64,000 bases of DNA from Bacteroidetes bacterium GWC2_46_850. GTDB lineage: Bacteria; Bacteroidota; Bacteroidia; Bacteroidales; Dysgonomonadaceae. The stretch is taken from positions 186,001 through 250,000 of the forward strand of contig MENQ01000021.1 of assembly GCA_001768325.1 (NCBI GenBank), read 5' to 3'. This document shows positions 1 through 64,000 of the stretch, in pieces; position 1 is the stretch's first letter, and every line of letters starts with the position of its first letter. A program made the position numbers and the translations under genes. Under the pieces are notes generated by a model. It saw only the letters and a program-made list of their open reading frames with translations, made no database searches and had not been told where the DNA came from.

Positions 1-2934
1 TTAATCCTGTATCATACCCGAAATAAAACATATGCTCAAATAGCGGCACTGGAGAATGACAATATCAAGTCGGCATGGCTCGACAGGGACGATAACCTCT
101 TGTTTCTGGGATTACATCTTGGAGGATTGTGTATTCTGGATTTAAATGGCATGAAACTGAAAAGATACAGCCATATCAGAACGGATCTAAACCAATCCAA
201 TATTGTAAGAAGGATCCTGCCCTGGCATGATAAATATCTGATAGCCACTTACAATGGCTTGTACATCTTTGATAGGGAGGAAGAAACATTTTCAGTTTTT
301 TCAGAGGAACTGCATCAGCATGTGACCTATTTTGTGGATATCGCCATCGATAAACAAAACAATTTATGGGTGGCCAGCAGGGGAGTTTTTAAATATAACA
401 TCACAACCAAAGAGGTTCGGCAGTTTTTTCATGATCCTGCCAACAGTCAATCGTTAAGCAACATAAATGCCAGCAAATTGTTTATTGACTCTCAGGATAG
501 ACTTTGGGTTGCAACCAGCGGAGGTGGTGTGAATCTATACAACCCCGATGGGATGGCATTTTTCAGATTCACTTCCCGAAACACCAATCTGAAGAACGAT
601 TACGTCAGTAACATAACCGAATCTCCTCTCGGCTACCTCTACCTGACAACAACCCGGGGATTGTCCTACATCAACCCCGCTAACAACGAAGTAGTTAATT
701 TTGCCTCAAAAGATGGCATCACACTCAACTCCCTGTTTAACGGCGGGATAGCTGCAAAACCGGATGGAGAGATATATGTAGCCGGCATGAACGGGATGGT
801 TACATTTTACGAACAGGATATTCTGGAATCACTGAAACCCGTGAATTTGTATTTTTCAAACCTCTGGGTAAACAACCGGGAAGTAATACCTGAAAACTCC
901 GGACTGCTAACCGAGACGCTCCCTTTTACCCGACATGTAAAATTCAATCACAAGCAGTCGATCCTCAAGTTTGAATTTTCATCCGATCACATCACTGCGC
1001 TCGACAGATACCGCTATCAATACCGGATTAAAGGGCTCTCCAATGAATGGGTGTCCCTCAGAGAAGGACTTCATGAGGTGAACCTGATGAATCTGGATGC
1101 CGGACATTACATATTGGAGCTAACAGCTCTTTCTCTGAATTCAAAAGAGACGGCAGGCACCACTTCCATTGCTTTTCGTGTCACCCCGCCCTTTTACAGG
1201 AGTACATGGGCTTACATACTTTATTTATTGGCAGGAGTGGCTTTGATACTCTTTTATATAAGATACCTGAAATATAAAATCAGACTGCAATCATCGTTGG
1301 AATATGAGAAAAAAGAAAAAGCGCATATTGAAGAGGTAAATCAATCGAAACTCCGCTTTTTCACCAATATTTCTCACGAATTCAGGACACCGCTTACGTT
1401 AATTACCAGTCAGGTCGACATGCTCTTGCAACAGAAAAAACTGCATCCCGGAATATCAAACAGGATCTTAAGCATCAGCAGGAATGCAGCAATGCTCACC
1501 AGTCTGATCAATGAACTACTCGACTTCAGGAAGATCGACAACGAAAAGATGCCAATTAAAGCGGGTGAATATAATGTTGTTCAATTTGTCCATGAGATAT
1601 ACCTCTCTTTCGAAGAATATGCCGAAGTACAAAAAATCGATTTTTCCTTCCACACTATGGAGGAAACAATCTTACTCTGGTTCGATCAGAATCAGATGCA
1701 AAAGGTCTTCTTCAATTTAATATCCAACGCATTTAAGTATACTCCTAAGGGAGGTAAAATAGCCATCACCATCTCACAGGATGAGAAAAAAGTAGATATC
1801 TCGGTAAAAGACAGCGGCATCGGCATCTCCGCGGAGAACAAAAATAAAATATTCGATCAGTTTTATCAGATCAGCACCATTGCCGAATCCATCGGTACTA
1901 CGATCCCCGGGACGGGACTGGGGCTTGCTTTAACAAAAGGGATCCTGGAGGCCCATCATGCAGTGATCAATGTTGAAAGTGAAGTAAATAAAGGAAGCAA
2001 TTTTGAAGTCATTCTCCTCAAGGGATCTGATCACTTCTCTGATACAGAAAAGATTATCCCTGAAAATCGGGATCAGATAAGTATCAGAAAGATTCAAAAC
2101 TATCTGCCTGAAATCAGGTATGATCTCGAAACCGATTCCGGGGAGAATGTGAAAAGTAACCTGGAAAGAAAAAACTCAATCCTGATTGTGGAAGACAATG
2201 AGGAATTACTGCAGGTCTTGTATCACGTTTTTGAACCGGTATACCATGTTTTCACTGCCACAAACGGGGAGGAAGGACTGGCCAGGACAATTGAAAAACA
2301 GCCGGATATTGTGCTGAGCGACCTGATGATGCCCCATATGTCGGGGAGTGAAATGTGTTTGAAGATAAAAACCAATTTCACGGTCAGCCATATCCCTGTC
2401 GTTTTGCTCACTGCACAAACGGCCGTAGAGTCAAACATCGAAAGTCTGAAGCTGGGTGCTGACGATTACATTACCAAACCCTTCGACGTAGCAGTGCTCC
2501 TGGCGCGGTGCAACAACCTGGTGAACGGACGCAGAATATTGCAGGAGAAATTTGCCCATTCCACAGATATAAGTCCTTACACCCTTGCTTCAAATGAAAT
2601 GGACCGCAACTTTTTGGAGAAAGCAAACAGAGTCATAGAAGAGAATATTGCAAATCCTGATTTTGGGGTCAACGAGTTCTCAAGGGAAATGAATCTGGGA
2701 AGAACAAGTTTGTTTCATAAAATTAAAGGAATCACAGGTCAGACACCCAACGATTTTATGATCACACTAAAAATGAAAAAAGCCACTTTTCTATTGACCA
2801 ACCATCCTGAGTTAAACATCTCCGACATCACCTACCGGCTGGGATTTAATTCTCCCAAATATTTTTCAAAATGTTTTAAAGAACAATTTGGCATGCCCCC
2901 CACAGACTTTAAGTCAATGCATAAACCCGACTAG
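1..2934 (+). CDS. Hybrid two-component system regulator (HTCS), 5' truncated
   Basis: The reading frame is open to base 1, so this is the C-terminal 977 residues of a longer protein; the beginning of its periplasmic sensor lies outside the window. Visible order, in residues from base 1: remaining beta-propeller (Reg_prop) repeats, a Y_Y_Y domain at about 324-395, one membrane helix at about 402-424, a histidine kinase with phospho-acceptor His in HEFRTP (codon 1375), an N box (NLISNAFKYTPKGG) and G boxes (DSGIGI, GTGLGLAL), a receiver domain with phospho-Asp in LSDLMMP (codon 2320), and a C-terminal AraC-type helix-turn-helix. Proteins of this family sense oligosaccharide in the periplasm and activate a neighbouring polysaccharide locus. 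The next gene is a susC, so it probably controls the chondroitin-type locus 3127-18319. Ligand identity is inferred from context only. Confidence 0.95.
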   Translation, partial: LILYHTRNKTYAQIAALENDNIKSAWLDRDDNLLFLGLHLGGLCILDLNGMKLKRYSHIRTDLNQSNIVRRILPWHDKYLIATYNGLYIFDREEETFSVFSEELHQHVTYFVDIAIDKQNNLWVASRGVFKYNITTKEVRQFFHDPANSQSLSNINASKLFIDSQDRLWVATSGGGVNLYNPDGMAFFRFTSRNTNLKNDYVSNITESPLGYLYLTTTRGLSYINPANNEVVNFASKDGITLNSLFNGGIAAKPDGEIYVAGMNGMVTFYEQDILESLKPVNLYFSNLWVNNREVIPENSGLLTETLPFTRHVKFNHKQSILKFEFSSDHITALDRYRYQYRIKGLSNEWVSLREGLHEVNLMNLDAGHYILELTALSLNSKETAGTTSIAFRVTPPFYRSTWAYILYLLAGVALILFYIRYLKYKIRLQSSLEYEKKEKAHIEEVNQSKLRFFTNISHEFRTPLTLITSQVDMLLQQKKLHPGISNRILSISRNAAMLTSLINELLDFRKIDNEKMPIKAGEYNVVQFVHEIYLSFEEYAEVQKIDFSFHTMEETILLWFDQNQMQKVFFNLISNAFKYTPKGGKIAITISQDEKKVDISVKDSGIGISAENKNKIFDQFYQISTIAESIGTTIPGTGLGLALTKGILEAHHAVINVESEVNKGSNFEVILLKGSDHFSDTEKIIPENRDQISIRKIQNYLPEIRYDLETDSGENVKSNLERKNSILIVEDNEELLQVLYHVFEPVYHVFTATNGEEGLARTIEKQPDIVLSDLMMPHMSGSEMCLKIKTNFTVSHIPVVLLTAQTAVESNIESLKLGADDYITKPFDVAVLLARCNNLVNGRRILQEKFAHSTDISPYTLASNEMDRNFLEKANRVIEENIANPDFGVNEFSREMNLGRTSLFHKIKGITGQTPNDFMITLKMKKATFLLTNHPELNISDITYRLGFNSPKYFSKCFKEQFGMPPTDFKSMHKPD

Positions 2935-3041
2935 ACAAAATCGATCCATTGCGCTGTTACTTTAGATGTTAAATCTTTTGACCCGTACGAAAAAGCACCT
3001 TTTTTGAACTATTTTGCCCCCCTCTATCTACCACCTACCTT

Positions 3042-3049
3042 TAACTTTG
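3042..3049 (+). promoter_or_regulatory. Candidate -7 box TAACTTTG of the susC operon
   Basis: This octamer matches the Bacteroidota -7 consensus TAnnTTTG and lies 77 nt before the susC start codon. No TTTG -33 element sits at the usual distance of about 19 nt; the nearest TTTG ends 25 nt upstream. A weak -33 would fit a promoter that depends on the upstream HTCS. Confidence 0.4.
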
Positions 3050-3126
3050 CCACGAGAATGAAAATTTGAAGCCTAAGAACTTTAAATCTTTTTTTAATTT
3101 AATGTCAATAAAAAAACAAAATCTAA

Positions 3127-6100
3127 ATGAAAGTGATCAATCTAAAAACAATGACACTTGTCTTGTTGCTTCTGCTACCGATTTCCTTATTGGCACAAGT
3201 CAATGTTTCCGGTGTCGTATCAGACGAAAGAGGAGAAACACTCCCAGGAGTGAATATCCTCATCAAGGGAACCACAAAGGGCACAGTCACCAATTATGAC
3301 GGAGAATTTACCATTCAGGCGAATCCGAATGACGTGATCGAAGCTTCCTATATCGGCTTCGATTCCCAGGAGATTGCTGTGGGTAATCAAAAAGAAATTA
3401 AAATCATCCTGCGTGAATCCTCCATCCAGATTCAGGAGCTCGAGGTTGTTGCCGTAGGTTATGGAGACGTGAGAAGAAAGGACCTGACCGGATCGGTGGC
3501 CAAGGCCGACATGTCGGAAATCATCAAGACTCCCGTAAACAATATCGCCCAATCGCTGGGAGGGCGGATAGCCGGTGTGCAGGTGTCATCAAAGGATGGC
3601 GGCCTGGGTGATAACTTCAGCATCACGATCAGGGGTGCCGGCTCACTGACTCAAAGCACTGAACCACTTTATGTGGTAGATGGATTCCCCCTGGAATCGA
3701 GTAACATGGGATCATTGAATCCAAACGATATTGAATCCATCGACGTCTTAAAAGACGCGTCGGCTACGGCTATTTACGGATCACGGGGAGCCAACGGGGT
3801 GGTGATCATAACCACCAAAAAAGGAAGTGCCGGAAAACCGCGCATTGAATACAACGGCAACGTGACGGTAAGCAACATTGCTAAAATACAGAGTTTGCTC
3901 TCCGGGTATCAGTTTGTTGAGTTACAGCAGGAGATGATGAACGAAGAAGACTTTGCTCTGAATTATCTACGTGACGGAAGAACGCTCAACGACTATTTAA
4001 CAGAACCTGAATATGACTGGCAGGACGCCATCTACAGGACTGCCATCACCAACAACCATTATCTGTCACTCTCCGGTATGCAGGGAGATTTACAATATTC
4101 CACCTCCGGATCCTATCTGAATCAGGAAGGAATCATCGTCAACTCAAGTTTAGACAAATACCAGGGACGCGTAAGCCTTGACCAGAAATTATTCAACAAC
4201 AAACTGCGATTGCGGGTTATTTCAAATGCCAGCCGTACCGTCAGAAACGGAGCTGATCCCACAGGCGGAGCCACTTCAATGAGCAACGCCCTGATGTACA
4301 GCGTTTGGGGATACCGTCCTGTGTCACCAACAGGTTCGAACCTGATGGAAGAACTGTACGATGATGCCATTGAAATGACCGAAGATTACCGTTTTAATCC
4401 AGTTTTGTCGGCGCAGAACGAATATCGTAAAACCACCACCGACAATTTTAGCGTTAACGGGATGGCGGAATATGAAATCATTAAAAATCTGCGCTTCAGA
4501 GCCACGGGTGGATACCAGCTGGTTAACTACACCAACGAGCAGTTTAACAATTCAAAAACCAAAACCGGTTTTTATCACGACAAGAACTCCCAATACAGAG
4601 GTATCAACGCATTTTACCGTCAATCAAACACCGAAAGGCTTCTGAATGAAAACACATTAACCTATCAGTTTGGTAAAAAAGGACACAATGTAAATCTGTT
4701 GGGTGGGGTCACTTTTCAAAACGAGAGTTACTATGATCATGATATGACCAGCACGTTTATCACCAACGAGATTTTCGGGATGGCCGGATTTGGGAAAAGC
4801 AGCAGCGTCCCCTCGGTGGGATCATCCAAAGGAGAAAATACACTGGCCTCCTATCTTGCCAGGGTGAACTATAATTACCGTTCCAAATACTATGTGACTG
4901 CATCGTTCAGAGCGGACGGATCTTCCAAATTTGCCCCGAAAAACAGGTGGGGATACTTTCCATCCACCTCGCTGGCATGGGCTTTCAGCCGGGAAGATTT
5001 TCTGAAAGACAATGAGATCCTGACAAATGGGAAGCTCAGACTCAGTTATGGTGAGACCGGTAATAACAGGGTAGACAACTATGCCTACAGGGGAATGCTG
5101 GAAACGGGCGATAATACTTTCTACCCGTTCGACAGCAACAAATACATCGCCTATCTGCCTACGAACATGCAGAATGAAAACCTGAAATGGGAAACTACAG
5201 AACAATACAACGTGGGGCTCGATCTGGGCTTCTGGAACGACAGAGTAAGCTTCATTGCAGACTATTACATCAAGAACACACGCGATTTGCTATTGCAGGC
5301 CGACCTGGCTCCATCATCGGGGTATGCATCTGCCATGATGAATATCGGTGAACTGCAGAACCGGGGATTTGAGTTTTCCATTCAGACTGCCAACATACAA
5401 ACAGAAGATTTTCAATGGAATTCGGCATTTAATATCTCATTCAACAAAAATAAGATCACCCGGTTAAATGACGATCAGACAGCAATGACCAATTCGGTAT
5501 ACTGGGATAACAAATACAGAACCATGCCCGCTTACATAAGCCCCGTGGGCAGTCCGGCCGGATTGATGTATGGTTATCTGTACGAAGGAACCTACAAACA
5601 GGAAGATTTTGATATTACACAGAATGAGAACGGCACCACAGTATATACCCCAAAAGAAGGGGTGGTACTCTTCTCCAATCAATCGAGACCTGGTGACCCC
5701 CGTTACACCGATATCAATGAAGATGGTGTCATCAACGATACAGATAAAACCATGATTGGAGAGGGACACCCCAAAGCGATCGGCGGACTAAACAATAGTT
5801 TTGTGTACAAAAATTTAGATCTGAGTTTCTTCTTCCAATTCAGCCTGGGCAATGACATATTGAATGCCAACCGCATGATTTTTGAAAATCCCGCAGGTAA
5901 GAGACATACGAACATGTTTGCTGCTTATGCCGACCGCTGGACGGAAGAAAATACACTAAGCGATATTCCCAGGTCCAATGCAGTAGGTTCACAGGAATAC
6001 AGCAGTTTGTATATTGAAGATGGTTCTTTTATCCGGTTGAAATCGCTCTCCCTCGGATATAATTTCCAGCCTGCACTGCTTTCCCGGTTACATATTGCCG

Positions 6101-6264
6101 CAGCAAGAATCGCTTTCTCGGCAGAGAATTTATTTACCATCACCTCCTATTCTGGAAACGATCCGGAGGTATCGACAAGAAACACGGTATTGACACCGGG
6201 ATTCGACTGGTCGCCCTATCCTCGTTCCAGAAACTATTCACTTTCTCTTAATCTGACCTTTTAA
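3127..6264 (+). CDS. SusC-like TonB-dependent outer-membrane transporter
   Basis: A 1045-residue outer-membrane porin that imports oligosaccharides with energy from TonB. It has a signal peptide ending near LLAQ, a carboxypeptidase-regulatory-like beta domain (about 24-105), a TonB-box-like segment (ELEVVAVGYG), a plug domain (about 110-225, with SITIRGAGS, PLYVVDGFP and DASATAIYGSRGANGV) and a long beta-barrel ending in an aromatic residue (LNLTF). Length is normal for the SusC/RagA family. The susD gene starts 17 nt after its stop, so the pair is co-transcribed. Context with PL8 lyases suggests chondroitin sulfate or hyaluronan oligosaccharides as cargo; the sequence alone does not show the ligand. 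Confidence 0.96.
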   Translation: MKVINLKTMTLVLLLLLPISLLAQVNVSGVVSDERGETLPGVNILIKGTTKGTVTNYDGEFTIQANPNDVIEASYIGFDSQEIAVGNQKEIKIILRESSIQIQELEVVAVGYGDVRRKDLTGSVAKADMSEIIKTPVNNIAQSLGGRIAGVQVSSKDGGLGDNFSITIRGAGSLTQSTEPLYVVDGFPLESSNMGSLNPNDIESIDVLKDASATAIYGSRGANGVVIITTKKGSAGKPRIEYNGNVTVSNIAKIQSLLSGYQFVELQQEMMNEEDFALNYLRDGRTLNDYLTEPEYDWQDAIYRTAITNNHYLSLSGMQGDLQYSTSGSYLNQEGIIVNSSLDKYQGRVSLDQKLFNNKLRLRVISNASRTVRNGADPTGGATSMSNALMYSVWGYRPVSPTGSNLMEELYDDAIEMTEDYRFNPVLSAQNEYRKTTTDNFSVNGMAEYEIIKNLRFRATGGYQLVNYTNEQFNNSKTKTGFYHDKNSQYRGINAFYRQSNTERLLNENTLTYQFGKKGHNVNLLGGVTFQNESYYDHDMTSTFITNEIFGMAGFGKSSSVPSVGSSKGENTLASYLARVNYNYRSKYYVTASFRADGSSKFAPKNRWGYFPSTSLAWAFSREDFLKDNEILTNGKLRLSYGETGNNRVDNYAYRGMLETGDNTFYPFDSNKYIAYLPTNMQNENLKWETTEQYNVGLDLGFWNDRVSFIADYYIKNTRDLLLQADLAPSSGYASAMMNIGELQNRGFEFSIQTANIQTEDFQWNSAFNISFNKNKITRLNDDQTAMTNSVYWDNKYRTMPAYISPVGSPAGLMYGYLYEGTYKQEDFDITQNENGTTVYTPKEGVVLFSNQSRPGDPRYTDINEDGVINDTDKTMIGEGHPKAIGGLNNSFVYKNLDLSFFFQFSLGNDILNANRMIFENPAGKRHTNMFAAYADRWTEENTLSDIPRSNAVGSQEYSSLYIEDGSFIRLKSLSLGYNFQPALLSRLHIAAARIAFSAENLFTITSYSGNDPEVSTRNTVLTPGFDWSPYPRSRNYSLSLNLTF

Positions 6265-6281
6265 TAAAAAAGCATCACAAA

Positions 6282-7847
6282 ATGAAGAATATAATATTTA
6301 CACTGCTTTTTGCCTTCAGTATGCAAGCATGCAGCGACTTTCTTGACACGCGTGCCTACGATTTTGTATCGCCTGAACAGTTTTATCAAAATCAAAACGA
6401 TGCACAGATGGCTTTGGCCGGAGTTTATTCAGCGATGGCCACGGAAAACGTTTATGGCAATCGATACTCATGCATGATTTCCAATGTGGATGACCTGAGT
6501 TTTTACGTTCGACCGGCTACCCAAACAGTGACCCACGTATATGGAAATGATCACAACACCAGCAACACCGATGTTTATAATGCATGGAGTTCCCTGTATA
6601 AAGGGATTGAAAGTGCAAATATCCTGCTTGAAAGAATCGATAATGCCAGTATAGATGAAGCGGTAAAAACCCGCATCAAGGGTGAGGCTAAGTTTCTGAG
6701 AGCCTATTATCATTTTCTGGTTGTCCAGGCATGGAAAGATGTGCCCATCCGGAAAGAATCATTTAAAGATGTCTCCAAATCAGCCTTACAAGCTACACCA
6801 CAGGCCGAGGCACTGGACTGGATCATCAGTGAAATGGAAGAGACTATCGGTATGGTGGATGATGAAACGTATGATGACCGTCCTTCTTACGTAAAAAAAA
6901 CGGTGGTCGAAGGCATCCTGGCCAGGGTATGCCTCACCCGGGCTGGATATCCTACCAACGGTGGGCAACCTTATTATGAAAAAGCCGCAACTTATGCAAA
7001 ATCAGTAAAGGATGCCAACAAGCATGCACTCAACCCCGATGTGTATGAGATGTGGAAAAGAATGGCCAGCGACAGGTATGACACAGAATATAATGAGTCG
7101 ATGTGGGAAGTGGAGTTCATCGGCGCAAGGGAGCTCAATGGAAACTGGACTGACGGGAGAATTGGCAATGTAATCGGTAACATCCAGAAGAACGGCTCTA
7201 CCGAAGGGTTGGGATACAGTTACTGGTTCTATGGCGGCTCCTTGATCCTTTGGGATCTTTTTGATAGCAATGATAAACGCAGGGATCTCTCCATGGCTCC
7301 CTACCAGATCGATGCAAAAGATCAATATAGCTATTGGAAAGATAGTCAGATTGTACAGCGTGCCTGCGGTAAGTTCAGGAGAGAATGGGAAACCTTGACT
7401 CCCCGTCATAAAAATTATACCCAGGAAAATTATCCTGTCATCCGTTATGCCGATGTACTGTTGATGCTGGCTGAAGCAGAAAATGAGGTGAATCAATCCC
7501 CTACTCCGCTCGCTTATGAGGCAATCAACACTGTACGGGAAAGAGCCGGCATTGCACCAATTTCAGGATTATCCTATGCTGAATTTCAACAGGAACTGCG
7601 GGATGAGAGAGGCAGGGAACTCTGCTTTGAATCGTTACGCAAATATGACCTGGTGAGATGGGGAATCTATACCGATGCCATCCAGGCACTCGGCGAAGTC
7701 ACCTATGACAGTCGTTGGCCCGGCGGCAGCAATTACTCTACGGCAAGAGCCTTTGCCGAAAGGACACAGAAGAAGCACGAGTTCCTTCCCATTCCCTTAA
7801 AAGAGTTGGCCATCAATACGGAGCTATCACAGAACCCGCTGTGGTAA
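6282..7847 (+). CDS. SusD/RagB-family glycan-binding lipoprotein
   Basis: A 521-residue surface lipoprotein that forms the lid of the SusC transporter at 3127. The lipobox ends at Cys17 (SMQAC) and is followed by SDFLD, an acidic start typical of surface-exported lipoproteins in this phylum. It has the SusD pattern: an N-terminal helical TPR-like region (EAKFLRAYYHFLVV), a middle variable region, RYADVLLMLAEAENEV, a RERAG segment and the C-terminal FLPIPLKEL...NPLW ending. The susC-susD spacing of 17 nt shows one operon. Which glycan it binds is inferred from the downstream PL8 and GH88 genes. Confidence 0.95.
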   Translation: MKNIIFTLLFAFSMQACSDFLDTRAYDFVSPEQFYQNQNDAQMALAGVYSAMATENVYGNRYSCMISNVDDLSFYVRPATQTVTHVYGNDHNTSNTDVYNAWSSLYKGIESANILLERIDNASIDEAVKTRIKGEAKFLRAYYHFLVVQAWKDVPIRKESFKDVSKSALQATPQAEALDWIISEMEETIGMVDDETYDDRPSYVKKTVVEGILARVCLTRAGYPTNGGQPYYEKAATYAKSVKDANKHALNPDVYEMWKRMASDRYDTEYNESMWEVEFIGARELNGNWTDGRIGNVIGNIQKNGSTEGLGYSYWFYGGSLILWDLFDSNDKRRDLSMAPYQIDAKDQYSYWKDSQIVQRACGKFRREWETLTPRHKNYTQENYPVIRYADVLLMLAEAENEVNQSPTPLAYEAINTVRERAGIAPISGLSYAEFQQELRDERGRELCFESLRKYDLVRWGIYTDAIQALGEVTYDSRWPGGSNYSTARAFAERTQKKHEFLPIPLKELAINTELSQNPLW

Positions 7848-7883
7848 GTAAACTACGAATAAATCAGATGGAGTGATCAAACA

Positions 7884-9410
7884 ATGAGTTACAAAATTTT
7901 CACAGGAATAATTGCTGGTGCAGCCATCTTGGGTGGATGCCAAAACAAATCACAGGAAAACAATGTGAACAAACCCAATGTCATCCTGATTTACACCGAT
8001 GATCTGGGGATAGGCGACCTGAGCTGTTACGGTGCCACAAAAGTGTCTACACCGCATATCGACAGGCTGGCAGGAGAAGGGTTGCGATTTACCAATGCCT
8101 ACGCTACTTCCGCCATGAGCACGCCTTCACGTTATGGAATGCTGACCGGCTTTTATCCCTGGCGAAAAGACAATACCGGAATTGCACCAGGCAATTCCGG
8201 CCTGCTCATCGATACAGCCACTGTCACGGTTGCAGACGTTTTCCAACAGGCAGGATACACAACTGCGGCCATCGGCAAATGGCATCTGGGTCTCGGTCCG
8301 GAGTCGGGGCCCGACTTCAACAGCTACATCTCTCCCAACACCCATGATATCGGCTTCGATTACGAATTTATTATTCCTGCTACTGTCGACCGTGTTCCCT
8401 GTGTATTTGTGGAAAACGGAAGGGTGGTAAACCTCGATCCGACCGACCCGATCTACGTGGATTATGAAAAAAAAGTGGGCGACTGGCCCACAGGAGAGGA
8501 GAATCCGGAGCTGCTCACGTTAAAGCCCAGTCAGGGACACAACAATACCATTGTGAATGGCATCCCAAGGATAGGTTATATGACCGGTGGGAAGTCGGCT
8601 CTCTGGAAAGATGATGAGATTGCACAGACCATCGTCGCCAAAGCAGAAAAATTTATCAATGAGAACAGGGAAAGACCCTTTTTCCTCTTCTTCGGTACAC
8701 ATGATATCCATGTGCCGAGGGTTCCTCATGCCGACTTCAAAGGAAAAAGCGGCTTGGGAGACCGGGGAGATGTGATCCTTCAACTGGATTGGACAGTGGG
8801 AAAAATAACAGAGATCCTGGAAAGCCTGCAGTTACTGGATAATACGATCATCATTTTCTCGAGCGATAACGGCCCGGTCATCGACGACGGGTATGAGGAC
8901 CAGGCCCTTGAACTGCTAAACGGCCATACGCCCATGGGCATGTACCGCGGCGGAAAATACAGCCTCTTTGAGGCCGGCACCAGGGTACCGCTTATTGTCT
9001 ATTGGAAGGATAAAATCAACGCAGGCATACAACAAGCCCGGTTCTCACAAATCGACCTGCTGCGGTCTGTGGCTGCCCTGCTGGATCAGTCGCTGGAAGA
9101 GAAGGCTGCTCCCGATAGTCAAGATGCACTCTCTGTGCTATTGGGCAGGGAAAATAAAGACCGGGATTTCATCATTCACCAGAACCTGAATAATACATTG
9201 AGTATTTCCAAAGACGGTTGGAAGTATTTTACACCCAGTGAACATCCAGCAATAGAACAATGGACCGGCATTGAGTTGGGAAACTCCCGGGAGCCGCAAT
9301 TGTACCATACCGCAGAAGACCCTGCTGAAAAGAACAACGTGGCCGGAAAGTATCCTGACGTGGCCAGAAAAATGTCTTTCATGCTTGATTCCATCCGATC
9401 AAATAATTAA
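7884..9410 (+). CDS. S1-family sulfatase lipoprotein, Ser-type formylglycine site
   Basis: A 508-residue sulfatase that removes sulfate esters from glycosaminoglycan oligosaccharides in the periplasm. It is a predicted lipoprotein (LGGC, Cys19) without acidic residues right after the Cys, so it probably faces the periplasm. Metal and active-site signatures: YTDDLGIGD near the N-terminus, the sulfatase motif STPSR whose Ser79 (codon 8118) would become formylglycine, GKWHLG, and FSSDNGP. The C-terminal subdomain ends with LYHTAEDPAEKNNVA, normal for S1 enzymes. It sits between susD and a PL8 lyase, so a GalNAc sulfate on chondroitin is the likely target. Which position (4-O or 6-O) cannot be settled here. 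Confidence 0.93.
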   Translation: MSYKIFTGIIAGAAILGGCQNKSQENNVNKPNVILIYTDDLGIGDLSCYGATKVSTPHIDRLAGEGLRFTNAYATSAMSTPSRYGMLTGFYPWRKDNTGIAPGNSGLLIDTATVTVADVFQQAGYTTAAIGKWHLGLGPESGPDFNSYISPNTHDIGFDYEFIIPATVDRVPCVFVENGRVVNLDPTDPIYVDYEKKVGDWPTGEENPELLTLKPSQGHNNTIVNGIPRIGYMTGGKSALWKDDEIAQTIVAKAEKFINENRERPFFLFFGTHDIHVPRVPHADFKGKSGLGDRGDVILQLDWTVGKITEILESLQLLDNTIIIFSSDNGPVIDDGYEDQALELLNGHTPMGMYRGGKYSLFEAGTRVPLIVYWKDKINAGIQQARFSQIDLLRSVAALLDQSLEEKAAPDSQDALSVLLGRENKDRDFIIHQNLNNTLSISKDGWKYFTPSEHPAIEQWTGIELGNSREPQLYHTAEDPAEKNNVAGKYPDVARKMSFMLDSIRSNN

Positions 9411-9411
9411 C

Positions 9412-12369
9412 ATGAACATGCAAAAAAAGGTTGTCATAGCTCTTTTGTGGATGCTCCTTGGCGTGAATATACTGTATGCACATAATTTCGAGGATTCACA
9501 CCTTCCCTCTACCATTCAGGGAAAGGAGGGAAGGAGTGAACTGAGCCTCAGCCGGCAATATTACAAAGACGGCAAACAATCCCTTCTATGGAGCTGGGAG
9601 TCCGAAAACACGGTGCTGACCTTCACAGACAACGCCATCCATGACGTAGTCTCTTCCTTCGACCAGAGAAGTGGCGTTAAGCTCTGGATATTCAACGAAA
9701 CACCACAGGCTAATCCCGTTGTTTTCCGGTTCAGGGATGCAAACGATATGATACAGTACCAGTTCGATTTTCATCTCAACTTCACCGGATGGAGAGCGGC
9801 CTGGATTGCTTATAGTGACATGTGGACACCCGACGGTGGAAAAACAACCCCACAGCAGGTTGTCTCCATGGAAATGGTCTCCCCCGAAAATATTGCTACC
9901 GGGAGATTATGGCTCGACAGGATGGAGTTTGCTTCTTATGTAGACCGGCAGGCCACACCCGATGCACAGATACCGGAAAACAACCGACATCTGGACAGGG
10001 AGATATGGCACTGGGGATTGCTTCATAAATGGGAACAGCAGCAGTATGATCTGGAAATACCTGCAACTGTGACGATCGCCGAATCTACCGACCTGGCCCT
10101 TGTTTATGACAATGTGAAGCAGATGCTGAAAAAGGAAGGCCTTGCTGATGCCGAAAAAAAAGAATTGCAAAAGCTGATTCAACTCTTTTCCATCTCGGAA
10201 GATGGCACCAAGGGAGCGCCATTGATGCAAAACGACAATGCGAAGCAAGGAGATGTCCACTTCGGTCAGCTGAATAAACTTATCGACCTGTCTGCCCGCG
10301 CATGGTATGTCGATGGTGATAAATCGGCAAAAGAGGAGTTTGTGAAAACAGTCCGTTATATGCTGATCCAGGGTTTTGCATGGGAAAGTGGCATGGGAAC
10401 CAATCACCATTATGGCTACCAGATCAGGGATATCTTCGGCGCCATATGGTGGATGGAAGATGTGCTACGGGCAAACAACCTCTGGGTAGAGACCCGAAAA
10501 GCAGTCACCTACTGGAGTGGTCTGCAGGAAACGAGACGACCATTTAACCAACTGAGAGATGAGATCACCGACTCGTGGAACACCCTGCTTATTCCCCGGT
10601 TAACTTGTGTGCTTTGGGGCGAAACGGAACATGAACGGCTGAGGGATATGAAGGCCCTTGCGAGATGGGTCAACGGTTCGTTGCACTATTCTCCGGGAAC
10701 CATCGGCGGCATCAAGGTAGATGGAACCGCATTTCACCACGGCGGCCATTACCCTGCCTACTCCGTCCCGGGTTTATCTTATGTGGGACGCTATTTACAG
10801 TGCGTGAACAGGACGCAGTTCACCCTAAACCGGGAGGCATTTGCAGTACTGAAGTTCGCATTGCTGTCCCTTTCGCGACAGACAAACCTGAGAGACTGGG
10901 GAGTCGGTGTATCAGGCAGACATCCCTTCAACGGGTCCATCCATAAAAATGGCATACTGACCTATGCCTTTGCAGCCATGGTGCCGGCAGAAACTGACAG
11001 GGAGCTGGCCGGAGAATACCTTCGGCTGATGGAAGGAATGAGAAAATATTCCCCAGACGACACCCTTATCAACCAATTCAAAAAGGAAGGGATCTCCCTG
11101 AATCCATACCCAAAAGGTTTTTATGTTTACAATTATGCTTCACTGGGGATCTACCGGTACAATAAAAAATTGGTCGCCATGAAAGGTTTCACGCAGAACG
11201 TGTGGGGAAGCGAAATCTATGTCCGCGACAACCGATTCGGACGGTACCAGAGTTACGGCTCTCTCCAAATAATCGGCACTCCGGTGACTGAAGCACAGTA
11301 CAACGAATATCCCATCACCGAGGAGTCTTCCGGATACAGTGAGGCCGGATGGGACTGGAACAGAAACCCCGGAACAACCAGCATTTCCCTTCCCCTGGAA
11401 CGACTCAACTCTCCCATTGCAGGGAGTGATATGCTGCGTCAACCACACACATTTGCCGGCGCTTCACAGCTGAATGAGGGTGAATTTGGCATGTTTGCCA
11501 TGAAACTGGGGGAACGGGACAGGAAAAACTTTACACCCTCCTTCAATGCCCACAAATCCTTCTTTGCTTTTGGGAACAGGATCATTGCCCTGGGTGCGGC
11601 CATCAGAAACGACAACGGGGATTATCCGACCGAAACCACCCTCTTTCAGCAGCAGCTCCAATCAGTGGAGCAGCCGCTAGAGGTAAACGGAAAGAAAGTA
11701 AATCAATTTCCTTATCGACAGGAAATCGATCGCAACTGGCAAGAGCCGCTCATATTGAAAAATCTGACTGGTGATTATTATTTCCTTCCGCCGGGACAAT
11801 CTGTTTCCATCGAGAAGCAGGCACAGGAGTCGAAGGAGAATAAAAAGATGGATCCCACCCGTGGAAACTTTGCTACGGCCTATATCCGTCACGGGGCAGC
11901 ACCAGCAAACGATGCTTACGAATATATGATCCTGTTGGATGCAACCCAATCACAGATAAAACGACTAAAGAAGGGAATCACGGAGTATGAGATCATTCAA
12001 AAAGACGAGACGGCGCACATCGTACGCGACAGATTGAGCAATGCGAGAGGATATGCCATCTTTGAAGATTTCCGCGCCTCGACCGATACTTTCCTGGAGA
12101 AAAGCGACAAAGAAATCATGATCATGTTACAGCCCATAGGCAACAAATTGAATATAAGCGTGTGTGACCCCGATCTTCATCTAGGCGAATATAACTATAC
12201 AACTCCCACAGAAAGCAATCCCGTATCCAGGGAGATCACCCTGAAAGGGAATTACACGTTGGCAGATGTTCCCCCATCGGTGTCACTCCGTGCAGAAGGA
12301 AACAATACGATAATCACGGTGGTGTGCCAGCATGGCATGCCGGTGGAGTTCACGCTTTGCACAGATTAA
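9412..12369 (+). CDS. PL8-family chondroitin/hyaluronan lyase (first copy)
   Basis: A 985-residue polysaccharide lyase, close to the length of chondroitin ABC lyases. It cleaves the GalNAc-(1,4)-uronate bond by beta-elimination and leaves an unsaturated uronate. It has a signal peptide (MNMQKK... to about LYAH) and an N-terminal jelly-roll with the LSLSRQYYKDGKQSLLW pattern typical of ABC lyases. An alpha-toroid follows with DGTAFHHGGHYPAY, which supplies the expected His443 and Tyr450 pair seven residues apart, then SGRHP with the expected Arg, and GWDWN before the C-terminal beta-sandwiches. The frame is open upstream to 9271, but the ATG at 9412, one base after the sulfatase stop, gives a proper signal peptide. 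The residue before GWDWN is Ala here and Glu in the second copy; see findings. Confidence 0.9.
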   Translation: MNMQKKVVIALLWMLLGVNILYAHNFEDSHLPSTIQGKEGRSELSLSRQYYKDGKQSLLWSWESENTVLTFTDNAIHDVVSSFDQRSGVKLWIFNETPQANPVVFRFRDANDMIQYQFDFHLNFTGWRAAWIAYSDMWTPDGGKTTPQQVVSMEMVSPENIATGRLWLDRMEFASYVDRQATPDAQIPENNRHLDREIWHWGLLHKWEQQQYDLEIPATVTIAESTDLALVYDNVKQMLKKEGLADAEKKELQKLIQLFSISEDGTKGAPLMQNDNAKQGDVHFGQLNKLIDLSARAWYVDGDKSAKEEFVKTVRYMLIQGFAWESGMGTNHHYGYQIRDIFGAIWWMEDVLRANNLWVETRKAVTYWSGLQETRRPFNQLRDEITDSWNTLLIPRLTCVLWGETEHERLRDMKALARWVNGSLHYSPGTIGGIKVDGTAFHHGGHYPAYSVPGLSYVGRYLQCVNRTQFTLNREAFAVLKFALLSLSRQTNLRDWGVGVSGRHPFNGSIHKNGILTYAFAAMVPAETDRELAGEYLRLMEGMRKYSPDDTLINQFKKEGISLNPYPKGFYVYNYASLGIYRYNKKLVAMKGFTQNVWGSEIYVRDNRFGRYQSYGSLQIIGTPVTEAQYNEYPITEESSGYSEAGWDWNRNPGTTSISLPLERLNSPIAGSDMLRQPHTFAGASQLNEGEFGMFAMKLGERDRKNFTPSFNAHKSFFAFGNRIIALGAAIRNDNGDYPTETTLFQQQLQSVEQPLEVNGKKVNQFPYRQEIDRNWQEPLILKNLTGDYYFLPPGQSVSIEKQAQESKENKKMDPTRGNFATAYIRHGAAPANDAYEYMILLDATQSQIKRLKKGITEYEIIQKDETAHIVRDRLSNARGYAIFEDFRASTDTFLEKSDKEIMIMLQPIGNKLNISVCDPDLHLGEYNYTTPTESNPVSREITLKGNYTLADVPPSVSLRAEGNNTIITVVCQHGMPVEFTLCTD

Positions 12370-12412
12370 TCATTCAGAAATAAAAAAATCAACAAATATT
12401 AAAAAACAGAAG

Positions 12413-13621
12413 ATGAGACAATTCTCCATGCTATTTTTACTGGCCATCCTGCTGGGAGCCTGTACAGAGCAAAACGAAAAGAAGCCGCAGGGCGGCTCAG
12501 CCGATTTATTTGCTGATGTGATCAACACGGCCGAACAGCAAATAGGATATCAGGTAAAAGTGATCGAAGAGTCGGGTAAAATACTGAACCCCAGAACCAT
12601 TGAAAACGGGTATGTACAATATATCCCAAAAGATGACTGGACGAGCGGATTCTTTCCCGGAACACTGTTTTATATGTACGACCTGACGAATGATCAGAAA
12701 TGGATGGATGCAGGCATTAAACAGACCGAAGACCTGGACACGATTAAACACCTTAAATGGCACCATGACGTGGGCTTCATGATCAACTGCAGCTTTGGAA
12801 ATGCTTTGAGAGTCACCGGCAATGAAGCCTACAAGCATGTGATCGTAGAAGCAGCTTCTTCACTGGCAACACGGTTCAGACCTGCTGCAGGCGTGATCCA
12901 AAGCTGGGATGAAGACAGAGGATGGCAAGGAGAACGGGGATGGATGTGTCCGGTAATCATTGACAACATGATGAACCTGGAACTGCTGTTTAAAGCCACC
13001 GAGATTTCGGGAGACTCCACTTTTTATAAAATGGCGGTATCTCATGCCAATACCACCATGGAGAATCATTACAGGGACGACTGGAGTTGTTACCACGTAG
13101 TCGACTACGACAAGGAACAGGGAGGTGTGAGAAGCAAACAAAATGCACAGGGATATGCAGATGAGTCTGCCTGGGCACGGGGACAAGCATGGGGAATATA
13201 TGGATTCACCGTGGCTTACAGATATACGAAAGACGAACGTTATCTGGATATGGCTCACAAAATTTATAACTATATCTTCACCCATAAAAATCTTCCGGAA
13301 GATTTGGTACCCTATTGGGATTATAACGCTCCGAATATTCCGAACGAACCCCGCGATGCTTCGGCTGCTGCCGCCACAGCCTCTGCTTTATATGAGCTGG
13401 TCGCTCTCGGACAAAAACAATACAAGGAAACAGCCGATAAAATAATGAATTCCCTTGCCAGCGATGCATACAAAGCAATTGTGGGAACAAACGGCAACTT
13501 TGTGCTGATGCATTCCGTGGGAAGTATCCCTCACGGCAACGAAATTGATGTTCCCCTCAACTACGCTGACTATTATTTCCTGGAGGCGTTGACACGCAAA
13601 AAGAATGTAGAAAATCTCTGA
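12413..13621 (+). CDS. GH88 unsaturated glucuronyl hydrolase lipoprotein (chondroitin locus)
   Basis: A 402-residue enzyme that removes the 4,5-unsaturated uronate from the non-reducing end of lyase products by hydration of the double bond. It is a lipoprotein (LLGAC, Cys17). The (alpha/alpha)6 barrel signatures are DWTSGFFPGTLFYMY, HHDVGFM with the first catalytic Asp (Asp119), IIDNMMNLELLF with the second (Asp184), DESAWARGQAWGIYGF, PYWDYNAPN and PRDASAAA. The frame continues upstream to 12332, but the ATG at 12413 starts a clean lipoprotein signal. It lies between the two PL8 genes, so its substrates are probably unsaturated chondroitin or hyaluronan disaccharides. Its product enters the KduI pathway at 47737. 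Confidence 0.94.
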   Translation: MRQFSMLFLLAILLGACTEQNEKKPQGGSADLFADVINTAEQQIGYQVKVIEESGKILNPRTIENGYVQYIPKDDWTSGFFPGTLFYMYDLTNDQKWMDAGIKQTEDLDTIKHLKWHHDVGFMINCSFGNALRVTGNEAYKHVIVEAASSLATRFRPAAGVIQSWDEDRGWQGERGWMCPVIIDNMMNLELLFKATEISGDSTFYKMAVSHANTTMENHYRDDWSCYHVVDYDKEQGGVRSKQNAQGYADESAWARGQAWGIYGFTVAYRYTKDERYLDMAHKIYNYIFTHKNLPEDLVPYWDYNAPNIPNEPRDASAAAATASALYELVALGQKQYKETADKIMNSLASDAYKAIVGTNGNFVLMHSVGSIPHGNEIDVPLNYADYYFLEALTRKKNVENL

Positions 13622-13697
13622 TAATTCCACAGTGGACTTTGCCCGGACAATCACGAACAGGCAATTCCTCGCATGATCCCCGAAAGCAGCATTGATA

Positions 13698-16600
13698 ATG
13701 AAGAAACTTTTATTTATATTTTTGAATCTGTCGTTTCTCTTTGTCTCTTTTTCCAGAGATTTCAAAGAGTATACCCATGAGGCAATTATTTCGTTCGAAA
13801 AAGATGATCTGCCGGATCATGATACACAATCTGCGCTTACTTTCTCTTCCGAACACTATAAACATTTGCAGCATAGCCTGAAGTGGACATGGAACAGCAG
13901 GGATTCATATTGGAGTATACGCGAACCGATCAATTATGTAAAACCGTCGACTCAGGCAGATCCGCAGATATCTACCTTTGTATGCTGGATCTATTCAGAC
14001 AAACCGATCAAAGAGGGAAAGTTGCGGGTTGAGTTCCTGAAAGAGGGAAAAGTGGCTTCATACTTTGATTACGGGCTGGATTTTACCGGCTGGAGAGGTG
14101 CCTGGATCGCCTTCGACCGCGATATGGAGGGTATGCCGGAAGAGGGAATGGATGAAGTGCGCTTCCGCGTTCCGGACGTTAATGCCGGCAAGCTGTTCTT
14201 CGATCATCTGATCCTCGCATCAATGCAGGATGCACGACACCACACCGCGGACTTTCAGGCTCCCTTCATCAACGAGGGAACGACCAATCACTGGCTTATT
14301 CTGCATGAATCCTGGTTGAAAGGGTTCGACATCCCTTTGGTAAATGCCACACCGTCGGAAATAAACGATATCAATCAGATTGAAAACCGGGTGAGGGAGT
14401 ATCTGCTGAAAGGGCAAAAAGCAAAACCTTTACAGATGCTGCAGCACGAAGTGGAGCAGCATCGTATCACGGAGAATCCCGATGGTACCCTCAAAGGAGT
14501 GCCCCTCTTCTTTGAGCGGTTTGGTGAAACCTATCAGGTATTTGGGGCTGAGAAATACTCCCGGATATATGATAACATCATGGGATTGAGCAACTTCAAC
14601 AAAACACTGTTCAATCTTTCCGTGGCCTACAACCTGTCGGATGATGAAACAGAGAAAAGAGCGCTGGAAAAGATGTTCCTGAAAATGATCCGTCATATGC
14701 TTGATCAGGGTTTCCAGGCTGGCAGCGCTATGGGGACACTTCATCACCTCGGTTACAGCATGCGCAACTATTATCCGGCAGTTTTTCTGATGGCTGACGT
14801 GTTGGAACAACATCATCTGAAAAACCAACTCCAACAAGCCATGGAATGGTTTGCCGGCACAGGAGAAGTAAAAACAGCTCCGCTGATACCGGGAATGGAT
14901 GTGGATACATTCAACACCAATCTGATTGCCAGATTGACCAGTATCCTGATGATCAGCTCCCAGCCTGAAAAAGTGCGTTATCTGCATACATTTACAAGGT
15001 GGCTGAACAATGGATATCAATATGCGGACGGTACAAGAGGTACCTTCAAAATTGACGGCACCATGTTTCATCATCGCCACAATTATCCAGCATACGCGGT
15101 AGGTGGACTTGACGGGGCAGTAGCAGCCATCTATCTGCTGAGAAACACCGGTTTTAAAATTTCGGAACAGAGCCACCGGATATTAAAAAAAGCGCTCCTC
15201 TCCATGCGGACATACTGCAACCTGCAAACATGGCCGCTCTCGCTCTCGGGAAGACACCCCGACGGGGAGGGAAGTCTGGAGCCTGAACAGTTCGGACTGC
15301 TGGCACTGGCAGGCACGCCCGATGGAAAAGAGACAATAGACCAGGGGATGGCCAAGGCCTACCTGAGACTGGTCACCCAAAAAACGGACATCACCCGCAC
15401 ACTCGCTGCAAAAGGCTATGCAGCAGAAAAATCGCCGGTGGGTAACCACTCATTCAATTATTCCGGACTCATTGTACACAGGAGAGCCGACTGGATGGTC
15501 TCCGCCATGGGCCACAGCAGGTACCTCTGGGCCAGTGAAGGATACCGCGGCGAGAATCTCTTCGGAAGATATCTGAATCACGGCTCACTACAGATACTGG
15601 CTACCGGTGACCCTATCTCCAACAAGGGCTCGGGTTTCCGTCAGGAGGGATGGGACTGGAATCACTTTCCGGGCACCACAGCTACTGTCTTACCCATGGA
15701 ACAACTCAGGGCAGACGTAAAAAACGTGGACGACATGTCGGGCTTCGAGGAGATGCTGCTCTCCGACGAGTCTTTTTTAGGGGGAATATCCATCCGGGGA
15801 AAAAATGGTGCTTTCGGCATGAAACTCCACGAACACGACAAGTACAACGGCTCACTACGGGCAAGAAAATCGGTCTTCTTCTTCAACAACAGAGTTGTTG
15901 CGTTGGGTAGCAACATCGCGTCTGCCCTTCCCGAAGAAACCCATACAACCCTGTTTCAGGTATTTCTCGAGGATAAACGCATGCCCTTCTTTGAAAATGG
16001 CCGCAATAACAGAAATTTTCCATATAAAACGACGCTCGGTGATGACAGGATAAACGGTCTGTCTGACGGGTTAAACAACTACTTTTTTGTCCGTAATGGA
16101 ACGGTTATTTTCAGCAAGGAAAACCAAAAATCGTTGCACGAGGAAACGGGACTTCCCACACGAAACAACTTTGCACTGGCTGCCATCAATCATGGAGCTA
16201 CCCCACGTAACAACGCGTACGAATATATGATTCTGGTACAACCTGGGCAGAACGAGAGAGAAAAAATATGGGAAGAGACCCGGTCAGGCAGACTCCCCTA
16301 CCGGGTACTGCAGCACGATTCATTGGCCCATATCGTACAGGATATGGAAACACATACAACAGGGTATGTACTGTTTGAAGCAGGAGCAGTCTCTTCAGAT
16401 GATCTGCTGCTGGAAGTAAGTCTCCCCAGCCTTGTAATGGCGGAAGAGATCGATGAAAATCAGCTGATTCTCACGGCATGCGACCCCGATCTTCGCTTCT
16501 ACGAAGGTCCCGCCGATGAGGTGTATGACGCTGCAGGAAAAAGAACCGAACGAAGTGTCTATTCCAGGAACTGGATCGATAACCCCTCGGGCAAATCGGT

Positions 16601-16745
16601 GCTGCAGATAAAAATTGCGGGCAAATGGCATATCGGTGCAACAAACCATCATGTACGTATCGTGGACCTGTCGGATGAAAGTACCCTCATCGAGTTTGAA
16701 TGTCAGCATGGATTATCGGAAGAAATTTTATTAATTCACAACTAA
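13698..16745 (+). CDS. PL8-family chondroitin ABC-type lyase (second copy)
   Basis: A 1015-residue paralogue of the lyase at 9412 with the same domain order: signal peptide (MKKLLFIFLNLSFLFVSFS), N-terminal carbohydrate-binding-like jelly-roll, alpha-toroid and C-terminal beta-sandwiches. Catalytic signatures are DGTMFHHRHNYPAY (His and Tyr seven residues apart), SGRHP (Arg) and QEGWDWNHFPGTTA, where a Glu directly precedes GWDWN as expected for the ABC-type acidic residue. A TTG at 13692 also opens this frame, but the ATG at 13698 gives the better signal peptide. It follows GH88 by 76 nt and the next sulfatase starts 8 nt after it. The two copies are clearly diverged, so they may split endo- and exo-action or different sulfation patterns. 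Confidence 0.9.
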   Translation: MKKLLFIFLNLSFLFVSFSRDFKEYTHEAIISFEKDDLPDHDTQSALTFSSEHYKHLQHSLKWTWNSRDSYWSIREPINYVKPSTQADPQISTFVCWIYSDKPIKEGKLRVEFLKEGKVASYFDYGLDFTGWRGAWIAFDRDMEGMPEEGMDEVRFRVPDVNAGKLFFDHLILASMQDARHHTADFQAPFINEGTTNHWLILHESWLKGFDIPLVNATPSEINDINQIENRVREYLLKGQKAKPLQMLQHEVEQHRITENPDGTLKGVPLFFERFGETYQVFGAEKYSRIYDNIMGLSNFNKTLFNLSVAYNLSDDETEKRALEKMFLKMIRHMLDQGFQAGSAMGTLHHLGYSMRNYYPAVFLMADVLEQHHLKNQLQQAMEWFAGTGEVKTAPLIPGMDVDTFNTNLIARLTSILMISSQPEKVRYLHTFTRWLNNGYQYADGTRGTFKIDGTMFHHRHNYPAYAVGGLDGAVAAIYLLRNTGFKISEQSHRILKKALLSMRTYCNLQTWPLSLSGRHPDGEGSLEPEQFGLLALAGTPDGKETIDQGMAKAYLRLVTQKTDITRTLAAKGYAAEKSPVGNHSFNYSGLIVHRRADWMVSAMGHSRYLWASEGYRGENLFGRYLNHGSLQILATGDPISNKGSGFRQEGWDWNHFPGTTATVLPMEQLRADVKNVDDMSGFEEMLLSDESFLGGISIRGKNGAFGMKLHEHDKYNGSLRARKSVFFFNNRVVALGSNIASALPEETHTTLFQVFLEDKRMPFFENGRNNRNFPYKTTLGDDRINGLSDGLNNYFFVRNGTVIFSKENQKSLHEETGLPTRNNFALAAINHGATPRNNAYEYMILVQPGQNEREKIWEETRSGRLPYRVLQHDSLAHIVQDMETHTTGYVLFEAGAVSSDDLLLEVSLPSLVMAEEIDENQLILTACDPDLRFYEGPADEVYDAAGKRTERSVYSRNWIDNPSGKSVLQIKIAGKWHIGATNHHVRIVDLSDESTLIEFECQHGLSEEILLIHN

Positions 16746-16753
16746 AATTGACA

Positions 16754-18319
16754 ATGATGTCATACTTGAATAAAACAGTTTCATATCTGGGGATGATCGG
16801 CTTGATTCCCCTTGTCTCCTGTGGTGGTAAAGGACAAGCTGTCCCTAACGAACAAAGCGCGCCCAATGTGATCTATGTTTTTCCCGATCAGATGCGCAAC
16901 AGCGCCATGGAGTTCTGGAGCAGCGAAAAGTATGCTCCGCATATCCGCTACAAGGGAGATCCCGTGATCACACCCAATCTGAATAAATTTGCCGATGAAG
17001 CGGTCGTATTTTCCTCAGCCTACAGCAACACCCCCCTGAGCAGCCCCCATCGCGGTTCTTTGCTTACCGGGATGTATCCAAACCAAAGCGGGGTACCGCT
17101 GAACATCAATTCAACCCGTCCCTTCAACTCACTCCGCGACGATGTGACCACCATCAGCGACCTGTATAGCCAAAACGGATACAACTGCGCCTACATCGGC
17201 AAATATCACCTCGATGCACCGACGCCCAACGACCCGGGTAATCCCGGACACTATGTGGAGGAGAGAGATCCGGTATGGGATGCTTACACCCCCCCCGAAA
17301 AGAGACACAGCTTCGACTTCTGGTACTCCTACGGCACTTTTGATGTGCACAAGAAACCCCATTATTGGGATACGGCAGGAAGAAAACATGAAATAAGGGA
17401 GTGGTCGCCCAAACATGAGACCGACATCGCCATCGACTATCTCATCAACAGCAAGGGCCAGCGTGACAGCTCCAAACCCTTTTTCATGATGATCAGCATG
17501 AATCCACCACATCACCCCTACAGCTCGCTCGACGACTGCATGGAGGAGGATTATAACCTCTACAAAGACAAGACACTGGGAGAGTTACTCATTCGTGACA
17601 ATGTCGACACCACCATGGCGAAGGCTGCATCTGCCCCTTATTATTTTGCTCAGGTAACCGGCGTGGACCGGGAATTTGGCAGGCTCCTCAAGGCTTTGGA
17701 TAGCTTAGGTCTGACAGACAATACAATAGTGGTGTTTGCGTCGGACCACGGAGAAACATTGTGCAGTCAGGGTATCGATGACCCCAAGAATTCTCCCTAC
17801 GCAGAATCGACCGACATCCCGTTCCTGATCCGATATCCGGGGAAATTGAAGCCAAGAGTAGAAGAACTGATACTCTCAACGCCCGATATTATGCCCACCC
17901 TGCTTGGTCTGAGCGGCCTGGAAAAAAGAATACCCCGCAATGTTCAGGGAGAAAATTTTGCCCCTTACCTGCTCACCGGAGAGAATGCTTCATCCCTTCC
18001 CAAGAGCGCTCTTTATATCAGAAACCTTGATGGTGCAAAAGATGAAAATGGAAAGGTAATCTCTTATTTTCCGGAAACAAGAGGCGTAAAAACCGATAGG
18101 TATACACTGGCCCTGACCATCAACAAAGAAACAAGAAAGCTGAAAGAAGTATATTTCTTTGACAATCTAGCGGATCCCTATCAGTTGAATAACCTGAAAC
18201 CCGACGATTATCCTGCGGTGAAAGAGCAATTATTAAACGAACTGGCAGGACAACTAAAGAAAACTGACGATCCCTGGTATAACGAAAAGATACTTGCGGG
18301 TATGATACCTTACTATTAA
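16754..18319 (+). CDS. S1-family sulfatase lipoprotein, probable GalNAc sulfatase
   Basis: A 521-residue sulfatase that closes the chondroitin operon. The likely start is the ATG at 16754 (or the next codon, 16757), 8 nt after the PL8 stop. The lipobox ends at LVSC (Cys23) and is followed by GGKG, so periplasmic retention is likely. The formylglycine site is SSPHR with its first Ser at codon 17039, so it is the Ser type. Other signatures are FPDQMRN near the N-terminus, GKYHLD, a characteristic FDFWYSYGTFD stretch, and FASDHGE. From memory, the FDFWYSYGT region resembles GalNAc-4-O-sulfatases of chondroitin loci; this is a tentative match. A strong hairpin follows at 18364-18392 and probably ends the transcript. 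Confidence 0.92.
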   Translation: MMSYLNKTVSYLGMIGLIPLVSCGGKGQAVPNEQSAPNVIYVFPDQMRNSAMEFWSSEKYAPHIRYKGDPVITPNLNKFADEAVVFSSAYSNTPLSSPHRGSLLTGMYPNQSGVPLNINSTRPFNSLRDDVTTISDLYSQNGYNCAYIGKYHLDAPTPNDPGNPGHYVEERDPVWDAYTPPEKRHSFDFWYSYGTFDVHKKPHYWDTAGRKHEIREWSPKHETDIAIDYLINSKGQRDSSKPFFMMISMNPPHHPYSSLDDCMEEDYNLYKDKTLGELLIRDNVDTTMAKAASAPYYFAQVTGVDREFGRLLKALDSLGLTDNTIVVFASDHGETLCSQGIDDPKNSPYAESTDIPFLIRYPGKLKPRVEELILSTPDIMPTLLGLSGLEKRIPRNVQGENFAPYLLTGENASSLPKSALYIRNLDGAKDENGKVISYFPETRGVKTDRYTLALTINKETRKLKEVYFFDNLADPYQLNNLKPDDYPAVKEQLLNELAGQLKKTDDPWYNEKILAGMIPYY

Positions 18320-18363
18320 CGTGCAACAGGATTCACACATCATGCAATGATCCGCCCTCATGG

Positions 18364-18392
18364 CATTCCCATCACTACTTTTGATGGGAATG
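18364..18392 (+). terminator. Intrinsic terminator after the chondroitin operon
   Basis: There is a perfect 10-bp stem, CATTCCCATC (18364-18373) with GATGGGAATG (18383-18392), around a 9-nt loop. It is followed by a T-rich stretch (TTATTCTTTATT). It lies 45 nt after the sulfatase stop and before the regulatory region of the next gene. Confidence 0.75.
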
Positions 18393-18456
18393 TTATTCTT
18401 TATTCGCTATGTTTTCATCGGCTGCTTTAAAATGGTCTTCTCCTTGAACCTCTCTC

Positions 18457-18499
18457 TTTGAACAAATCTGAAAATAAAATACACAAATCTGAAACTATT
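18457..18499 (+). promoter_or_regulatory. Putative HTCS operator, two direct copies, upstream of the PL15-like gene
   Basis: There are two direct copies of one motif 21 bp apart: ACAAATCTGAAAATAAA at 18462-18478 and ACAAATCTGAAACTATT at 18483-18499, preceded by TTTGA. The proximal copy ends 37 nt before the -7 box at 18537. The whole 43-nt block matches the block at 21202-21244 in 33 of 43 positions. A third proximal copy with the same 37-nt spacing lies at 30397. The 21-bp period (two helical turns) fits a dimeric AraC-type DNA-binding domain such as that of the HTCS at 26435. The regulator assignment is inference. Confidence 0.7.
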
Positions 18500-18536
18500 C
18501 ACGTCGAAACAATTTTAATATTTTTTCAGGAGTGGA

Positions 18537-18544
18537 TAATTTTG
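18537..18544 (+). promoter_or_regulatory. -7 box TAATTTTG of the PL15-like gene
   Basis: It matches TAnnTTTG and lies 21 nt before the ATG at 18566. No good TTTG -33 element is present, only TTTA at about the right place. This suits an activator-dependent promoter served by the direct repeats at 18457-18499. Confidence 0.6.
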
Positions 18545-18565
18545 TAGAGAACAAAAATATACCCT

Positions 18566-21151
18566 ATGAAAACAAAAAGCCAATTTTTTTTCATTTTTAT
18601 GGCATGTTTCATCTGCCATCAAGCACAATCTCAATCGCACATAAGGATAACCGATATCACCCTCATGCATGAGATGCGCTCAACACCCTCACCATTAAAT
18701 AACGCGGTAGTATCGGATAGAAATGTCTCGTTTATGTGGCCACTGTCCAACCATAAGTCCTACTACGTGGAGAACAGTCCTGCATGGAAGAAACCCAAAG
18801 AAGACGATACGAATTATCGCATCCGGTTCTCGAAAGATCCGTTGTTGAAAAACGAACTGTTCAGTGCAGGCAGTTTCTGGCCATTTTATAACCCGGATAA
18901 TGAACTATCTCCGGGAACCTGGTACTGGCAATTCGGATATGTACGAGGCGACACCACGGAGTGGTCCGATTTATTACAATTCGAAGTGAAGGAAAATCCC
19001 GAAAAATTTACCCCTCCCTCCTATAAATCACTGATACAAAAATTACCCGGGGAGCATCCACGGGTTTTGGTTTTTGAGAGTGAATGGACTGATTTCATCA
19101 AAAAGAGCAAGGGAAAAGAGGAACGCGAATGGTATGTTCAAAAGGCAAATGAAATCATAAATACAGAACTGATCAATCTCAATGAAGCCGTAAACACAAG
19201 TTTTATGGATGGACTGGAGAATGAGGTGAAAAAAAAGGCAATGATCACCCGTGAAAGCCGCAGGATTGTGGACCGTGAGGAACAAAACATCGATGTATTG
19301 ACAAGGGCATACCTTTTAACGAAGAATAGAGTTTATTTGGATGGTGCCATGAAGCGGATTGAAGAGATGGTATCCTGGAAAAACAGTCCACACCTGGTAG
19401 GAGATTTTAATCAGGCAACCCTTTTGTCTGTAACATCGCTGGCGTATGATTCTTTTTACCGGATGTTAACTAAAAAACAGAAAAAGATGCTCCTGAATGA
19501 AATAAAAGAAAACGGGAGCGACATATTCAGCGATTTCGCCAATCGCCTGGAAAACCATATCGCAGACAACCACAATTGGCAAATGAACTTCCGCATATTC
19601 ACCATGGCGGCTTTTGCCGTATATGGAGAAATACCGGAAGCCGACCTGTGGACCGAATACGCATACAACTTATGGCTGGCACGTTTTCCGGGATTAAACA
19701 AGGATGGCGCCTGGCATAACGGCGATTCATACTTCCACACAAATATACGCACACTGGTGGAAGTTCCCTATTTTTACACCAAAGTAACCGGATACGATTT
19801 TTTCAGGGACCCCTGGTATAAAGGTTCTGCCATGTATGTGATTTTCCAGCAACCTCCCTTTTCAAAATCAGGTGGCAACGGCAGTTCGCACCAAAATGTC
19901 ACAAAACCAAGAGGTACCCGGGTGGCCTATGCAGATGCCCTTGCACGACTGACCAACAACTCGTTTTTATCTGATTACGTCGACGTAATCTCTGAATCAG
20001 AACCGGATATCCTGAAACAAAGCTTCGGATCAAAACCCGGCGACTTGTCGTGGTTTCGAATCCATTGCAACATCCCATTGCCAAAAGGAAATAAACTGGC
20101 CGGTTTGCCCTTATCCTATGTTTTCCCCCAAACAGGTCTGGCATCCTTCATGTCTGACTGGAAAGATTTGAACCGGAACGCCATGTTTACCTTTCGCTCC
20201 AGTCCCTATGGCTCTACTTCCCATGCTCTGGCCAATCAAAATGCGTTCAACACCTTTTACGGAGGAAAAGCATTATTCTACAGTACCGGACACCATTCAA
20301 GCTTTATTGATGCTCACAGCTTCTTTTCCCATCGCAGCACACGTGCTCACAACACGATCTTAATTGACGGTATGGGCCAAAAAATTGGAACGGAAGGTTA
20401 TGGATGGATACCGAGATATTACGAAGGTACAAAAATCAGCTATGTTACCGGAGATGCATCCAATGCCTACGGGGAAGTCATTTCACCCATATGGAAAGAG
20501 CGTGCTGAAAAGTCGCAGCTCAGCCTTTCTCCGGAAAACGGATGGGACAAAAATCACCTGCTCACCTACCGACGCCATATTGTAAAATTGGGCGATGCCG
20601 GCCTGGTGTTCATTTATGATGAATTAGAAGCCGATACACTGGTCCATTGGAATTATCTGCTTCATACCATAGAAAATCCAATGACCATCGAACAAAAGGA
20701 ACACGAAATTCAGGTCCAAGCAACGAACGAAAAAGGTATTTCTAATGCATACTTGTTTTCGAATGACGAACTAGAGGTAGACATGACCAATAAATTTTTT
20801 GCTCCTGCACTCAACTGGCTAAAGGCAAACAACGACGGATACTTCCAACCTTACAAAAACCACTGGCATTTTGAAGCTACAACGCCGATGCGAAAGATTT
20901 ACCGGTTTGCGACAATCATCAATACACACGATCGAAGAGAACACGGAATAGTGCCTGAGCGTATTTCCGATACCGAGATACGGGCCGGAAACTGGTCAAT
21001 CACGCTCAACTTGTCTCCAAAAGGAAAAGCCTCGTTTTCCATTGATAACAGTATAGACAATATAAGGCTCATCTATGACAACGAAACAACCATTCAGGAA
21101 AACGGAATCACCACAACCCTGAAAGATGAACTTCCGGAACTTGAGATATAA
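18566..21151 (+). CDS. Heparinase II/III-like lyase with DUF4962 domain (PL15-like, first copy)
   Basis: An 861-residue secreted lyase with a signal peptide ending near AQSQ. The N-terminal part (LMHEMRSTPSPLN, TWYWQFGYV) is the beta-sandwich-like DUF4962 region. An (alpha/alpha) toroid follows with DNHNWQMNFRIFTMAAF and a HNGDSYFH motif, then a heparinase II/III-type beta domain with SSPYGSTSHALANQNAF and RAHNTILIDGMGQ. From memory this matches the exo-acting heparin/heparan lyases of family PL15, such as BT4652 of B. thetaiotaomicron. It is a monocistronic unit with its own operator and promoter. It is a clear paralogue of the gene at 44948 and shares the motifs above. A role in cutting heparan oligosaccharides in the periplasm is inferred from family and neighbours. 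Confidence 0.82.
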   Translation: MKTKSQFFFIFMACFICHQAQSQSHIRITDITLMHEMRSTPSPLNNAVVSDRNVSFMWPLSNHKSYYVENSPAWKKPKEDDTNYRIRFSKDPLLKNELFSAGSFWPFYNPDNELSPGTWYWQFGYVRGDTTEWSDLLQFEVKENPEKFTPPSYKSLIQKLPGEHPRVLVFESEWTDFIKKSKGKEEREWYVQKANEIINTELINLNEAVNTSFMDGLENEVKKKAMITRESRRIVDREEQNIDVLTRAYLLTKNRVYLDGAMKRIEEMVSWKNSPHLVGDFNQATLLSVTSLAYDSFYRMLTKKQKKMLLNEIKENGSDIFSDFANRLENHIADNHNWQMNFRIFTMAAFAVYGEIPEADLWTEYAYNLWLARFPGLNKDGAWHNGDSYFHTNIRTLVEVPYFYTKVTGYDFFRDPWYKGSAMYVIFQQPPFSKSGGNGSSHQNVTKPRGTRVAYADALARLTNNSFLSDYVDVISESEPDILKQSFGSKPGDLSWFRIHCNIPLPKGNKLAGLPLSYVFPQTGLASFMSDWKDLNRNAMFTFRSSPYGSTSHALANQNAFNTFYGGKALFYSTGHHSSFIDAHSFFSHRSTRAHNTILIDGMGQKIGTEGYGWIPRYYEGTKISYVTGDASNAYGEVISPIWKERAEKSQLSLSPENGWDKNHLLTYRRHIVKLGDAGLVFIYDELEADTLVHWNYLLHTIENPMTIEQKEHEIQVQATNEKGISNAYLFSNDELEVDMTNKFFAPALNWLKANNDGYFQPYKNHWHFEATTPMRKIYRFATIINTHDRREHGIVPERISDTEIRAGNWSITLNLSPKGKASFSIDNSIDNIRLIYDNETTIQENGITTTLKDELPELEI

Positions 21152-21201
21152 GCCGCATAATAAGCTGTACTTCAAATAAATGACAACCATAGACCGTTTA
21201 T

Positions 21202-21244
21202 TTTGAACAATATTTAAACAAATACACACAAATTTGAAAGTATT
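21202..21244 (+). promoter_or_regulatory. Putative HTCS operator upstream of the heparan susC
   Basis: The proximal copy ACAAATTTGAAAGTATT is at 21228-21244. A weaker copy at 21207-21223 lies exactly 21 bp upstream, with the same TTTGA lead. The proximal copy ends 37 nt before the -7 box at 21282, identical to the spacing upstream of 18566. The 43-nt block agrees with 18457-18499 at 33 positions although the flanking DNA is unrelated. Confidence 0.72.
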
Positions 21245-21281
21245 AAAAAAGTATTTTAACATGCGTTTACGTTATCTGACG

Positions 21282-21289
21282 TACTTTTG
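21282..21289 (+). promoter_or_regulatory. -7 box TACTTTTG of the heparan susC operon
   Basis: It matches TAnnTTTG, 56 nt before the susC ATG. There is no recognizable -33 element, as expected for a promoter that needs an activator bound at 21202-21244. Confidence 0.6.
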
Positions 21290-21345
21290 CTTCCATCATG
21301 AATTTTTTAATGAAAAACAAATATTGAATTAAACTGTGAATAATT

Positions 21346-24300
21346 ATGAGAAATTACTTGAAAGTTTTTTTACTATTTTTAATCTTTACCGGATCGGTTT
21401 ACGGCCAATCGCACGTGGTGACCGGTAAAATTATCGACGAACAGGGATATGAAGCTATCGGGGCGACGGTTCTGATAAAAGGAACGTCAACCGGTGTCGT
21501 TACGGATATTGATGGTGTATATCAAATTAATATCCCAAATCCCAACACAGACATACTGGTGTTTTCCTATATTGGAATGAAAACCCAGGAAATAGCTGTC
21601 AACGGACAAAAAAATATCAATGTCACATTTGAACCCAGTTCGGTGATGCTCGATGAAGTCGTGTCCATTGGCTATGGAACGAGCAGAAGAGGAGATCTGA
21701 CAGGTTCTGTTACTTCCGTGAAAAGTACGGAATTAATAAAAGTCCCGACTGCTGACGTAACCCAGAGTTTAGCGGGAAGAATGGCCGGTGTACAAGTACT
21801 GCAAAACGAAGGCGCCCCGGGATCCTCTATTTCGATAAGGGTACGCGGAGGAATTTCTATCACGCAAAGCAATGAGCCACTTTATATTATCGATGGCTTC
21901 CCCAGTGAAGATGGGATGGCAACGCTCGATCCCTCCGAAATAGAATCAATTGATATCCTGAAAGATGCATCTGCTACTGCAATCTATGGAGCCCGCGGTG
22001 CAAACGGCGTTGTATTGATCACGACCAAGAGTGGATTAAAAGACGGACAGAAACTAACCATCTCGTTTGATACGTATGTTGGATTTAAAAATGTTTCGAA
22101 CAGTCTGCCGGTACTCTCTACCGAAGAATTTGCAATACTGGATTACGAAAGGAGATACGGCGCAAACAGGGATACAGGCATCGAAAATTTCGAAAAACTG
22201 TACGGTCCTTTCAGCGATATCCCTACAAACTACGGTAACCGTGGGGGTATCGACTGGCAAAAGGAAACATTGGGAAGAACCGCCTATACCCAAAATTACC
22301 GTATTGGGTTAAACGGAGGTACCAAGGAAATGCAATATAATCTTTCCTACCTGTTTTTTAAAGATCAGGGTGCAATGGTATATAGCGGAAATGACAAAAA
22401 TAATATCCTGCTGAATATCAACCATAAGCCCAATGACAAGTTTTCAATCTCCGGAAGGGTTAACTATGACCAGATAAAAGTATACGGAATGGGTACATCC
22501 GAAAACGGTGACCGCTTCAACAAAATGCAGCACATTCTTCAATACAGGCCGACCGTAGGAATTAACGGTACTGACGATCTCCTTCTCGGCGACGAAGACC
22601 CGCTGTTAATGGATGATAGCGGCAATGTGATGCAGAATCCTCTGATTTCGGCAGAAGAGGAGACAAACAATAAGGAATACAGAACCATCCAGGCAAGCGA
22701 AAGTTTTACCTATAAATTTCTTAAAAACTGGTCTTTCAGAAACAGCTCCGGATTTCGCTACCAGACACGCCGTGATGAAGTATTCTTTGGTGATCGCTCA
22801 ATCATCGCCAAAAGATCGAGCATGAACGGGTCAATCACCAACAGGGAGACCGGAAGCTTCCAGACATCAAACGTGATAAACTACAACACCAAAAGTAAAG
22901 GAAACCGCTACGAAGTGATGGTGGGTCAGGAATACGTGGAACGATGGAATCGATACTTCAAGGCAAGCGCAAGCAACTTCCCCAATGACGACATAGGATT
23001 GAACGATTTGTCGCTGGGTGCCACACCGGGTATTCCCCAATCTTACGCAGACTACGACGACAAGTTGCTTTCCTACTTTACCCGTTTTAATTTTAATCAT
23101 AAGGACAAATACTTGTTGACCGCTTCCATGCGTATGGACGGATCATCCAAATTTGGCGAGAAGAAGAAATGGGGATTTTTCCCGGCAGTCTCGGGTGCAT
23201 GGCGCATGTCGGAAGAAGAGTTTATCAAGAGCTTAAATATGTTTTCTGACCTTAAATTACGGTTAGGATATGGTATGGCTGGGAACAACAGGATACCAAG
23301 CTACGGCTCACTTCCCATATTAGGTTCTGTCACATATCCCCAGGGAAACAACACCACACCGGGTTATGCCTCCACGCAGATCCCCAATCCCTATTTGATG
23401 TGGGAATCCAACAAAACATTTAATGCCGGATTCGATATCGGCCTTCTTGATCAACGACTTACCATTACTCCCGAATTCTACATCAACAGAAGTTCCAATT
23501 TGTTGCTCAACTCAAGACTTCCGAAATCTTCCGGATATAGCAACATGATCAGGAATATCGGAGAAACAGAAAACAGAGGAGTTGACCTGACTATCAACAC
23601 AGTGAATATCGACCAGAAAGATTTCAGCTGGACATCCAACTTCAATATTTCACACAATCAGAATAATATCAAAGCTTTATCGGGAGAAAACTTTTTCCTG
23701 GAAGAAGCCAACTTTGGATATACACAAAAGACTCACCTTATACAGGTAGGTGAACCGCTGGGATTATTCTACGGATTTGTAACCGAAGGTGTGTACGGTG
23801 TCGAAGATTTCGACTATGATGCATCAGCCAACACCTACACATTGAAAGAAGGCGTCGCCTATTCCGGGAACCGGGGTAATGTCAAACCGGGTATGTGGAA
23901 ATTCAAAAATATCGACGATTCAAACGATGTCATCGACGAGAACGACAAAACGATCATCGGAAAAGCCAATCCGGTATTTTACGGGGGACTCAATAACACA
24001 TTCACTTATAAAAACCTGGATTTAAGCATATTCTTTTCATTCAACTATGGTAATGACATTTTCAATGCAACCAAGCTGACAAACACTTTAGCCGGAAGAA
24101 CCAATAAAAATGTACTGGATGTGGTAAACAGCGCAAATCGCTGGATGACCATCAATCAGGCTGGAGAAATCGTGGCTGACCCGTCGGAACTGTCCGCACT
24201 CAACAATGGTAAAAAAATTGCAGCCTGGTACGATCTGGAAGAAGGAGATAAGTACATTCACTCATGGGCTATTGAAGACGGATCATACATCCGGCTGAGC

Positions 24301-24522
24301 AACGTATCGCTGGGATACACGCTCCCCAAACAGATTACAAACAAGCTATCCGTAAGAAATCTAAGATTCTATGTCACCGGAAATAACCTTTTTGTATGGA
24401 CCAAATATTCCGGATACGATCCTGAAGTATCTACCAGAGGAAACGGATTAACCCCAGGAGTTGATTTTGGAGCCTATCCGAGAAGCCGGACCGTTGTACT
24501 TGGAATTAATTTAACACTCTAA
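21346..24522 (+). CDS. SusC-like TonB-dependent transporter (heparan locus)
   Basis: A 1058-residue outer-membrane transporter. It has a signal peptide ending near VYGQ, a carboxypeptidase-regulatory-like domain (VVTGKIIDEQGYEAIGATV), a TonB-box-like segment (LDEVVSIGYG), a plug (SISIRVRGG, PLYIIDGFP, DASATAIYGARGANGV) and a barrel ending in LGINLTL. It pairs with the SusD gene at 24622. It is clearly diverged from the transporter at 3127, consistent with a different cargo. Position between a PL15-like lyase and an HTCS plus PL12 gene suggests heparin or heparan sulfate oligosaccharides. Confidence 0.96.
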   Translation: MRNYLKVFLLFLIFTGSVYGQSHVVTGKIIDEQGYEAIGATVLIKGTSTGVVTDIDGVYQINIPNPNTDILVFSYIGMKTQEIAVNGQKNINVTFEPSSVMLDEVVSIGYGTSRRGDLTGSVTSVKSTELIKVPTADVTQSLAGRMAGVQVLQNEGAPGSSISIRVRGGISITQSNEPLYIIDGFPSEDGMATLDPSEIESIDILKDASATAIYGARGANGVVLITTKSGLKDGQKLTISFDTYVGFKNVSNSLPVLSTEEFAILDYERRYGANRDTGIENFEKLYGPFSDIPTNYGNRGGIDWQKETLGRTAYTQNYRIGLNGGTKEMQYNLSYLFFKDQGAMVYSGNDKNNILLNINHKPNDKFSISGRVNYDQIKVYGMGTSENGDRFNKMQHILQYRPTVGINGTDDLLLGDEDPLLMDDSGNVMQNPLISAEEETNNKEYRTIQASESFTYKFLKNWSFRNSSGFRYQTRRDEVFFGDRSIIAKRSSMNGSITNRETGSFQTSNVINYNTKSKGNRYEVMVGQEYVERWNRYFKASASNFPNDDIGLNDLSLGATPGIPQSYADYDDKLLSYFTRFNFNHKDKYLLTASMRMDGSSKFGEKKKWGFFPAVSGAWRMSEEEFIKSLNMFSDLKLRLGYGMAGNNRIPSYGSLPILGSVTYPQGNNTTPGYASTQIPNPYLMWESNKTFNAGFDIGLLDQRLTITPEFYINRSSNLLLNSRLPKSSGYSNMIRNIGETENRGVDLTINTVNIDQKDFSWTSNFNISHNQNNIKALSGENFFLEEANFGYTQKTHLIQVGEPLGLFYGFVTEGVYGVEDFDYDASANTYTLKEGVAYSGNRGNVKPGMWKFKNIDDSNDVIDENDKTIIGKANPVFYGGLNNTFTYKNLDLSIFFSFNYGNDIFNATKLTNTLAGRTNKNVLDVVNSANRWMTINQAGEIVADPSELSALNNGKKIAAWYDLEEGDKYIHSWAIEDGSYIRLSNVSLGYTLPKQITNKLSVRNLRFYVTGNNLFVWTKYSGYDPEVSTRGNGLTPGVDFGAYPRSRTVVLGINLTL

Positions 24523-24621
24523 TAAAAACTACAAAATGAAACGAGCATGATAATTATTATCACACGAAATCATGATTATTGCGAGTTCCATACACCATAA
24601 TGAAAAAAATGAATTAATCGT

Positions 24622-26304
24622 ATGAAAACAAATCACTATATTTTATTATTGATAGCATTGTTTGTATACAGCTCCTGCAGCGATGCTCTTATAGAAGAAC
24701 CTGCTTCTTATTATAAGAAAGAGAATTTCTTTATTTCCCCGGCCAACGCGGAAATGTCCATCATCGGCATTTACGACGTTTTCGCCAAGTTGCAACACTA
24801 TGGCCAGTTTGAAATGGCGATGCCCAGCTCCGACGATACTTACTACATCCAGGGAACAGGAACAGACAATACCCGCAGGGATATTTCACATTATACACTC
24901 ACCTCAACCAATCAGTGGATTGAGCAAATATGGAATTATAAGTACCAGGGACTTGACCGTGCCAATTTTGCAGTTTCCGGGATTGAATCGATGGATGCGT
25001 ACTTGTCGGATACACCCGATCAGAAATTGACACAACTGGTAGCCGAAGCAAAATTCCTCCGAGCCTTCCTGTCTTTCGACCTGGTAAAATACTGGGGAGA
25101 CGTCCCTTATAAAACGGCATACTCGGGCGATTACGAAAGTGCATATGGAGCCAGAGTAAGCAGAGAGTTAATTTACGACCAGATCATCAACGATTTGAAC
25201 TTTGCAAAGGAAAACCTCCCATGGGCCGATGTAAACACTTCACCGGAAAGAGCGACCCAGGGTGCCGCCCGTGGATTGTTAATGCGTGTATTGCTGCAAA
25301 GAGCCGGTTACAGTCTACAGATGGACGGGGTATCTACCCGACCGGACGATGCCAAACGGCAGGAATATTTCAATGCAGTCATCGACGAATGGGAAGCAAT
25401 CCAACAAAACGGATACCACGACTTTTTTAATGGAGGTTATCTAGAACTGTTCAAGGGTTTTTCAGCCGGCACAATAAATTCCAGAGAAAGCTTATTTGAG
25501 ATCTCTTTTTACAGTGCGGACGGATCCAGCGAAGACTCCGGCAACTGGGGAACCTATAACGGTCCGCTGGTAGCAGCGCCCAATGTTCCCGCCTCTGAAA
25601 CGCTGAATTATATGGGAAGAGCCAATGCCTTCTTCAGAGCAGTTCCGGAATGGAAAGGTTTTTTCGAAAACTCCGATATCCGTCGTGATGTCATGGTATG
25701 CACCTATCAATATAAATGGAACAGTACAACCGCTTCTCACGTAAAAACTGAAAACAGCAATAAGAGAGACTGGTATCCCGGAAAATGGCGACGCGAATGG
25801 ATGCCCTTAGGCTACAAGGATCCCAACAACACAGACGTAAATTATTGCCCGCTGCGATATGCTGATGTGGTCTTGATGGCGGCAGAGGCTTATAACGAGG
25901 TAAACCAGACACAAACCGCCTGGACGCTTCTGAATAGTGTGCGTAGCAGATCGGGCGCCACAGAAATAACATCTGCAAACTACGCAGATTTATTGAAAGC
26001 ACCCAGAGTATATGATCTCCCATTTTTAGATGACACCACTGAGGCAGGTAAATTCCGCACAGCCCTTTACTGGGAAAGGGGCTTTGAGCTCGCTTTCGAA
26101 GGACAGAGAAAGTTCGATTTAATAAGATGGGGCTTTTTAAAAGAAGCACTCCTGTTATTTAACGAAAATACCGATTCAAAAGTGAAAGGCAATTATCCGG
26201 CAGGAAATAATTTCATCAAAGGAAAACATGAGTTATTTCCTATCCCGCTGGACGAAATACAGGTAAACTCAAAATTGGAGGGAAAAAACAACCCTCAATA
26301 TTAA
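24622..26304 (+). CDS. SusD/RagB-family lipoprotein (heparan locus)
   Basis: A 560-residue glycan-binding lipoprotein. The lipobox is VYSSC (Cys19), followed by SDALIEE, an acidic segment that fits surface export. Typical SusD stretches are EAKFLRAFLSFDLV, RYADVVLMAAEAYNEV, NSVRSRSG, RGFELAFEGQRKFDLIRWG and the C-terminal LFPIPLDEI...NNPQY. It begins 99 nt after the SusC stop, a longer gap than in the other two pairs; I see no terminator in that gap. A strong hairpin follows at 26319. It should cap the SusC at 21346 and bind the same polysaccharide. Confidence 0.95.
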   Translation: MKTNHYILLLIALFVYSSCSDALIEEPASYYKKENFFISPANAEMSIIGIYDVFAKLQHYGQFEMAMPSSDDTYYIQGTGTDNTRRDISHYTLTSTNQWIEQIWNYKYQGLDRANFAVSGIESMDAYLSDTPDQKLTQLVAEAKFLRAFLSFDLVKYWGDVPYKTAYSGDYESAYGARVSRELIYDQIINDLNFAKENLPWADVNTSPERATQGAARGLLMRVLLQRAGYSLQMDGVSTRPDDAKRQEYFNAVIDEWEAIQQNGYHDFFNGGYLELFKGFSAGTINSRESLFEISFYSADGSSEDSGNWGTYNGPLVAAPNVPASETLNYMGRANAFFRAVPEWKGFFENSDIRRDVMVCTYQYKWNSTTASHVKTENSNKRDWYPGKWRREWMPLGYKDPNNTDVNYCPLRYADVVLMAAEAYNEVNQTQTAWTLLNSVRSRSGATEITSANYADLLKAPRVYDLPFLDDTTEAGKFRTALYWERGFELAFEGQRKFDLIRWGFLKEALLLFNENTDSKVKGNYPAGNNFIKGKHELFPIPLDEIQVNSKLEGKNNPQY

Positions 26305-26318
26305 CACCAGCACCAACA

Positions 26319-26357
26319 GCCTCATTAACCTCCTTATGTACGGGAGGTTAATGAGGC
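26319..26357 (+). terminator. Strong hairpin after the heparan susCD pair
   Basis: There is a perfect 15-bp stem, GCCTCATTAACCTCC (26319-26333) with GGAGGTTAATGAGGC (26343-26357), and a 9-nt loop. The flanking A (26318) and T (26358) add one more pair, and ACCA/TGGT further out can pair after a small bulge. The T tract downstream is weak (GGTTCTTC). It probably terminates or stabilizes the susCD transcript and separates it from the HTCS gene. Confidence 0.8.
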
Positions 26358-26434
26358 TTGGTTCTTCACATATCAGAACAAGAAAAAAGACTATTGCACG
26401 ATAATTATTACCCCTAAATTAAATATATTGCAAC

Positions 26435-29400
26435 GTGAAAATTATTCTGGCTATATCCCTCCTGTTTTTATCTTTCACTCAAACATATGCGAGCGGAGAC
26501 CGCTATTTTTTCGAGAATATCGGATTAAATGAAGGGTTATCAAATAGTACAGTTATTTCAATTGTTCAGGATAAAGACGGGTTAATCTGGTTTGCAACTT
26601 TTGACGGATTGAATAAGTTTGACGGGTATTCGATTAAGGTATATCGTCACATTGAAGGGAACGAGAACTCCCTGCTTAGCAACTCCACCAGACAACTGTA
26701 TGTTGATGAGGAAAATATCCTTTGGATAGGCACCAACGACGGATTATCCAAGTATGTTCGTGAAAAGGATATTTTCGAAAACTACTCCAACGATATTGAT
26801 CGGGATAAATTGAAAGTCAACACAATGATTGATTTCAAAAAAAACACCCTCCTTTTGGGAACCGATAATGGTTTATATGCCTTTGATAAAATCAGCAAGA
26901 CATTTGAAAGATTTTCAGGAGCAAATGATCCTGAAATGCAGGTATTATCGCTCACAAAAACAGGCGATAATATATTTATGGGAACCAGCAAAGGATTGTA
27001 TAAATTCCATGATGACACAAACAGTTTCTCTCTTTTCACCGACACCTTGAAAAATCACAAAATACAAACAATACTTCCAAAAAAGAATCATAAAATATGG
27101 GTTGGAACGGAAGGTTCCGGACTTTTTCTGATCGATATTCAAACAGGAAACATCCTGAGAAATTATTTGAATAATCCTTTTGACAAAGAATCTATTTGTT
27201 CAAATTTTGTACGGACCTTGCTTACGGATACGGAAAACAGATTATGGATAGGCACATTTCATGGCCTGAGCCTTTTAAATGAGGATACAGAAAAATTCTA
27301 CAATTACTACGGCGATCCCTTTGACGAAACATCCATCTCACAAAATTCCATTCGATCAATCATCCAGGATTCACAGGGAGGTGTCTGGCTGGGAACATAC
27401 TATGGAGGCGTGAATTATTATCATCCGCTAAGAAATCAGTTCTTTCACATAAAACAGAATCCAATATCCAACTCACTAAACGACAGAATTATAAGCGGAA
27501 TCATGGAGGAAGGTAATGGCAGGATATGGATAGGAACAAACGACAATGGCATCAATGTATACGACCCAAACCAAAATGTTTTTACGCATATCACAAAAGA
27601 AAATAACAAAGGTATTCTGTCAAATAACATCAAATCATTTCTCCGGTCACACAACAACGATCAACACATTTATATCGGATCACATGGCGGTGGCCTGATA
27701 AAAATTGATAAAAACACCTTGAAGGCTGTCGATATAAAATTGCCAGACAAAGATGTGTATTCCCTGGCTTATGATTTGAACAACGACATATGGATAGGAA
27801 CATTAAACGGTCTCTATAAGCTAGATGAGAAAGAGGGAATTGTAACCGAAGCTGACATCCGCAAACTATCTTCCCTGCAAATACTCTACCTGGCAGTAGA
27901 CAGAAACAACAGACTCTGGATAGGAGGCGACAAGTCACTTGCCTGTTTATCGGTCGAAGAGAATCGTCTTATCGAATTTAATGAAACTTTCCAACAGATT
28001 AAAATCAATTGTATTACAGAAGATTCAAGAGGAAACATCTGGATAGGCACCAATAACGGGATATATAAATACAACGGGGATAAAAAATTCATCCGGTATG
28101 CAGAGAAAGACGGCCTGTCCAACAATATGGTATGTGGCATCGTGGAAGATTCTCTCGGCTTCCTATGGATAAGCACCTACTATGGAATCAGCAGGTTTGA
28201 TCCGGAACATGCCACGTTTCGTACCTATCTGCAGACCGATGGTCTCCAGTTTCAACAATTTAACAATTATTCTTTTTGTAAAACCCAAACAGGCAGATTA
28301 TACTTTGGGGGTATCGATGGAATTATCACCTTTGTTCCCGAACGATTGAAAAACAACCCTTTTTCTCCTCAACCCATCATCACCGAGTTGAATGTCCAGA
28401 ATAAAATCATAGCACCCTCTGACAATGGCGTATTGGAAAAGAATATCATCAATGCCGACAAAATCGTCCTGAGATCAGACAGGGCAACCTTTTCGTTGCG
28501 TTTTGCCGTTCCAAATTATCTTTCCGGCAAACACAATACCTTCAAATATAAATTGGAAGGATACGATAAAGACTGGATCATCACCTCGGAAAATCGTTTT
28601 GCATCTTATTCCAACCTGCCCCACGGTAAATATATATTTAAATTACTTTCAGCCAATAACGAAGGTAAATGGAGCGATAAAATGACAGAATTATCTGTCA
28701 TTGTCACCCCTCTCTGGTTTCAAACATTGTGGTTCAGACTATTGATAACCACTATCATCCTAATTACCATCTATACCATTTGGCAATTCTTCAATCAAAA
28801 GCAAAAGATCAAGAAGCAACTGATAGAAGAGCGGTTCGACAAAGAAAAAAACGAAGAGATCAACCGGGCCAAGATGAACTTTTTTGTAAATATATCCCAC
28901 GAATTCAGAACACCTTTAACGCTGATCATTTCTCCTTTACAGGAACTGATCGAGAAAGTGTCCGGCTCGTGGGAAAAAGAGCAGTTAACTGTCATTAAAA
29001 ACAATGCAGACAAGCTGTTACACCTGACCAACCAGCTGATCGATTACAGAAGAGCCGAATTGGGCGTTTTTGAATTAAATATTAAAAGGACCGACCCCAA
29101 GGAGACAATCGTGAGAGCGATGGCGCTATTCAACAAATTGGCAAAACGGATGAACATTGCCTATACATTCGAAGATTATACCACCGATGATAAGTACGTC
29201 ATAGACGAAAATTATCTCGACATGATCTTGAGCAACCTTTTGTCCAACTCCTTCAAGTTTACCCCGTCAGGTGGAAAAATCATTGTCAGCCTGATAGAAG
29301 ACCTCGAATATCTGATTCTTGAAGTGGAAGATACGGGGTGCGGCATTCCCGAACATGAACAGGGACAAATTTTCAACAGATTCCACAAAGTAAACAGCAA

Positions 29401-30406
29401 AAAAAACGATATCGGCATGGGTATCGGGTTGTCAATCACACAACGCCTTGTTGAGTTGCATCATGGCAAAATCGAATTAAAAAGCAAAGCAGGCGAAGGT
29501 ACTACTTTCTCAATCTATTTCCCACAAAGTGAGAATCTCTACAACGAGAAAGAGTTGAACAACGTTCACTTGCTGCCGGTCAATGACGCGATCGAAGAAC
29601 AAACCGGAACAGCCGAAGAAACGCATCAAAATAGCACCCAACCTCTTGTTTTGATCGTGGAAGATGACGAGGATCTGCTGGGTTATCTTTCCAACAACTT
29701 ATCCGGATCGTATCATATTGTGACGGCCTCAAACGGTAGGGATGCACTCGATCAGATCGGCCAAAACAAGGTAGATATTGTACTTACCGACGTCATGATG
29801 GACGTCATGGATGGGATAGACCTGTGCAGGACATTGAAAGAGGACATCAAAACCTGTCATATTCCCGTCATCATGCTCTCCGCCAAATCTACGGTGGAAG
29901 ACCAGCTTTCAGGACTGGAAGTCGGTGCCGACGATTATGTGACCAAACCCTTTACAACAAGTATCCTGAAAGCCAAAATCAACAACATGATGGCGTCGAA
30001 AGAGAGAATCTTACACTACTATTCCGATTCAACCGAGATAGAGCCGGAGAAGATCGCGACAAACCACATCGACAATGAATTGCTGACAAAAGCAAAAGAA
30101 ATTGTATTGAAAAACCTGGACAATATCGATTTTACAACAGAAATGTTTTGTGAGGAGATGGGAATGAGCAGAACCAATCTTCATTTGAAAATGAAAGCAT
30201 TAACAGGGGGATCTACCATCGACTTTATTCGTAAAATCCGATTTAGCGAAGCCATTAAATTATTGTCCAGTGGAAAATATAATATCTCAGAAGTAAGCTA
30301 CATGGTGGGATTCAATTCTCTTTCGTACTTCTCCACAAGTTTTAAGAAATACTTCGGTTATCTGCCCTCAGATTACATGAAAAAGAACCAGAATAAACAA
30401 ATTTGA
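26435..30406 (+). CDS. Hybrid two-component system regulator (HTCS), full length
   Basis: A 1323-residue membrane sensor-regulator. It starts at a GTG with an immediate signal peptide (MKIILAISLLFLSFTQTYA); no in-frame ATG is better placed. The periplasmic sensor consists of many two-component propeller repeats (DGLIWFATFDGLNKF, NILWIGTNDGL and later copies) to about residue 640. A Y_Y_Y domain (about 690-755) and one membrane helix (about 764-785) follow. The kinase has His822 in SHEFRTP, an N box near 934-938 (NLLSNSFKFTPSGG) and GMGIGLSI. A receiver has Asp1119 in LTDVMMD, and an AraC-type helix-turn-helix ends the protein. It is the likely activator of the three promoters with the 17-nt motif (18457, 21202, 30397). 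By family knowledge the ligand would be a heparan oligosaccharide. Confidence 0.96.
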   Translation: MKIILAISLLFLSFTQTYASGDRYFFENIGLNEGLSNSTVISIVQDKDGLIWFATFDGLNKFDGYSIKVYRHIEGNENSLLSNSTRQLYVDEENILWIGTNDGLSKYVREKDIFENYSNDIDRDKLKVNTMIDFKKNTLLLGTDNGLYAFDKISKTFERFSGANDPEMQVLSLTKTGDNIFMGTSKGLYKFHDDTNSFSLFTDTLKNHKIQTILPKKNHKIWVGTEGSGLFLIDIQTGNILRNYLNNPFDKESICSNFVRTLLTDTENRLWIGTFHGLSLLNEDTEKFYNYYGDPFDETSISQNSIRSIIQDSQGGVWLGTYYGGVNYYHPLRNQFFHIKQNPISNSLNDRIISGIMEEGNGRIWIGTNDNGINVYDPNQNVFTHITKENNKGILSNNIKSFLRSHNNDQHIYIGSHGGGLIKIDKNTLKAVDIKLPDKDVYSLAYDLNNDIWIGTLNGLYKLDEKEGIVTEADIRKLSSLQILYLAVDRNNRLWIGGDKSLACLSVEENRLIEFNETFQQIKINCITEDSRGNIWIGTNNGIYKYNGDKKFIRYAEKDGLSNNMVCGIVEDSLGFLWISTYYGISRFDPEHATFRTYLQTDGLQFQQFNNYSFCKTQTGRLYFGGIDGIITFVPERLKNNPFSPQPIITELNVQNKIIAPSDNGVLEKNIINADKIVLRSDRATFSLRFAVPNYLSGKHNTFKYKLEGYDKDWIITSENRFASYSNLPHGKYIFKLLSANNEGKWSDKMTELSVIVTPLWFQTLWFRLLITTIILITIYTIWQFFNQKQKIKKQLIEERFDKEKNEEINRAKMNFFVNISHEFRTPLTLIISPLQELIEKVSGSWEKEQLTVIKNNADKLLHLTNQLIDYRRAELGVFELNIKRTDPKETIVRAMALFNKLAKRMNIAYTFEDYTTDDKYVIDENYLDMILSNLLSNSFKFTPSGGKIIVSLIEDLEYLILEVEDTGCGIPEHEQGQIFNRFHKVNSKKNDIGMGIGLSITQRLVELHHGKIELKSKAGEGTTFSIYFPQSENLYNEKELNNVHLLPVNDAIEEQTGTAEETHQNSTQPLVLIVEDDEDLLGYLSNNLSGSYHIVTASNGRDALDQIGQNKVDIVLTDVMMDVMDGIDLCRTLKEDIKTCHIPVIMLSAKSTVEDQLSGLEVGADDYVTKPFTTSILKAKINNMMASKERILHYYSDSTEIEPEKIATNHIDNELLTKAKEIVLKNLDNIDFTTEMFCEEMGMSRTNLHLKMKALTGGSTIDFIRKIRFSEAIKLLSSGKYNISEVSYMVGFNSLSYFSTSFKKYFGYLPSDYMKKNQNKQI

Positions 30407-30413
30407 AACTATT
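30397..30413 (+). promoter_or_regulatory. Putative HTCS operator upstream of GH88/PL12, overlapping the HTCS stop codon
   Basis: ACAAATTTGAAACTATT differs from the copy at 21228 in one base. The stop codon of the HTCS (30404-30406) lies inside it. It ends 37 nt before the near-consensus -7 box at 30451, the same spacing as at the other two sites. A degenerate second copy may follow 21 bp downstream (30418) after TTTGA; the upstream position is protein-coding and shows no copy. Confidence 0.68.
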
Positions 30414-30450
30414 TTGAACAGAACTTAAGCTGTGAAAAAATATTTAGATT

Positions 30451-30458
30451 TTTATTTG
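30451..30458 (+). promoter_or_regulatory. Near-consensus -7 box TTTATTTG for the GH88-PL12 operon
   Basis: It matches TAnnTTTG except for the second base. It was recognized because it falls exactly where the operator spacing predicts a promoter. It lies 49 nt before the ATG at 30508. Confidence 0.45.
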
Positions 30459-30507
30459 TAACGGGAATGATCATATTAAACCATACACACAACAAATTAT
30501 TTCAAAA

Positions 30508-31683
30508 ATGGAAAAAAACGCTTACTCAATTCTTTTTATCTTAAGTTTATTTCTTTTATCCTCCTGTGTCTCTGCGAATAAAGAACCTTGGTTCCAGAAT
30601 GCAGTGGAGAGCGCTTCAGCCCAGCTGACAAAGCAAGTTGAAGAAATGGGGGACAAGGTCGGATTTCCACGTTCCATAAGGGCTGATACCCTGAGGCTCG
30701 ATAATATTTATGACTGGACAAGCGGTTTTTTTCCGGGAAGCCTGTGGTATATGTACGAACTGACCGAAAACAACTTTTTCAAGGATGAGGCTGCCAAATT
30801 TACCGGCTACCTTCACGACATCAGATATTACAAGGGTACGCACGACCTGGGATTCATGATTTACTGCAGCTACGGCAATGAGCTTCGTCTTACCGGCGAT
30901 ACAGCTACCGTTCCCGTCATGATACAAACGGCAGACAACTTAATCTCAAGATTCAATGATGTGACACAAACAATCCGCTCCTGGGATTTTGGCGAATGGC
31001 AATATCCGGTGATTATTGATAACATGATGAACCTGGAACTGCTTTTCTGGGCCAGTGAATATACAAATGATCCAAAATATAGAGACATTGCCGTCAAACA
31101 TGCAAATACAACTTTGGAACATCATTTTAGAGATGATATGTCGTCGTACCACGTCATCAACTACGACACCATCACGGGCAATGTAATATCGAAAGGCACT
31201 TTTCAGGGATATTCCGACGAAAGCCATTGGGCCAGAGGCCAGGCTTGGGGGCTTTACGGATATACGGTGTGCTACCGGTATACCAAAGACGAAAAATACC
31301 TGAAAGCAGCAGAAGAAATTGCCCGGTTTATCATGGACAATGTAAAAACAGACGACCTCATCCCCTACTGGGATTACATGGCACCCGACATCCCAGATGC
31401 TCCCAGAGATGCTTCTGCGGCCGCTATTACCTGCTCAGCCCTGCTCGAGTTGAGCAAATACTCTAAGCAAAATACATCAGCGTATTACAATTATGCAGAA
31501 ACCATTTTAAAAAATCTGTCGGGCGAAAAATATCTAGCGAAAACAGGAGATAACTTTGGATTTGTCCTGATGCATTCGGTCGGACACCTGCCGGCAAACT
31601 CTGAAATAGATACGCCGATCAATTACACCGACTATTACTATCTTGAATCACTCAAACGATACAAATCCTACAGTACAAAATAA
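30508..31683 (+). CDS. GH88 unsaturated glucuronyl hydrolase lipoprotein (heparan locus)
   Basis: A 391-residue lipoprotein (LLSSC, Cys20) that hydrates the unsaturated uronate at the non-reducing end of lyase products. Family signatures: DWTSGFFPGSLWYMY, THDLGFM with catalytic Asp113, IIDNMMNLELLFWA with Asp171, DESHWARGQAWGLYGY, PYWDYMAPDIPDAPRDASAAA. It is similar to, but clearly diverged from, the GH88 at 12413. It is the first gene of the unit that continues with the PL12 lyase, and the order GH88-PL12-sulfatase is the same as I recall for the B. thetaiotaomicron heparin locus (BT4658-BT4656). Heparan disaccharides are the probable substrates. Confidence 0.94.
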   Translation: MEKNAYSILFILSLFLLSSCVSANKEPWFQNAVESASAQLTKQVEEMGDKVGFPRSIRADTLRLDNIYDWTSGFFPGSLWYMYELTENNFFKDEAAKFTGYLHDIRYYKGTHDLGFMIYCSYGNELRLTGDTATVPVMIQTADNLISRFNDVTQTIRSWDFGEWQYPVIIDNMMNLELLFWASEYTNDPKYRDIAVKHANTTLEHHFRDDMSSYHVINYDTITGNVISKGTFQGYSDESHWARGQAWGLYGYTVCYRYTKDEKYLKAAEEIARFIMDNVKTDDLIPYWDYMAPDIPDAPRDASAAAITCSALLELSKYSKQNTSAYYNYAETILKNLSGEKYLAKTGDNFGFVLMHSVGHLPANSEIDTPINYTDYYYLESLKRYKSYSTK

Positions 31684-31782
31684 TCATATTTCATCACATA
31701 AAAAACGCCAAAACGGAACAAGCAGGAGCATGACTTCACCAAAAAACATGACGACAGCGAATTCCATAATATCTTTAATCGT

Positions 31783-33840
31783 ATGAATATAAGAACAATT
31801 GTATATCTTTTATTTTTCTGCGCCGCATTTTCTCTAAATGCCCGGGATAACAACCTAAATAAGGCCGAATCCCGTCAATCACCCCCTGAAAAAAATCAAT
31901 TGAATACACCCGGCATTCAACCGGAAGTATTTGAGATGCTTGATCTGAATAGCAAGGGATTGGAAAAAGTAAAAAGCTCTTACGAAGAAGGCAACATCAA
32001 CAGAGCAGCAGAAGCACTTTTGGAATATTACAGGAACCGGACTTTCATCAAACATCCCGATGTAGATTTGCATCGTGTTAAAATCTCGGAGGAAGAACAA
32101 AAATGGGCGGATGATGCCATGAGTCACCATTTTTTTGCTCACAAAGGATATCAACCTTCGTTTTTTTACGGCCAGGACATTAACTGGGAGTACTGGCCTG
32201 TAAAGGACAACGAGTTGAGATGGCAGCTGCACCGCCATAAATGGTGGTCACCGATGGGGAAGGCTTATCGCGTATCGGGAGATGAAAAATATGCCCGGGA
32301 ATGGGTTTTTCAATACCTCGACTGGATTAAGAAGAATCCCCTCACGGTTACGAACGATAAAGACATGGAAAACACATCCGAAGAAGAAGCCCGGAGAGTG
32401 GAAAACATGAAGTTTGCGTGGCGACCGCTCGAGGTAAGCCACCGCTTGCAGGATCAAACAGGCCAGTTTATCTATTTCCTGTCCAGCAAACATTTCACAC
32501 CCGAATTTCTCACTGTCTTCCTGACCAATTATCACAAACATGCAGAACGCATACTGGATAATTATTCGGAAAGAGGCAACCACTTGCTTTTTGAAGCACA
32601 GCGGGTAATCTATGCAGGGGCTTTCTTCCCTGAATTTAAAAATGCCCGGAAATGGCGTGAAAGCGGCATTAATGTGCTGAATAACGAAATAAAAGTACAG
32701 GTGTTTGATGATGGGTTTCAATATGAATTGGATCCTCACTATCACCTGGCCTCGATCAATATTTTTATTAAAGCACTGCAAATGGCCGATGCAAACGGAT
32801 TCAGAAAGGAGTTCCCGAAAAGCTATACCGATACGCTGGAAAAAATGATGATGGCCGTGATCGACGTTTCATTTCCCGATTATACGATGCCTTGCTTCAG
32901 CGATGCCAAAGCTGTCACGAAAAGACTAATGATCGACAACTTCAAAGATTGGAGAGTTCTTTTCCCCGACAATACCGCTATCCGGTATATGGCTTCGGAA
33001 GGGAAGGAAGGCAAGCAACCCCCTCATCTTTCAAAACGGTATGAAAATGCCGGTTTTCACATTTTAAGAAACGGGTGGAAAGAAAATGCCACGGTGATGG
33101 TGTTAAAAGCCGGTCCTCCGGCATTCTGGCACAACCAACCCGACAACGGGACTTTTGAATTGTTTGTAAAAGGACGCAACTTTTTTCCCGATGCTGGAAG
33201 TTATGTGTATGCCGGAGATGAGGAAGTGCAGAAAGAAAGAGACTGGTTCCGTCAGACACGGGTACACAACACATTAACCCTGGATGGAAAAAACATCGAA
33301 GAGACAAATTCAAAATGCCTGTTATGGGATATCAGCGACGCCAAAAATCAAATCTTGGTTACTGAAAATAAAGGCTATCCCAACCTGAAGCATCGCCGGA
33401 CAGTTTTCTTCGTGGATAATACTTTTTTTGTCATTGTGGATGATGCCATCGGTACTGCCGCAGGAGACGTCGCCATCCACTATCACCTGTCTGAAGGCAA
33501 GATGAATGTCGACAAAAAGAGATTTCGCCTGACGTCCAAATATAACGATGGGAATAACATCGTCGTGGAAGCATTCGGTCCGAAGAGCATGAAGATGGAA
33601 GAAGAAGAGAGCTGGGTATCCTACGCTTACCGGCAAAAAAACAAAAGAATCGGCGTTGCATATCATGCGAACAAGCAGTCGGACAGCACAACTTCTTTTA
33701 TCACCGTGATATACCCCATCTCCTCCAAGGCCCCCCGTATTTCCGCAAAATATCTGAATGGAGATGACAACGCAAGCAGCGTAAAAGTAGAACTCACAGT
33801 CGACAACAATAAATATAACCTCCATGCAAACTGGAATTAA
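31783..33840 (+). CDS. PL12-family heparinase III-like heparan sulfate lyase
   Basis: A 685-residue secreted lyase that cuts low-sulfated regions of heparan sulfate by beta-elimination. It has a signal peptide ending near SLNA. The N-terminal helical domain has GLEKV, ALLEYYRNR, DINWEYWPVKDNELRWQLHR and YAREWVFQYLDW, which align from memory nearly word for word with Pedobacter heparinus heparinase III (659 residues). Candidate catalytic positions are the Asn in RGNHLLFEAQ, the Tyr in DPHYHLA and the His in FWHNQPDNGTFELF. The C-terminal beta domain includes RVHNTLTLDGKN. The last 17 bases overlap the next sulfatase gene, so the two are translationally linked. Confidence 0.95.
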   Translation: MNIRTIVYLLFFCAAFSLNARDNNLNKAESRQSPPEKNQLNTPGIQPEVFEMLDLNSKGLEKVKSSYEEGNINRAAEALLEYYRNRTFIKHPDVDLHRVKISEEEQKWADDAMSHHFFAHKGYQPSFFYGQDINWEYWPVKDNELRWQLHRHKWWSPMGKAYRVSGDEKYAREWVFQYLDWIKKNPLTVTNDKDMENTSEEEARRVENMKFAWRPLEVSHRLQDQTGQFIYFLSSKHFTPEFLTVFLTNYHKHAERILDNYSERGNHLLFEAQRVIYAGAFFPEFKNARKWRESGINVLNNEIKVQVFDDGFQYELDPHYHLASINIFIKALQMADANGFRKEFPKSYTDTLEKMMMAVIDVSFPDYTMPCFSDAKAVTKRLMIDNFKDWRVLFPDNTAIRYMASEGKEGKQPPHLSKRYENAGFHILRNGWKENATVMVLKAGPPAFWHNQPDNGTFELFVKGRNFFPDAGSYVYAGDEEVQKERDWFRQTRVHNTLTLDGKNIEETNSKCLLWDISDAKNQILVTENKGYPNLKHRRTVFFVDNTFFVIVDDAIGTAAGDVAIHYHLSEGKMNVDKKRFRLTSKYNDGNNIVVEAFGPKSMKMEEEESWVSYAYRQKNKRIGVAYHANKQSDSTTSFITVIYPISSKAPRISAKYLNGDDNASSVKVELTVDNNKYNLHANWN

Positions 33841-35182
33841 ATATTTTAGCACACTGGTAACATACTCGTCGCTGAGTATGTTACCTTTTCAGGGAATAGC
33901 ACAAAAGCAACCCAACATCATCCTCATCATGACCGATCAGCAAACCGCGAACGCGATGAGCAACAGAGGCAATATGAATGTGCATACCCCGGCAATGGAT
34001 GAGTTGGCATCAGATGGCGTCGTGTTTACAAGAACCTATTGCTCCTTCCCTTTAAGCGGACCCTCGCGTGCAAGCATCATGACGGGAAAGATGCCCAGCG
34101 AAATAGAGGTGCTGGAGAACGATGACCCGCTGCCGGAAGATGAGAAAAAAAACTCTATCGGCTTTAAAATGCAACAGGCCGGATATGATTGTCTCTATGC
34201 CGGAAAATGGCATATTCCAACGGTAGAGATCCCGGACAAGGAATTCGGATTTAAAAAAATAAGCGGGATGAACGATCCCGAGATGGCTTACCATATTGAA
34301 AAAGAACTCTCTGCAAAAAGAAACAAACCGCTGTTTTTAGTTGCCTCATACCTCAATCCCCACGAAATATGCGAATACGCACGCTCACAAACATTGCATT
34401 ATGGAGAAATACCCATCCCGAAAGAAGCGGTTTTTCCCGAGTTACCTCCTAATTTTCAAGCAACAGAAGGCCTCTCCGAGCTGCTGATGCATCACAAAAA
34501 GATGTCACCCAAGCTGTATCCGACAGAAAACTATTCCGGGCAGGATTGGAAAAATTATTTATATGCCTATTACAGACTGGTCGAACGGGTCGATTCTCAC
34601 ATCGGAGAATTAATCAAGATACTGAAGAAGAACAACCTGTATGACAACTCCGTCATCATCTTCACCAGCGACCACGGTGATGGTGTCGCAGCCCATAAGT
34701 GGAACCAAAAGCGGGCCTTGTTTGAGGAGTCCATTCAGGTGCCCCTGATTATCAAACCTTCAAAGAGGGATAAAATTTCTGTAAACCGCGACCTTCACGG
34801 TCTGGTGAATATCGGGATCGATCTCTACCCCACAATATGCGATTACGCGAACGCCCCGATTTCGGAAGAACTAAATGGAGTGACCCTGAAAGGTGTCCTG
34901 GAAGGAACAAGGAAGCCACATCAGAGTATTTTTATAGAAACCCACTTTGATGCCATAAACGGCAGATCTTGGTGTGTGATAAAAGATCAGTACAAATATG
35001 TCTTTTATCGTTTTTTTAAAAATCGCGAACAACTGTTCGATCTCTCTGCTGACAAAGGTGAAACAACCAACTTAATGCGAGACAACCGCTACAAGCATAT
35101 CTACGACGAAATGAAAACAGAATTACTGATGCATGCCCGGAGAGTGAACGACAAAATGTTGATCAAAGATCTGAATTTCTGA
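33824..35182 (+). CDS. S1-family sulfatase, overlaps PL12 gene
   Basis: A 452-residue sulfatase that starts inside the 3' end of the PL12 gene (17-bp overlap). It has a signal peptide rather than a lipobox (to about GIAQ). A later in-frame ATG at 33878 would destroy the signal, so the upstream start is preferred. Signatures are IMTDQQTANAMS, the formylglycine site SGPSR with Ser78 (codon 34055), GKWHIP, NPHEICEYA and FTSDHGDG. Its position suggests action on a heparan sulfate ester, either 2-O on the unsaturated uronate or 6-O on glucosamine. I cannot choose between them from sequence alone. Confidence 0.9.
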   Translation: MQTGIKYFSTLVTYSSLSMLPFQGIAQKQPNIILIMTDQQTANAMSNRGNMNVHTPAMDELASDGVVFTRTYCSFPLSGPSRASIMTGKMPSEIEVLENDDPLPEDEKKNSIGFKMQQAGYDCLYAGKWHIPTVEIPDKEFGFKKISGMNDPEMAYHIEKELSAKRNKPLFLVASYLNPHEICEYARSQTLHYGEIPIPKEAVFPELPPNFQATEGLSELLMHHKKMSPKLYPTENYSGQDWKNYLYAYYRLVERVDSHIGELIKILKKNNLYDNSVIIFTSDHGDGVAAHKWNQKRALFEESIQVPLIIKPSKRDKISVNRDLHGLVNIGIDLYPTICDYANAPISEELNGVTLKGVLEGTRKPHQSIFIETHFDAINGRSWCVIKDQYKYVFYRFFKNREQLFDLSADKGETTNLMRDNRYKHIYDEMKTELLMHARRVNDKMLIKDLNF

Positions 35183-35297
35183 TATCAATAATCAGTACTT
35201 CAGCCATTTTCCAAAATTTCAATGATTTTTGTCTCATTCGGCGATCATTCGTCTGGCAATTAAAAATATAATCACCTGAACGACAAAATTAACAGAT

Positions 35298-36878
35298 ATG
35301 ACTATCTCGGATACAACAAAAATATTTAAATATACCAGCATCTCTTTGCTTGCTGTTACAACGTTGTCTTCATGCAAAATGGAAGAAAACCGGAAGCCTA
35401 ACATCATTTTTATCATGACCGACGATCATGCAACAAATGCTATCTCATGCTACGGAAGCAAGCTGATACAGACACCGAATATTGACCGCCTGGCACAAGA
35501 AGGTATAAGATTCGAAAACAACTATGCAGTAAATGCCCTCTCAGGACCGTCCAGAGCCTGTATCCTTACGGGGAAATTCAGTCATGTCAACGGCTTTAAA
35601 GATAACAATAGCGTATTTAACGGCGATCAGCAGACTTTTCCAAAGATCCTTCGTGAAAATGGCTATCAAACGGCAATGATTGGCAAATGGCATTTGATCA
35701 CAGAGCCGCAAGGTTTCGACTACTGGTGTATCCTCAGTGGACAGCATGAACAAGGGGACTATTATAGCCCTGATTTTATAGAAAATGGTAACCATATAAC
35801 CGAAAGCGGTTATGTGACAGACATTATTACCGACAAGGTGATTAACTTCCTAGATAATAAAGAGAAAGATAAGCCTTTCTGCATAATGTATCACCAAAAG
35901 GCTCCGCACAGAAACTGGATGCCGGCGCCACGCCATCTGGGTATCTTCAATGATACAATGTTTCCCGAACCCGATAATCTGTTCGATGATTATAGCCATA
36001 GAGGCAGTGCGGCAAAGGAACAGGATATGTCAATTGAACATACTCTCCGCAATGACTGGGATTTAAAACTGCTTACACGCCAGGAATTACTCAACGATAC
36101 AACTAACAGACTATACAGCGTCTATCGACGTATGCCACAAGAGGTCCAGCAGAAATGGGATTCGGTATATGCCGGCCGCATAGCCGAATATAAAAGTGGG
36201 GAACTAAAAGGGGAAGAGTTGGTGAGGTGGAAGTACCAACAATATATGCGCGACTATCTGGCGACTGTTCTCTCAGTAGATGAAAATATCGGAAGGTTAC
36301 TGGCTTATCTTGAGGAAAAGGGAGAGTTGGATAATACCATGATTGTTTATACATCCGACCAGGGATTCTTTTTAGGCGAACATGGCTGGTTTGACAAACG
36401 CTTTATGTATGAAGAGTCGCAACGTATGCCTTTGGTGATCCGTTATCCGAAATCGATCAAGGCAGAAAGTGTATCCCAGGCACTTTCCATGAACGTGGAT
36501 TTTGCCCCTACTTTCCTGGATATGGCGGGGATAGATATCCCGGAAGAGATGCAAGGGGTATCGCTTAAACCGGTATTGACGAACGCGGGGGAAATTCCTC
36601 CCAACTGGAGAGAAGCGGTATACTACCACTTCTATGAGTATCCGGGGGAACACTCGGTAAAACGTCATTACGGAATACGTACGGCAGATTTCAAACTGAT
36701 TCATTTCTATAACGATATCGACGAATGGGAAATGTACGACCTGAAAAGAGATCCGAAAGAGATGGTCAATATATTCGACAATCCGGAATATAGCGACAAG
36801 AAGAATGAACTGATGCAGCTGCTAAAAAAAGCCCGGACAGAATATAAGGATGACGAACAGACCCTGTCTATGAGATGA
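35298..36878 (+). CDS. S1-family sulfatase lipoprotein, probable glucosamine-6-O-sulfatase type
   Basis: A 526-residue lipoprotein (LSSC, Cys26, then KMEEN). Sulfatase features: IMTDDHATNAISCYG, formylglycine motif SGPSR with Ser82 (codon 35541, TCA), GKWHL followed by GFDYW, KAPHRNW, YTSDQGFFLGEHGWFDKRFMYEES and a C-terminal MYDLKRDPKEM. The GFDYW and GEHGWFDKR regions resemble, from memory, N-acetylglucosamine-6-sulfatases such as BT4656, which is also next to a PL12 gene. It follows the previous sulfatase by 115 nt; I see neither a terminator nor a clear promoter in that gap. Confidence 0.92.
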   Translation: MTISDTTKIFKYTSISLLAVTTLSSCKMEENRKPNIIFIMTDDHATNAISCYGSKLIQTPNIDRLAQEGIRFENNYAVNALSGPSRACILTGKFSHVNGFKDNNSVFNGDQQTFPKILRENGYQTAMIGKWHLITEPQGFDYWCILSGQHEQGDYYSPDFIENGNHITESGYVTDIITDKVINFLDNKEKDKPFCIMYHQKAPHRNWMPAPRHLGIFNDTMFPEPDNLFDDYSHRGSAAKEQDMSIEHTLRNDWDLKLLTRQELLNDTTNRLYSVYRRMPQEVQQKWDSVYAGRIAEYKSGELKGEELVRWKYQQYMRDYLATVLSVDENIGRLLAYLEEKGELDNTMIVYTSDQGFFLGEHGWFDKRFMYEESQRMPLVIRYPKSIKAESVSQALSMNVDFAPTFLDMAGIDIPEEMQGVSLKPVLTNAGEIPPNWREAVYYHFYEYPGEHSVKRHYGIRTADFKLIHFYNDIDEWEMYDLKRDPKEMVNIFDNPEYSDKKNELMQLLKKARTEYKDDEQTLSMR

Positions 36879-36920
36879 ACGAACAAGAGCATGATCACAT
36901 AAAATCCTGAACAACAAGAG

Positions 36921-39900
36921 ATGCAGAACAACCTTTTACTAACAATATATGGGATCTCGTTACCGCTTTTTTCCGGCAACGAGGTTCTACGTGCAGACAA
37001 CGACCAACGGCCCAACATCTTGTGCATTGTTTGCGAAGACATTAGCCCATACTTAGGTTGTTATGGCGATCCGGTAGCAAGAACGCCCAACCTGGACAAT
37101 TTTTCAAAGGAAGCCATCCGCTATACCGGAATGTACTCGACCATGGGGGTGTCTGCTCCCAGCAGGGCAGCGTTAATCACCGGCATGTACCCGACATCCA
37201 TTGGTGCAAACAACATGCGCACCACACAAAAAAAATCCAAGCCGGAAGGAATTACGCCGTATGAAGTGGTATTGCCGGAGGGCGTGAAGTGCTTCACGGA
37301 ATATCTGCGTGAGGCAGGCTATTATTGCACCAACAATGCCAAGACGGACTATCAGTTCGCTTCTCCCCTTACGGCATGGGATGAGCAGGGTGTGACAGCA
37401 CATTGGAAAAATGCTCCGGAGAGCATGCCTTTTTTCTCCATCTTTAACCTGAATGTCACCCACGAGTTTCAAATAATGGAACGATCCGGCCTTCACTTAA
37501 GTGTAAACCCGAACGACATTATACTGCCACCCTACTATCCGGACGACCCGGTTATCAGACACGATATGGCGGTGATGTACAGCAACATCACCGAGATGGA
37601 CAAACAGTTTCAAGTGCTGATCGATGAGCTTGAAAATACGGATAAGTGGGACAACACCATTGTGATCTTCTATTCCGATAATGGAGGTCCCCTACCCCGA
37701 CAAAAAAGAGAAATTTACGAATCCGGGACGCTTGTTCCCTTTATGATACGGTTTCCTGACAGATACAAGGGCGGAACCACCGACACAGATTTGCACATGT
37801 TTATTGATATCCCGGCCACAATTTTGTCCCTGGCGGGAGTACCCGTTCCGGATTACATGCACGGCAGTCCGTTTTTGGGAAAACAAAAAGGAGAAAAGCG
37901 CAAATATGTCTTTGGTGCACGGGACAGGCTGGATACATTTTACGACAAGCAGGGCTGTGTGCGGGATACCCGTTTTCGTTACATCCGCAATTACATGCCC
38001 GCTCAATCGGATTACCTTCCAATAATATCCCGTTCCCCCATGCCTTTGATGAGGCGACTGGAAGAACTTCATACGGCAGGGAAATTGAACCATGACCAGG
38101 AAAAATGGTTTCAGTCTCCGCGCCCGGAAGCTGAATTGTACGATCTGTCGACAGATCCGCATGAACTGAACAATTTGGCAAATAACCCCAGGTACACGGC
38201 AAAAATCCGGGAACTAAGCCTTGCTTTCGATCAGTGGGTTACGGATTACAATGGTCACTGGAAACTGACCGAAAAAGAACTAATTAACAGATTTTGGCCG
38301 GGCGGTGTGCAACCTGTGGTCAATCAGCCTGTAGTCTCCGTGAAAAACGGGGTGGCAACGATTACGTGCTCTACACCCGGTGCCTCAATAGCTTATCAGA
38401 TAAACGGCAAAGGGATCAGCGAAGACCACTGGTATCTTTACACGAAACCTTTCCCGGTAAAGGAAAACGACAAAATAACCACAATCGGGACAAGGGCAGG
38501 ATACAAAAACAGCTCGCTCCAGGCAGAGGCGGATGAGTTGCTGATGGAATGGGTGGAGAGCCTGTTATCTTACCAGGTAGCCCACGCAGATCCCTCGCTC
38601 GACGGAGGCCTGATGTGTCCGGCGTGCGTACGGATACACGGCAGGTGCGGCGATGCGGTACTTCCGTTGATGTATGCCGCCGAAAAGACAAGCAACGCCA
38701 AGTACATCCAGGCCGCGAAAAGATTGATGAAATGGATGGAAAATATGCGTCAACCCGATGGTTCCTGGATGAACGACGTCAACGTATCCGACTGGAACGG
38801 TACCACCGTCTTTGCTGCCATTGCATTGTATGAAGCCCTGCATCATTATGGTTATTTACTGGACGATTCTACCCGGAATGTCTGGGACCAGCAACTGTTG
38901 TCGGCAGGGGAGTTTATTTTTCACAACGACTTTATATACAGCCGACGCCGGGAAGGAATGCGAAATATGAATGTCAACTATTCGGCATCGGCAACCTATG
39001 CGCTTTATGCTATCGGGAAAAAATTCAACAGGAATGATTTCGTCCAAAAAGCAAACCAGATCGCATCGGATTTAAAAGGTTATTTTACTGAAAATGACTT
39101 TTTCCTGTTCGGAGAAGGCCCGGAGATATGGGAAAAGACAAAAAACGGATGCTTTCCGGTAGACCTCGGATACAATGTGGAGGAGTCGCTCCCCAACATG
39201 ATGTTTTATGCTGAAATGGCAGGCGATCACGAATTAAAAGAGCTGCTGCGCAAGTCCATGGACACCCATTTGGCATTCATGCTACCCGATGGCGCGTGGG
39301 ATAACAGCTGGGGCACACGCAGCTTTAAATGGACCTACTGGGGAGGACGTACCAGCGATGGCTTTATGGGGGGCTACGCAATCCCCGATGCAGGTAAGCA
39401 CCCGGAATATTATGAAGCCATAAGGCGGAACATATCGCTATTGAAACAGTTCACCCACAACGGATTGCTCTACGGCGGCATGCATTATAAAACGGCCGGC
39501 ATGAAGCCATGCATCCATCACACTTTCGGACATGCCAAAGCACTGGCATCATTTCTGGCTTTGCCGGTAGCCACACCTCCCCGTGTGTTACTACCCCGGG
39601 ATAAAGAGTATGGCGTAAAATATTACAAGGATATCAACACCTGGCTCGTGGCGGAAGACGACTGGCGGGCTACCATCACGGGATTCGACGCCGAATACAA
39701 GGTAAAGGGTACGCATCCCATGGGAGGGGCACTCTCCATGTTATGGCATAAGAAAACAGGGCCGGTATTTGCCGCTACAATGAACAAGTTTTCCATGATT
39801 GAAGCCCCCAACATGCAAAGTTATTTGCAGGAAAATAAAATGCCGGGAACTCCCCGGATAGAGCTTCAGGAAAACGGTGACATGTACAGTAACCTTGATG

Positions 39901-40331
39901 ACTTAGATGCACTGATCAATTATCACAAGAAAGGAGATGCCCACATTTTCCACACCCACACTCATCTGGTAAACAGCGAACAAGCCTATTCGTCATTGGG
40001 TAACAGTGTCGTAGAAATCACGTATACATTTGATGCGGGAAACATTCTCATCCGTTGCAAAGGGGACAAGTCTCTTACCGGAAAAGGAATAAAACTGGTC
40101 CTCCCTGTCATCTCAGACCCTGAGGAAAAAGTACGGAGAAATGGAAATGAGCTGTCAATAAAAAAACAAAATTGCTCCTTAATCCTAAAAAGCAACTCGA
40201 TGCTTCAGATCGCTCCGACCGATCCAAATGGGCGGATTTTTAATCCTGTCCCCGGTTTTAGTTTTATTCCGGTTGTCATTGAGCCCGGTCCCAACGGCGA
40301 AATGGAGGTAACGATCGCAGTGGAAAAATGA
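36921..40331 (+). CDS. Fusion: SGSH-like sulfatase + hexosaminidase-C-like domain + large (alpha/alpha)-type module
   Basis: A 1136-residue secreted protein, more than twice the usual sulfatase length. Residues 1-440: signal peptide, VCEDISPYLGCYGD, formylglycine motif SAPSR (Ser78, codon 37152), FYSDNGG, and a C-terminal LYDLSTDPHELNNLA that resembles human heparan N-sulfatase (SGSH). Residues about 463-525 look like the small chitobiase/hexosaminidase C-terminal domain (ATITCSTPGASIAYQINGKG). Residues about 536-880 are helical with repeated hairpins (CPACVRIHGRCGD, QPDGSWMND, WNGTTVFAAIALYEALHHYG, YNVEESLPNMMFYAEMAGD), and 880-1136 are mostly beta. Toroid plus beta-sandwich is the architecture of many lyases, but I do not recognize the family. 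There is no frameshift or stop between parts. It overlaps the next gene by 4 bp (ATGA). Confidence 0.88.
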   Translation: MQNNLLLTIYGISLPLFSGNEVLRADNDQRPNILCIVCEDISPYLGCYGDPVARTPNLDNFSKEAIRYTGMYSTMGVSAPSRAALITGMYPTSIGANNMRTTQKKSKPEGITPYEVVLPEGVKCFTEYLREAGYYCTNNAKTDYQFASPLTAWDEQGVTAHWKNAPESMPFFSIFNLNVTHEFQIMERSGLHLSVNPNDIILPPYYPDDPVIRHDMAVMYSNITEMDKQFQVLIDELENTDKWDNTIVIFYSDNGGPLPRQKREIYESGTLVPFMIRFPDRYKGGTTDTDLHMFIDIPATILSLAGVPVPDYMHGSPFLGKQKGEKRKYVFGARDRLDTFYDKQGCVRDTRFRYIRNYMPAQSDYLPIISRSPMPLMRRLEELHTAGKLNHDQEKWFQSPRPEAELYDLSTDPHELNNLANNPRYTAKIRELSLAFDQWVTDYNGHWKLTEKELINRFWPGGVQPVVNQPVVSVKNGVATITCSTPGASIAYQINGKGISEDHWYLYTKPFPVKENDKITTIGTRAGYKNSSLQAEADELLMEWVESLLSYQVAHADPSLDGGLMCPACVRIHGRCGDAVLPLMYAAEKTSNAKYIQAAKRLMKWMENMRQPDGSWMNDVNVSDWNGTTVFAAIALYEALHHYGYLLDDSTRNVWDQQLLSAGEFIFHNDFIYSRRREGMRNMNVNYSASATYALYAIGKKFNRNDFVQKANQIASDLKGYFTENDFFLFGEGPEIWEKTKNGCFPVDLGYNVEESLPNMMFYAEMAGDHELKELLRKSMDTHLAFMLPDGAWDNSWGTRSFKWTYWGGRTSDGFMGGYAIPDAGKHPEYYEAIRRNISLLKQFTHNGLLYGGMHYKTAGMKPCIHHTFGHAKALASFLALPVATPPRVLLPRDKEYGVKYYKDINTWLVAEDDWRATITGFDAEYKVKGTHPMGGALSMLWHKKTGPVFAATMNKFSMIEAPNMQSYLQENKMPGTPRIELQENGDMYSNLDDLDALINYHKKGDAHIFHTHTHLVNSEQAYSSLGNSVVEITYTFDAGNILIRCKGDKSLTGKGIKLVLPVISDPEEKVRRNGNELSIKKQNCSLILKSNSMLQIAPTDPNGRIFNPVPGFSFIPVVIEPGPNGEMEVTIAVEK

Positions 40332-42301
40332 AAAAAAATAATCATATGAAAAATATCCTGCTATTTACAACCGCTGCCCTGTCGGCAACTTCCATGCCGA
40401 CAAAAGCAGCAAATGCCGACGAAAAACCCAATATCGTTTGGCTGACCTTTGAGGATACAAGCTGGTATGAATTTGGCTGTTACGGAAACGATCAGGTTAA
40501 AACGCCCTGCATCGATTCTCTGGCAAGCAAAGGCGTACAATTTATGAATGCCTGGTCTGTGGCACCGCAAAGTTCGCCTGCACGCTCATCGCTCATCACC
40601 GGGTGTTATGCCACCACGTACGGCATGGACCTCCATCCCCGGCCATTTGATACACCAAAAGATATTTTCTTCCCGCAGTATCTCCGGGAAAATGGTTATT
40701 TCTGTACCAATAACAGCAAAACCCATTACAACACGACCGTCGACAATACGGTTTGTTGGGATGAATGCAACGATAGCGCCTCATACAACAGTTCCCAAAG
40801 AGGTAAAAATCAGCCATTCTTCGCTGTATTTAACACCGTAACTTCACACATGGGAAGGATACGCACGTTTCATACGGACGGGCGTCGCGACTACACAAAG
40901 GAAGGGATATATCCGGGACAATTACGGTTACCACCCCATGTACCCGACACATACGAGGTCAGGGCGGACTATGCCGGTCACCTGGAAGCCGTTCAGGACG
41001 TGGACAAATGGGTGGAAATATTCATGAACGACCTGAAAGAAAAAGGACTGGACGACAATACGATCCTGTTTGTTTTTAGCGACCACGGCGGATGCCTCCC
41101 ACGGGGAAAAGGATATCTGTACGAAACGGGATTAAGGGTGCCCTTGATTGTTCATGTACCGAAAAAGTGGCAACATCTTTTGTCCTCGAAACCCGGCACG
41201 AAAGATCAATCGCTGGTTAGCTTCATCGACCTGGGACCCTCCGTTTTAAGTCTTGCCGGCATCAATCCGCCAGAACACATGCAGGGAAGGGCGGTGATGG
41301 GGAAATATGCTGTGGATCAGCCGATACCAATGCAGTTTGCCTTTGCCTCCAACCAACTTCATCACTTTATGCCCGTTCGCGCAGCAACCGACGGGAGGTT
41401 TAAATATATCCGGAGCTATATCCCCTACAAGCAATTTGCATTGCGCAACTATTATCAATGGGGAATGCCCTCAAATAAAGCCTGGGATAAACTCATGCTG
41501 AAAGAGTGCAACGATCAGGCTGCATGGAGACAGCCTTATCAGCATCACCCGGCAGAGATGTTATTCGATTTGCAGTCGGACCCTTTCGAACTGAATAATC
41601 TTGCCACAGATCCGGAATACGAAAGCGTGCTCCGGGCCTTCCGCGGGGCTGTCTCTGAAAATATTCGCCGGACAAGAGATCTGGGCCTCTTTATCCCTTC
41701 CTCAAGAGAAGGGGTCAACCTTTATGACAAAGTAATTCAGGAAAATTATCCTTTGGAAGAACTTTACTCGATGGCGGAACTTGCAGGAACAGCGGAAAAG
41801 AAGGATCTCCCTTCGTTACTAAAAGCCCTGAATAGCAGCGAACCCGATATTCGTTACTGGGCGGCAGTGGGATTTGGACATCTTGCGTCAAAAGGGAATC
41901 TTGACAAGGCTCCCGGGGAACTTTTAAAATTACTGGAAGATGCCAATCCTTACGTGGCCTGCGAGGCGGCATATGCTGTTTCTTATACAGAGGACGCAGA
42001 AAAAGGAGTAAAAAGGCTTGTCTTTCCCTCCAATGAAGAAGATAGGAAAATTGGATATGCTATGCTGGAATCCCTATCACTGGACCACACCAAGCGTCAT
42101 TTGATCCAGCCATACATAAGCGAATTAACAGAAAAGGCTGCTTCACTCCCGGCAAAGGAAAATGAAGATAGCGGATTAATGGCCCGTGGCATTCTTGTCA
42201 ATATGGGATCTCTGAATATTGATGATCAGCATGGAGCCAGTTCGTATGAGCAGGGACTAAAACTGAACAGAGGCAGACGCCCGATGAAGCCAACGCCTTA
42301 A
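40328..42301 (+). CDS. SGSH-like sulfatase with C-terminal HEAT-like repeats
   Basis: A 657-residue secreted sulfatase coupled by ATGA overlap to the fusion gene. A second ATG at 40346 gives an equally good signal peptide (MKNILLFTTAALSATSMPTKA). The catalytic part has TFEDTSWYEFGCYGN, formylglycine site SSPAR (first Ser, codon 40571), FSDHGGCLPRGKG and LFDLQSDPFELNNLATDP, again like heparan N-sulfatases. After about residue 490 come helical repeats (LPSLLKALNSSEPDIRYWAA, LLKLLEDANPYVACEAAYAV) of the HEAT type, about 110 residues, then a basic tail (RGRRPMKP). Two SGSH-like enzymes side by side may differ in substrate length. N-desulfation of glucosamine is the inferred role. Confidence 0.88.
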   Translation: MKKNNHMKNILLFTTAALSATSMPTKAANADEKPNIVWLTFEDTSWYEFGCYGNDQVKTPCIDSLASKGVQFMNAWSVAPQSSPARSSLITGCYATTYGMDLHPRPFDTPKDIFFPQYLRENGYFCTNNSKTHYNTTVDNTVCWDECNDSASYNSSQRGKNQPFFAVFNTVTSHMGRIRTFHTDGRRDYTKEGIYPGQLRLPPHVPDTYEVRADYAGHLEAVQDVDKWVEIFMNDLKEKGLDDNTILFVFSDHGGCLPRGKGYLYETGLRVPLIVHVPKKWQHLLSSKPGTKDQSLVSFIDLGPSVLSLAGINPPEHMQGRAVMGKYAVDQPIPMQFAFASNQLHHFMPVRAATDGRFKYIRSYIPYKQFALRNYYQWGMPSNKAWDKLMLKECNDQAAWRQPYQHHPAEMLFDLQSDPFELNNLATDPEYESVLRAFRGAVSENIRRTRDLGLFIPSSREGVNLYDKVIQENYPLEELYSMAELAGTAEKKDLPSLLKALNSSEPDIRYWAAVGFGHLASKGNLDKAPGELLKLLEDANPYVACEAAYAVSYTEDAEKGVKRLVFPSNEEDRKIGYAMLESLSLDHTKRHLIQPYISELTEKAASLPAKENEDSGLMARGILVNMGSLNIDDQHGASSYEQGLKLNRGRRPMKPTP

Positions 42302-42337
42302 AAAAATAATCATTCCACATTAACAAACAACAAAGAG

Positions 42338-43966
42338 ATGAACAGAAGAAAATTTATCAAGAATACCGGATGGACATTTGTCGGTTTAGCCGCGACAGGA
42401 AGCCTGTTACAAGGTTGTCAACCAAAATCAAAGGAGGCGAAAAAAATAATGCCTTCACCTCACAGCCTGAAGCTCTATTGGGGTGATATACACAACCATT
42501 GCAACCTCACCTACGGGCACGGAGATATGAGGGATGCGTTTGAAGCGGCGAGGGAGCAACTCGATTTTGTTTCGGTCACCCCTCACGCAATGTGGGAGGA
42601 TATTCCCGGCAGAAATGATTTGCGCCTGCAATGGGTTGTCGATTATCACACCAAATCATTTGATGCCTTGCGTGCAGGAAAATGGGACGAATACGTGAAA
42701 ATGACGAACGAATACAACAAGGAAAATGAGTTTCTTACTTTTTTGAGCTACGAATGTCACGACATGGCACATGGCGATCACGTGGCATTGTTGTATGATC
42801 TGGAAGGAACAATGGTGGATCCTTCCAATGCAATGCAGCTGAAAGCAAGGCTAAAAGGGCAGAAAGCATTTGTCACGCCCCACCATATGGGATATCAGAC
42901 CGGCTTCCGGGGATATAACTGGAAGACATTTCAGGAAGATGGACAGACGCCTTTCGTGGAAATGTACTCCCGCCACGGGCTGGCTGAAAGTGATGACGGC
43001 GACTACAACTATCTGCACGACATGGGACCCAGGCAATGGGAAGGAACCGTGTTGTACGGATTGGAGCAAGGGTACAAATTTGGAATTATCGGCTCCACGG
43101 ATCAACATGCCGGCTACCCCGGAAGCTATGGCGACGGACGGGTAATGGCCCTCGCACCCTCCCTCAAACGTGATGATATCTGGCATGCTTTACAGAATAG
43201 AAATGTGGGATGTGCCACGGGCGACAAGATAAAGATTGATTTTCGGATCAACGACGCAATCATGGGCGAAGTGATCAGGGGTAACAGCAGAAGAATTTAC
43301 CTGAATGTAGAGGGGGAAAATTCGGTCGATTACGTGGACATCATCAAGAACGGCAAATGCATTGCACGCATGAACGGACCACTTATTCCCGAAGTGCCGC
43401 AAGAAGATCCGGTCAGATGTAAAATAAAAGTGGAATTCGGTTGGAACCGCGAAGAAGAATATGTACATTGGAACGGTAAACTATCCATTGACAAAGGAAT
43501 GATAAACCAGATAACACCCTGTTTCAGAGGGGCGGCATACACGTCCCCCCAACCCGGCGAGAAGGCGTTTGAGACCCGGGTAAACCGGATCCTATCCTCC
43601 TCCGAAAAGGATGTGGAACTGGATATGTATAGTGCAAAAAATCCCAACACCACAACACCGTCCATGCAAGGTGTCATCCTTGATCTGACTATCCCCAAAG
43701 AGGGAAATTTAACGGCAGATTTCAACGGAAAACGTTTCACGCATCCTATCGGAGAATTACTTCACGGTTCCAAGGCTCATTTTATGATAGGCTGGCTGAG
43801 TGAAGCAGTTTCATTCAACAGAGCCATTCCTGAAAGCGCCTTTCAGGTGGAACATTATATGGAAGATACCGTTGCCGAAAGGGAGGTAGACTACTACTAT
43901 GTGCGCGTAAGACAAAAAAACCAGCAATGGGCATGGAGCTCTCCTATCTGGGTAGAAAAAATATAA
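42338..43966 (+). CDS. PHP-domain (DUF3604-like) metallohydrolase, Tat lipoprotein
   Basis: A 542-residue protein with a twin-arginine signal (MNRRKFIKNTGW) that ends in a lipobox (LLQGC, Cys27), so it should be exported folded and lipid-anchored. The PHP metal-site motifs are present in order: WGDIHNH (Asp50, His52, His54), VTPHAMW, SYECHD, VTPHHMG and GSTDQHAG (Asp255, His257). A C-terminal beta-rich region of about 250 residues follows. PHP enzymes hydrolyse phosphoesters or related bonds with two or three metals. Export in folded form fits a metal cofactor loaded in the cytoplasm. No substrate is known to me for this group. Its place between sulfatases and a sugar kinase suggests a modification of heparan oligosaccharides. 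Confidence 0.82.
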   Translation: MNRRKFIKNTGWTFVGLAATGSLLQGCQPKSKEAKKIMPSPHSLKLYWGDIHNHCNLTYGHGDMRDAFEAAREQLDFVSVTPHAMWEDIPGRNDLRLQWVVDYHTKSFDALRAGKWDEYVKMTNEYNKENEFLTFLSYECHDMAHGDHVALLYDLEGTMVDPSNAMQLKARLKGQKAFVTPHHMGYQTGFRGYNWKTFQEDGQTPFVEMYSRHGLAESDDGDYNYLHDMGPRQWEGTVLYGLEQGYKFGIIGSTDQHAGYPGSYGDGRVMALAPSLKRDDIWHALQNRNVGCATGDKIKIDFRINDAIMGEVIRGNSRRIYLNVEGENSVDYVDIIKNGKCIARMNGPLIPEVPQEDPVRCKIKVEFGWNREEEYVHWNGKLSIDKGMINQITPCFRGAAYTSPQPGEKAFETRVNRILSSSEKDVELDMYSAKNPNTTTPSMQGVILDLTIPKEGNLTADFNGKRFTHPIGELLHGSKAHFMIGWLSEAVSFNRAIPESAFQVEHYMEDTVAEREVDYYYVRVRQKNQQWAWSSPIWVEKI

Positions 43967-43979
43967 AATTGAAATAACA

Positions 43980-44927
43980 ATGAAAGCAGCAATTGGTCTT
44001 GATTTGGGAGGGACTTCCATCAAGTATGCACTGGTTGACGAGGAAGGACAGATAATGCACCAGGGCATACGTCCTTCTTCGGCGACTGTCTCGGCAGAAG
44101 CTGTCGTTGACCAGCTCTGCAAATGCATTGAAGATATAGAAAGGTTCTTGTCCTCAAAGGCAGGGATCGATCTGAAGGGGATTGGCATTGGTACCCCGGG
44201 CATCATTGACGAAACAAACAGGATTGTCCTGGGTGGAGCCGAAAATATACAGGGATGGGAAAATATCCCTCTTGCCAGGATCATCGAAGAGAAAACAAAG
44301 CTTCATACGGTAGTGGCAAATGATGCAAATGCGATGGGATTGGGCGAAACAATGTTCGGTGCCGGAAGGAATTTCAAACACATCGTGTTTCTAACCGTGG
44401 GAACAGGCATTGGAGGCGCGGTGATTATCGATGGAAAGCTCTTTAACGGATATGCCAACAGAGGGACGGAACTGGGGCACGTTCCCTTTATTGCCAACGG
44501 TATACCCTGTGCCTGTGGCTCTGTAGGATGCCTGGAAGCATATGCCTCCACGTCGGCACTGGTACGTTTTTTTATGAACGAGTGCATTGAACAGGGCATA
44601 AAAACGGAAGAAGCGAACATCAACGGAAAGTATATTGTGGATCTGTACCTTGCAGGAGATCCCCTGGCAGAGAAGTGCCTGAACAACCATTGCGATTATC
44701 TTGGCCATGGGATTGCAGGCCTCATTAACACCTTCAGCCCGCAGCTTGTTGTGGTTGGCGGAGGACTGCCGGAAGCCGGCGATTTTTATATGGAAAAAGT
44801 GCGAAAGGCCGCTTTCCGGTATGCGATGAAAGATTGTGCCCAAAATACAGAAATTACGGCAGCCCAGCTGGGAAATATGGCCGGAACAATTGGCGCAGCC
44901 TCACTTGCATTTTCACTCCTTGATTGA
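43980..44927 (+). CDS. ROK-family sugar kinase, probable glucosamine/N-acetylglucosamine kinase
   Basis: A 315-residue cytoplasmic protein with the ROK pattern: LDLGGTSIKYALVD (phosphate-binding loop), VANDANAMGLGE (catalytic Asp), TVGTGIGGAVI, ELGHVP and the zinc motif CACGSVGCLEAYAS. It has no N-terminal DNA-binding domain, so it is a kinase rather than a ROK repressor. It starts 13 nt after the PHP gene and ends 20 nt before the PL15-like gene. The amino sugar left after heparan breakdown needs phosphorylation, so GlcN or GlcNAc is the likely substrate. From memory, a ROK gene also sits beside the PL15 gene of the B. thetaiotaomicron heparin locus (BT4654). Confidence 0.9.
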   Translation: MKAAIGLDLGGTSIKYALVDEEGQIMHQGIRPSSATVSAEAVVDQLCKCIEDIERFLSSKAGIDLKGIGIGTPGIIDETNRIVLGGAENIQGWENIPLARIIEEKTKLHTVVANDANAMGLGETMFGAGRNFKHIVFLTVGTGIGGAVIIDGKLFNGYANRGTELGHVPFIANGIPCACGSVGCLEAYASTSALVRFFMNECIEQGIKTEEANINGKYIVDLYLAGDPLAEKCLNNHCDYLGHGIAGLINTFSPQLVVVGGGLPEAGDFYMEKVRKAAFRYAMKDCAQNTEITAAQLGNMAGTIGAASLAFSLLD

Positions 44928-44947
44928 ATCATACAAAAACTGATCGT

Positions 44948-47560
44948 ATGAATTATTTTCATTGTCTTATTTTGTGCTTTCTCTTCACTTTGCCATCCTA
45001 TTCACAGGGATGTATCCTTAAAACAGGAAAAGAAACCCTTATGCACGAGGTGAGGGCAACACCCTCACCACTGAATGGCGAACACATTCAGTTAAATCCG
45101 CCCCGGCTTGTGTGGCCGGACAAATATCCTCATTTGGGTGCTGTTTTGGATGGCGTGGAAAGCACCGAGTCAAAACCAGATGTGACTTATCGGATACGAA
45201 TCTCGCAAGATCCGAAATTTACCCACAACGTCATACAGGGCGAAAGAAAGTGGGCCTTTTTTAATCCGTTCCAACAGTTGGATAAGGGCAAATGGTACTG
45301 GCAGTACGCATTTGTAGATGCAGACGGCTCCGAGGAGTGGTCACCGATACTTGAATTTCGTGTCGGCGATGGAACAAAAACATTCAACCCGCCTTCCTTC
45401 AATGAAGTTTTGGAGAAACTGCCTGCATACCATCCCCGGATTTTACTGGATAAGAAGAAATGGGAAAATATCATCGACAGAAACAAGGATAACAAAGAAA
45501 CAGACTCCTATTTTAAAATATCCAACAGATGTCTGTCAAACCCGATAAAACCATTAAACGAAGAGATTGATACGGCACAATTGGTTCATCTAGCCAATGC
45601 CGTACAGTACAAATCAGTGATAATCAGAGAAAGCAGAAAAATTGTAGACCGGGAGGAAAAAAACATCGAATCCCTCATCCGGGTATACTTACTGACCAAG
45701 GACCGTACCTATTATGAGGAGGCAATAAACCGGTTGTCGGAAGTAATTTCCTGGAAGCAAAGTCCCTATTTTGCGGGTGATTTTAATTTATCGACCATCT
45801 TGTCACTATGTACCTCAGCTTATGATGCATTCTACGATATCCTTACCCTGGAAGAGCGGAAGTTATTACTGGGTGAAATAGGGACGTTGGGTGACTTCTT
45901 TTATCATGAGTATGTCAATCATCTGGAAAACAGAATTGCCGACAATCATGTATGGCAGATGACCTTCCGGATACTGACAATGGCTGCCTTTGCCACCGTA
46001 GGGGAAATACCCGAGGCAACGCTTTGGGCTGATTATTGTTACAACCTCTGGGTCTCCCGGTTCCCGGGGCTGAACAACGATGGCGGCTGGCATAACGGTG
46101 ACTCCTACTTTCACGTCAATATCCGCACCCTGATCGAGGTACCGGCTTTTTATTCGAGAATCACCGGGTTTGACTTTTTCAAAGATCCCTGGTACAATAA
46201 CAATGTCGGCTATGTGATTTACAGCCAGCCTCCTTTCTCGAAATCAGCAGGACAGGGGAATGCACATGAAAATATGAAGACACCCAGTGGAGCGAGGGTC
46301 GGCTATGCAGATGCACTGGCCAGAGAGTGCCAAAGTCCGTGGGCAGCCGCCTATGTTGCCCAAATCAAAGAAAAGGAACCGGATATTTTAACCGGCTCGT
46401 TCGAATCAAAACCGGCAGACCTCACCTGGTACAGATGCACGACCACCAAAGCATATCCTGCAGACAGCAGAACACTGGCAGATATGCCGCTTTCCGGAGT
46501 TTTCCCGGCAACAGGTCTGGCAATCATGCATACCTCAATAGCTGAACCACAGTCCAACGCCATGCTTTCATTCAGATCAAGCCCTTATGGAAGCACGTCA
46601 CATGCGATGGCAAACCAGAACAGCTTCAATACGTTTTACGGAGGAAAAGCTATCTTCTACAGCAGTGGCTACAGAACGGGCTTTACCGACCCGCACAGCA
46701 TGTATTCCTACCGAAACACACGCGCTCACAACACCATTTTAATCAACGGAATGGGACAAAAGATCGGGACCGAAGGCTATGGATGGATACCAAGATATTA
46801 CGAAGGCAGTTCAATCTCTTATGTGCTGGGAGACGCGTCAAACGCCTATGGTAAGATCTCTTCACCGTTATGGCTGAAGAGAGCAGGACTCTCGGAGATT
46901 GAGTTCACTCCGGAAAAAGGATGGGATGAGAACAAGCTTGAAGTGTTCCGGCGACACATTATTCAGCTGGGAAAATCAGGAATATATGTTTTATACGATG
47001 AATTGGAAGCTGCTGAACCGGTAAACTGGAGTTTTTTACTTCATACCACGGAAGAACCCATGTCGGTAAATAATTCCGGGGATTATGTGACAGTGACAGG
47101 TACCAATAGCATAGGAGGGAGATCTGTCGCACACATTTTTTGTTCGGAAAAAATAGAAACATCCCTGACCGATCAGTTTTTCAGCGAACCGGAGAACTGG
47201 AAAAATGTAACTGACCAATCAGGTAAAGCTGTTATATATCCCAATCACTACCATTTTACGGCAGAAACAGCAAAAAGTAAAACAGCTATATTCCTGACAA
47301 TCATTGACACACACGGCAAAGAAAGGAAAGACTACGACATCGAGATCGGGGGTGAAAGCATAAAAATGGCTGAATGGATTATAGAATTCAACCTGATCAA
47401 TGCAGGAAGTGGGTTTATATCTGTTGTGAATCGTAAAACGGGAGACTCTCTGCAGTATGACAAGCGAAAGAACAACGGGATCACCGTTATCAAAGATATC
47501 GTCAATGGGAATAAATTTGAAATAAAACTTTGCGATGTAATCCCAGATCTTGAAATTTAA
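44948..47560 (+). CDS. Heparinase II/III-like lyase with DUF4962 domain (PL15-like, second copy)
   Basis: An 870-residue secreted lyase, paralogue of 18566. A TTG at 44924 also opens the frame, overlapping the ROK stop, but the ATG at 44948 starts directly at the signal peptide (MNYFHCLILCFLFTLPSYSQ). Shared landmarks are LMHEVRATPSPLN, RESRKIVDREEKNIESL, DNHVWQMTFRILTMAAFA, GGWHNGDSYFH, FRSSPYGSTSHAMANQNSF and RAHNTILINGMGQKIGTEGY. It resembles the B. thetaiotaomicron PL15 exo-lyase BT4652 more closely, as I recall it, than the first copy does. It is the last gene of the heparan unit; the kduI promoter begins right after its stop. Conversion of heparan oligosaccharides to unsaturated disaccharides is the inferred role. 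Confidence 0.84.
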   Translation: MNYFHCLILCFLFTLPSYSQGCILKTGKETLMHEVRATPSPLNGEHIQLNPPRLVWPDKYPHLGAVLDGVESTESKPDVTYRIRISQDPKFTHNVIQGERKWAFFNPFQQLDKGKWYWQYAFVDADGSEEWSPILEFRVGDGTKTFNPPSFNEVLEKLPAYHPRILLDKKKWENIIDRNKDNKETDSYFKISNRCLSNPIKPLNEEIDTAQLVHLANAVQYKSVIIRESRKIVDREEKNIESLIRVYLLTKDRTYYEEAINRLSEVISWKQSPYFAGDFNLSTILSLCTSAYDAFYDILTLEERKLLLGEIGTLGDFFYHEYVNHLENRIADNHVWQMTFRILTMAAFATVGEIPEATLWADYCYNLWVSRFPGLNNDGGWHNGDSYFHVNIRTLIEVPAFYSRITGFDFFKDPWYNNNVGYVIYSQPPFSKSAGQGNAHENMKTPSGARVGYADALARECQSPWAAAYVAQIKEKEPDILTGSFESKPADLTWYRCTTTKAYPADSRTLADMPLSGVFPATGLAIMHTSIAEPQSNAMLSFRSSPYGSTSHAMANQNSFNTFYGGKAIFYSSGYRTGFTDPHSMYSYRNTRAHNTILINGMGQKIGTEGYGWIPRYYEGSSISYVLGDASNAYGKISSPLWLKRAGLSEIEFTPEKGWDENKLEVFRRHIIQLGKSGIYVLYDELEAAEPVNWSFLLHTTEEPMSVNNSGDYVTVTGTNSIGGRSVAHIFCSEKIETSLTDQFFSEPENWKNVTDQSGKAVIYPNHYHFTAETAKSKTAIFLTIIDTHGKERKDYDIEIGGESIKMAEWIIEFNLINAGSGFISVVNRKTGDSLQYDKRKNNGITVIKDIVNGNKFEIKLCDVIPDLEI

Positions 47561-47610
47561 GAAAACTAAAATTCTAATCGTTCCAAAACAGCTTATGCAG
47601 AAAACTAAAA
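47560..47610 (+). repeat. 12-nt direct repeat AGAAAACTAAAA upstream of kduI
   Basis: Exact copies lie at 47560-47571 and 47599-47610, with starts 39 nt apart. The second copy ends 14 nt before the -33 box of the kduI promoter, a usual place for a regulator site. The first copy begins on the last base of the lyase stop codon. Confidence 0.55.
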
Positions 47611-47624
47611 CAATATTAATTTTT

Positions 47625-47655
47625 TTTGGCCTGACAGGAATAATTCGTAAATTTG
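47625..47655 (+). promoter_or_regulatory. Consensus Bacteroidota promoter of the kdu operon
   Basis: TTTG (47625-47628) is followed by a spacer of exactly 19 nt and TAAATTTG (47648-47655). This fits the -33/-7 pair used by the primary sigma factor of this phylum. Transcription should start near 47662, leaving a leader of about 75 nt before kduI. Unlike the HTCS-type promoters in this window, it has a full -33 box. Confidence 0.8.
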
Positions 47656-47736
47656 TGTTCGAGCACAAGTAATTAGCAAATTAAGCCAAAAAAACGTTTT
47701 TTAGGGATAGACAGACATTTTTTTAAAGATAAATAT

Positions 47737-48579
47737 ATGAAGACAAATTATGAACTGCGCTATGCTGCACATCCGGAAGATGCGAAGTCTTACGACACGC
47801 AACGTTTGCGCAGGGATTTTTTAATTGAAAAAGTGTTCACCGCAGATGAAGTGAACATGGTCTACTCCATGTACGACCGCATGATTGTGGGAGGCGCAAT
47901 GCCGGTAAACGAATCGGTACACCTGGAAGCAATTGATCCACTGAAACAACCTGTCTTCCTGCGTAACCGGGAATTGGGTATTTACAACGTGGGCGGCAAA
48001 GGCAAAGTAAAAGTAGGAAATTCAGTATTTGAACTGGACTATAAAGAGGCACTCTATCTGGGTTCAGGGGATAGGGAGGTATACTTTGAAAGTGATGACG
48101 CCGCCCGGCCTGCTAAATTTTACTTCAATTCAGCCACAGCGCATCGTAACTATCCGGACAAGAAGGTAACCAAAGCCGATGCGGTGGTGGCAGAAATGGG
48201 CTCTCTGGAGACTTCCAACCACAGGAACATCAACAAGATGATCGTAAATCAGGTGCTTCCCACCTGTCAGCTGCAGATGGGTATGACCGAGCTCGCACCG
48301 GGCAGTGTGTGGAATACCATGCCCGCACATGTGCATTCACGCAGGATGGAGGCCTACTTCTACTTTGAGGTACCCGCAGATCAGGCTGTCTGCCACTTTA
48401 TGGGTGAGGTGGATGAAACCCGTCACATCTGGATGAAGGGGGACCAGGCTGTGCTCTCGCCCGAGTGGTCTATCCACTCCGCTGCCGCAACCAGCAACTA
48501 CACCTTTATCTGGGGAATGGCAGGAGAGAACCTCGACTATGGCGATCAGGACTTTTCAAAAATTGTAGAACTCAAATAA
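47737..48579 (+). CDS. kduI: 5-keto-4-deoxyuronate isomerase
   Basis: A 280-residue cytoplasmic enzyme that converts 5-keto-4-deoxyuronate, the product released by GH88, to 3-deoxy-D-glycero-2,5-hexodiulosonate. It is collinear with E. coli KduI (278 residues). The zinc ligands are visible as His198 and His200 in PAHVHSRRMEAY, Glu205, and His247 in EWSIHSAAA, all offset by two from the E. coli numbers I recall. It has its own near-consensus promoter and leads an operon with kduD 13 nt downstream. It links both GAG loci to central metabolism. Confidence 0.97.
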   Translation: MKTNYELRYAAHPEDAKSYDTQRLRRDFLIEKVFTADEVNMVYSMYDRMIVGGAMPVNESVHLEAIDPLKQPVFLRNRELGIYNVGGKGKVKVGNSVFELDYKEALYLGSGDREVYFESDDAARPAKFYFNSATAHRNYPDKKVTKADAVVAEMGSLETSNHRNINKMIVNQVLPTCQLQMGMTELAPGSVWNTMPAHVHSRRMEAYFYFEVPADQAVCHFMGEVDETRHIWMKGDQAVLSPEWSIHSAAATSNYTFIWGMAGENLDYGDQDFSKIVELK

Positions 48580-48592
48580 AAAAAAATATAAA

Positions 48593-49384
48593 ATGATTAA
48601 TTTCTCGTTAGAAGGTAAAATAGCGCTCGTCACAGGAGCCTCCTACGGCATCGGATTTGCAATTGCGACTGCTTATGCTGAGGCAGGAGCAACAATCGTA
48701 TTCAATGACATCAACCAGACATTGGTGGATAAGGGTATTGCTGCTTATAAAGAAAAAGGGATCAATGCCCATGGCTATGTATGTGATGTGACCGATGAGG
48801 ATGCTGTAAACAAATTCATTGCTCAGGTAACCGAAGAGGTAGGAGTGATTGATATTCTGGTAAACAATGCCGGCATCATCAAACGTATTCCCATGCATGA
48901 GATGTCGGCCGCTGAATTCCGGCAGGTGATCGATATCGACCTGAACGGACCGTTCATCATCTCGAAGGCAGTGATCCCACACATGATCAAAAAGGGACAT
49001 GGCAAGATCATCAACATCTGTTCCATGATGAGCGAACTGGGACGTGAAACCGTGTCGGCCTATGCTGCTGCGAAGGGCGGGCTGAAGATGCTTACCAAAA
49101 ACATCTGTTCCGAATACGGCGAACACAACATCCAGTGCAACGGATTAGGCCCGGGATACATCGCCACACCGCAAACAGCTCCGCTAAGAGAATTACAGCC
49201 CGATGGATCACGCCACCCGTTCGACTCTTTTATCATTGCCAAGACTCCCGCAGCAAGGTGGGGTACCCCCGAAGATCTTGCTGGCCCCGCCGTGTTCCTG
49301 GCTTCGGAAGCATCAAACTTCGTGAATGGACACATCCTGTACGTGGATGGCGGTATATTGGCTTATATCGGTAAACAACCCTGA
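48593..49384 (+). CDS. kduD: 2-dehydro-3-deoxy-D-gluconate 5-dehydrogenase
   Basis: A 263-residue NAD(P)-dependent short-chain dehydrogenase that reduces the KduI product to 2-keto-3-deoxygluconate. The cofactor loop TGASYGIG, the NNAG segment (VNNAGIIKR), the catalytic Ser in INICSMMSELG and the YAAAK active-site motif are all present. GHILYVDGG closes the fold. It starts 13 nt after kduI. Assignment to KduD rather than a general SDR rests on the operon partner and on length. Confidence 0.95.
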   Translation: MINFSLEGKIALVTGASYGIGFAIATAYAEAGATIVFNDINQTLVDKGIAAYKEKGINAHGYVCDVTDEDAVNKFIAQVTEEVGVIDILVNNAGIIKRIPMHEMSAAEFRQVIDIDLNGPFIISKAVIPHMIKKGHGKIINICSMMSELGRETVSAYAAAKGGLKMLTKNICSEYGEHNIQCNGLGPGYIATPQTAPLRELQPDGSRHPFDSFIIAKTPAARWGTPEDLAGPAVFLASEASNFVNGHILYVDGGILAYIGKQP

Positions 49385-49392
49385 CCTGATTG

Positions 49393-49408
49393 GATAATTC
49401 GATAATTT
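49393..49408 (+). repeat. Short AT-rich repeat GATAATTCGATAATTT
   Basis: Two tandem 8-mers follow the kduD stop. A related four-unit array lies after kdgK (51723-51754). It looks like a dispersed intergenic micro-repeat; no function can be read from it. Confidence 0.45.
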
Positions 49409-49470
49409 AGAGATTTGCAGATGAACCAATCATCAACCCTTCGTATAAATCAATCAATAAATCAGACTAT

Positions 49471-50625
49471 ATGCAAGTAAGATTGTTATTCCTCCTGCTG
49501 ACCGCCATTCTTGCCGGTTGTAGCGCATCCAAAGACAAAGTGACACTGAACATCAGCAACCCGGGGGCAACAGACCGTGAAAACGAGATGGTGGAAGTGG
49601 CATGGCAGGATCTCCAACAGCATCTTTCGCTCACTGGGAATCAGACCATCGTCGTGACCGACAGCTCAGGAGCACAGATTCCTTATCAGCTGGTTCACAA
49701 CGGCTCCGACAGTGTGGAGACATTGATATTTCCCGTTACGCTGCCTGCAGGAGCCTCTGGAACTTATCGGATTGCAGCCGGAGAACCCGGAACATTTCAG
49801 CCGCTGGTATACGGTCGTCTGGTGCCGGAGCGGAAAGATGACTTTACGTGGGAGAATAACCGCACAGCCTTTCGTGTATATGGTCCGGCATTGAAGGCCA
49901 CCGGAGAAATCAGTAACGGAATGGATTTCTGGGCAAAAAGAACCGACTCGCTGATCATCGACAAATGGTATGAGAACGATTTGTCGGGTATAGCCTCTTA
50001 CCATGTTGATCACGGCGAAGGCGTTGATTTCTACAAGGTAGGGAGAACACTCGGTCTCGGTATGACAGCACCTGTCGATCATGATACGCTTTGTCTTGGT
50101 CATAACTTTGTGACGGCTGAGATTCTGGATAACGGACCGCTTCGCATCACCTTCAAACTCACCTATAAGCCTTATATGGCAGGTTTACACCAGATTACGG
50201 AAATAAGGATTATCTCGCTCGATGCCTATAGCCTGTTCAATAAAGTGACCAATATATTCGAGACGGATACCACGTTACTGACCGTGGCAACCGGCATCGT
50301 AATGCCCGAAGAGAATCCGGAAGCAAATGCTGCCAGCACAACCTTTGGCGATAACACAGGCATCATTGCCTATGAAACACCAGCCAATGAAGTGAACGGC
50401 ACCATTTACACCGCAGCCATTCATCCGGAAGGATTCGGGATTATCAAGGTTTCAAACGGCCACTATCTGGGACTGAATAGCTATCTACCTGGCAACAAAT
50501 ACAGTTATTATGCCGGAGGGGGCTGGAGTAAAGCCGGATTTGACAGTTTCGATGAATGGAAATCGTTTGTCAAAGAAGCGAAAGCGAATATCGATCTTCC
50601 GTTGATCGTGGAGATTCATAAATAA
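49471..50625 (+). CDS. DUF4861 lipoprotein of unknown function in the kdu cluster
   Basis: A 384-residue predicted lipoprotein (AGC lipobox, Cys17, then SASKDK, so probably periplasmic). The body is almost all beta: a pattern of NPGATDRENEMVEV near the N-terminus, then YGRLVPERKDDFTWENNRTAFRVYGP, SNGMDFWAKR, LSGIASYHVDHGEGVDFYKVG and a C-terminal SKAGFDSFDEWKSFV. I recognize this as the DUF4861 family, which I recall from uronate and pectin-type loci. No catalytic function is established to my knowledge. It sits between kduD and kdgK, followed by a hairpin, so it belongs to uronic-acid use. It might act on unsaturated uronides before uptake, which is inference. Confidence 0.8.
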   Translation: MQVRLLFLLLTAILAGCSASKDKVTLNISNPGATDRENEMVEVAWQDLQQHLSLTGNQTIVVTDSSGAQIPYQLVHNGSDSVETLIFPVTLPAGASGTYRIAAGEPGTFQPLVYGRLVPERKDDFTWENNRTAFRVYGPALKATGEISNGMDFWAKRTDSLIIDKWYENDLSGIASYHVDHGEGVDFYKVGRTLGLGMTAPVDHDTLCLGHNFVTAEILDNGPLRITFKLTYKPYMAGLHQITEIRIISLDAYSLFNKVTNIFETDTTLLTVATGIVMPEENPEANAASTTFGDNTGIIAYETPANEVNGTIYTAAIHPEGFGIIKVSNGHYLGLNSYLPGNKYSYYAGGGWSKAGFDSFDEWKSFVKEAKANIDLPLIVEIHK

Positions 50626-50637
50626 AACAAGCAGTAC

Positions 50638-50667
50638 AGAAAGATGCTTTGGGCGTCTTTCTTTTTG
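50638..50667 (+). terminator. Hairpin between the DUF4861 gene and kdgK
   Basis: There is a 10-bp stem with one G-T pair (50638-50647 with 50653-50662), a 5-nt loop and a run TTTTTG. It ends only about 25 nt before the kdgK ATG. It may lower read-through to kdgK or act as a processing site, since no clear separate promoter is visible for kdgK. Confidence 0.6.
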
Positions 50668-50689
50668 ATTTATCATTACGAAAACAAAT

Positions 50690-51727
50690 ATGCAGAAAGT
50701 AGTCACTTTTGGCGAGATCATGTTGCGTCTGGCCACACCCGGATATAAAAGATTTATTCAATCCGACAACCTTACCGCTACCTTCGGTGGAGGAGAGGCC
50801 AACGTAGCTGTATCACTCGCAAACTATGGTATACCGGTCGATTTTGTAACCCGTCTGCCCAAAAATGAGATCGCCGATTGGTGTATCTCCGACCTGCGTA
50901 AATACAACGTAGACACAAATCATATTCTCCGCGGCGGGGAACGGGTGGGTATCTACTTCCTCGAAACAGGCGCCGTAGCCCGTCCCTCGAAAGTGGTATA
51001 CGACCGGGCCAACTCCTCCATTGCAGAAGTGGGAAAAGGGATGTTCAACTGGCGGGAGATACTGAAAGATGCCACCTGGTTCCACTGGACAGGCATCACC
51101 CCCGCCCTCTCACAGGGCGCGGCCGACGCCTGCCTCGAAGCCATTCAGACAGCCAATGAAATGGGAGTGACCGTATCGTGCGACCTCAACTACCGCAAGA
51201 ACCTCTGGAAGTACGGCAAAAAGGCATCGGAGATCATGCCCGCACTGGTGGCGGGTTGCGACATCATCCTTGGCAACGAGGAGGATGCCGAAAAAGTATT
51301 CGGCATCAAGCCGGAAGGATTCAGTGTGGAACATACCGGTGGTGAGGTGAATGCCGCTGAGTTTGAATCGGTCTGCAAACAGATGATGCAACAATTCCCA
51401 CGGGCAAAGAAGGTGATCATCACCCTGCGCGGATCCATCAATGCCAACCACAACACCTGGGGAGGATGTCTTTACTCAGACAAACTCTATCAATCAAAGA
51501 GATACGATATCACCCATATCGTGGACAGAGTGGGTGGTGGTGACTCCTTTATGGGAGGACTTATCTATGGATTGCTCTCCTACGCAGGTGATGACCAGAA
51601 AGCACTGGATTTCGCAGTGGCAGCATCCTGCTTGAAACACACCATTTATGGCGACTTCAACCTGGTCACTGTACCGGAGGTGGAAACACTGATGAAGGGC
51701 GATGGCTCAGGCCGGGTGATAAGATGA
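50690..51727 (+). CDS. kdgK: 2-keto-3-deoxygluconate kinase (PfkB family)
   Basis: A 345-residue cytoplasmic kinase that phosphorylates 2-keto-3-deoxygluconate to KDPG. The N-terminus VVTFGEIMLRLATPG and the GGGEANVAVSLA sugar-binding segment are typical of KDG kinases. The C-terminal PfkB signature is DRVGGGDSFMGGL with catalytic Asp285. The change from the usual GAGD to GGGD is common in this branch as far as I recall. It lies between the hairpin at 50638 and kdgA, completing the pathway after KduD. Confidence 0.95.
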   Translation: MQKVVTFGEIMLRLATPGYKRFIQSDNLTATFGGGEANVAVSLANYGIPVDFVTRLPKNEIADWCISDLRKYNVDTNHILRGGERVGIYFLETGAVARPSKVVYDRANSSIAEVGKGMFNWREILKDATWFHWTGITPALSQGAADACLEAIQTANEMGVTVSCDLNYRKNLWKYGKKASEIMPALVAGCDIILGNEEDAEKVFGIKPEGFSVEHTGGEVNAAEFESVCKQMMQQFPRAKKVIITLRGSINANHNTWGGCLYSDKLYQSKRYDITHIVDRVGGGDSFMGGLIYGLLSYAGDDQKALDFAVAASCLKHTIYGDFNLVTVPEVETLMKGDGSGRVIR

Positions 51728-51754
51728 TGTGATGATCTGATGATTCGATGATTT
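51723..51754 (+). repeat. Four tandem 8-mers of GATGATNN after kdgK
   Basis: Units GATGATGT, GATGATCT, GATGATTC and GATGATTT begin at the kdgK stop codon. The last two resemble the pair at 49393-49408 with G for A at one position. Probably a harmless intergenic repeat. Confidence 0.5.
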
Positions 51755-51796
51755 AATAACGCAAAATATATTAATTAGCTGATTGCTAAAAAAAAT

Positions 51797-52471
51797 ATGG
51801 CAAAATTTTCCAGACTACACGTATACCAGGCAATGGAAGATACCGGCATCGTGCCGGTGTTTTACCATGCCGATGCCGAAGTGGCAAAAAAAGTGGTGAA
51901 AGCATGCTACGAAGGTGGCATCCGTGCATTCGAATTCACCAACCGGGGCGACTTTGCCCATGAGGTGTTCGCCGAACTGGTGAAGTGGGCCGATAAGGAA
52001 TGTCCTGAGATGATTCTGGGCATCGGCTCCATTGTGGACGCCCCCACCGCTGCACTCTACATTCAACTGGGCACCAACTTCGTGGTAGGACCGTTGCTGA
52101 ACCCCGATATATTCAAGGTTTGTAACCGCAGGCAGATCGCCTATTCACCGGGTTGTGCCACCACCAGCGAGATAGGACTCGCCCAGGAACTGGGTGCCGA
52201 AATCGTGAAGGTGTTTCCCGGTGGCAACGTGGGAGGTCCCTCTTTCGTGAAAAATATCAAAGGTCCCATGCCCTGGTCGAAGATCATGGTAACCGGCGGC
52301 GTGGAACCCACAGAGGAGAATCTCTCAGCCTGGTTCAAAGCCGGTGTGACCGCCGTGGGGATGGGATCGAACCTCTTCCCCAAAGAGGTCCTGAAAAACG
52401 GAGAGTGGGAGAAGATCACTGAATTATGCCGAAGCAGTCTTTTGATCGTGAAAAATGTTCAACATAAATAA
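51797..52471 (+). CDS. eda: KDPG/KHG aldolase
   Basis: A 224-residue class I aldolase that splits KDPG into pyruvate and glyceraldehyde 3-phosphate (kdgA in other naming). The Schiff-base lysine is Lys138 in EIVKVFPGG and the catalytic Glu is Glu46 in [32 protein letters not shown] and SPGCATTSE are family hallmarks. It ends 21 nt before the transporter gene. This is the final step for uronate released by either GAG locus. Confidence 0.95.
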
Positions 52472-52492
52472 ACCAAATATCAGAAAAAAATC

Positions 52493-53956
52493 ATGAGTAA
52501 TCTACAACAAGGAAATGCCAAGATGACCAACCAGCGATGGACAATTGTGGTCATGCTGTTTATGGCGACCACGGTAAACTATCTCGATCGACAGGTACTG
52601 TCACTCACCTGGGCCGATTTCATTGCCCCTGAGTTCCATTGGACCAACAGTGATTACGGGACCATCACGGGACTCTTTTCCATTTTCTATGCTGTCTCGA
52701 TGCTCTTCGCAGGCAAATTCGTTGACTGGATGGATACCAAAAAAGGGTTCCTCTGGGCGATTGGTATATGGTCGCTCGGTGCCATCCTGCATGCATTTTG
52801 CGGACTGGCTACAGCAGGGATTACTGCTGGAGAATGGACCCTGAGCTTCCAGGGAGCACGCGAAGCGATCGGCACAGTCGGTGATGTGTCGATGGTGGTA
52901 TCGGTCAGTGTCACCCTTTTCGTGTTTGCACGACTGGTGCTTGCTCTGGGTGAGGCCGGTAACTTCCCCGCCGCCATTAAGGCCACGGCTGAGTATTTTC
53001 CAAAGAAAGACAGAGCCTATGCCACCAGCATCTTTAACTCCGGAGCTCAGATTGGTGCCTTGCTGGCGCCCCTTACCATCCCCTTTATTGCCAAGGCATG
53101 GGGCTGGGAAATGGCTTTCATTGTGATTGGTGCCCTCGGTTTTGTCTGGATGGGATTCTGGGTGTTTATCTATCACAAACCGGAAAAAAATAAGAGAGTA
53201 AATGCCCTCGAGCTGGCCTATATCAACCAGGATGATGCTACCGACGTGACAGAAGGAAGAATAAAGGCTGATGAGAATGCCGGAAAAAAGGTCTCTTTCA
53301 AGAAGGCATTCAAATACAAACAGACCTGGTCATTTGCCGTGGGTAAATTTCTTACCGATGGCGTATGGTGGTTCCTGCTTTTCTGGATACCGGCATACCT
53401 GAGTGCCGTCTACGGGCTTGACTCCACAGAAAGTGCCCCCCACGTATTCGTGGTATACGCCATCTCGATGATCTCAGTTTTTGCAGCCGGCTACTTCCCC
53501 GCTTACTTCATGAACAAGAAAAAGCTGGATCCCTATCAGGGTCGCATGCGGGCTATGTTGCTCTTTGCCTTCTTCCCGCTGCTGATCCTGCTGGCACAGC
53601 CGCTGGGTAGTGTATCGGTATGGCTCCCTGTGATCATCATCGGTATCGCTGCCGCAGCACACCAGTCCTGGTCGGCCAATATCTTCACCACCGTGAGTGA
53701 CATGTTCCCGAAACATGCCGTGGGCACCATCACCGGCATCGGCGGTATGGCCGGCGGTGTGGGCTCCTTCTTCATCAACAAGAGCTCCGGTGTGCTGTTC
53801 GACCATGCAGCCAACACCAACATGGAGTTCCTGGGTTATAAAGGGATCGAATCAGGTTATTTCATCATCTTCATCTTCTGTGCCATCGCCTATCTGCTGG
53901 GATGGACCATCATGAAGTCACTCGTGCCTAAATATCAGCTAATTACAGATATGTAA
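52493..53956 (+). CDS. MFS hexuronate-type transporter (ACS family)
   Basis: A 487-residue inner-membrane protein with 12 predicted helices. NYLDRQVLSLTWADF in the first helix and YLDR in particular are typical of anion:cation symporters such as ExuT. FARLVLALGEAGNFPAAIKA and YFPKKDRAYATSIFNSGAQIGAL are the conserved loop regions. It has a central hydrophilic loop of about 60 residues. It follows eda closely and precedes a strong terminator, so it is the last gene of the kdu operon. Likely substrates are unsaturated uronate or 5-keto-4-deoxyuronate crossing the inner membrane; this is inferred from position. Confidence 0.92.
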   Translation: MSNLQQGNAKMTNQRWTIVVMLFMATTVNYLDRQVLSLTWADFIAPEFHWTNSDYGTITGLFSIFYAVSMLFAGKFVDWMDTKKGFLWAIGIWSLGAILHAFCGLATAGITAGEWTLSFQGAREAIGTVGDVSMVVSVSVTLFVFARLVLALGEAGNFPAAIKATAEYFPKKDRAYATSIFNSGAQIGALLAPLTIPFIAKAWGWEMAFIVIGALGFVWMGFWVFIYHKPEKNKRVNALELAYINQDDATDVTEGRIKADENAGKKVSFKKAFKYKQTWSFAVGKFLTDGVWWFLLFWIPAYLSAVYGLDSTESAPHVFVVYAISMISVFAAGYFPAYFMNKKKLDPYQGRMRAMLLFAFFPLLILLAQPLGSVSVWLPVIIIGIAAAAHQSWSANIFTTVSDMFPKHAVGTITGIGGMAGGVGSFFINKSSGVLFDHAANTNMEFLGYKGIESGYFIIFIFCAIAYLLGWTIMKSLVPKYQLITDM

Positions 53957-53986
53957 TATTTATTAAATAGAAATATCGAATCTGAG

Positions 53987-54021
53987 AGGGTGGTAAAATT
54001 TATTTTTATCACCCTTTTTTT
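53987..54021 (+). terminator. Intrinsic terminator of the kdu operon
   Basis: AGGGTGGTAAAA (53987-53998) pairs with TTTTATCACCCT (54004-54015) with one G-T pair, followed by a run of seven T (54015-54021). It lies 30 nt after the transporter stop. Confidence 0.85.
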
Positions 54022-54121
54022 CGTCGGCCGCCCTTTTAGCCATACCAAACTCTTCAGTGATGGAATATTCTAAAGCAAGACATATAAATTACAAAAATAT
54101 TACATTTTCCGAAAAAAAATA

Positions 54122-54129
54122 TAACTTTG
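54122..54129 (+). promoter_or_regulatory. Candidate -7 box TAACTTTG of the AraC regulator gene
   Basis: It matches TAnnTTTG, 83 nt before the ATG at 54213. No clear -33 element is visible. The stretch from 54022 to 54212 shows no other structure I can support. Confidence 0.45.
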
Positions 54130-54212
54130 TTTGTTTCACATATTTGAGATAAGTATGGCTGTAATCCATCTCAAAAAGGGTTTTCTTTGTCTTATTGTTT
54201 AAATTGTACAAC

Positions 54213-55103
54213 ATGAATATAGATACCGGTTATATTATCCGAGAAATCACGCCGCTTTCTGACAAGGATTGTTTTTACATCGTTGACAGAAGAAAAAAAG
54301 AGTTTACTTATCCTTTACACTCTCACGCAGAATTCGAACTGAATTATATTGAAAATGCGGCAGGGGTGAGACGTATTGTGGGGGATTCAGTTGAGATAAT
54401 TGGGAACTATGACCTTACGTTAATCACCGGGGAACAGCTGGAGCATGTTTGGGAGCATTATCAATGTAAATCCGATAACATCAGGGAAATAACTATTCAA
54501 TTCTCATCAGATCTATTCTTCGGAAATCTTATCCATAAGAATCAGTTCGATTCAATCCGGAAAATGCTTGAAAAAGCAAAAAATGGGCTTAGTTTTCCGA
54601 TGGAATCGATCATGAAAGTATACAATATACTGGATACTTTATCTTCTGAAAAAGAGGGTTTCATGGCTGTGATCCGATTTCTTTCCATTTTGTACGAATT
54701 ATCATTAGCAGACAACTACAGAACTTTATCAAGTTCGTCGTTCGCTCACACAGAAGACAGCACCGACAGCCGTCGCGTAGTAAAGATATATGAATATATC
54801 AACGCTCACTACGAGCAACCAATCTCATTGGAAGAGCTTGCTGAACTGGTTGGCATGACACCGGTCGCTTTAAGTCGCTTTTTTAAATTGCGAACCGGAA
54901 AGACTGTTACTGATTACATCATCAATATCAGGTTAGGACATGCTACACGGCTGTTGGTGGATACAACAGATTCAGTTGCAGAAATCTGTTACCAATGCGG
55001 ATTCAATAATCTCTCTAATTTTAATCGGATTTTCAAAAAAAAGAAGGGATGTACCCCAAAAGAATTCAGGGAAAGTTATAGAAAAAAGAAAATGATGATT
55101 TAA
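54213..55103 (+). CDS. AraC-family transcriptional regulator
   Basis: A 296-residue cytoplasmic regulator. A TTG at 54195 extends the frame by six codons, but the ATG at 54213 is a more likely start. The N-terminal half is a cupin-like sensing domain (YPLHSHAEFELNYI, a possible ligand pocket, and LTLITGEQLEHVW). The C-terminal 100 residues contain two helix-turn-helix motifs (SLEELAELVGMTPVALSRFF and SVAEICYQCGFNNLSNFNRI). It stands alone, with its own -7 box, upstream of the third susC. It probably controls the beta-glucan-type locus, in place of the HTCS regulators used by the GAG loci. The ligand is unknown. Confidence 0.93.
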   Translation: MNIDTGYIIREITPLSDKDCFYIVDRRKKEFTYPLHSHAEFELNYIENAAGVRRIVGDSVEIIGNYDLTLITGEQLEHVWEHYQCKSDNIREITIQFSSDLFFGNLIHKNQFDSIRKMLEKAKNGLSFPMESIMKVYNILDTLSSEKEGFMAVIRFLSILYELSLADNYRTLSSSSFAHTEDSTDSRRVVKIYEYINAHYEQPISLEELAELVGMTPVALSRFFKLRTGKTVTDYIINIRLGHATRLLVDTTDSVAEICYQCGFNNLSNFNRIFKKKKGCTPKEFRESYRKKKMMI

Positions 55104-55539
55104 TATTTACATATGAATATGTATGACTGCACTCCGGAGGTGTAGATATTGCTGTAAATATCAACTTGAATTAATCGCATAAAAGTATCACTAAAGTAAA
55201 ACATAATACCCGCAAATTTATATAAATCCTTGTTCTTATTTTTTTAACCCTTTCTGGGATTACGTTTTAGTATCCTATCTGAATAATCGAGTAAAACTTA
55301 TTCCTCTTAACCACGACTTTTAGAACCCTCTTTGTGAATTATTTAATTTCTGATTTGTAAAATAAGCGTATCCAATGCCAATTTTACATATTTTGTACGG
55401 AAAGTATCAAAAAAGGATAAAAAAGCACTTGATGTGTTTGCCAGGTAACAATACTTTTGTATAGTTGATTTAGTGTTTATAATTCTTATATCATATTCAC
55501 AAACACTACAGCTCCAAACAAACACTTTAATTTCATATT
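55104..55539 (+). other. Intergenic regulatory region (436 bp) before the third susC
   Basis: AT-rich and without any credible gene. It contains a promoter candidate at 55430-55459. Apart from that I see no strong hairpin, no copy of the 17-nt HTCS motif and no tRNA. An operator for the AraC protein may be here, but I could not identify it. Confidence 0.6.
55430..55459 (+). promoter_or_regulatory. Promoter candidate of the third susCD operon
   Basis: TTG (55430-55432), a 19-nt spacer and TACTTTTG (55452-55459) fit the -33/-7 arrangement. The predicted leader is about 70-75 nt before the ATG at 55540. Confidence 0.6.
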
Positions 55540-58500
55540 ATGTCAAAAACTTTGAATTTTAATCAAAAATGCAGTGGGTATTTAGAGAGGTGCACCTGCA
55601 TTAATTTCCTTAAAAAAATTACGGTAATGGTACTCGTTTTTTTAGGGAGTTTCACATTTATTCAGGCAAGGGGTATATCCGGGACTGAATTAATTAATAA
55701 CCAGACCATCCCAATCACTGGTAAAGTAACAGATGTGAACAATGAGCCCATGATCGGAGTGACTGTCATCGTAAAAAATACCAACACAGGTACGGTTACA
55801 GACATGAATGGTAACTTCTCATTAAATGTAACTTCATCTGATGATGTAATAAGTATATCCTATTTAGGGTATAAAACGGAAGAGTTTCCAGTGAATAATT
55901 CGAGAACCTTCAGCATCACACTCCAGGAGGACGAAAAGTTACTGGAAGAAGTGGTGGTCATAGGATATGGTTCAATGAAAAAAAGAGACCTATCCGGCTC
56001 TGTGGCACAAGTCAAGGCCGACGAAATTCTCTCGGGTAATCCTGCGGCCAGTATCAATCAGGCTTTACAGGGACGCGTTGCTGGAGCCATGGTCAATCAA
56101 AACGACGGAGCACCGGGTGCCGGAATTAGTATGCAGATCAGAGGTACAAATTCGTTTTCATCAAACTCTCAACCACTCTACATCGTGGATGGAATTCCAT
56201 TTGAGGTACCTACCACACCCCGAAGTGCAGAAAATACCGATGGAAGTCTTGAAGCTTCTGCAAATGCCCTTTCGTTTATCAATCCGCATGACATTGCCTC
56301 CATAGAGGTGCTGAAGGATGCCTCAGCAACAGCCATTTACGGGTCACGTGGTGCCAATGGGGTTGTGCTTATTACGACAAAATCGGGAGAGAAGGGAAAA
56401 CCACGCATTGAGTTCACTTCCAATGTAAGCAGTTCAACTATCCGGAAACAAGTACCTGTTCTTGACGGCTATCATTATGCACTTTACCGCAATGAGCAAC
56501 AGGACAACGCTTTGCTCTACGACTCATCACCTTTTACCCAGTATGTATATCCTTCACCGGGTACCTGGAGATTTGATACAAGTAACGGAGAGGTTTTAAG
56601 TGCAAAGTACAATCCTTCACCGGAGGACTTTTTATCGCCTGGATGGAGGGAAGGTATCGATGAAAACGGGGGTACCTGGAAACAATGGGTAGAAGGTACA
56701 AACTGGCAAGATCAGATTTTCCAGACAGGTTACTCGCAGGAATATAACATGCTTATTTCAAGCGCCACAGATCGTGGGAATTACACCTTCTCAGGCAATT
56801 ATACCAGCCAGGATGGAATTATTAAAGGTACGGGGTTTGAACGCTATACATTACGTTCAAACACCAGCCAGAACATTTCAAAAAATATAACGGTCGGGCT
56901 TAATCTGAGCTACACTAACTCTACAACTGATTTCGCCAAAGGAAATTCCTTGGATTATAGTATCCTGCGTTCAGCGTTACTATATCCCTCTACAATTTAT
57001 TATGGTGATTTTTCACAGAGTGATGAGTTATTATGGTTGTCGGCGAATCCCCGTACATATGTGATATCTACGAAAAACGAATTGTCAAGTGTGAATATTT
57101 TTGCGTCTGCTTTTGCCAGCATCCGTTTAAATGACAACCTGGTTTTCCGTCAAAATTTGGGGTTGAGTAACTTTGAAAATCAAAGAAGCACTTATTCCAA
57201 TCGCGACACCGGAGAAGGAGCAATCGACAAAGTAAACGGAAAGGGAGGGTTAAGTGACAACAGACAATCACATACCGTAACTGAATCCATGTTGACTTAC
57301 AACCGGATTTTTGGAAAAATCCACAATTTGAATGCTGTGGCAGCAGTCACATATGAACATCGTGTAAATAGTGCTGAATCGATGACTGCGACACAATTTC
57401 CCACAGACTTGACTGAGAATTATGACATGGGTCTGGCGTTGGTTCCAGGCAGTCTTGTCAGTTCAAAATTTGAAAGTAAATTGTTCTCAATGCTGGGACG
57501 TGTCAACTATGTATTAAATGATAAATACATCTTTACAGCCAGTTTCAGACGTGACGGTTCCAGTAAGTTTTCCTCAGAAAACAGATACGCTAATTTTGCA
57601 TCCGGAGCATTGGCCTGGAGGCTCTCAGAGGAAGCATTCATCAAAAATCTGAATCTTTTTGACAACCTGAAACTCCGCCTGAGCTACGGTCAAACCGGAA
57701 ATCAGGCAATACCTGATTATCAAACCATGTACACCATGCGGGTAGCAAATTATCCCCTTGGAGGTTCCGAACACAGCGGTTTTGTGAGCGACCATGCTTT
57801 CAATACCAGTCTGAAATGGGAAACAACAGATCAGTATAATGCCGGGATCGATTTTGGTTTTTATAACAACCGATTGGGTTTTGTCATCGATTATTATTAC
57901 AAGAAAACCAATGATCTGCTGCAGAATGTAAAAACACCACAATCAACCGGCTATATTTCTCAAATAATTAACAGTGGTTACGTCACCAATGAAGGTTTGG
58001 AATTAACTGCAAATCTCGTTCCTGTCCAGAATAAATTATTTAATTGGAGAATCGACGCTAACTTGTCGTTCAATAGAAACAGAATCGGCGGATTGCTGGC
58101 AGATCAGTTCTCAAGCCGCCTCTGGTATAAGGCAGACAACGTTTTTATCCAACGAAACGGTTTGCCTATCGGAGCGATTTACGGTTATGTGGAAGATGGT
58201 TTTTACGACAATGAAGCGGAGGTAAGAGCTGACCCGACCTATGCTTCTGCAAATGCAAATGTGGTGAAATCGATGATCGGTGAAATAAAGTATAAAGAAG
58301 GATTGCATGTGATCGGAGACACAAATCCGGATTACATCTTTGGAGTTACCAATAATTTCGAATGGAACAAGTTTAACTTTGGCTTCTTTGTACAGGGAGT
58401 GATGGGGAATGATATATTCAATGGTAACCTGATGAATGTCACGCTGTTTAATACTACAAATATCCCAGTTGCAGTTTATGACTACCGATGGACACCTGAA

Positions 58501-58824
58501 ACCAAAGATATTGCCAAATGGCCCAAAGCCACCAATCAGGCAAAAAGAACCTGGCTTATCTCTGATCGTTATGTGGAAGATGGCTCCTATATCCGTTTGA
58601 AAAATATCAATATAGGATATACCTTCGATAACCCCAAATTTCTAAAAGGAATCAGAAGCATTAATCTGAATGCAAGTGCCGGCAACTTATTTACACTGAC
58701 CGATTACAGCTGGTATGACCCGGATGTAAACGCATTCGGCAATGATCCTGCCCGAAGGGGAGTGGATGTATATTCCTACCCGACAAGCAAAACATTCTCT
58801 TTTGGATTAAAAGTACAATTCTAA
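55540..58824 (+). CDS. SusC-like TonB-dependent transporter (third locus)
   Basis: A 1094-residue outer-membrane transporter with a rather long N-terminus: about 24 polar, Cys-containing residues before a signal helix (ITVMVLVFLGSFTFIQA). A carboxypeptidase-regulatory-like domain follows (ITGKVTDVNNEPMIGVTVIV), then a TonB-box-like segment (LEEVVVIGYG), a plug (ISMQIRGTNSF, PLYIVDGIPFE, DASATAIYGSRGANGV) and a barrel ending in FGLKVQF. The susD begins 18 nt later. With a glycan-binding lipoprotein and two GH5 enzymes downstream, cargo is probably a beta-glucan or related plant/microbial glucan, not a GAG. Confidence 0.95.
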   Translation: MSKTLNFNQKCSGYLERCTCINFLKKITVMVLVFLGSFTFIQARGISGTELINNQTIPITGKVTDVNNEPMIGVTVIVKNTNTGTVTDMNGNFSLNVTSSDDVISISYLGYKTEEFPVNNSRTFSITLQEDEKLLEEVVVIGYGSMKKRDLSGSVAQVKADEILSGNPAASINQALQGRVAGAMVNQNDGAPGAGISMQIRGTNSFSSNSQPLYIVDGIPFEVPTTPRSAENTDGSLEASANALSFINPHDIASIEVLKDASATAIYGSRGANGVVLITTKSGEKGKPRIEFTSNVSSSTIRKQVPVLDGYHYALYRNEQQDNALLYDSSPFTQYVYPSPGTWRFDTSNGEVLSAKYNPSPEDFLSPGWREGIDENGGTWKQWVEGTNWQDQIFQTGYSQEYNMLISSATDRGNYTFSGNYTSQDGIIKGTGFERYTLRSNTSQNISKNITVGLNLSYTNSTTDFAKGNSLDYSILRSALLYPSTIYYGDFSQSDELLWLSANPRTYVISTKNELSSVNIFASAFASIRLNDNLVFRQNLGLSNFENQRSTYSNRDTGEGAIDKVNGKGGLSDNRQSHTVTESMLTYNRIFGKIHNLNAVAAVTYEHRVNSAESMTATQFPTDLTENYDMGLALVPGSLVSSKFESKLFSMLGRVNYVLNDKYIFTASFRRDGSSKFSSENRYANFASGALAWRLSEEAFIKNLNLFDNLKLRLSYGQTGNQAIPDYQTMYTMRVANYPLGGSEHSGFVSDHAFNTSLKWETTDQYNAGIDFGFYNNRLGFVIDYYYKKTNDLLQNVKTPQSTGYISQIINSGYVTNEGLELTANLVPVQNKLFNWRIDANLSFNRNRIGGLLADQFSSRLWYKADNVFIQRNGLPIGAIYGYVEDGFYDNEAEVRADPTYASANANVVKSMIGEIKYKEGLHVIGDTNPDYIFGVTNNFEWNKFNFGFFVQGVMGNDIFNGNLMNVTLFNTTNIPVAVYDYRWTPETKDIAKWPKATNQAKRTWLISDRYVEDGSYIRLKNINIGYTFDNPKFLKGIRSINLNASAGNLFTLTDYSWYDPDVNAFGNDPARRGVDVYSYPTSKTFSFGLKVQF

Positions 58825-58842
58825 TTTTAATAAGACAAAAAG

Positions 58843-60606
58843 ATGAAAAAATATATCTTCACAGCAGGTATTCTCAGTTCTCTGCTTACGTTATTAATTT
58901 TTTCCTCATGCAGTGATATTTTGGATGTAAATGCTTATTCAAAAATCACCAATGAGGGTATTGAAGATTCCGACAAAGGCGCTGATATGTGGGTAATGGG
59001 CGCCTATAACGGACTATCCCGCATGTATGTATACGATGAGTTTCCCCGTTCCATTGAACTCGACAACGATTATGTGACCGGTCCAAGTTGGGCTTTCGGC
59101 GAGTTGGGAGCAGGCAATTTCCAGGGGGCGACCAATCAGTCGGACGCTGTTTGGAAATTGAGCTATGACCTGATTAACAGAACAAATGAGGCCATCTATC
59201 ACATAGAAAAGATGGGGAACGTTACAGAGGCAGCCAGAAATAACTGTTTGGGTGAACTCTATTTCCTACAGGCTTACGGCTATTTTCTCCTGGTCAGAGC
59301 GTATGGTGAAGTGCCCATCTTCGAAATGTCCATCAATCAGGGAAATGATCCCAATCAACCCCGTCAGCCAATTCCGGTTGTATACGCGCATATTATCGAT
59401 CTCTTAAAAAACGCCAAGGAGATGATCTACAAAAATACAAGTTCTTCCTATAAGGAGGGTCGTGTTTCTGCCGGTGCCGCGGCATCGCTACTGGCAAAAG
59501 TTTATGCAACGATTGCTTCTGCTGCCATGCCTTCCGGCACTGTGTATGTAAAGGGAGGTGTCCCCTTCAGCATGAACGGCAGTGTGAAAGTATTTACGCA
59601 ACCCCAAACATTGACCATAGAGAAACAACAGGTTGCAGGCTATGAAACATTCGATTATCTTGCGTATTATACACTGGCAAGAGATATCGCAAAAGACATT
59701 GTTGTCAGCAAATTATACGGTGATCATGAGCTTATACCCTATTCCATTCTCTGGAAAAAAGCAGGAAGAACCAGTAAGGAACATTTCTTTGCATTACAGA
59801 CAAAATCGGGTGACGATTACTATGGTGCATTGTTTAGCAGAGCCTATGTTGGACAGATTGTAAATGGCTATGTACCGAACGGAGGGGGATTGTCGCATGG
59901 TTTAAGAGATCACTGGTATAAATTATTCGAAAATCAGGATCTTCGAATTACAGAAGGAGTGATGCATCGTTTTGTACGTCAGTCGGATATCTCATGGAAT
60001 GGAGGGGGTTATTATCCCAATACGGATGAATGGAAGTTAAAAGCAAGAGGGCTGGATCCGGCCAATAATAAGGTGGCTGACCCAGTGGCGCCGTTTAACG
60101 ACGGACGTGACTACCGATCCGGAACCGGTGAACAATACCTAGCATACACCACAAAATACACAGATGTCACCGATCGCTCACTGACCCGAACCGATGCCAT
60201 GATGCCTTTGCTACGCTATGCTGATGTTGTCCTGATTTATGCAGAAGCATCAAACGAAGTAGATGGGTTGAATAACGATGCACTCAATGCTCTAAATGCA
60301 GTCAGGACAAGAAGCAATGCCACCCCCAGATGGTTTGGCTCTTCAGAGGATGGAGGTATCGAATCGAAGGAAGCGTTTCGCTCAGCAGTACTGGAAGAAA
60401 GAGCGATGGAATTTGCATTGGAAAGTGATCGACGTTGGGATCTGATTCGATGGGGTATCTATTTGGGAGTGATGAATGGTATAGGGACAGTAGATGAGAT
60501 AAATACGATTAAAATGCGGGAAGCAAAACATTTACTCTATCCCATCCCGCAAGATGAAATGCTGACCAACCAGGCCATCACAGAGAATAATCCGGGATGG
60601 AAATAA
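58843..60606 (+). CDS. SusD/RagB-family lipoprotein (third locus)
   Basis: A 587-residue surface lipoprotein (FSSC, Cys23, followed by SDILD). SusD landmarks are LGELYFLQAYGYFLLVRAYGE, RYADVVLIYAEASNEVDG, NAVRTRSNA, EERAMEFALESDRRWDLIRWG and the C-terminal LYPIPQDEM...NNPGW. It is the lid partner of the SusC at 55540. The gene for a glycan-binding protein follows 21 nt later, so these form one operon. Ligand inferred from the GH5 genes. Confidence 0.95.
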   Translation: MKKYIFTAGILSSLLTLLIFSSCSDILDVNAYSKITNEGIEDSDKGADMWVMGAYNGLSRMYVYDEFPRSIELDNDYVTGPSWAFGELGAGNFQGATNQSDAVWKLSYDLINRTNEAIYHIEKMGNVTEAARNNCLGELYFLQAYGYFLLVRAYGEVPIFEMSINQGNDPNQPRQPIPVVYAHIIDLLKNAKEMIYKNTSSSYKEGRVSAGAAASLLAKVYATIASAAMPSGTVYVKGGVPFSMNGSVKVFTQPQTLTIEKQQVAGYETFDYLAYYTLARDIAKDIVVSKLYGDHELIPYSILWKKAGRTSKEHFFALQTKSGDDYYGALFSRAYVGQIVNGYVPNGGGLSHGLRDHWYKLFENQDLRITEGVMHRFVRQSDISWNGGGYYPNTDEWKLKARGLDPANNKVADPVAPFNDGRDYRSGTGEQYLAYTTKYTDVTDRSLTRTDAMMPLLRYADVVLIYAEASNEVDGLNNDALNALNAVRTRSNATPRWFGSSEDGGIESKEAFRSAVLEERAMEFALESDRRWDLIRWGIYLGVMNGIGTVDEINTIKMREAKHLLYPIPQDEMLTNQAITENNPGWK

Positions 60607-60627
60607 TATGAAAATCTAATAAACCTC

Positions 60628-61875
60628 ATGCATATGAAAACTTTAATACTAAGATATCTTTCTATCACATTCCTGATGGCAATATTTTTCACTTCCTGTG
60701 ATGATATTGTGACATATGATGATGAATTTACTGATGAAACAGTGTCAAACGGTCCACCAGTAATCACCAGGATCAGCACGATTGAAAATCAGGATACCGA
60801 TACGACCCAGGGTAGTTTTAATCAGATGATCGTGATTCACGGACAAAACCTGACTCAGGTAAAATCCATACAATTTAATGATCAGTCAGTGGATCTTGAA
60901 GAGATCTATGCAGTGAATACCAAGATTGTGGTATCAATTCCAGGCACCGTACCGGATGAAATAACAAACAAGATTGTGGTCACAACGGAAAAAGGGAATA
61001 CCGAATTTCCCTTTAAAGTCGCCTTTCCTGATCTTATTATCCGCGGATTTGATTTCGACTTTGGAAATGCTGGTGAAACCATCGTTATGCAAGGTGAAAA
61101 CCTTTTATTGTACGATCTGACTCCCGAGAAGGGAGAGATCAAGATGAACGGTATTCCGGTCACCATCCTCTCTACAACAGAAGATGCAGTCACCCTGAAA
61201 GTTCCGGATGGAATTACAGACAATGCAACCGTATCGGTAAGCAGTAACAGGATAAAGAGTGTACTTGGCGAGGAACCCATTGAATTTACTTATCGTGATC
61301 GGGGTTTCAGCATTACAGATATGGGGCCGGACTATCTGACACATGCCTCAACGAAAAATTTTGCCACTGACGGTACAAAGGAAGGAGATCCAACTCCACT
61401 ATTCCCAGGGACATGCTTTTCAAGAATCAAAGGGACTGTCAACGGATACAGCACCAACCTGCTCATTTATAATTATCCTTTCGACACCCCTTCTGCGAAT
61501 CCCTTATTTGCAGACATGAGAACTAATCCGGGTGATTATGAAATCAAGTATGAAATCCTTGTCAAAACAGAATTCCCAATCACTGCTCCAGGCGATAGGA
61601 TCAGAATGGTATTAAATGGTACGAGAGCTACGAACACCCAGGAATGGATTCCGGTGCTTTCGGGGGTAGCTTATCACACCCACGATAAGTGGGTTACAAT
61701 CTCCTCCGATTTTGCCTATTACAAAACTGCTTCCGGAGGCAGTCCACTCTTTGAGACAGGGAATAAGTTCGTTTTTGCCTATATTCACGGAGCGGGAACT
61801 GTGGCACCTACTGACCTCTCACTAACCAATCTTCGGATTGCAAAGAAAGTGAATATTGTAAGAAAACAGATGTAA
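60628..61875 (+). CDS. IPT/TIG-domain surface glycan-binding lipoprotein (SGBP)
   Basis: A 415-residue lipoprotein (FFTSC, Cys24) followed by a strongly acidic segment (DDIVTYDDEFTDE) that signals surface export in this phylum. Starts at 60628 and 60634 are both possible. After a linker come two IPT/TIG Ig-like repeats (VIHGQNLTQVKSIQF; IVMQGENLLLYDL), then a beta-rich C-terminal domain of about 180 residues that should carry the glycan-binding site (aromatic residues in NTQEWIPVL and KWVTISSDFAYY). Proteins with this layout sit after susCD in beta-glucan and mannan loci. Only this locus has one; neither GAG locus does. Confidence 0.88.
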   Translation: MHMKTLILRYLSITFLMAIFFTSCDDIVTYDDEFTDETVSNGPPVITRISTIENQDTDTTQGSFNQMIVIHGQNLTQVKSIQFNDQSVDLEEIYAVNTKIVVSIPGTVPDEITNKIVVTTEKGNTEFPFKVAFPDLIIRGFDFDFGNAGETIVMQGENLLLYDLTPEKGEIKMNGIPVTILSTTEDAVTLKVPDGITDNATVSVSSNRIKSVLGEEPIEFTYRDRGFSITDMGPDYLTHASTKNFATDGTKEGDPTPLFPGTCFSRIKGTVNGYSTNLLIYNYPFDTPSANPLFADMRTNPGDYEIKYEILVKTEFPITAPGDRIRMVLNGTRATNTQEWIPVLSGVAYHTHDKWVTISSDFAYYKTASGGSPLFETGNKFVFAYIHGAGTVAPTDLSLTNLRIAKKVNIVRKQM

Positions 61876-61887
61876 GATATTGCTCTG

Positions 61888-61919
61888 GGGTGCTGTTGCC
61901 TTTGACGGCATCGGCACCC
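61888..61919 (+). other. Stable hairpin between the SGBP and first GH5 genes
   Basis: Arms 61888-61900 and 61907-61919 pair at 12 of 13 positions (one G-T pair, one mismatch) around a 6-nt loop. There is no T run after it, so it is more likely an mRNA processing or stability element, or a weak attenuator, than a terminator. The GH5 start lies 15 nt downstream. Confidence 0.6.
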
Positions 61920-61934
61920 TTAAACTGAAACCGT

Positions 61935-63071
61935 ATGCGAAAATTAATATTCTTTTTATCTTTTATAACCCTCATCCTTTTAGTCGGCTGTGAAAAGGGA
62001 GAAGAGTTAAAAACACCCACCGGCCCTGAGAATGGGAACGAGAATCCGGATCCCGACAATTCATACCCGAATGCGATGATCGAAAATTTCGGAGTCAATC
62101 TTTCCGGCGGTGAGTTCGGTGGTGTCTATCCGGGGGTAATTGGCACACACTATGGTTATCCCACTGCCAAAGATCTGGATTATTTTAAATCAAAAAAACT
62201 GACACTGATACGTTTTCCATTTAGATGGGAAAGGGTACAATATGATCTGAACGGACCATTGAACCCGCTGGATTTAGGCTTGATGAAAACATTTGTCAAA
62301 GCAGCCGAAGAGAGAAACATGCCGGTAATACTCGATATGCACAATTTTGCCCGTCGTTCTTTTGATGGCGGGAAAACACACACTGTGATAGGATCGGGGC
62401 CGGAACTTACCAAGGAACATCTGGCAGACGTATGGCAGAAAATTGCACTGGAATTCAAATCATATACAAACATCTGGGCGTATGATATTATGAATGAACC
62501 TTATGCGATGCCCACTACAGGGAGCTGGTTCGAAATTGCCCAGGCAACCATCCAAAGCATCCGCCAGGTAGATACCAAAACCCCCATAGTAATCAGTGGT
62601 GACCGTTACAGCTCATCTTACCATTGGGTACAGTTCAGTGATAATCTTAGAAATCTCAATGATCCGGCTGACAAGCTGATATTTCAGGCACACATCTATT
62701 TCGACAAAAACATGTCGGGCTCTTACGGAAGTTATGTGAACGGAGTTTTTGTACCCTCAACCTACGAGGCCGAGGGAGCTACACCCCAAACCGGAGTTGA
62801 CAGGATGAAACCTTTTGTCGAATGGTTGCGAAAATACAACAAAAAAGGGATGGTTGGCGAGTATGGTATTCCCGATGATGATCAAAGATGGAACACTGTG
62901 CTGGAAAATATGCTCATCTATTTGAGGGACAATGGGGTACCAGGCACATACTGGTCTGCGGGCCCAAGATGGGGATATTACCGGCTAGCTGTGCAGCCGA
63001 CGAATAATTATACCACTGACCGTCCTCAGATGAAAGTACTGGAAAAATATACCAAAACGGATCCCAAATAG
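61935..63071 (+). CDS. GH5-family glycosidase lipoprotein, endo-glucanase-like
   Basis: A 378-residue lipoprotein (LLVGC, Cys19) with acidic residues following (EKGEELK) and a Pro/Asn-rich linker, so probably on the cell surface. A GH5 (beta/alpha)8 domain starts at about residue 50: FGVNLSGGEFGGVYPG, LIRFPFRWERVQ, LDMHNFARR, DIMNEP with acid/base Glu188 (codon 62496), FQAHIYFDKNMSG and GEYGIPDDDQRWN with nucleophile Glu309 (codon 62859). It fits the cellulase side of GH5 rather than the mannanases, by the NLSGGEFG and HNFAR motifs. The subfamily is uncertain. It should make the first cuts in the polymer bound by the SGBP. Confidence 0.92.
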   Translation: MRKLIFFLSFITLILLVGCEKGEELKTPTGPENGNENPDPDNSYPNAMIENFGVNLSGGEFGGVYPGVIGTHYGYPTAKDLDYFKSKKLTLIRFPFRWERVQYDLNGPLNPLDLGLMKTFVKAAEERNMPVILDMHNFARRSFDGGKTHTVIGSGPELTKEHLADVWQKIALEFKSYTNIWAYDIMNEPYAMPTTGSWFEIAQATIQSIRQVDTKTPIVISGDRYSSSYHWVQFSDNLRNLNDPADKLIFQAHIYFDKNMSGSYGSYVNGVFVPSTYEAEGATPQTGVDRMKPFVEWLRKYNKKGMVGEYGIPDDDQRWNTVLENMLIYLRDNGVPGTYWSAGPRWGYYRLAVQPTNNYTTDRPQMKVLEKYTKTDPK

Positions 63072-63118
63072 AATCGAAAGAGAAACAAGAAAAAATATAA
63101 ATCAAATAATAATAGACA

Positions 63119-64000
63119 ATGAGAAAAAAAATGATACTTTCACTTCTTGCCGCACTGATAATCACTACGAATCTTTCAGCTCAGAATTTCTCAAAAGTGG
63201 AAAATCCGCCGCAACCCTTCGGGCTGAACATGGCCGGAGCAGATTTCGGGAAGAATTTCCCCGGAGTATACAACAAAGATTATACCTATCCCACAGCGGC
63301 CAATCTCGATTATGTCAGATCAAAAGGATTTCGTCTGATCCGTCTGCCGTTCAAGTGGGACAGGATACAGCATCAACTTAACGGAGAACTGGAAAAGGAA
63401 GAACTTGCACGACTCCGTTACGTGGTAGATGAAGCAGCCAAACGGGAGATCCTGGTTTTATTCGACTTGCATAATTATGGGAGGAGATATCTGGGTGAAA
63501 CACGTTACCGTATTGGTGAAGGTGGTTTAGAAATTGAACATCTTGCCGATTTATGGGGAAAAATTGCCAAAGAATTTTCTGAATACAGCAACATCTGGGG
63601 TTACGGATTGATGAATGAACCCAATAATATGCTGGAGAGTACCCCCTGGTCTAAAATAGCACAGGCATCCATACTGGCAATCCGTAACCATGACACCAAA
63701 AACGCTATTGTAGTAGGTGGTGACAGTTGGAGCTCTGCCGAAAGATGGATGCAGTTCAGCGACAATCTGAAAAATCTTTACGACCCTGCTAACAATCTCA
63801 TTTTCGAAGCACATGTTTATTTCGATAATGATGCGTCGGGAACATACAAGAAAAGTTACGAAGAAGAAAAAGCCAATCCCTACAAGGGAATTGAACGGGT
63901 TCAACCCTTTATCAAATGGCTGCGCGACAACAACTTCAGAGGTTTTATCGGCGAATATGGCATCCCTGACCAAGATGAGCGCTGGCAAGTATGTCTGGAC
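63119..64000 (+). CDS. GH5-family glycosidase, 3' truncated by the window
   Basis: The frame runs open from the ATG at 63119 through the last base, giving 294 residues. It has a signal peptide (MRKKMILSLLAALIITTNLSA) without lipobox Cys, so it is secreted to the periplasm or beyond. GH5 motifs: FGLNMAGADFGKNFPG, LIRLPFKWDRIQ, FDLHNYGRRY, GLMNEP with acid/base Glu167 (codon 63617), FEAHVYFDNDASG and GEYGIPDQDERW with nucleophile Glu279 (codon 63953). It is a paralogue of the preceding gene, 47 nt downstream of it. One enzyme anchored by lipid and one soluble suggests surface and periplasmic steps on the same glucan. Confidence 0.92.
   Translation, partial: MRKKMILSLLAALIITTNLSAQNFSKVENPPQPFGLNMAGADFGKNFPGVYNKDYTYPTAANLDYVRSKGFRLIRLPFKWDRIQHQLNGELEKEELARLRYVVDEAAKREILVLFDLHNYGRRYLGETRYRIGEGGLEIEHLADLWGKIAKEFSEYSNIWGYGLMNEPNNMLESTPWSKIAQASILAIRNHDTKNAIVVGGDSWSSAERWMQFSDNLKNLYDPANNLIFEAHVYFDNDASGTYKKSYEEEKANPYKGIERVQPFIKWLRDNNFRGFIGEYGIPDQDERWQVCLD

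Follow-up and report, generated by a model that had tools for sequence, protein, structure and literature searches.

A fusion of an S1_8-type sulfatase with a PL37/P29_PDnc-type module, a candidate two-step enzyme for heparan chain ends

Within the window analysed here (a stretch of 64,000 nucleotides from Bacteroidetes bacterium GWC2_46_850), a single gene encodes an S1_8 sulfatase joined to a module that can be placed in the PL37/P29_PDnc family. We propose, with a probability of about 0.55, that its product is an exo-acting and probably periplasmic enzyme working in two steps, in which the S1_8 domain would desulfate a chain end and the PL37 module would dehydrate it for a GH88 hydrolase. 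The halves are known separately; their presence in one protein, within a heparan-type gene cluster, looks like a new combination.

The frame had been described from the sequence alone as single and uninterrupted, and it is indeed open from its ATG start to its end (36921..40331, + strand, 1136 aa), beginning with a hydrophobic stretch that, in the sequence as read, is a probable export signal (residues 1-25; 36921..36995, +). A second 1136-codon copy, 94.6% identical, is whole in a genome of the same genus, recorded as Proteiniphilum sp. UBA4977 (L002/L010). Because the same frame recurs there, it is real and no assembly accident. Between the two copies, Ka/Ks is 0.12 over the whole frame; it is lowest in the sulfatase (0.066) and highest in the small tail (0.33), the first and second parts of the module having values of 0.10 and 0.20. 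Two genes joined in error during sequencing or assembly would agree with the standalone form of the module, of about 640 residues where it is complete, in the other genomes found; however, the frame is whole in a genome diverged by 5%, and synonymous rates are well above nonsynonymous ones on both sides of the junction, so that we reject this explanation as having a negligible chance of being true. In Persicobacter, the two halves are encoded by genes lying side by side with 29 bases between them, one aligning to residues 5-540 and the other to 539-1134, which indicates a gene fusion here.

The nearest solved structures place the N-terminal half (residues 26-462; 36996..38306, +) among the S1_8 sulfatases, and it is of the Ser type. 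Pfam finds PF00884 (8.8e-33) and SGSH_C (1.1e-15) over approximately this region, and the closest PDB entries are S1_8A, S1_8B and S1_8C (5.7e-70, for S1_8A, to 8.9e-55), the next molecule being human SGSH (2.8e-28). The formylglycine motif of sulfatases follows the rule (C/S)-x-P-x-R, and here it reads S78-A-P-S-R; the metal-site acids Glu39-Asp40 and Asp253-Asn254 are also present. The roles of these residues, and of Lys141 and His181, we assume by analogy with S1 sulfatases. The domain thus agrees with its first description as a complete sulfatase of the Ser type, similar to heparan N-sulfatase. The stretch that follows (residues 463-535; 38307..38525, +) had been taken for a separate small beta domain, similar to hexosaminidase-C, and this view had to be abandoned. 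Its resemblance to CHB_HEX_C_1 is weak (PF13290, 18.4 bits, under the curated gathering cut-off of 22), and the same small tail occurs in homologous sulfatases (L022, L090, L095). The notion of an added domain was rejected on this ground, and the stretch is best described, from these comparisons, as the ordinary C-terminus of this S1_8 clade. The homologues in Persicobacter, L090 and L095 have the tail in common with the fusion, but carry Cys at the catalytic position where the fusion has Ser.

The rest of the protein (residues 536-1136; 38526..40328, +, its two parts divided approximately at residue 905) can be placed in the PL37/P29_PDnc family. This placement draws on the residue numbers in print, on length and on gene neighbourhood rather than on a direct alignment. 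All eight residues mutated in P29_PDnc (8/8) recur in the module with the same identity and the same spacing. The catalytic segment (39162..39329, +) contains Asp748, the proposed base, Arg800, assigned to the carboxylate, and Lys803, the proposed acid, equivalent to D248, R300 and K303 of P29_PDnc; at +0, +52 and +55, each was found in 51/51 aligned sequences, the window included. The other probed positions, all present in the window, are kept in 49 (E254), 44 (E255), 45 (D269), 50 (D290) and 41 (Y306) of the 51. The mutational study (PMC8511951) reports that Asp, Arg and Lys are essential for activity and Tyr is dispensable; the three are invariant in our alignment and this Tyr is not. The essential Arg variant is printed in that paper once as R300E and once, as inactive, as R230E; we took it as 300, since Asp242/Arg294/Lys297 of the mechanism legend there have the same spacing (PMC8511951). 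The count of 51 excludes L002/L010, L066, L017 (truncated where its contig ends), the five hits L115-L119, and L047, L048 and L123, which are fragments. Weak partial matches (L009, L053, L071) were not counted as module genes, and from a further match set all but G000 and G064 were dropped (5.9e-11 or worse).

General searches were less informative. The sequence-only reading had held that the module could not be placed in any known family. This stands in so far as no Pfam family matched residues 536-1136 with an adequate score, and no convincing PDB chain was found by sequence with the module, a 10-row profile or a 36-row profile; it does not stand once the residues shared with P29_PDnc are considered. 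The patterns pointed out at that time, GSWMND and YNVEESLPNM, are present in the sequence, and no match to a non-catalytic family, foreseen then as a contrary outcome, was found. What the PDB searches gave was limited to toroid proteins of other kinds, matched over short stretches (0.0062 and 0.025 at best), and dermatan-sulfate epimerase (0.32/0.54), and none of this was used as evidence; no GH154-named protein was among the profile matches, in a PDB copy possibly devoid of GH154. Weak single-row Pfam matches (Pec_lyase 2e-5, LcrV 9e-4, LANC) were taken as chance or generic repeats. With hhalign, the 36-row profile scored 0.2% against each of the window's PL8, PL12 and PL15 (one sequence per family), and membership in a heparinase family by sequence was rejected, although the fold may be the same; against the window's GH88 it scored 22% over a 39-column stretch. 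With regard to the helical toroid plus beta-rich fold supposed from the sequence alone, AlphaFold prediction of the module from two sequences only (the window copy and L002) gave a mean pLDDT of 34. Whole-genome searches covered the phylum of the window, and a contig scan covered close relatives in all phyla; the viral contigs yielded 8 stretches that fitted one or other of two patterns, but no relative.

The fusion gene stands among genes recognised as heparan-degrading, all on the + strand, and the glycosaminoglycan setting supposed from the sequence alone is borne out by a GH88, two heparinases and several sulfatases nearby. Upstream are a GH88 unsaturated uronyl hydrolase (30508..31683; PDB 3wiw, 5.9e-122), which is expected to remove the dehydratase product, a heparinase III (31783..33840; PDB 5jmd, 8.2e-258), presumably PL12, and two S1 sulfatases (33824..35182, Pfam and a further match; 35298..36878, Pfam). 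Downstream follow a second S1_8-like sulfatase with a HEAT-like tail (40328..42301; S1_8C, 3.9e-70; its start codon was assigned mechanically), a CehA/McbA-like metallohydrolase (42338..43966; PF12228 DUF3604, below the NCBIfam cut-off), a ROK sugar kinase (43980..44927) and a heparinase II/III-like lyase (44924..47560; PDB 6lja, E=0; Pfam) that we take to be of the PL15 type. Genes of uronate catabolism occupy 47737..52471 (KduI, a KduD-like SDR, a DUF4861 protein of the BT_3233 family, a PfkB kinase and KDPG aldolase).

The closest separate sulfatase relative found is that of Persicobacter (41%), and the relatives of the latter at 66-68% (L081, L087, L090, L091, L095) include two in PL28 ulvan-lyase loci. 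Asp lies exactly at position 248 in 11/39 module relatives, with starts assigned mechanically. In 2/2 loci of these relatives tested, a PL28 ulvan lyase adjoins the module gene, and S1_8-like and GH105 genes are also there; this is the same gene company as P29/P30_PL28/P32_S1_8/P33_GH105 of F. agariphila, except that between PL28 and S1_8 there is a GH106 in L090, and P31_GH39 is reported in F. agariphila. Near the closest module relatives (L136, L137, L126), no recognised sulfatase was found within the 20 kb read.

At least 27 of 48 PL37 genes have a GH88 or GH105 gene within 20 kb, as compared with 2.1 expected at random positions, a control that takes no account of the general clustering of such genes or of kinship among the rows. 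Among the matches listed, 22 of the 27 near cases have matches at 1e-30 or better. Weaker Pfam matches underlie those of G000, G1144 (second gene), G1214 (first gene), G1386 (first gene) and G1602, and the gene in G000 is a GH88 despite this, as judged by its PDB match. Excluded from the comparison were G451, the Persicobacter plasmid and the genes of G833, G840, G837, G1632, G1597, G1666, G1457, G1314, G1473 and G1385, which lay outside the GH88 search. A GH88 hit of G000 below the cut-off was also dropped, while a hit of this sort in G031 was retained. The neighbour gene in G1086 contains in-frame stops. Counted against the two-step explanation are the 21 PL37 genes, out of 48, for which the matches listed include no GH88/GH105 in the surrounding 20 kb, and the lack of recognised sulfatases near the closest module relatives. 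In addition, no alpha-glucosaminidase was recognised among the annotated window genes (frames 21346, 26435 and 55540 being outside the Pfam run) as a source of saturated uronate ends.

In the proposed mechanism, Ser78 would be converted to formylglycine and the sulfatase would then remove a carbon-2 sulfate at the non-reducing end of a heparan or heparin oligosaccharide, either the 2-O-sulfate of a terminal uronate or the N-sulfate of a terminal glucosamine. Published S1_8 activities include the removal of sulfate from GlcNS and the exo-2-O-desulfation of xylose-2-sulfate. While the family and the intact active-site motif are observed, the desulfation itself is what we infer from them. In the module, a saturated GlcA or IdoA at the chain terminus would lose its C5 proton to Asp748, Arg800 would hold the carboxylate, and Lys803 would protonate the leaving O4 hydroxyl, so that water is lost and a 4,5-unsaturated uronate formed; the residue match and its conservation are seen directly, and activity on this substrate would be their expected consequence. 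The GH88 encoded 5 kb upstream would hydrolyse the unsaturated residue, and KduI/KduD-type enzymes would pass it to central metabolism. In this manner, saturated ends left by the heparinases of the locus would be peeled off.

It had been suggested from the sequence alone that desulfation is coupled with cleavage of the chain. A catalytic family of beta-elimination remains from this suggestion, but cleavage fits less well than loss of water at the chain end, because P29_PDnc is reported to eliminate water from the terminal uronate of a disaccharide with no detectable lyase activity (PMC8511951). The protein was published as an ulvan lyase (PMC6168547) and later as an oligosaccharide dehydratase (PMC8511951). 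If the module were instead a genuine polysaccharide lyase, of endo or exo type, cleaving heparan or chondroitin after desulfation, this would agree with the endolytic cleavage of ulvan and degradation of HS and CS by CDF79930, read here as P29_PDnc (PMC6168547), with PL37 members such as BACEGG_00231 being called active on GAGs (PMC6994673), and with the family name, a lyase one, elimination of sugar and of water using the same chemistry. We nevertheless consider it less likely, as P29_PDnc tagged at the N- and C-terminus had no lyase activity on ulvan from seven sources (PMC8511951), and the locus already has two heparinases. That the module is inactive and solely binds the chain end is very improbable, given that all three essential residues are kept and that Ka/Ks is 0.10 in the part holding them.

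As to how the halves would be coordinated, a natural sulfatase fusion in a heparan-type locus implies that they should act in turn on one chain end. They might do so on different residues, S1_8 cutting the N-sulfate of terminal glucosamine, or of the GlcNS monosaccharide, and PL37 acting one cycle later on the uronate beneath, which is a variant of the two-step explanation and compatible with it. The heparan-type locus and the action of Phep_2826, an S1_8 enzyme of Pedobacter heparinus, on GlcNS (PMC10154612) speak for such an order, which we regard as possible without favouring it: P32_S1_8, from ulvan breakdown, is an exo-2-sulfo-xylose sulfatase (PMC9096561), the relatives of the Persicobacter sulfatase include the two in PL28 loci, and another N-sulfatase candidate (42338-43966) is in the position of BT4655. 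More specifically, and rather doubtfully, S1_8 may strip the 2-O-sulfate from saturated terminal IdoA2S or GlcA2S, and PL37 at once dehydrate the same uronate for GH88. If true, this would be a lyase-independent unlocking of saturated heparan sulfate chain ends and, to our knowledge, the first sulfatase-dehydratase dedicated to glycosaminoglycans.

The two P29_PDnc papers disagree on lyase versus dehydratase, and a sulfatase fusion in a heparan-type locus narrows this question. If the two-step explanation is right, it would show how saturated heparan sulfate ends can be fed to GH88, offer a one-protein tool for trimming heparan oligosaccharides, and mean that the route of dehydratase plus uronyl hydrolase, described for chondroitin with GH154, has a second sequence family and that an enzyme pair of ulvan breakdown also serves the breakdown of animal polysaccharides.

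Among known systems, P29_PDnc (CDF79930, Formosa agariphila, CAZy PL37) shares with the module a length of about 600 residues and the spacing of the eight probed residues; however, it is a separate protein of an ulvan cluster, whereas the module lacks a separate signal region and follows a sulfatase in the same chain, encoded in a heparan-type locus. The S1_8 enzymes P32_S1_8 (ulvan) and Phep_2826 (heparin) are of the subfamily to which the nearest solved structures assign the sulfatase half, which differs from them in being fused. PMC8511951 describes P36_S1_25/GH78 of F. agariphila, likewise a sulfatase fused to the next-acting non-reducing-end enzyme, although its partner is a rhamnosidase, not a dehydratase, and its sulfatase is of another subfamily. 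A PL37 gene with extra sulfatases occurs in a heparin/HS locus of B. cellulosilyticus WH2, the PL37 activity being uncharacterised there (PMC9067506). The same job as proposed here, making the saturated GlcA at a chain end accessible to GH88 when glycosaminoglycans are degraded, is ascribed to BcGDH, the GH154 glucuronate dehydratase of Bacteroides caccae; that enzyme is reported to be unrelated in sequence to P29_PDnc, is proposed to use two tyrosines and not Asp/Lys, and is described as a protein of its own, whereas the dehydratase-type module here is fused (PMC12269599).

The frame at 36921-40331 (+) runs unbroken through 1136 codons, as the sequence-only reading had held, and the same frame is present in Proteiniphilum sp. 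UBA4977 (DGZP01000038.1), with 94.6% identity to the window's copy. Between the two copies, Ka/Ks amounted to 0.066 in the sulfatase, 0.33 in the small tail, 0.10 in residues 536-905 and 0.20 in residues 906-1136, and its overall value (0.116) was like that of the adjoining sulfatase gene. Occurrence of the whole frame in a second genome, together with these values, shows that the fusion is real and that the sulfatase and the C-terminal module are each under purifying selection. A neighbouring sulfatase is of unequal length in the two genomes (599 aa at L002:2134-3933 in the second genome, 526 aa at 35298-36878 in the window); they align in two blocks, residues 171-263 of the longer copy standing opposite only about 25 residues.

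The N-terminal half was recognised by Pfam as Sulfatase plus SGSH_C. Its best solved structures are the S1_8A, S1_8B and S1_8C sulfatases (5.7e-70 to 8.9e-55), followed by human heparan N-sulfatase SGSH (2.8e-28), and Ser78 within SAPSR makes it a Ser-type enzyme; the earlier description of a Ser-type sulfatase like heparan N-sulfatase is thus borne out, with SGSH ranking behind S1_8A-C. Cysteine occupies the Ser78 position in the homologues from Persicobacter and from loci L090 and L095. The hexosaminidase-C-like domain formerly proposed to follow the sulfatase proved to be an ordinary tail: since it scores 18.4 bits against a Pfam cut-off of 22 and forms the C-terminus of the separate Persicobacter, L090 and L095 sulfatases, an independent fused domain is ruled out.

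The module itself had been considered unplaceable, and indeed no Pfam or NCBIfam model matched it acceptably; residues and synteny nevertheless point to a family. P29_PDnc of Formosa agariphila was described as an ulvan oligosaccharide dehydratase, with variants D248N, E254Q, E255Q, D269N, D290N, R300E, K303I and Y306F, and in the account of these variants only those of D248, the arginine (printed both as 300 and as 230, and taken here as 300) and K303 were inactive (PMC8511951). All eight residues recur in the window's module at equal spacing (D748, E754, E755, D769, D790, R800, K803, Y806), the runner-up position giving 3/8. Among 51 aligned sequences, the window included, the Asp, Arg and Lys are invariant (51/51 each), and E254 is kept in 49, E255 in 44, D269 in 45, D290 in 50 and Y306, dispensable in P29_PDnc, in 41. 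Asp falls at exactly residue 248 in 11 of 39 relatives. At two such loci, L090 and L095, the next large frame is a PL28 ulvan lyase (2/2 tested), beyond which lie an S1_8-like sulfatase and a GH105-like gene; the intervening gene of L090 is a GH106, whereas P31_GH39 is reported at that place in F. agariphila. The latter's proteins are named P29_PDnc, P30_PL28, P32_S1_8 and P33_GH105, and putative dehydratases were predicted through family PL37 (PMC8511951). Residue match, conservation, synteny and naming together led us to assign the module to the PL37 / P29_PDnc type, a putative placement made through published residue numbers and synteny rather than direct alignment.

In a tree of 51 modules, a clade of 29 (support 100/99) holds Persicobacter and the PL28-linked members; the window's module lies outside, on a long branch whose sister is not settled. 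By identity it is closest to L136 (44%) and L137 (43%), both of the same order as the window. A second, deeply split PL37-like subfamily (L016, L018, L019, L020, L045, L046, L141; about 25-29% identity to the window's module) retains the Asp/Arg/Lys triad; Met stands at the site of E255 in those members that were read, and YPTF replaces HHTF. This subfamily may act on a different substrate.

Our searches covered sampled whole genomes of the window's phylum rather than every species, and the module turned up in scattered genomes. The fused form was found only in the window's genome and the second one (open frames of 1142 and 1137), which are 2 of 101 genomes of the family that were searched; among the matches listed, all others with E of 1e-15 or better lie in open frames that span 260-665 codons, and the shortest of these are fragments. 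On a Persicobacter plasmid the module is a 641-residue frame aligning to fusion residues 539-1134 (39%), separated by 29 nt from the end of a sulfatase gene that aligns to residues 5-540 (41%), with strand and order as in the fusion. At the fusion junction, the end of the sulfatase tail passes directly into the beginning of the conserved PL37 part. Sulfatase fusions as such were already known (P36_S1_25/GH78; PMC8511951); no description of an S1_8-PL37 fusion was found in literature titles and abstract beginnings, a scope outside which most subscription papers fall. A further sulfatase-lyase fusion, adjoined by a standalone PL37 gene, is the 895-residue frame at L099:11316-14003 (-), with Sulfatase (9e-41) and Alginate_lyase PF05426 (8.5e-83).

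Of 48 PL37 genes, 27 have a GH88/GH105 gene at a distance of 20 kb or less, against 2.1 expected at random positions, an expectation that ignores clustering of carbohydrate genes and kinship among the rows. By hand count, the match reaches 1e-30 or better for 22 of these 27; the other 21 PL37 genes have none within that distance. In the window, 7.3 kb separate the GH88 match from the module. For two close relatives the distance to such a gene is 9 kb (G1602, where the match is weak) and 10.7 kb (G1788, where it is strong), with no sulfatase recognised across the 20 kb read. At G1086:C18:138012-139018, the GH88/105 gene adjoining PL37 carries in-frame stops and is apparently decayed. A second glycosaminoglycan-like setting is L077:4109-10952, where a PL8 lyase, a sulfatase and a standalone PL37 gene are consecutive.

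What has been shown comprises the families, the residues, the fusion and its setting. As to both activities, their order and the substrate, we infer that the sulfatase half would desulfate the chain end, the module would then eliminate water at the terminal uronate, and GH88 would remove the product. By analogy with P29_PDnc, Asp748 would abstract the C5 proton, Arg800 would hold the carboxylate and Lys803 would protonate the leaving group. Of S1_8 enzymes, Phep_2826 was reported to desulfate GlcNS (PMC10154612) and P32_S1_8 to exo-desulfate xylose-2-sulfate (PMC9096561; likewise a xylose desulfating enzyme in PMC12858550). Both reported activities act at carbon 2. Xylose corresponds to glucuronate lacking C6, which makes a 2-O-sulfouronate an obvious candidate for the substrate, an N-sulfate being the alternative. 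The names S1_8A-C are reportedly employed in a paper on lambda-carrageenan, so S1_8 activities may extend past these two.

Elimination could also break the chain, and the module would then be a true lyase. In F. agariphila, CDF79930 (BN863_22180), whose gene adjoins that of an ulvan lyase (BN863_22190), was reported to cleave ulvan endolytically and to degrade HS and CS (PMC6168547), and PL37 members have been termed active on GAGs (PMC6994673, citing other papers). However, P29_PDnc, noted as previously reported to be an ulvan lyase, showed no lyase activity on ulvan of seven sources (PMC8511951); we read that remark as meaning that CDF79930 is P29_PDnc. We favour dehydration and regard a lyase as less likely, though of appreciable probability.

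Upstream of the fusion lie a GH88 (PDB 3wiw, 5.9e-122), a heparinase III (PDB 5jmd, 8.2e-258), which we take to be PL12, and two sulfatases. Downstream follow a second S1_8-like sulfatase, a CehA/McbA-like metallohydrolase, a ROK kinase and a heparinase II/III-like lyase (PDB 6lja, E=0), presumably PL15, and then KduI, SDR, DUF4861, PfkB and KDPG aldolase. Further left, two PL8 lyases, a GH88 and sulfatases suggest that the region may also process chondroitin-type chains. At 55540-63071, a large frame resembling SusC by BLAST, SusD, an SGBP_B_XBD glycan-binding protein and a GH5 make up a separate locus, possibly of xyloglucan type, beside the glycosaminoglycan one.

The heparin locus of B. 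thetaiotaomicron was described as BT4652-PL15, BT4654 kinase, BT4655 N-sulfatase, BT4656 6-O-sulfatase, BT4657-PL12 and BT4658-GH88 (PMC9067506). Matched by kind and position, the window mirrors this gene order and adds sulfatases, including the fusion. The place of BT4655, described as biochemically uncharacterised, is occupied by the CehA/McbA / DUF3604-like metallohydrolase (42338-43966), a candidate member of the same unclassified sulfatase family. B. cellulosilyticus WH2 carries a PL37 gene within its heparin/HS locus, the gene's activity being uncharacterised in that account (PMC9067506). The priming job proposed here for the PL37 module is the one performed in chondroitin breakdown by GH154, reported to be unrelated in sequence (PMC12269599).
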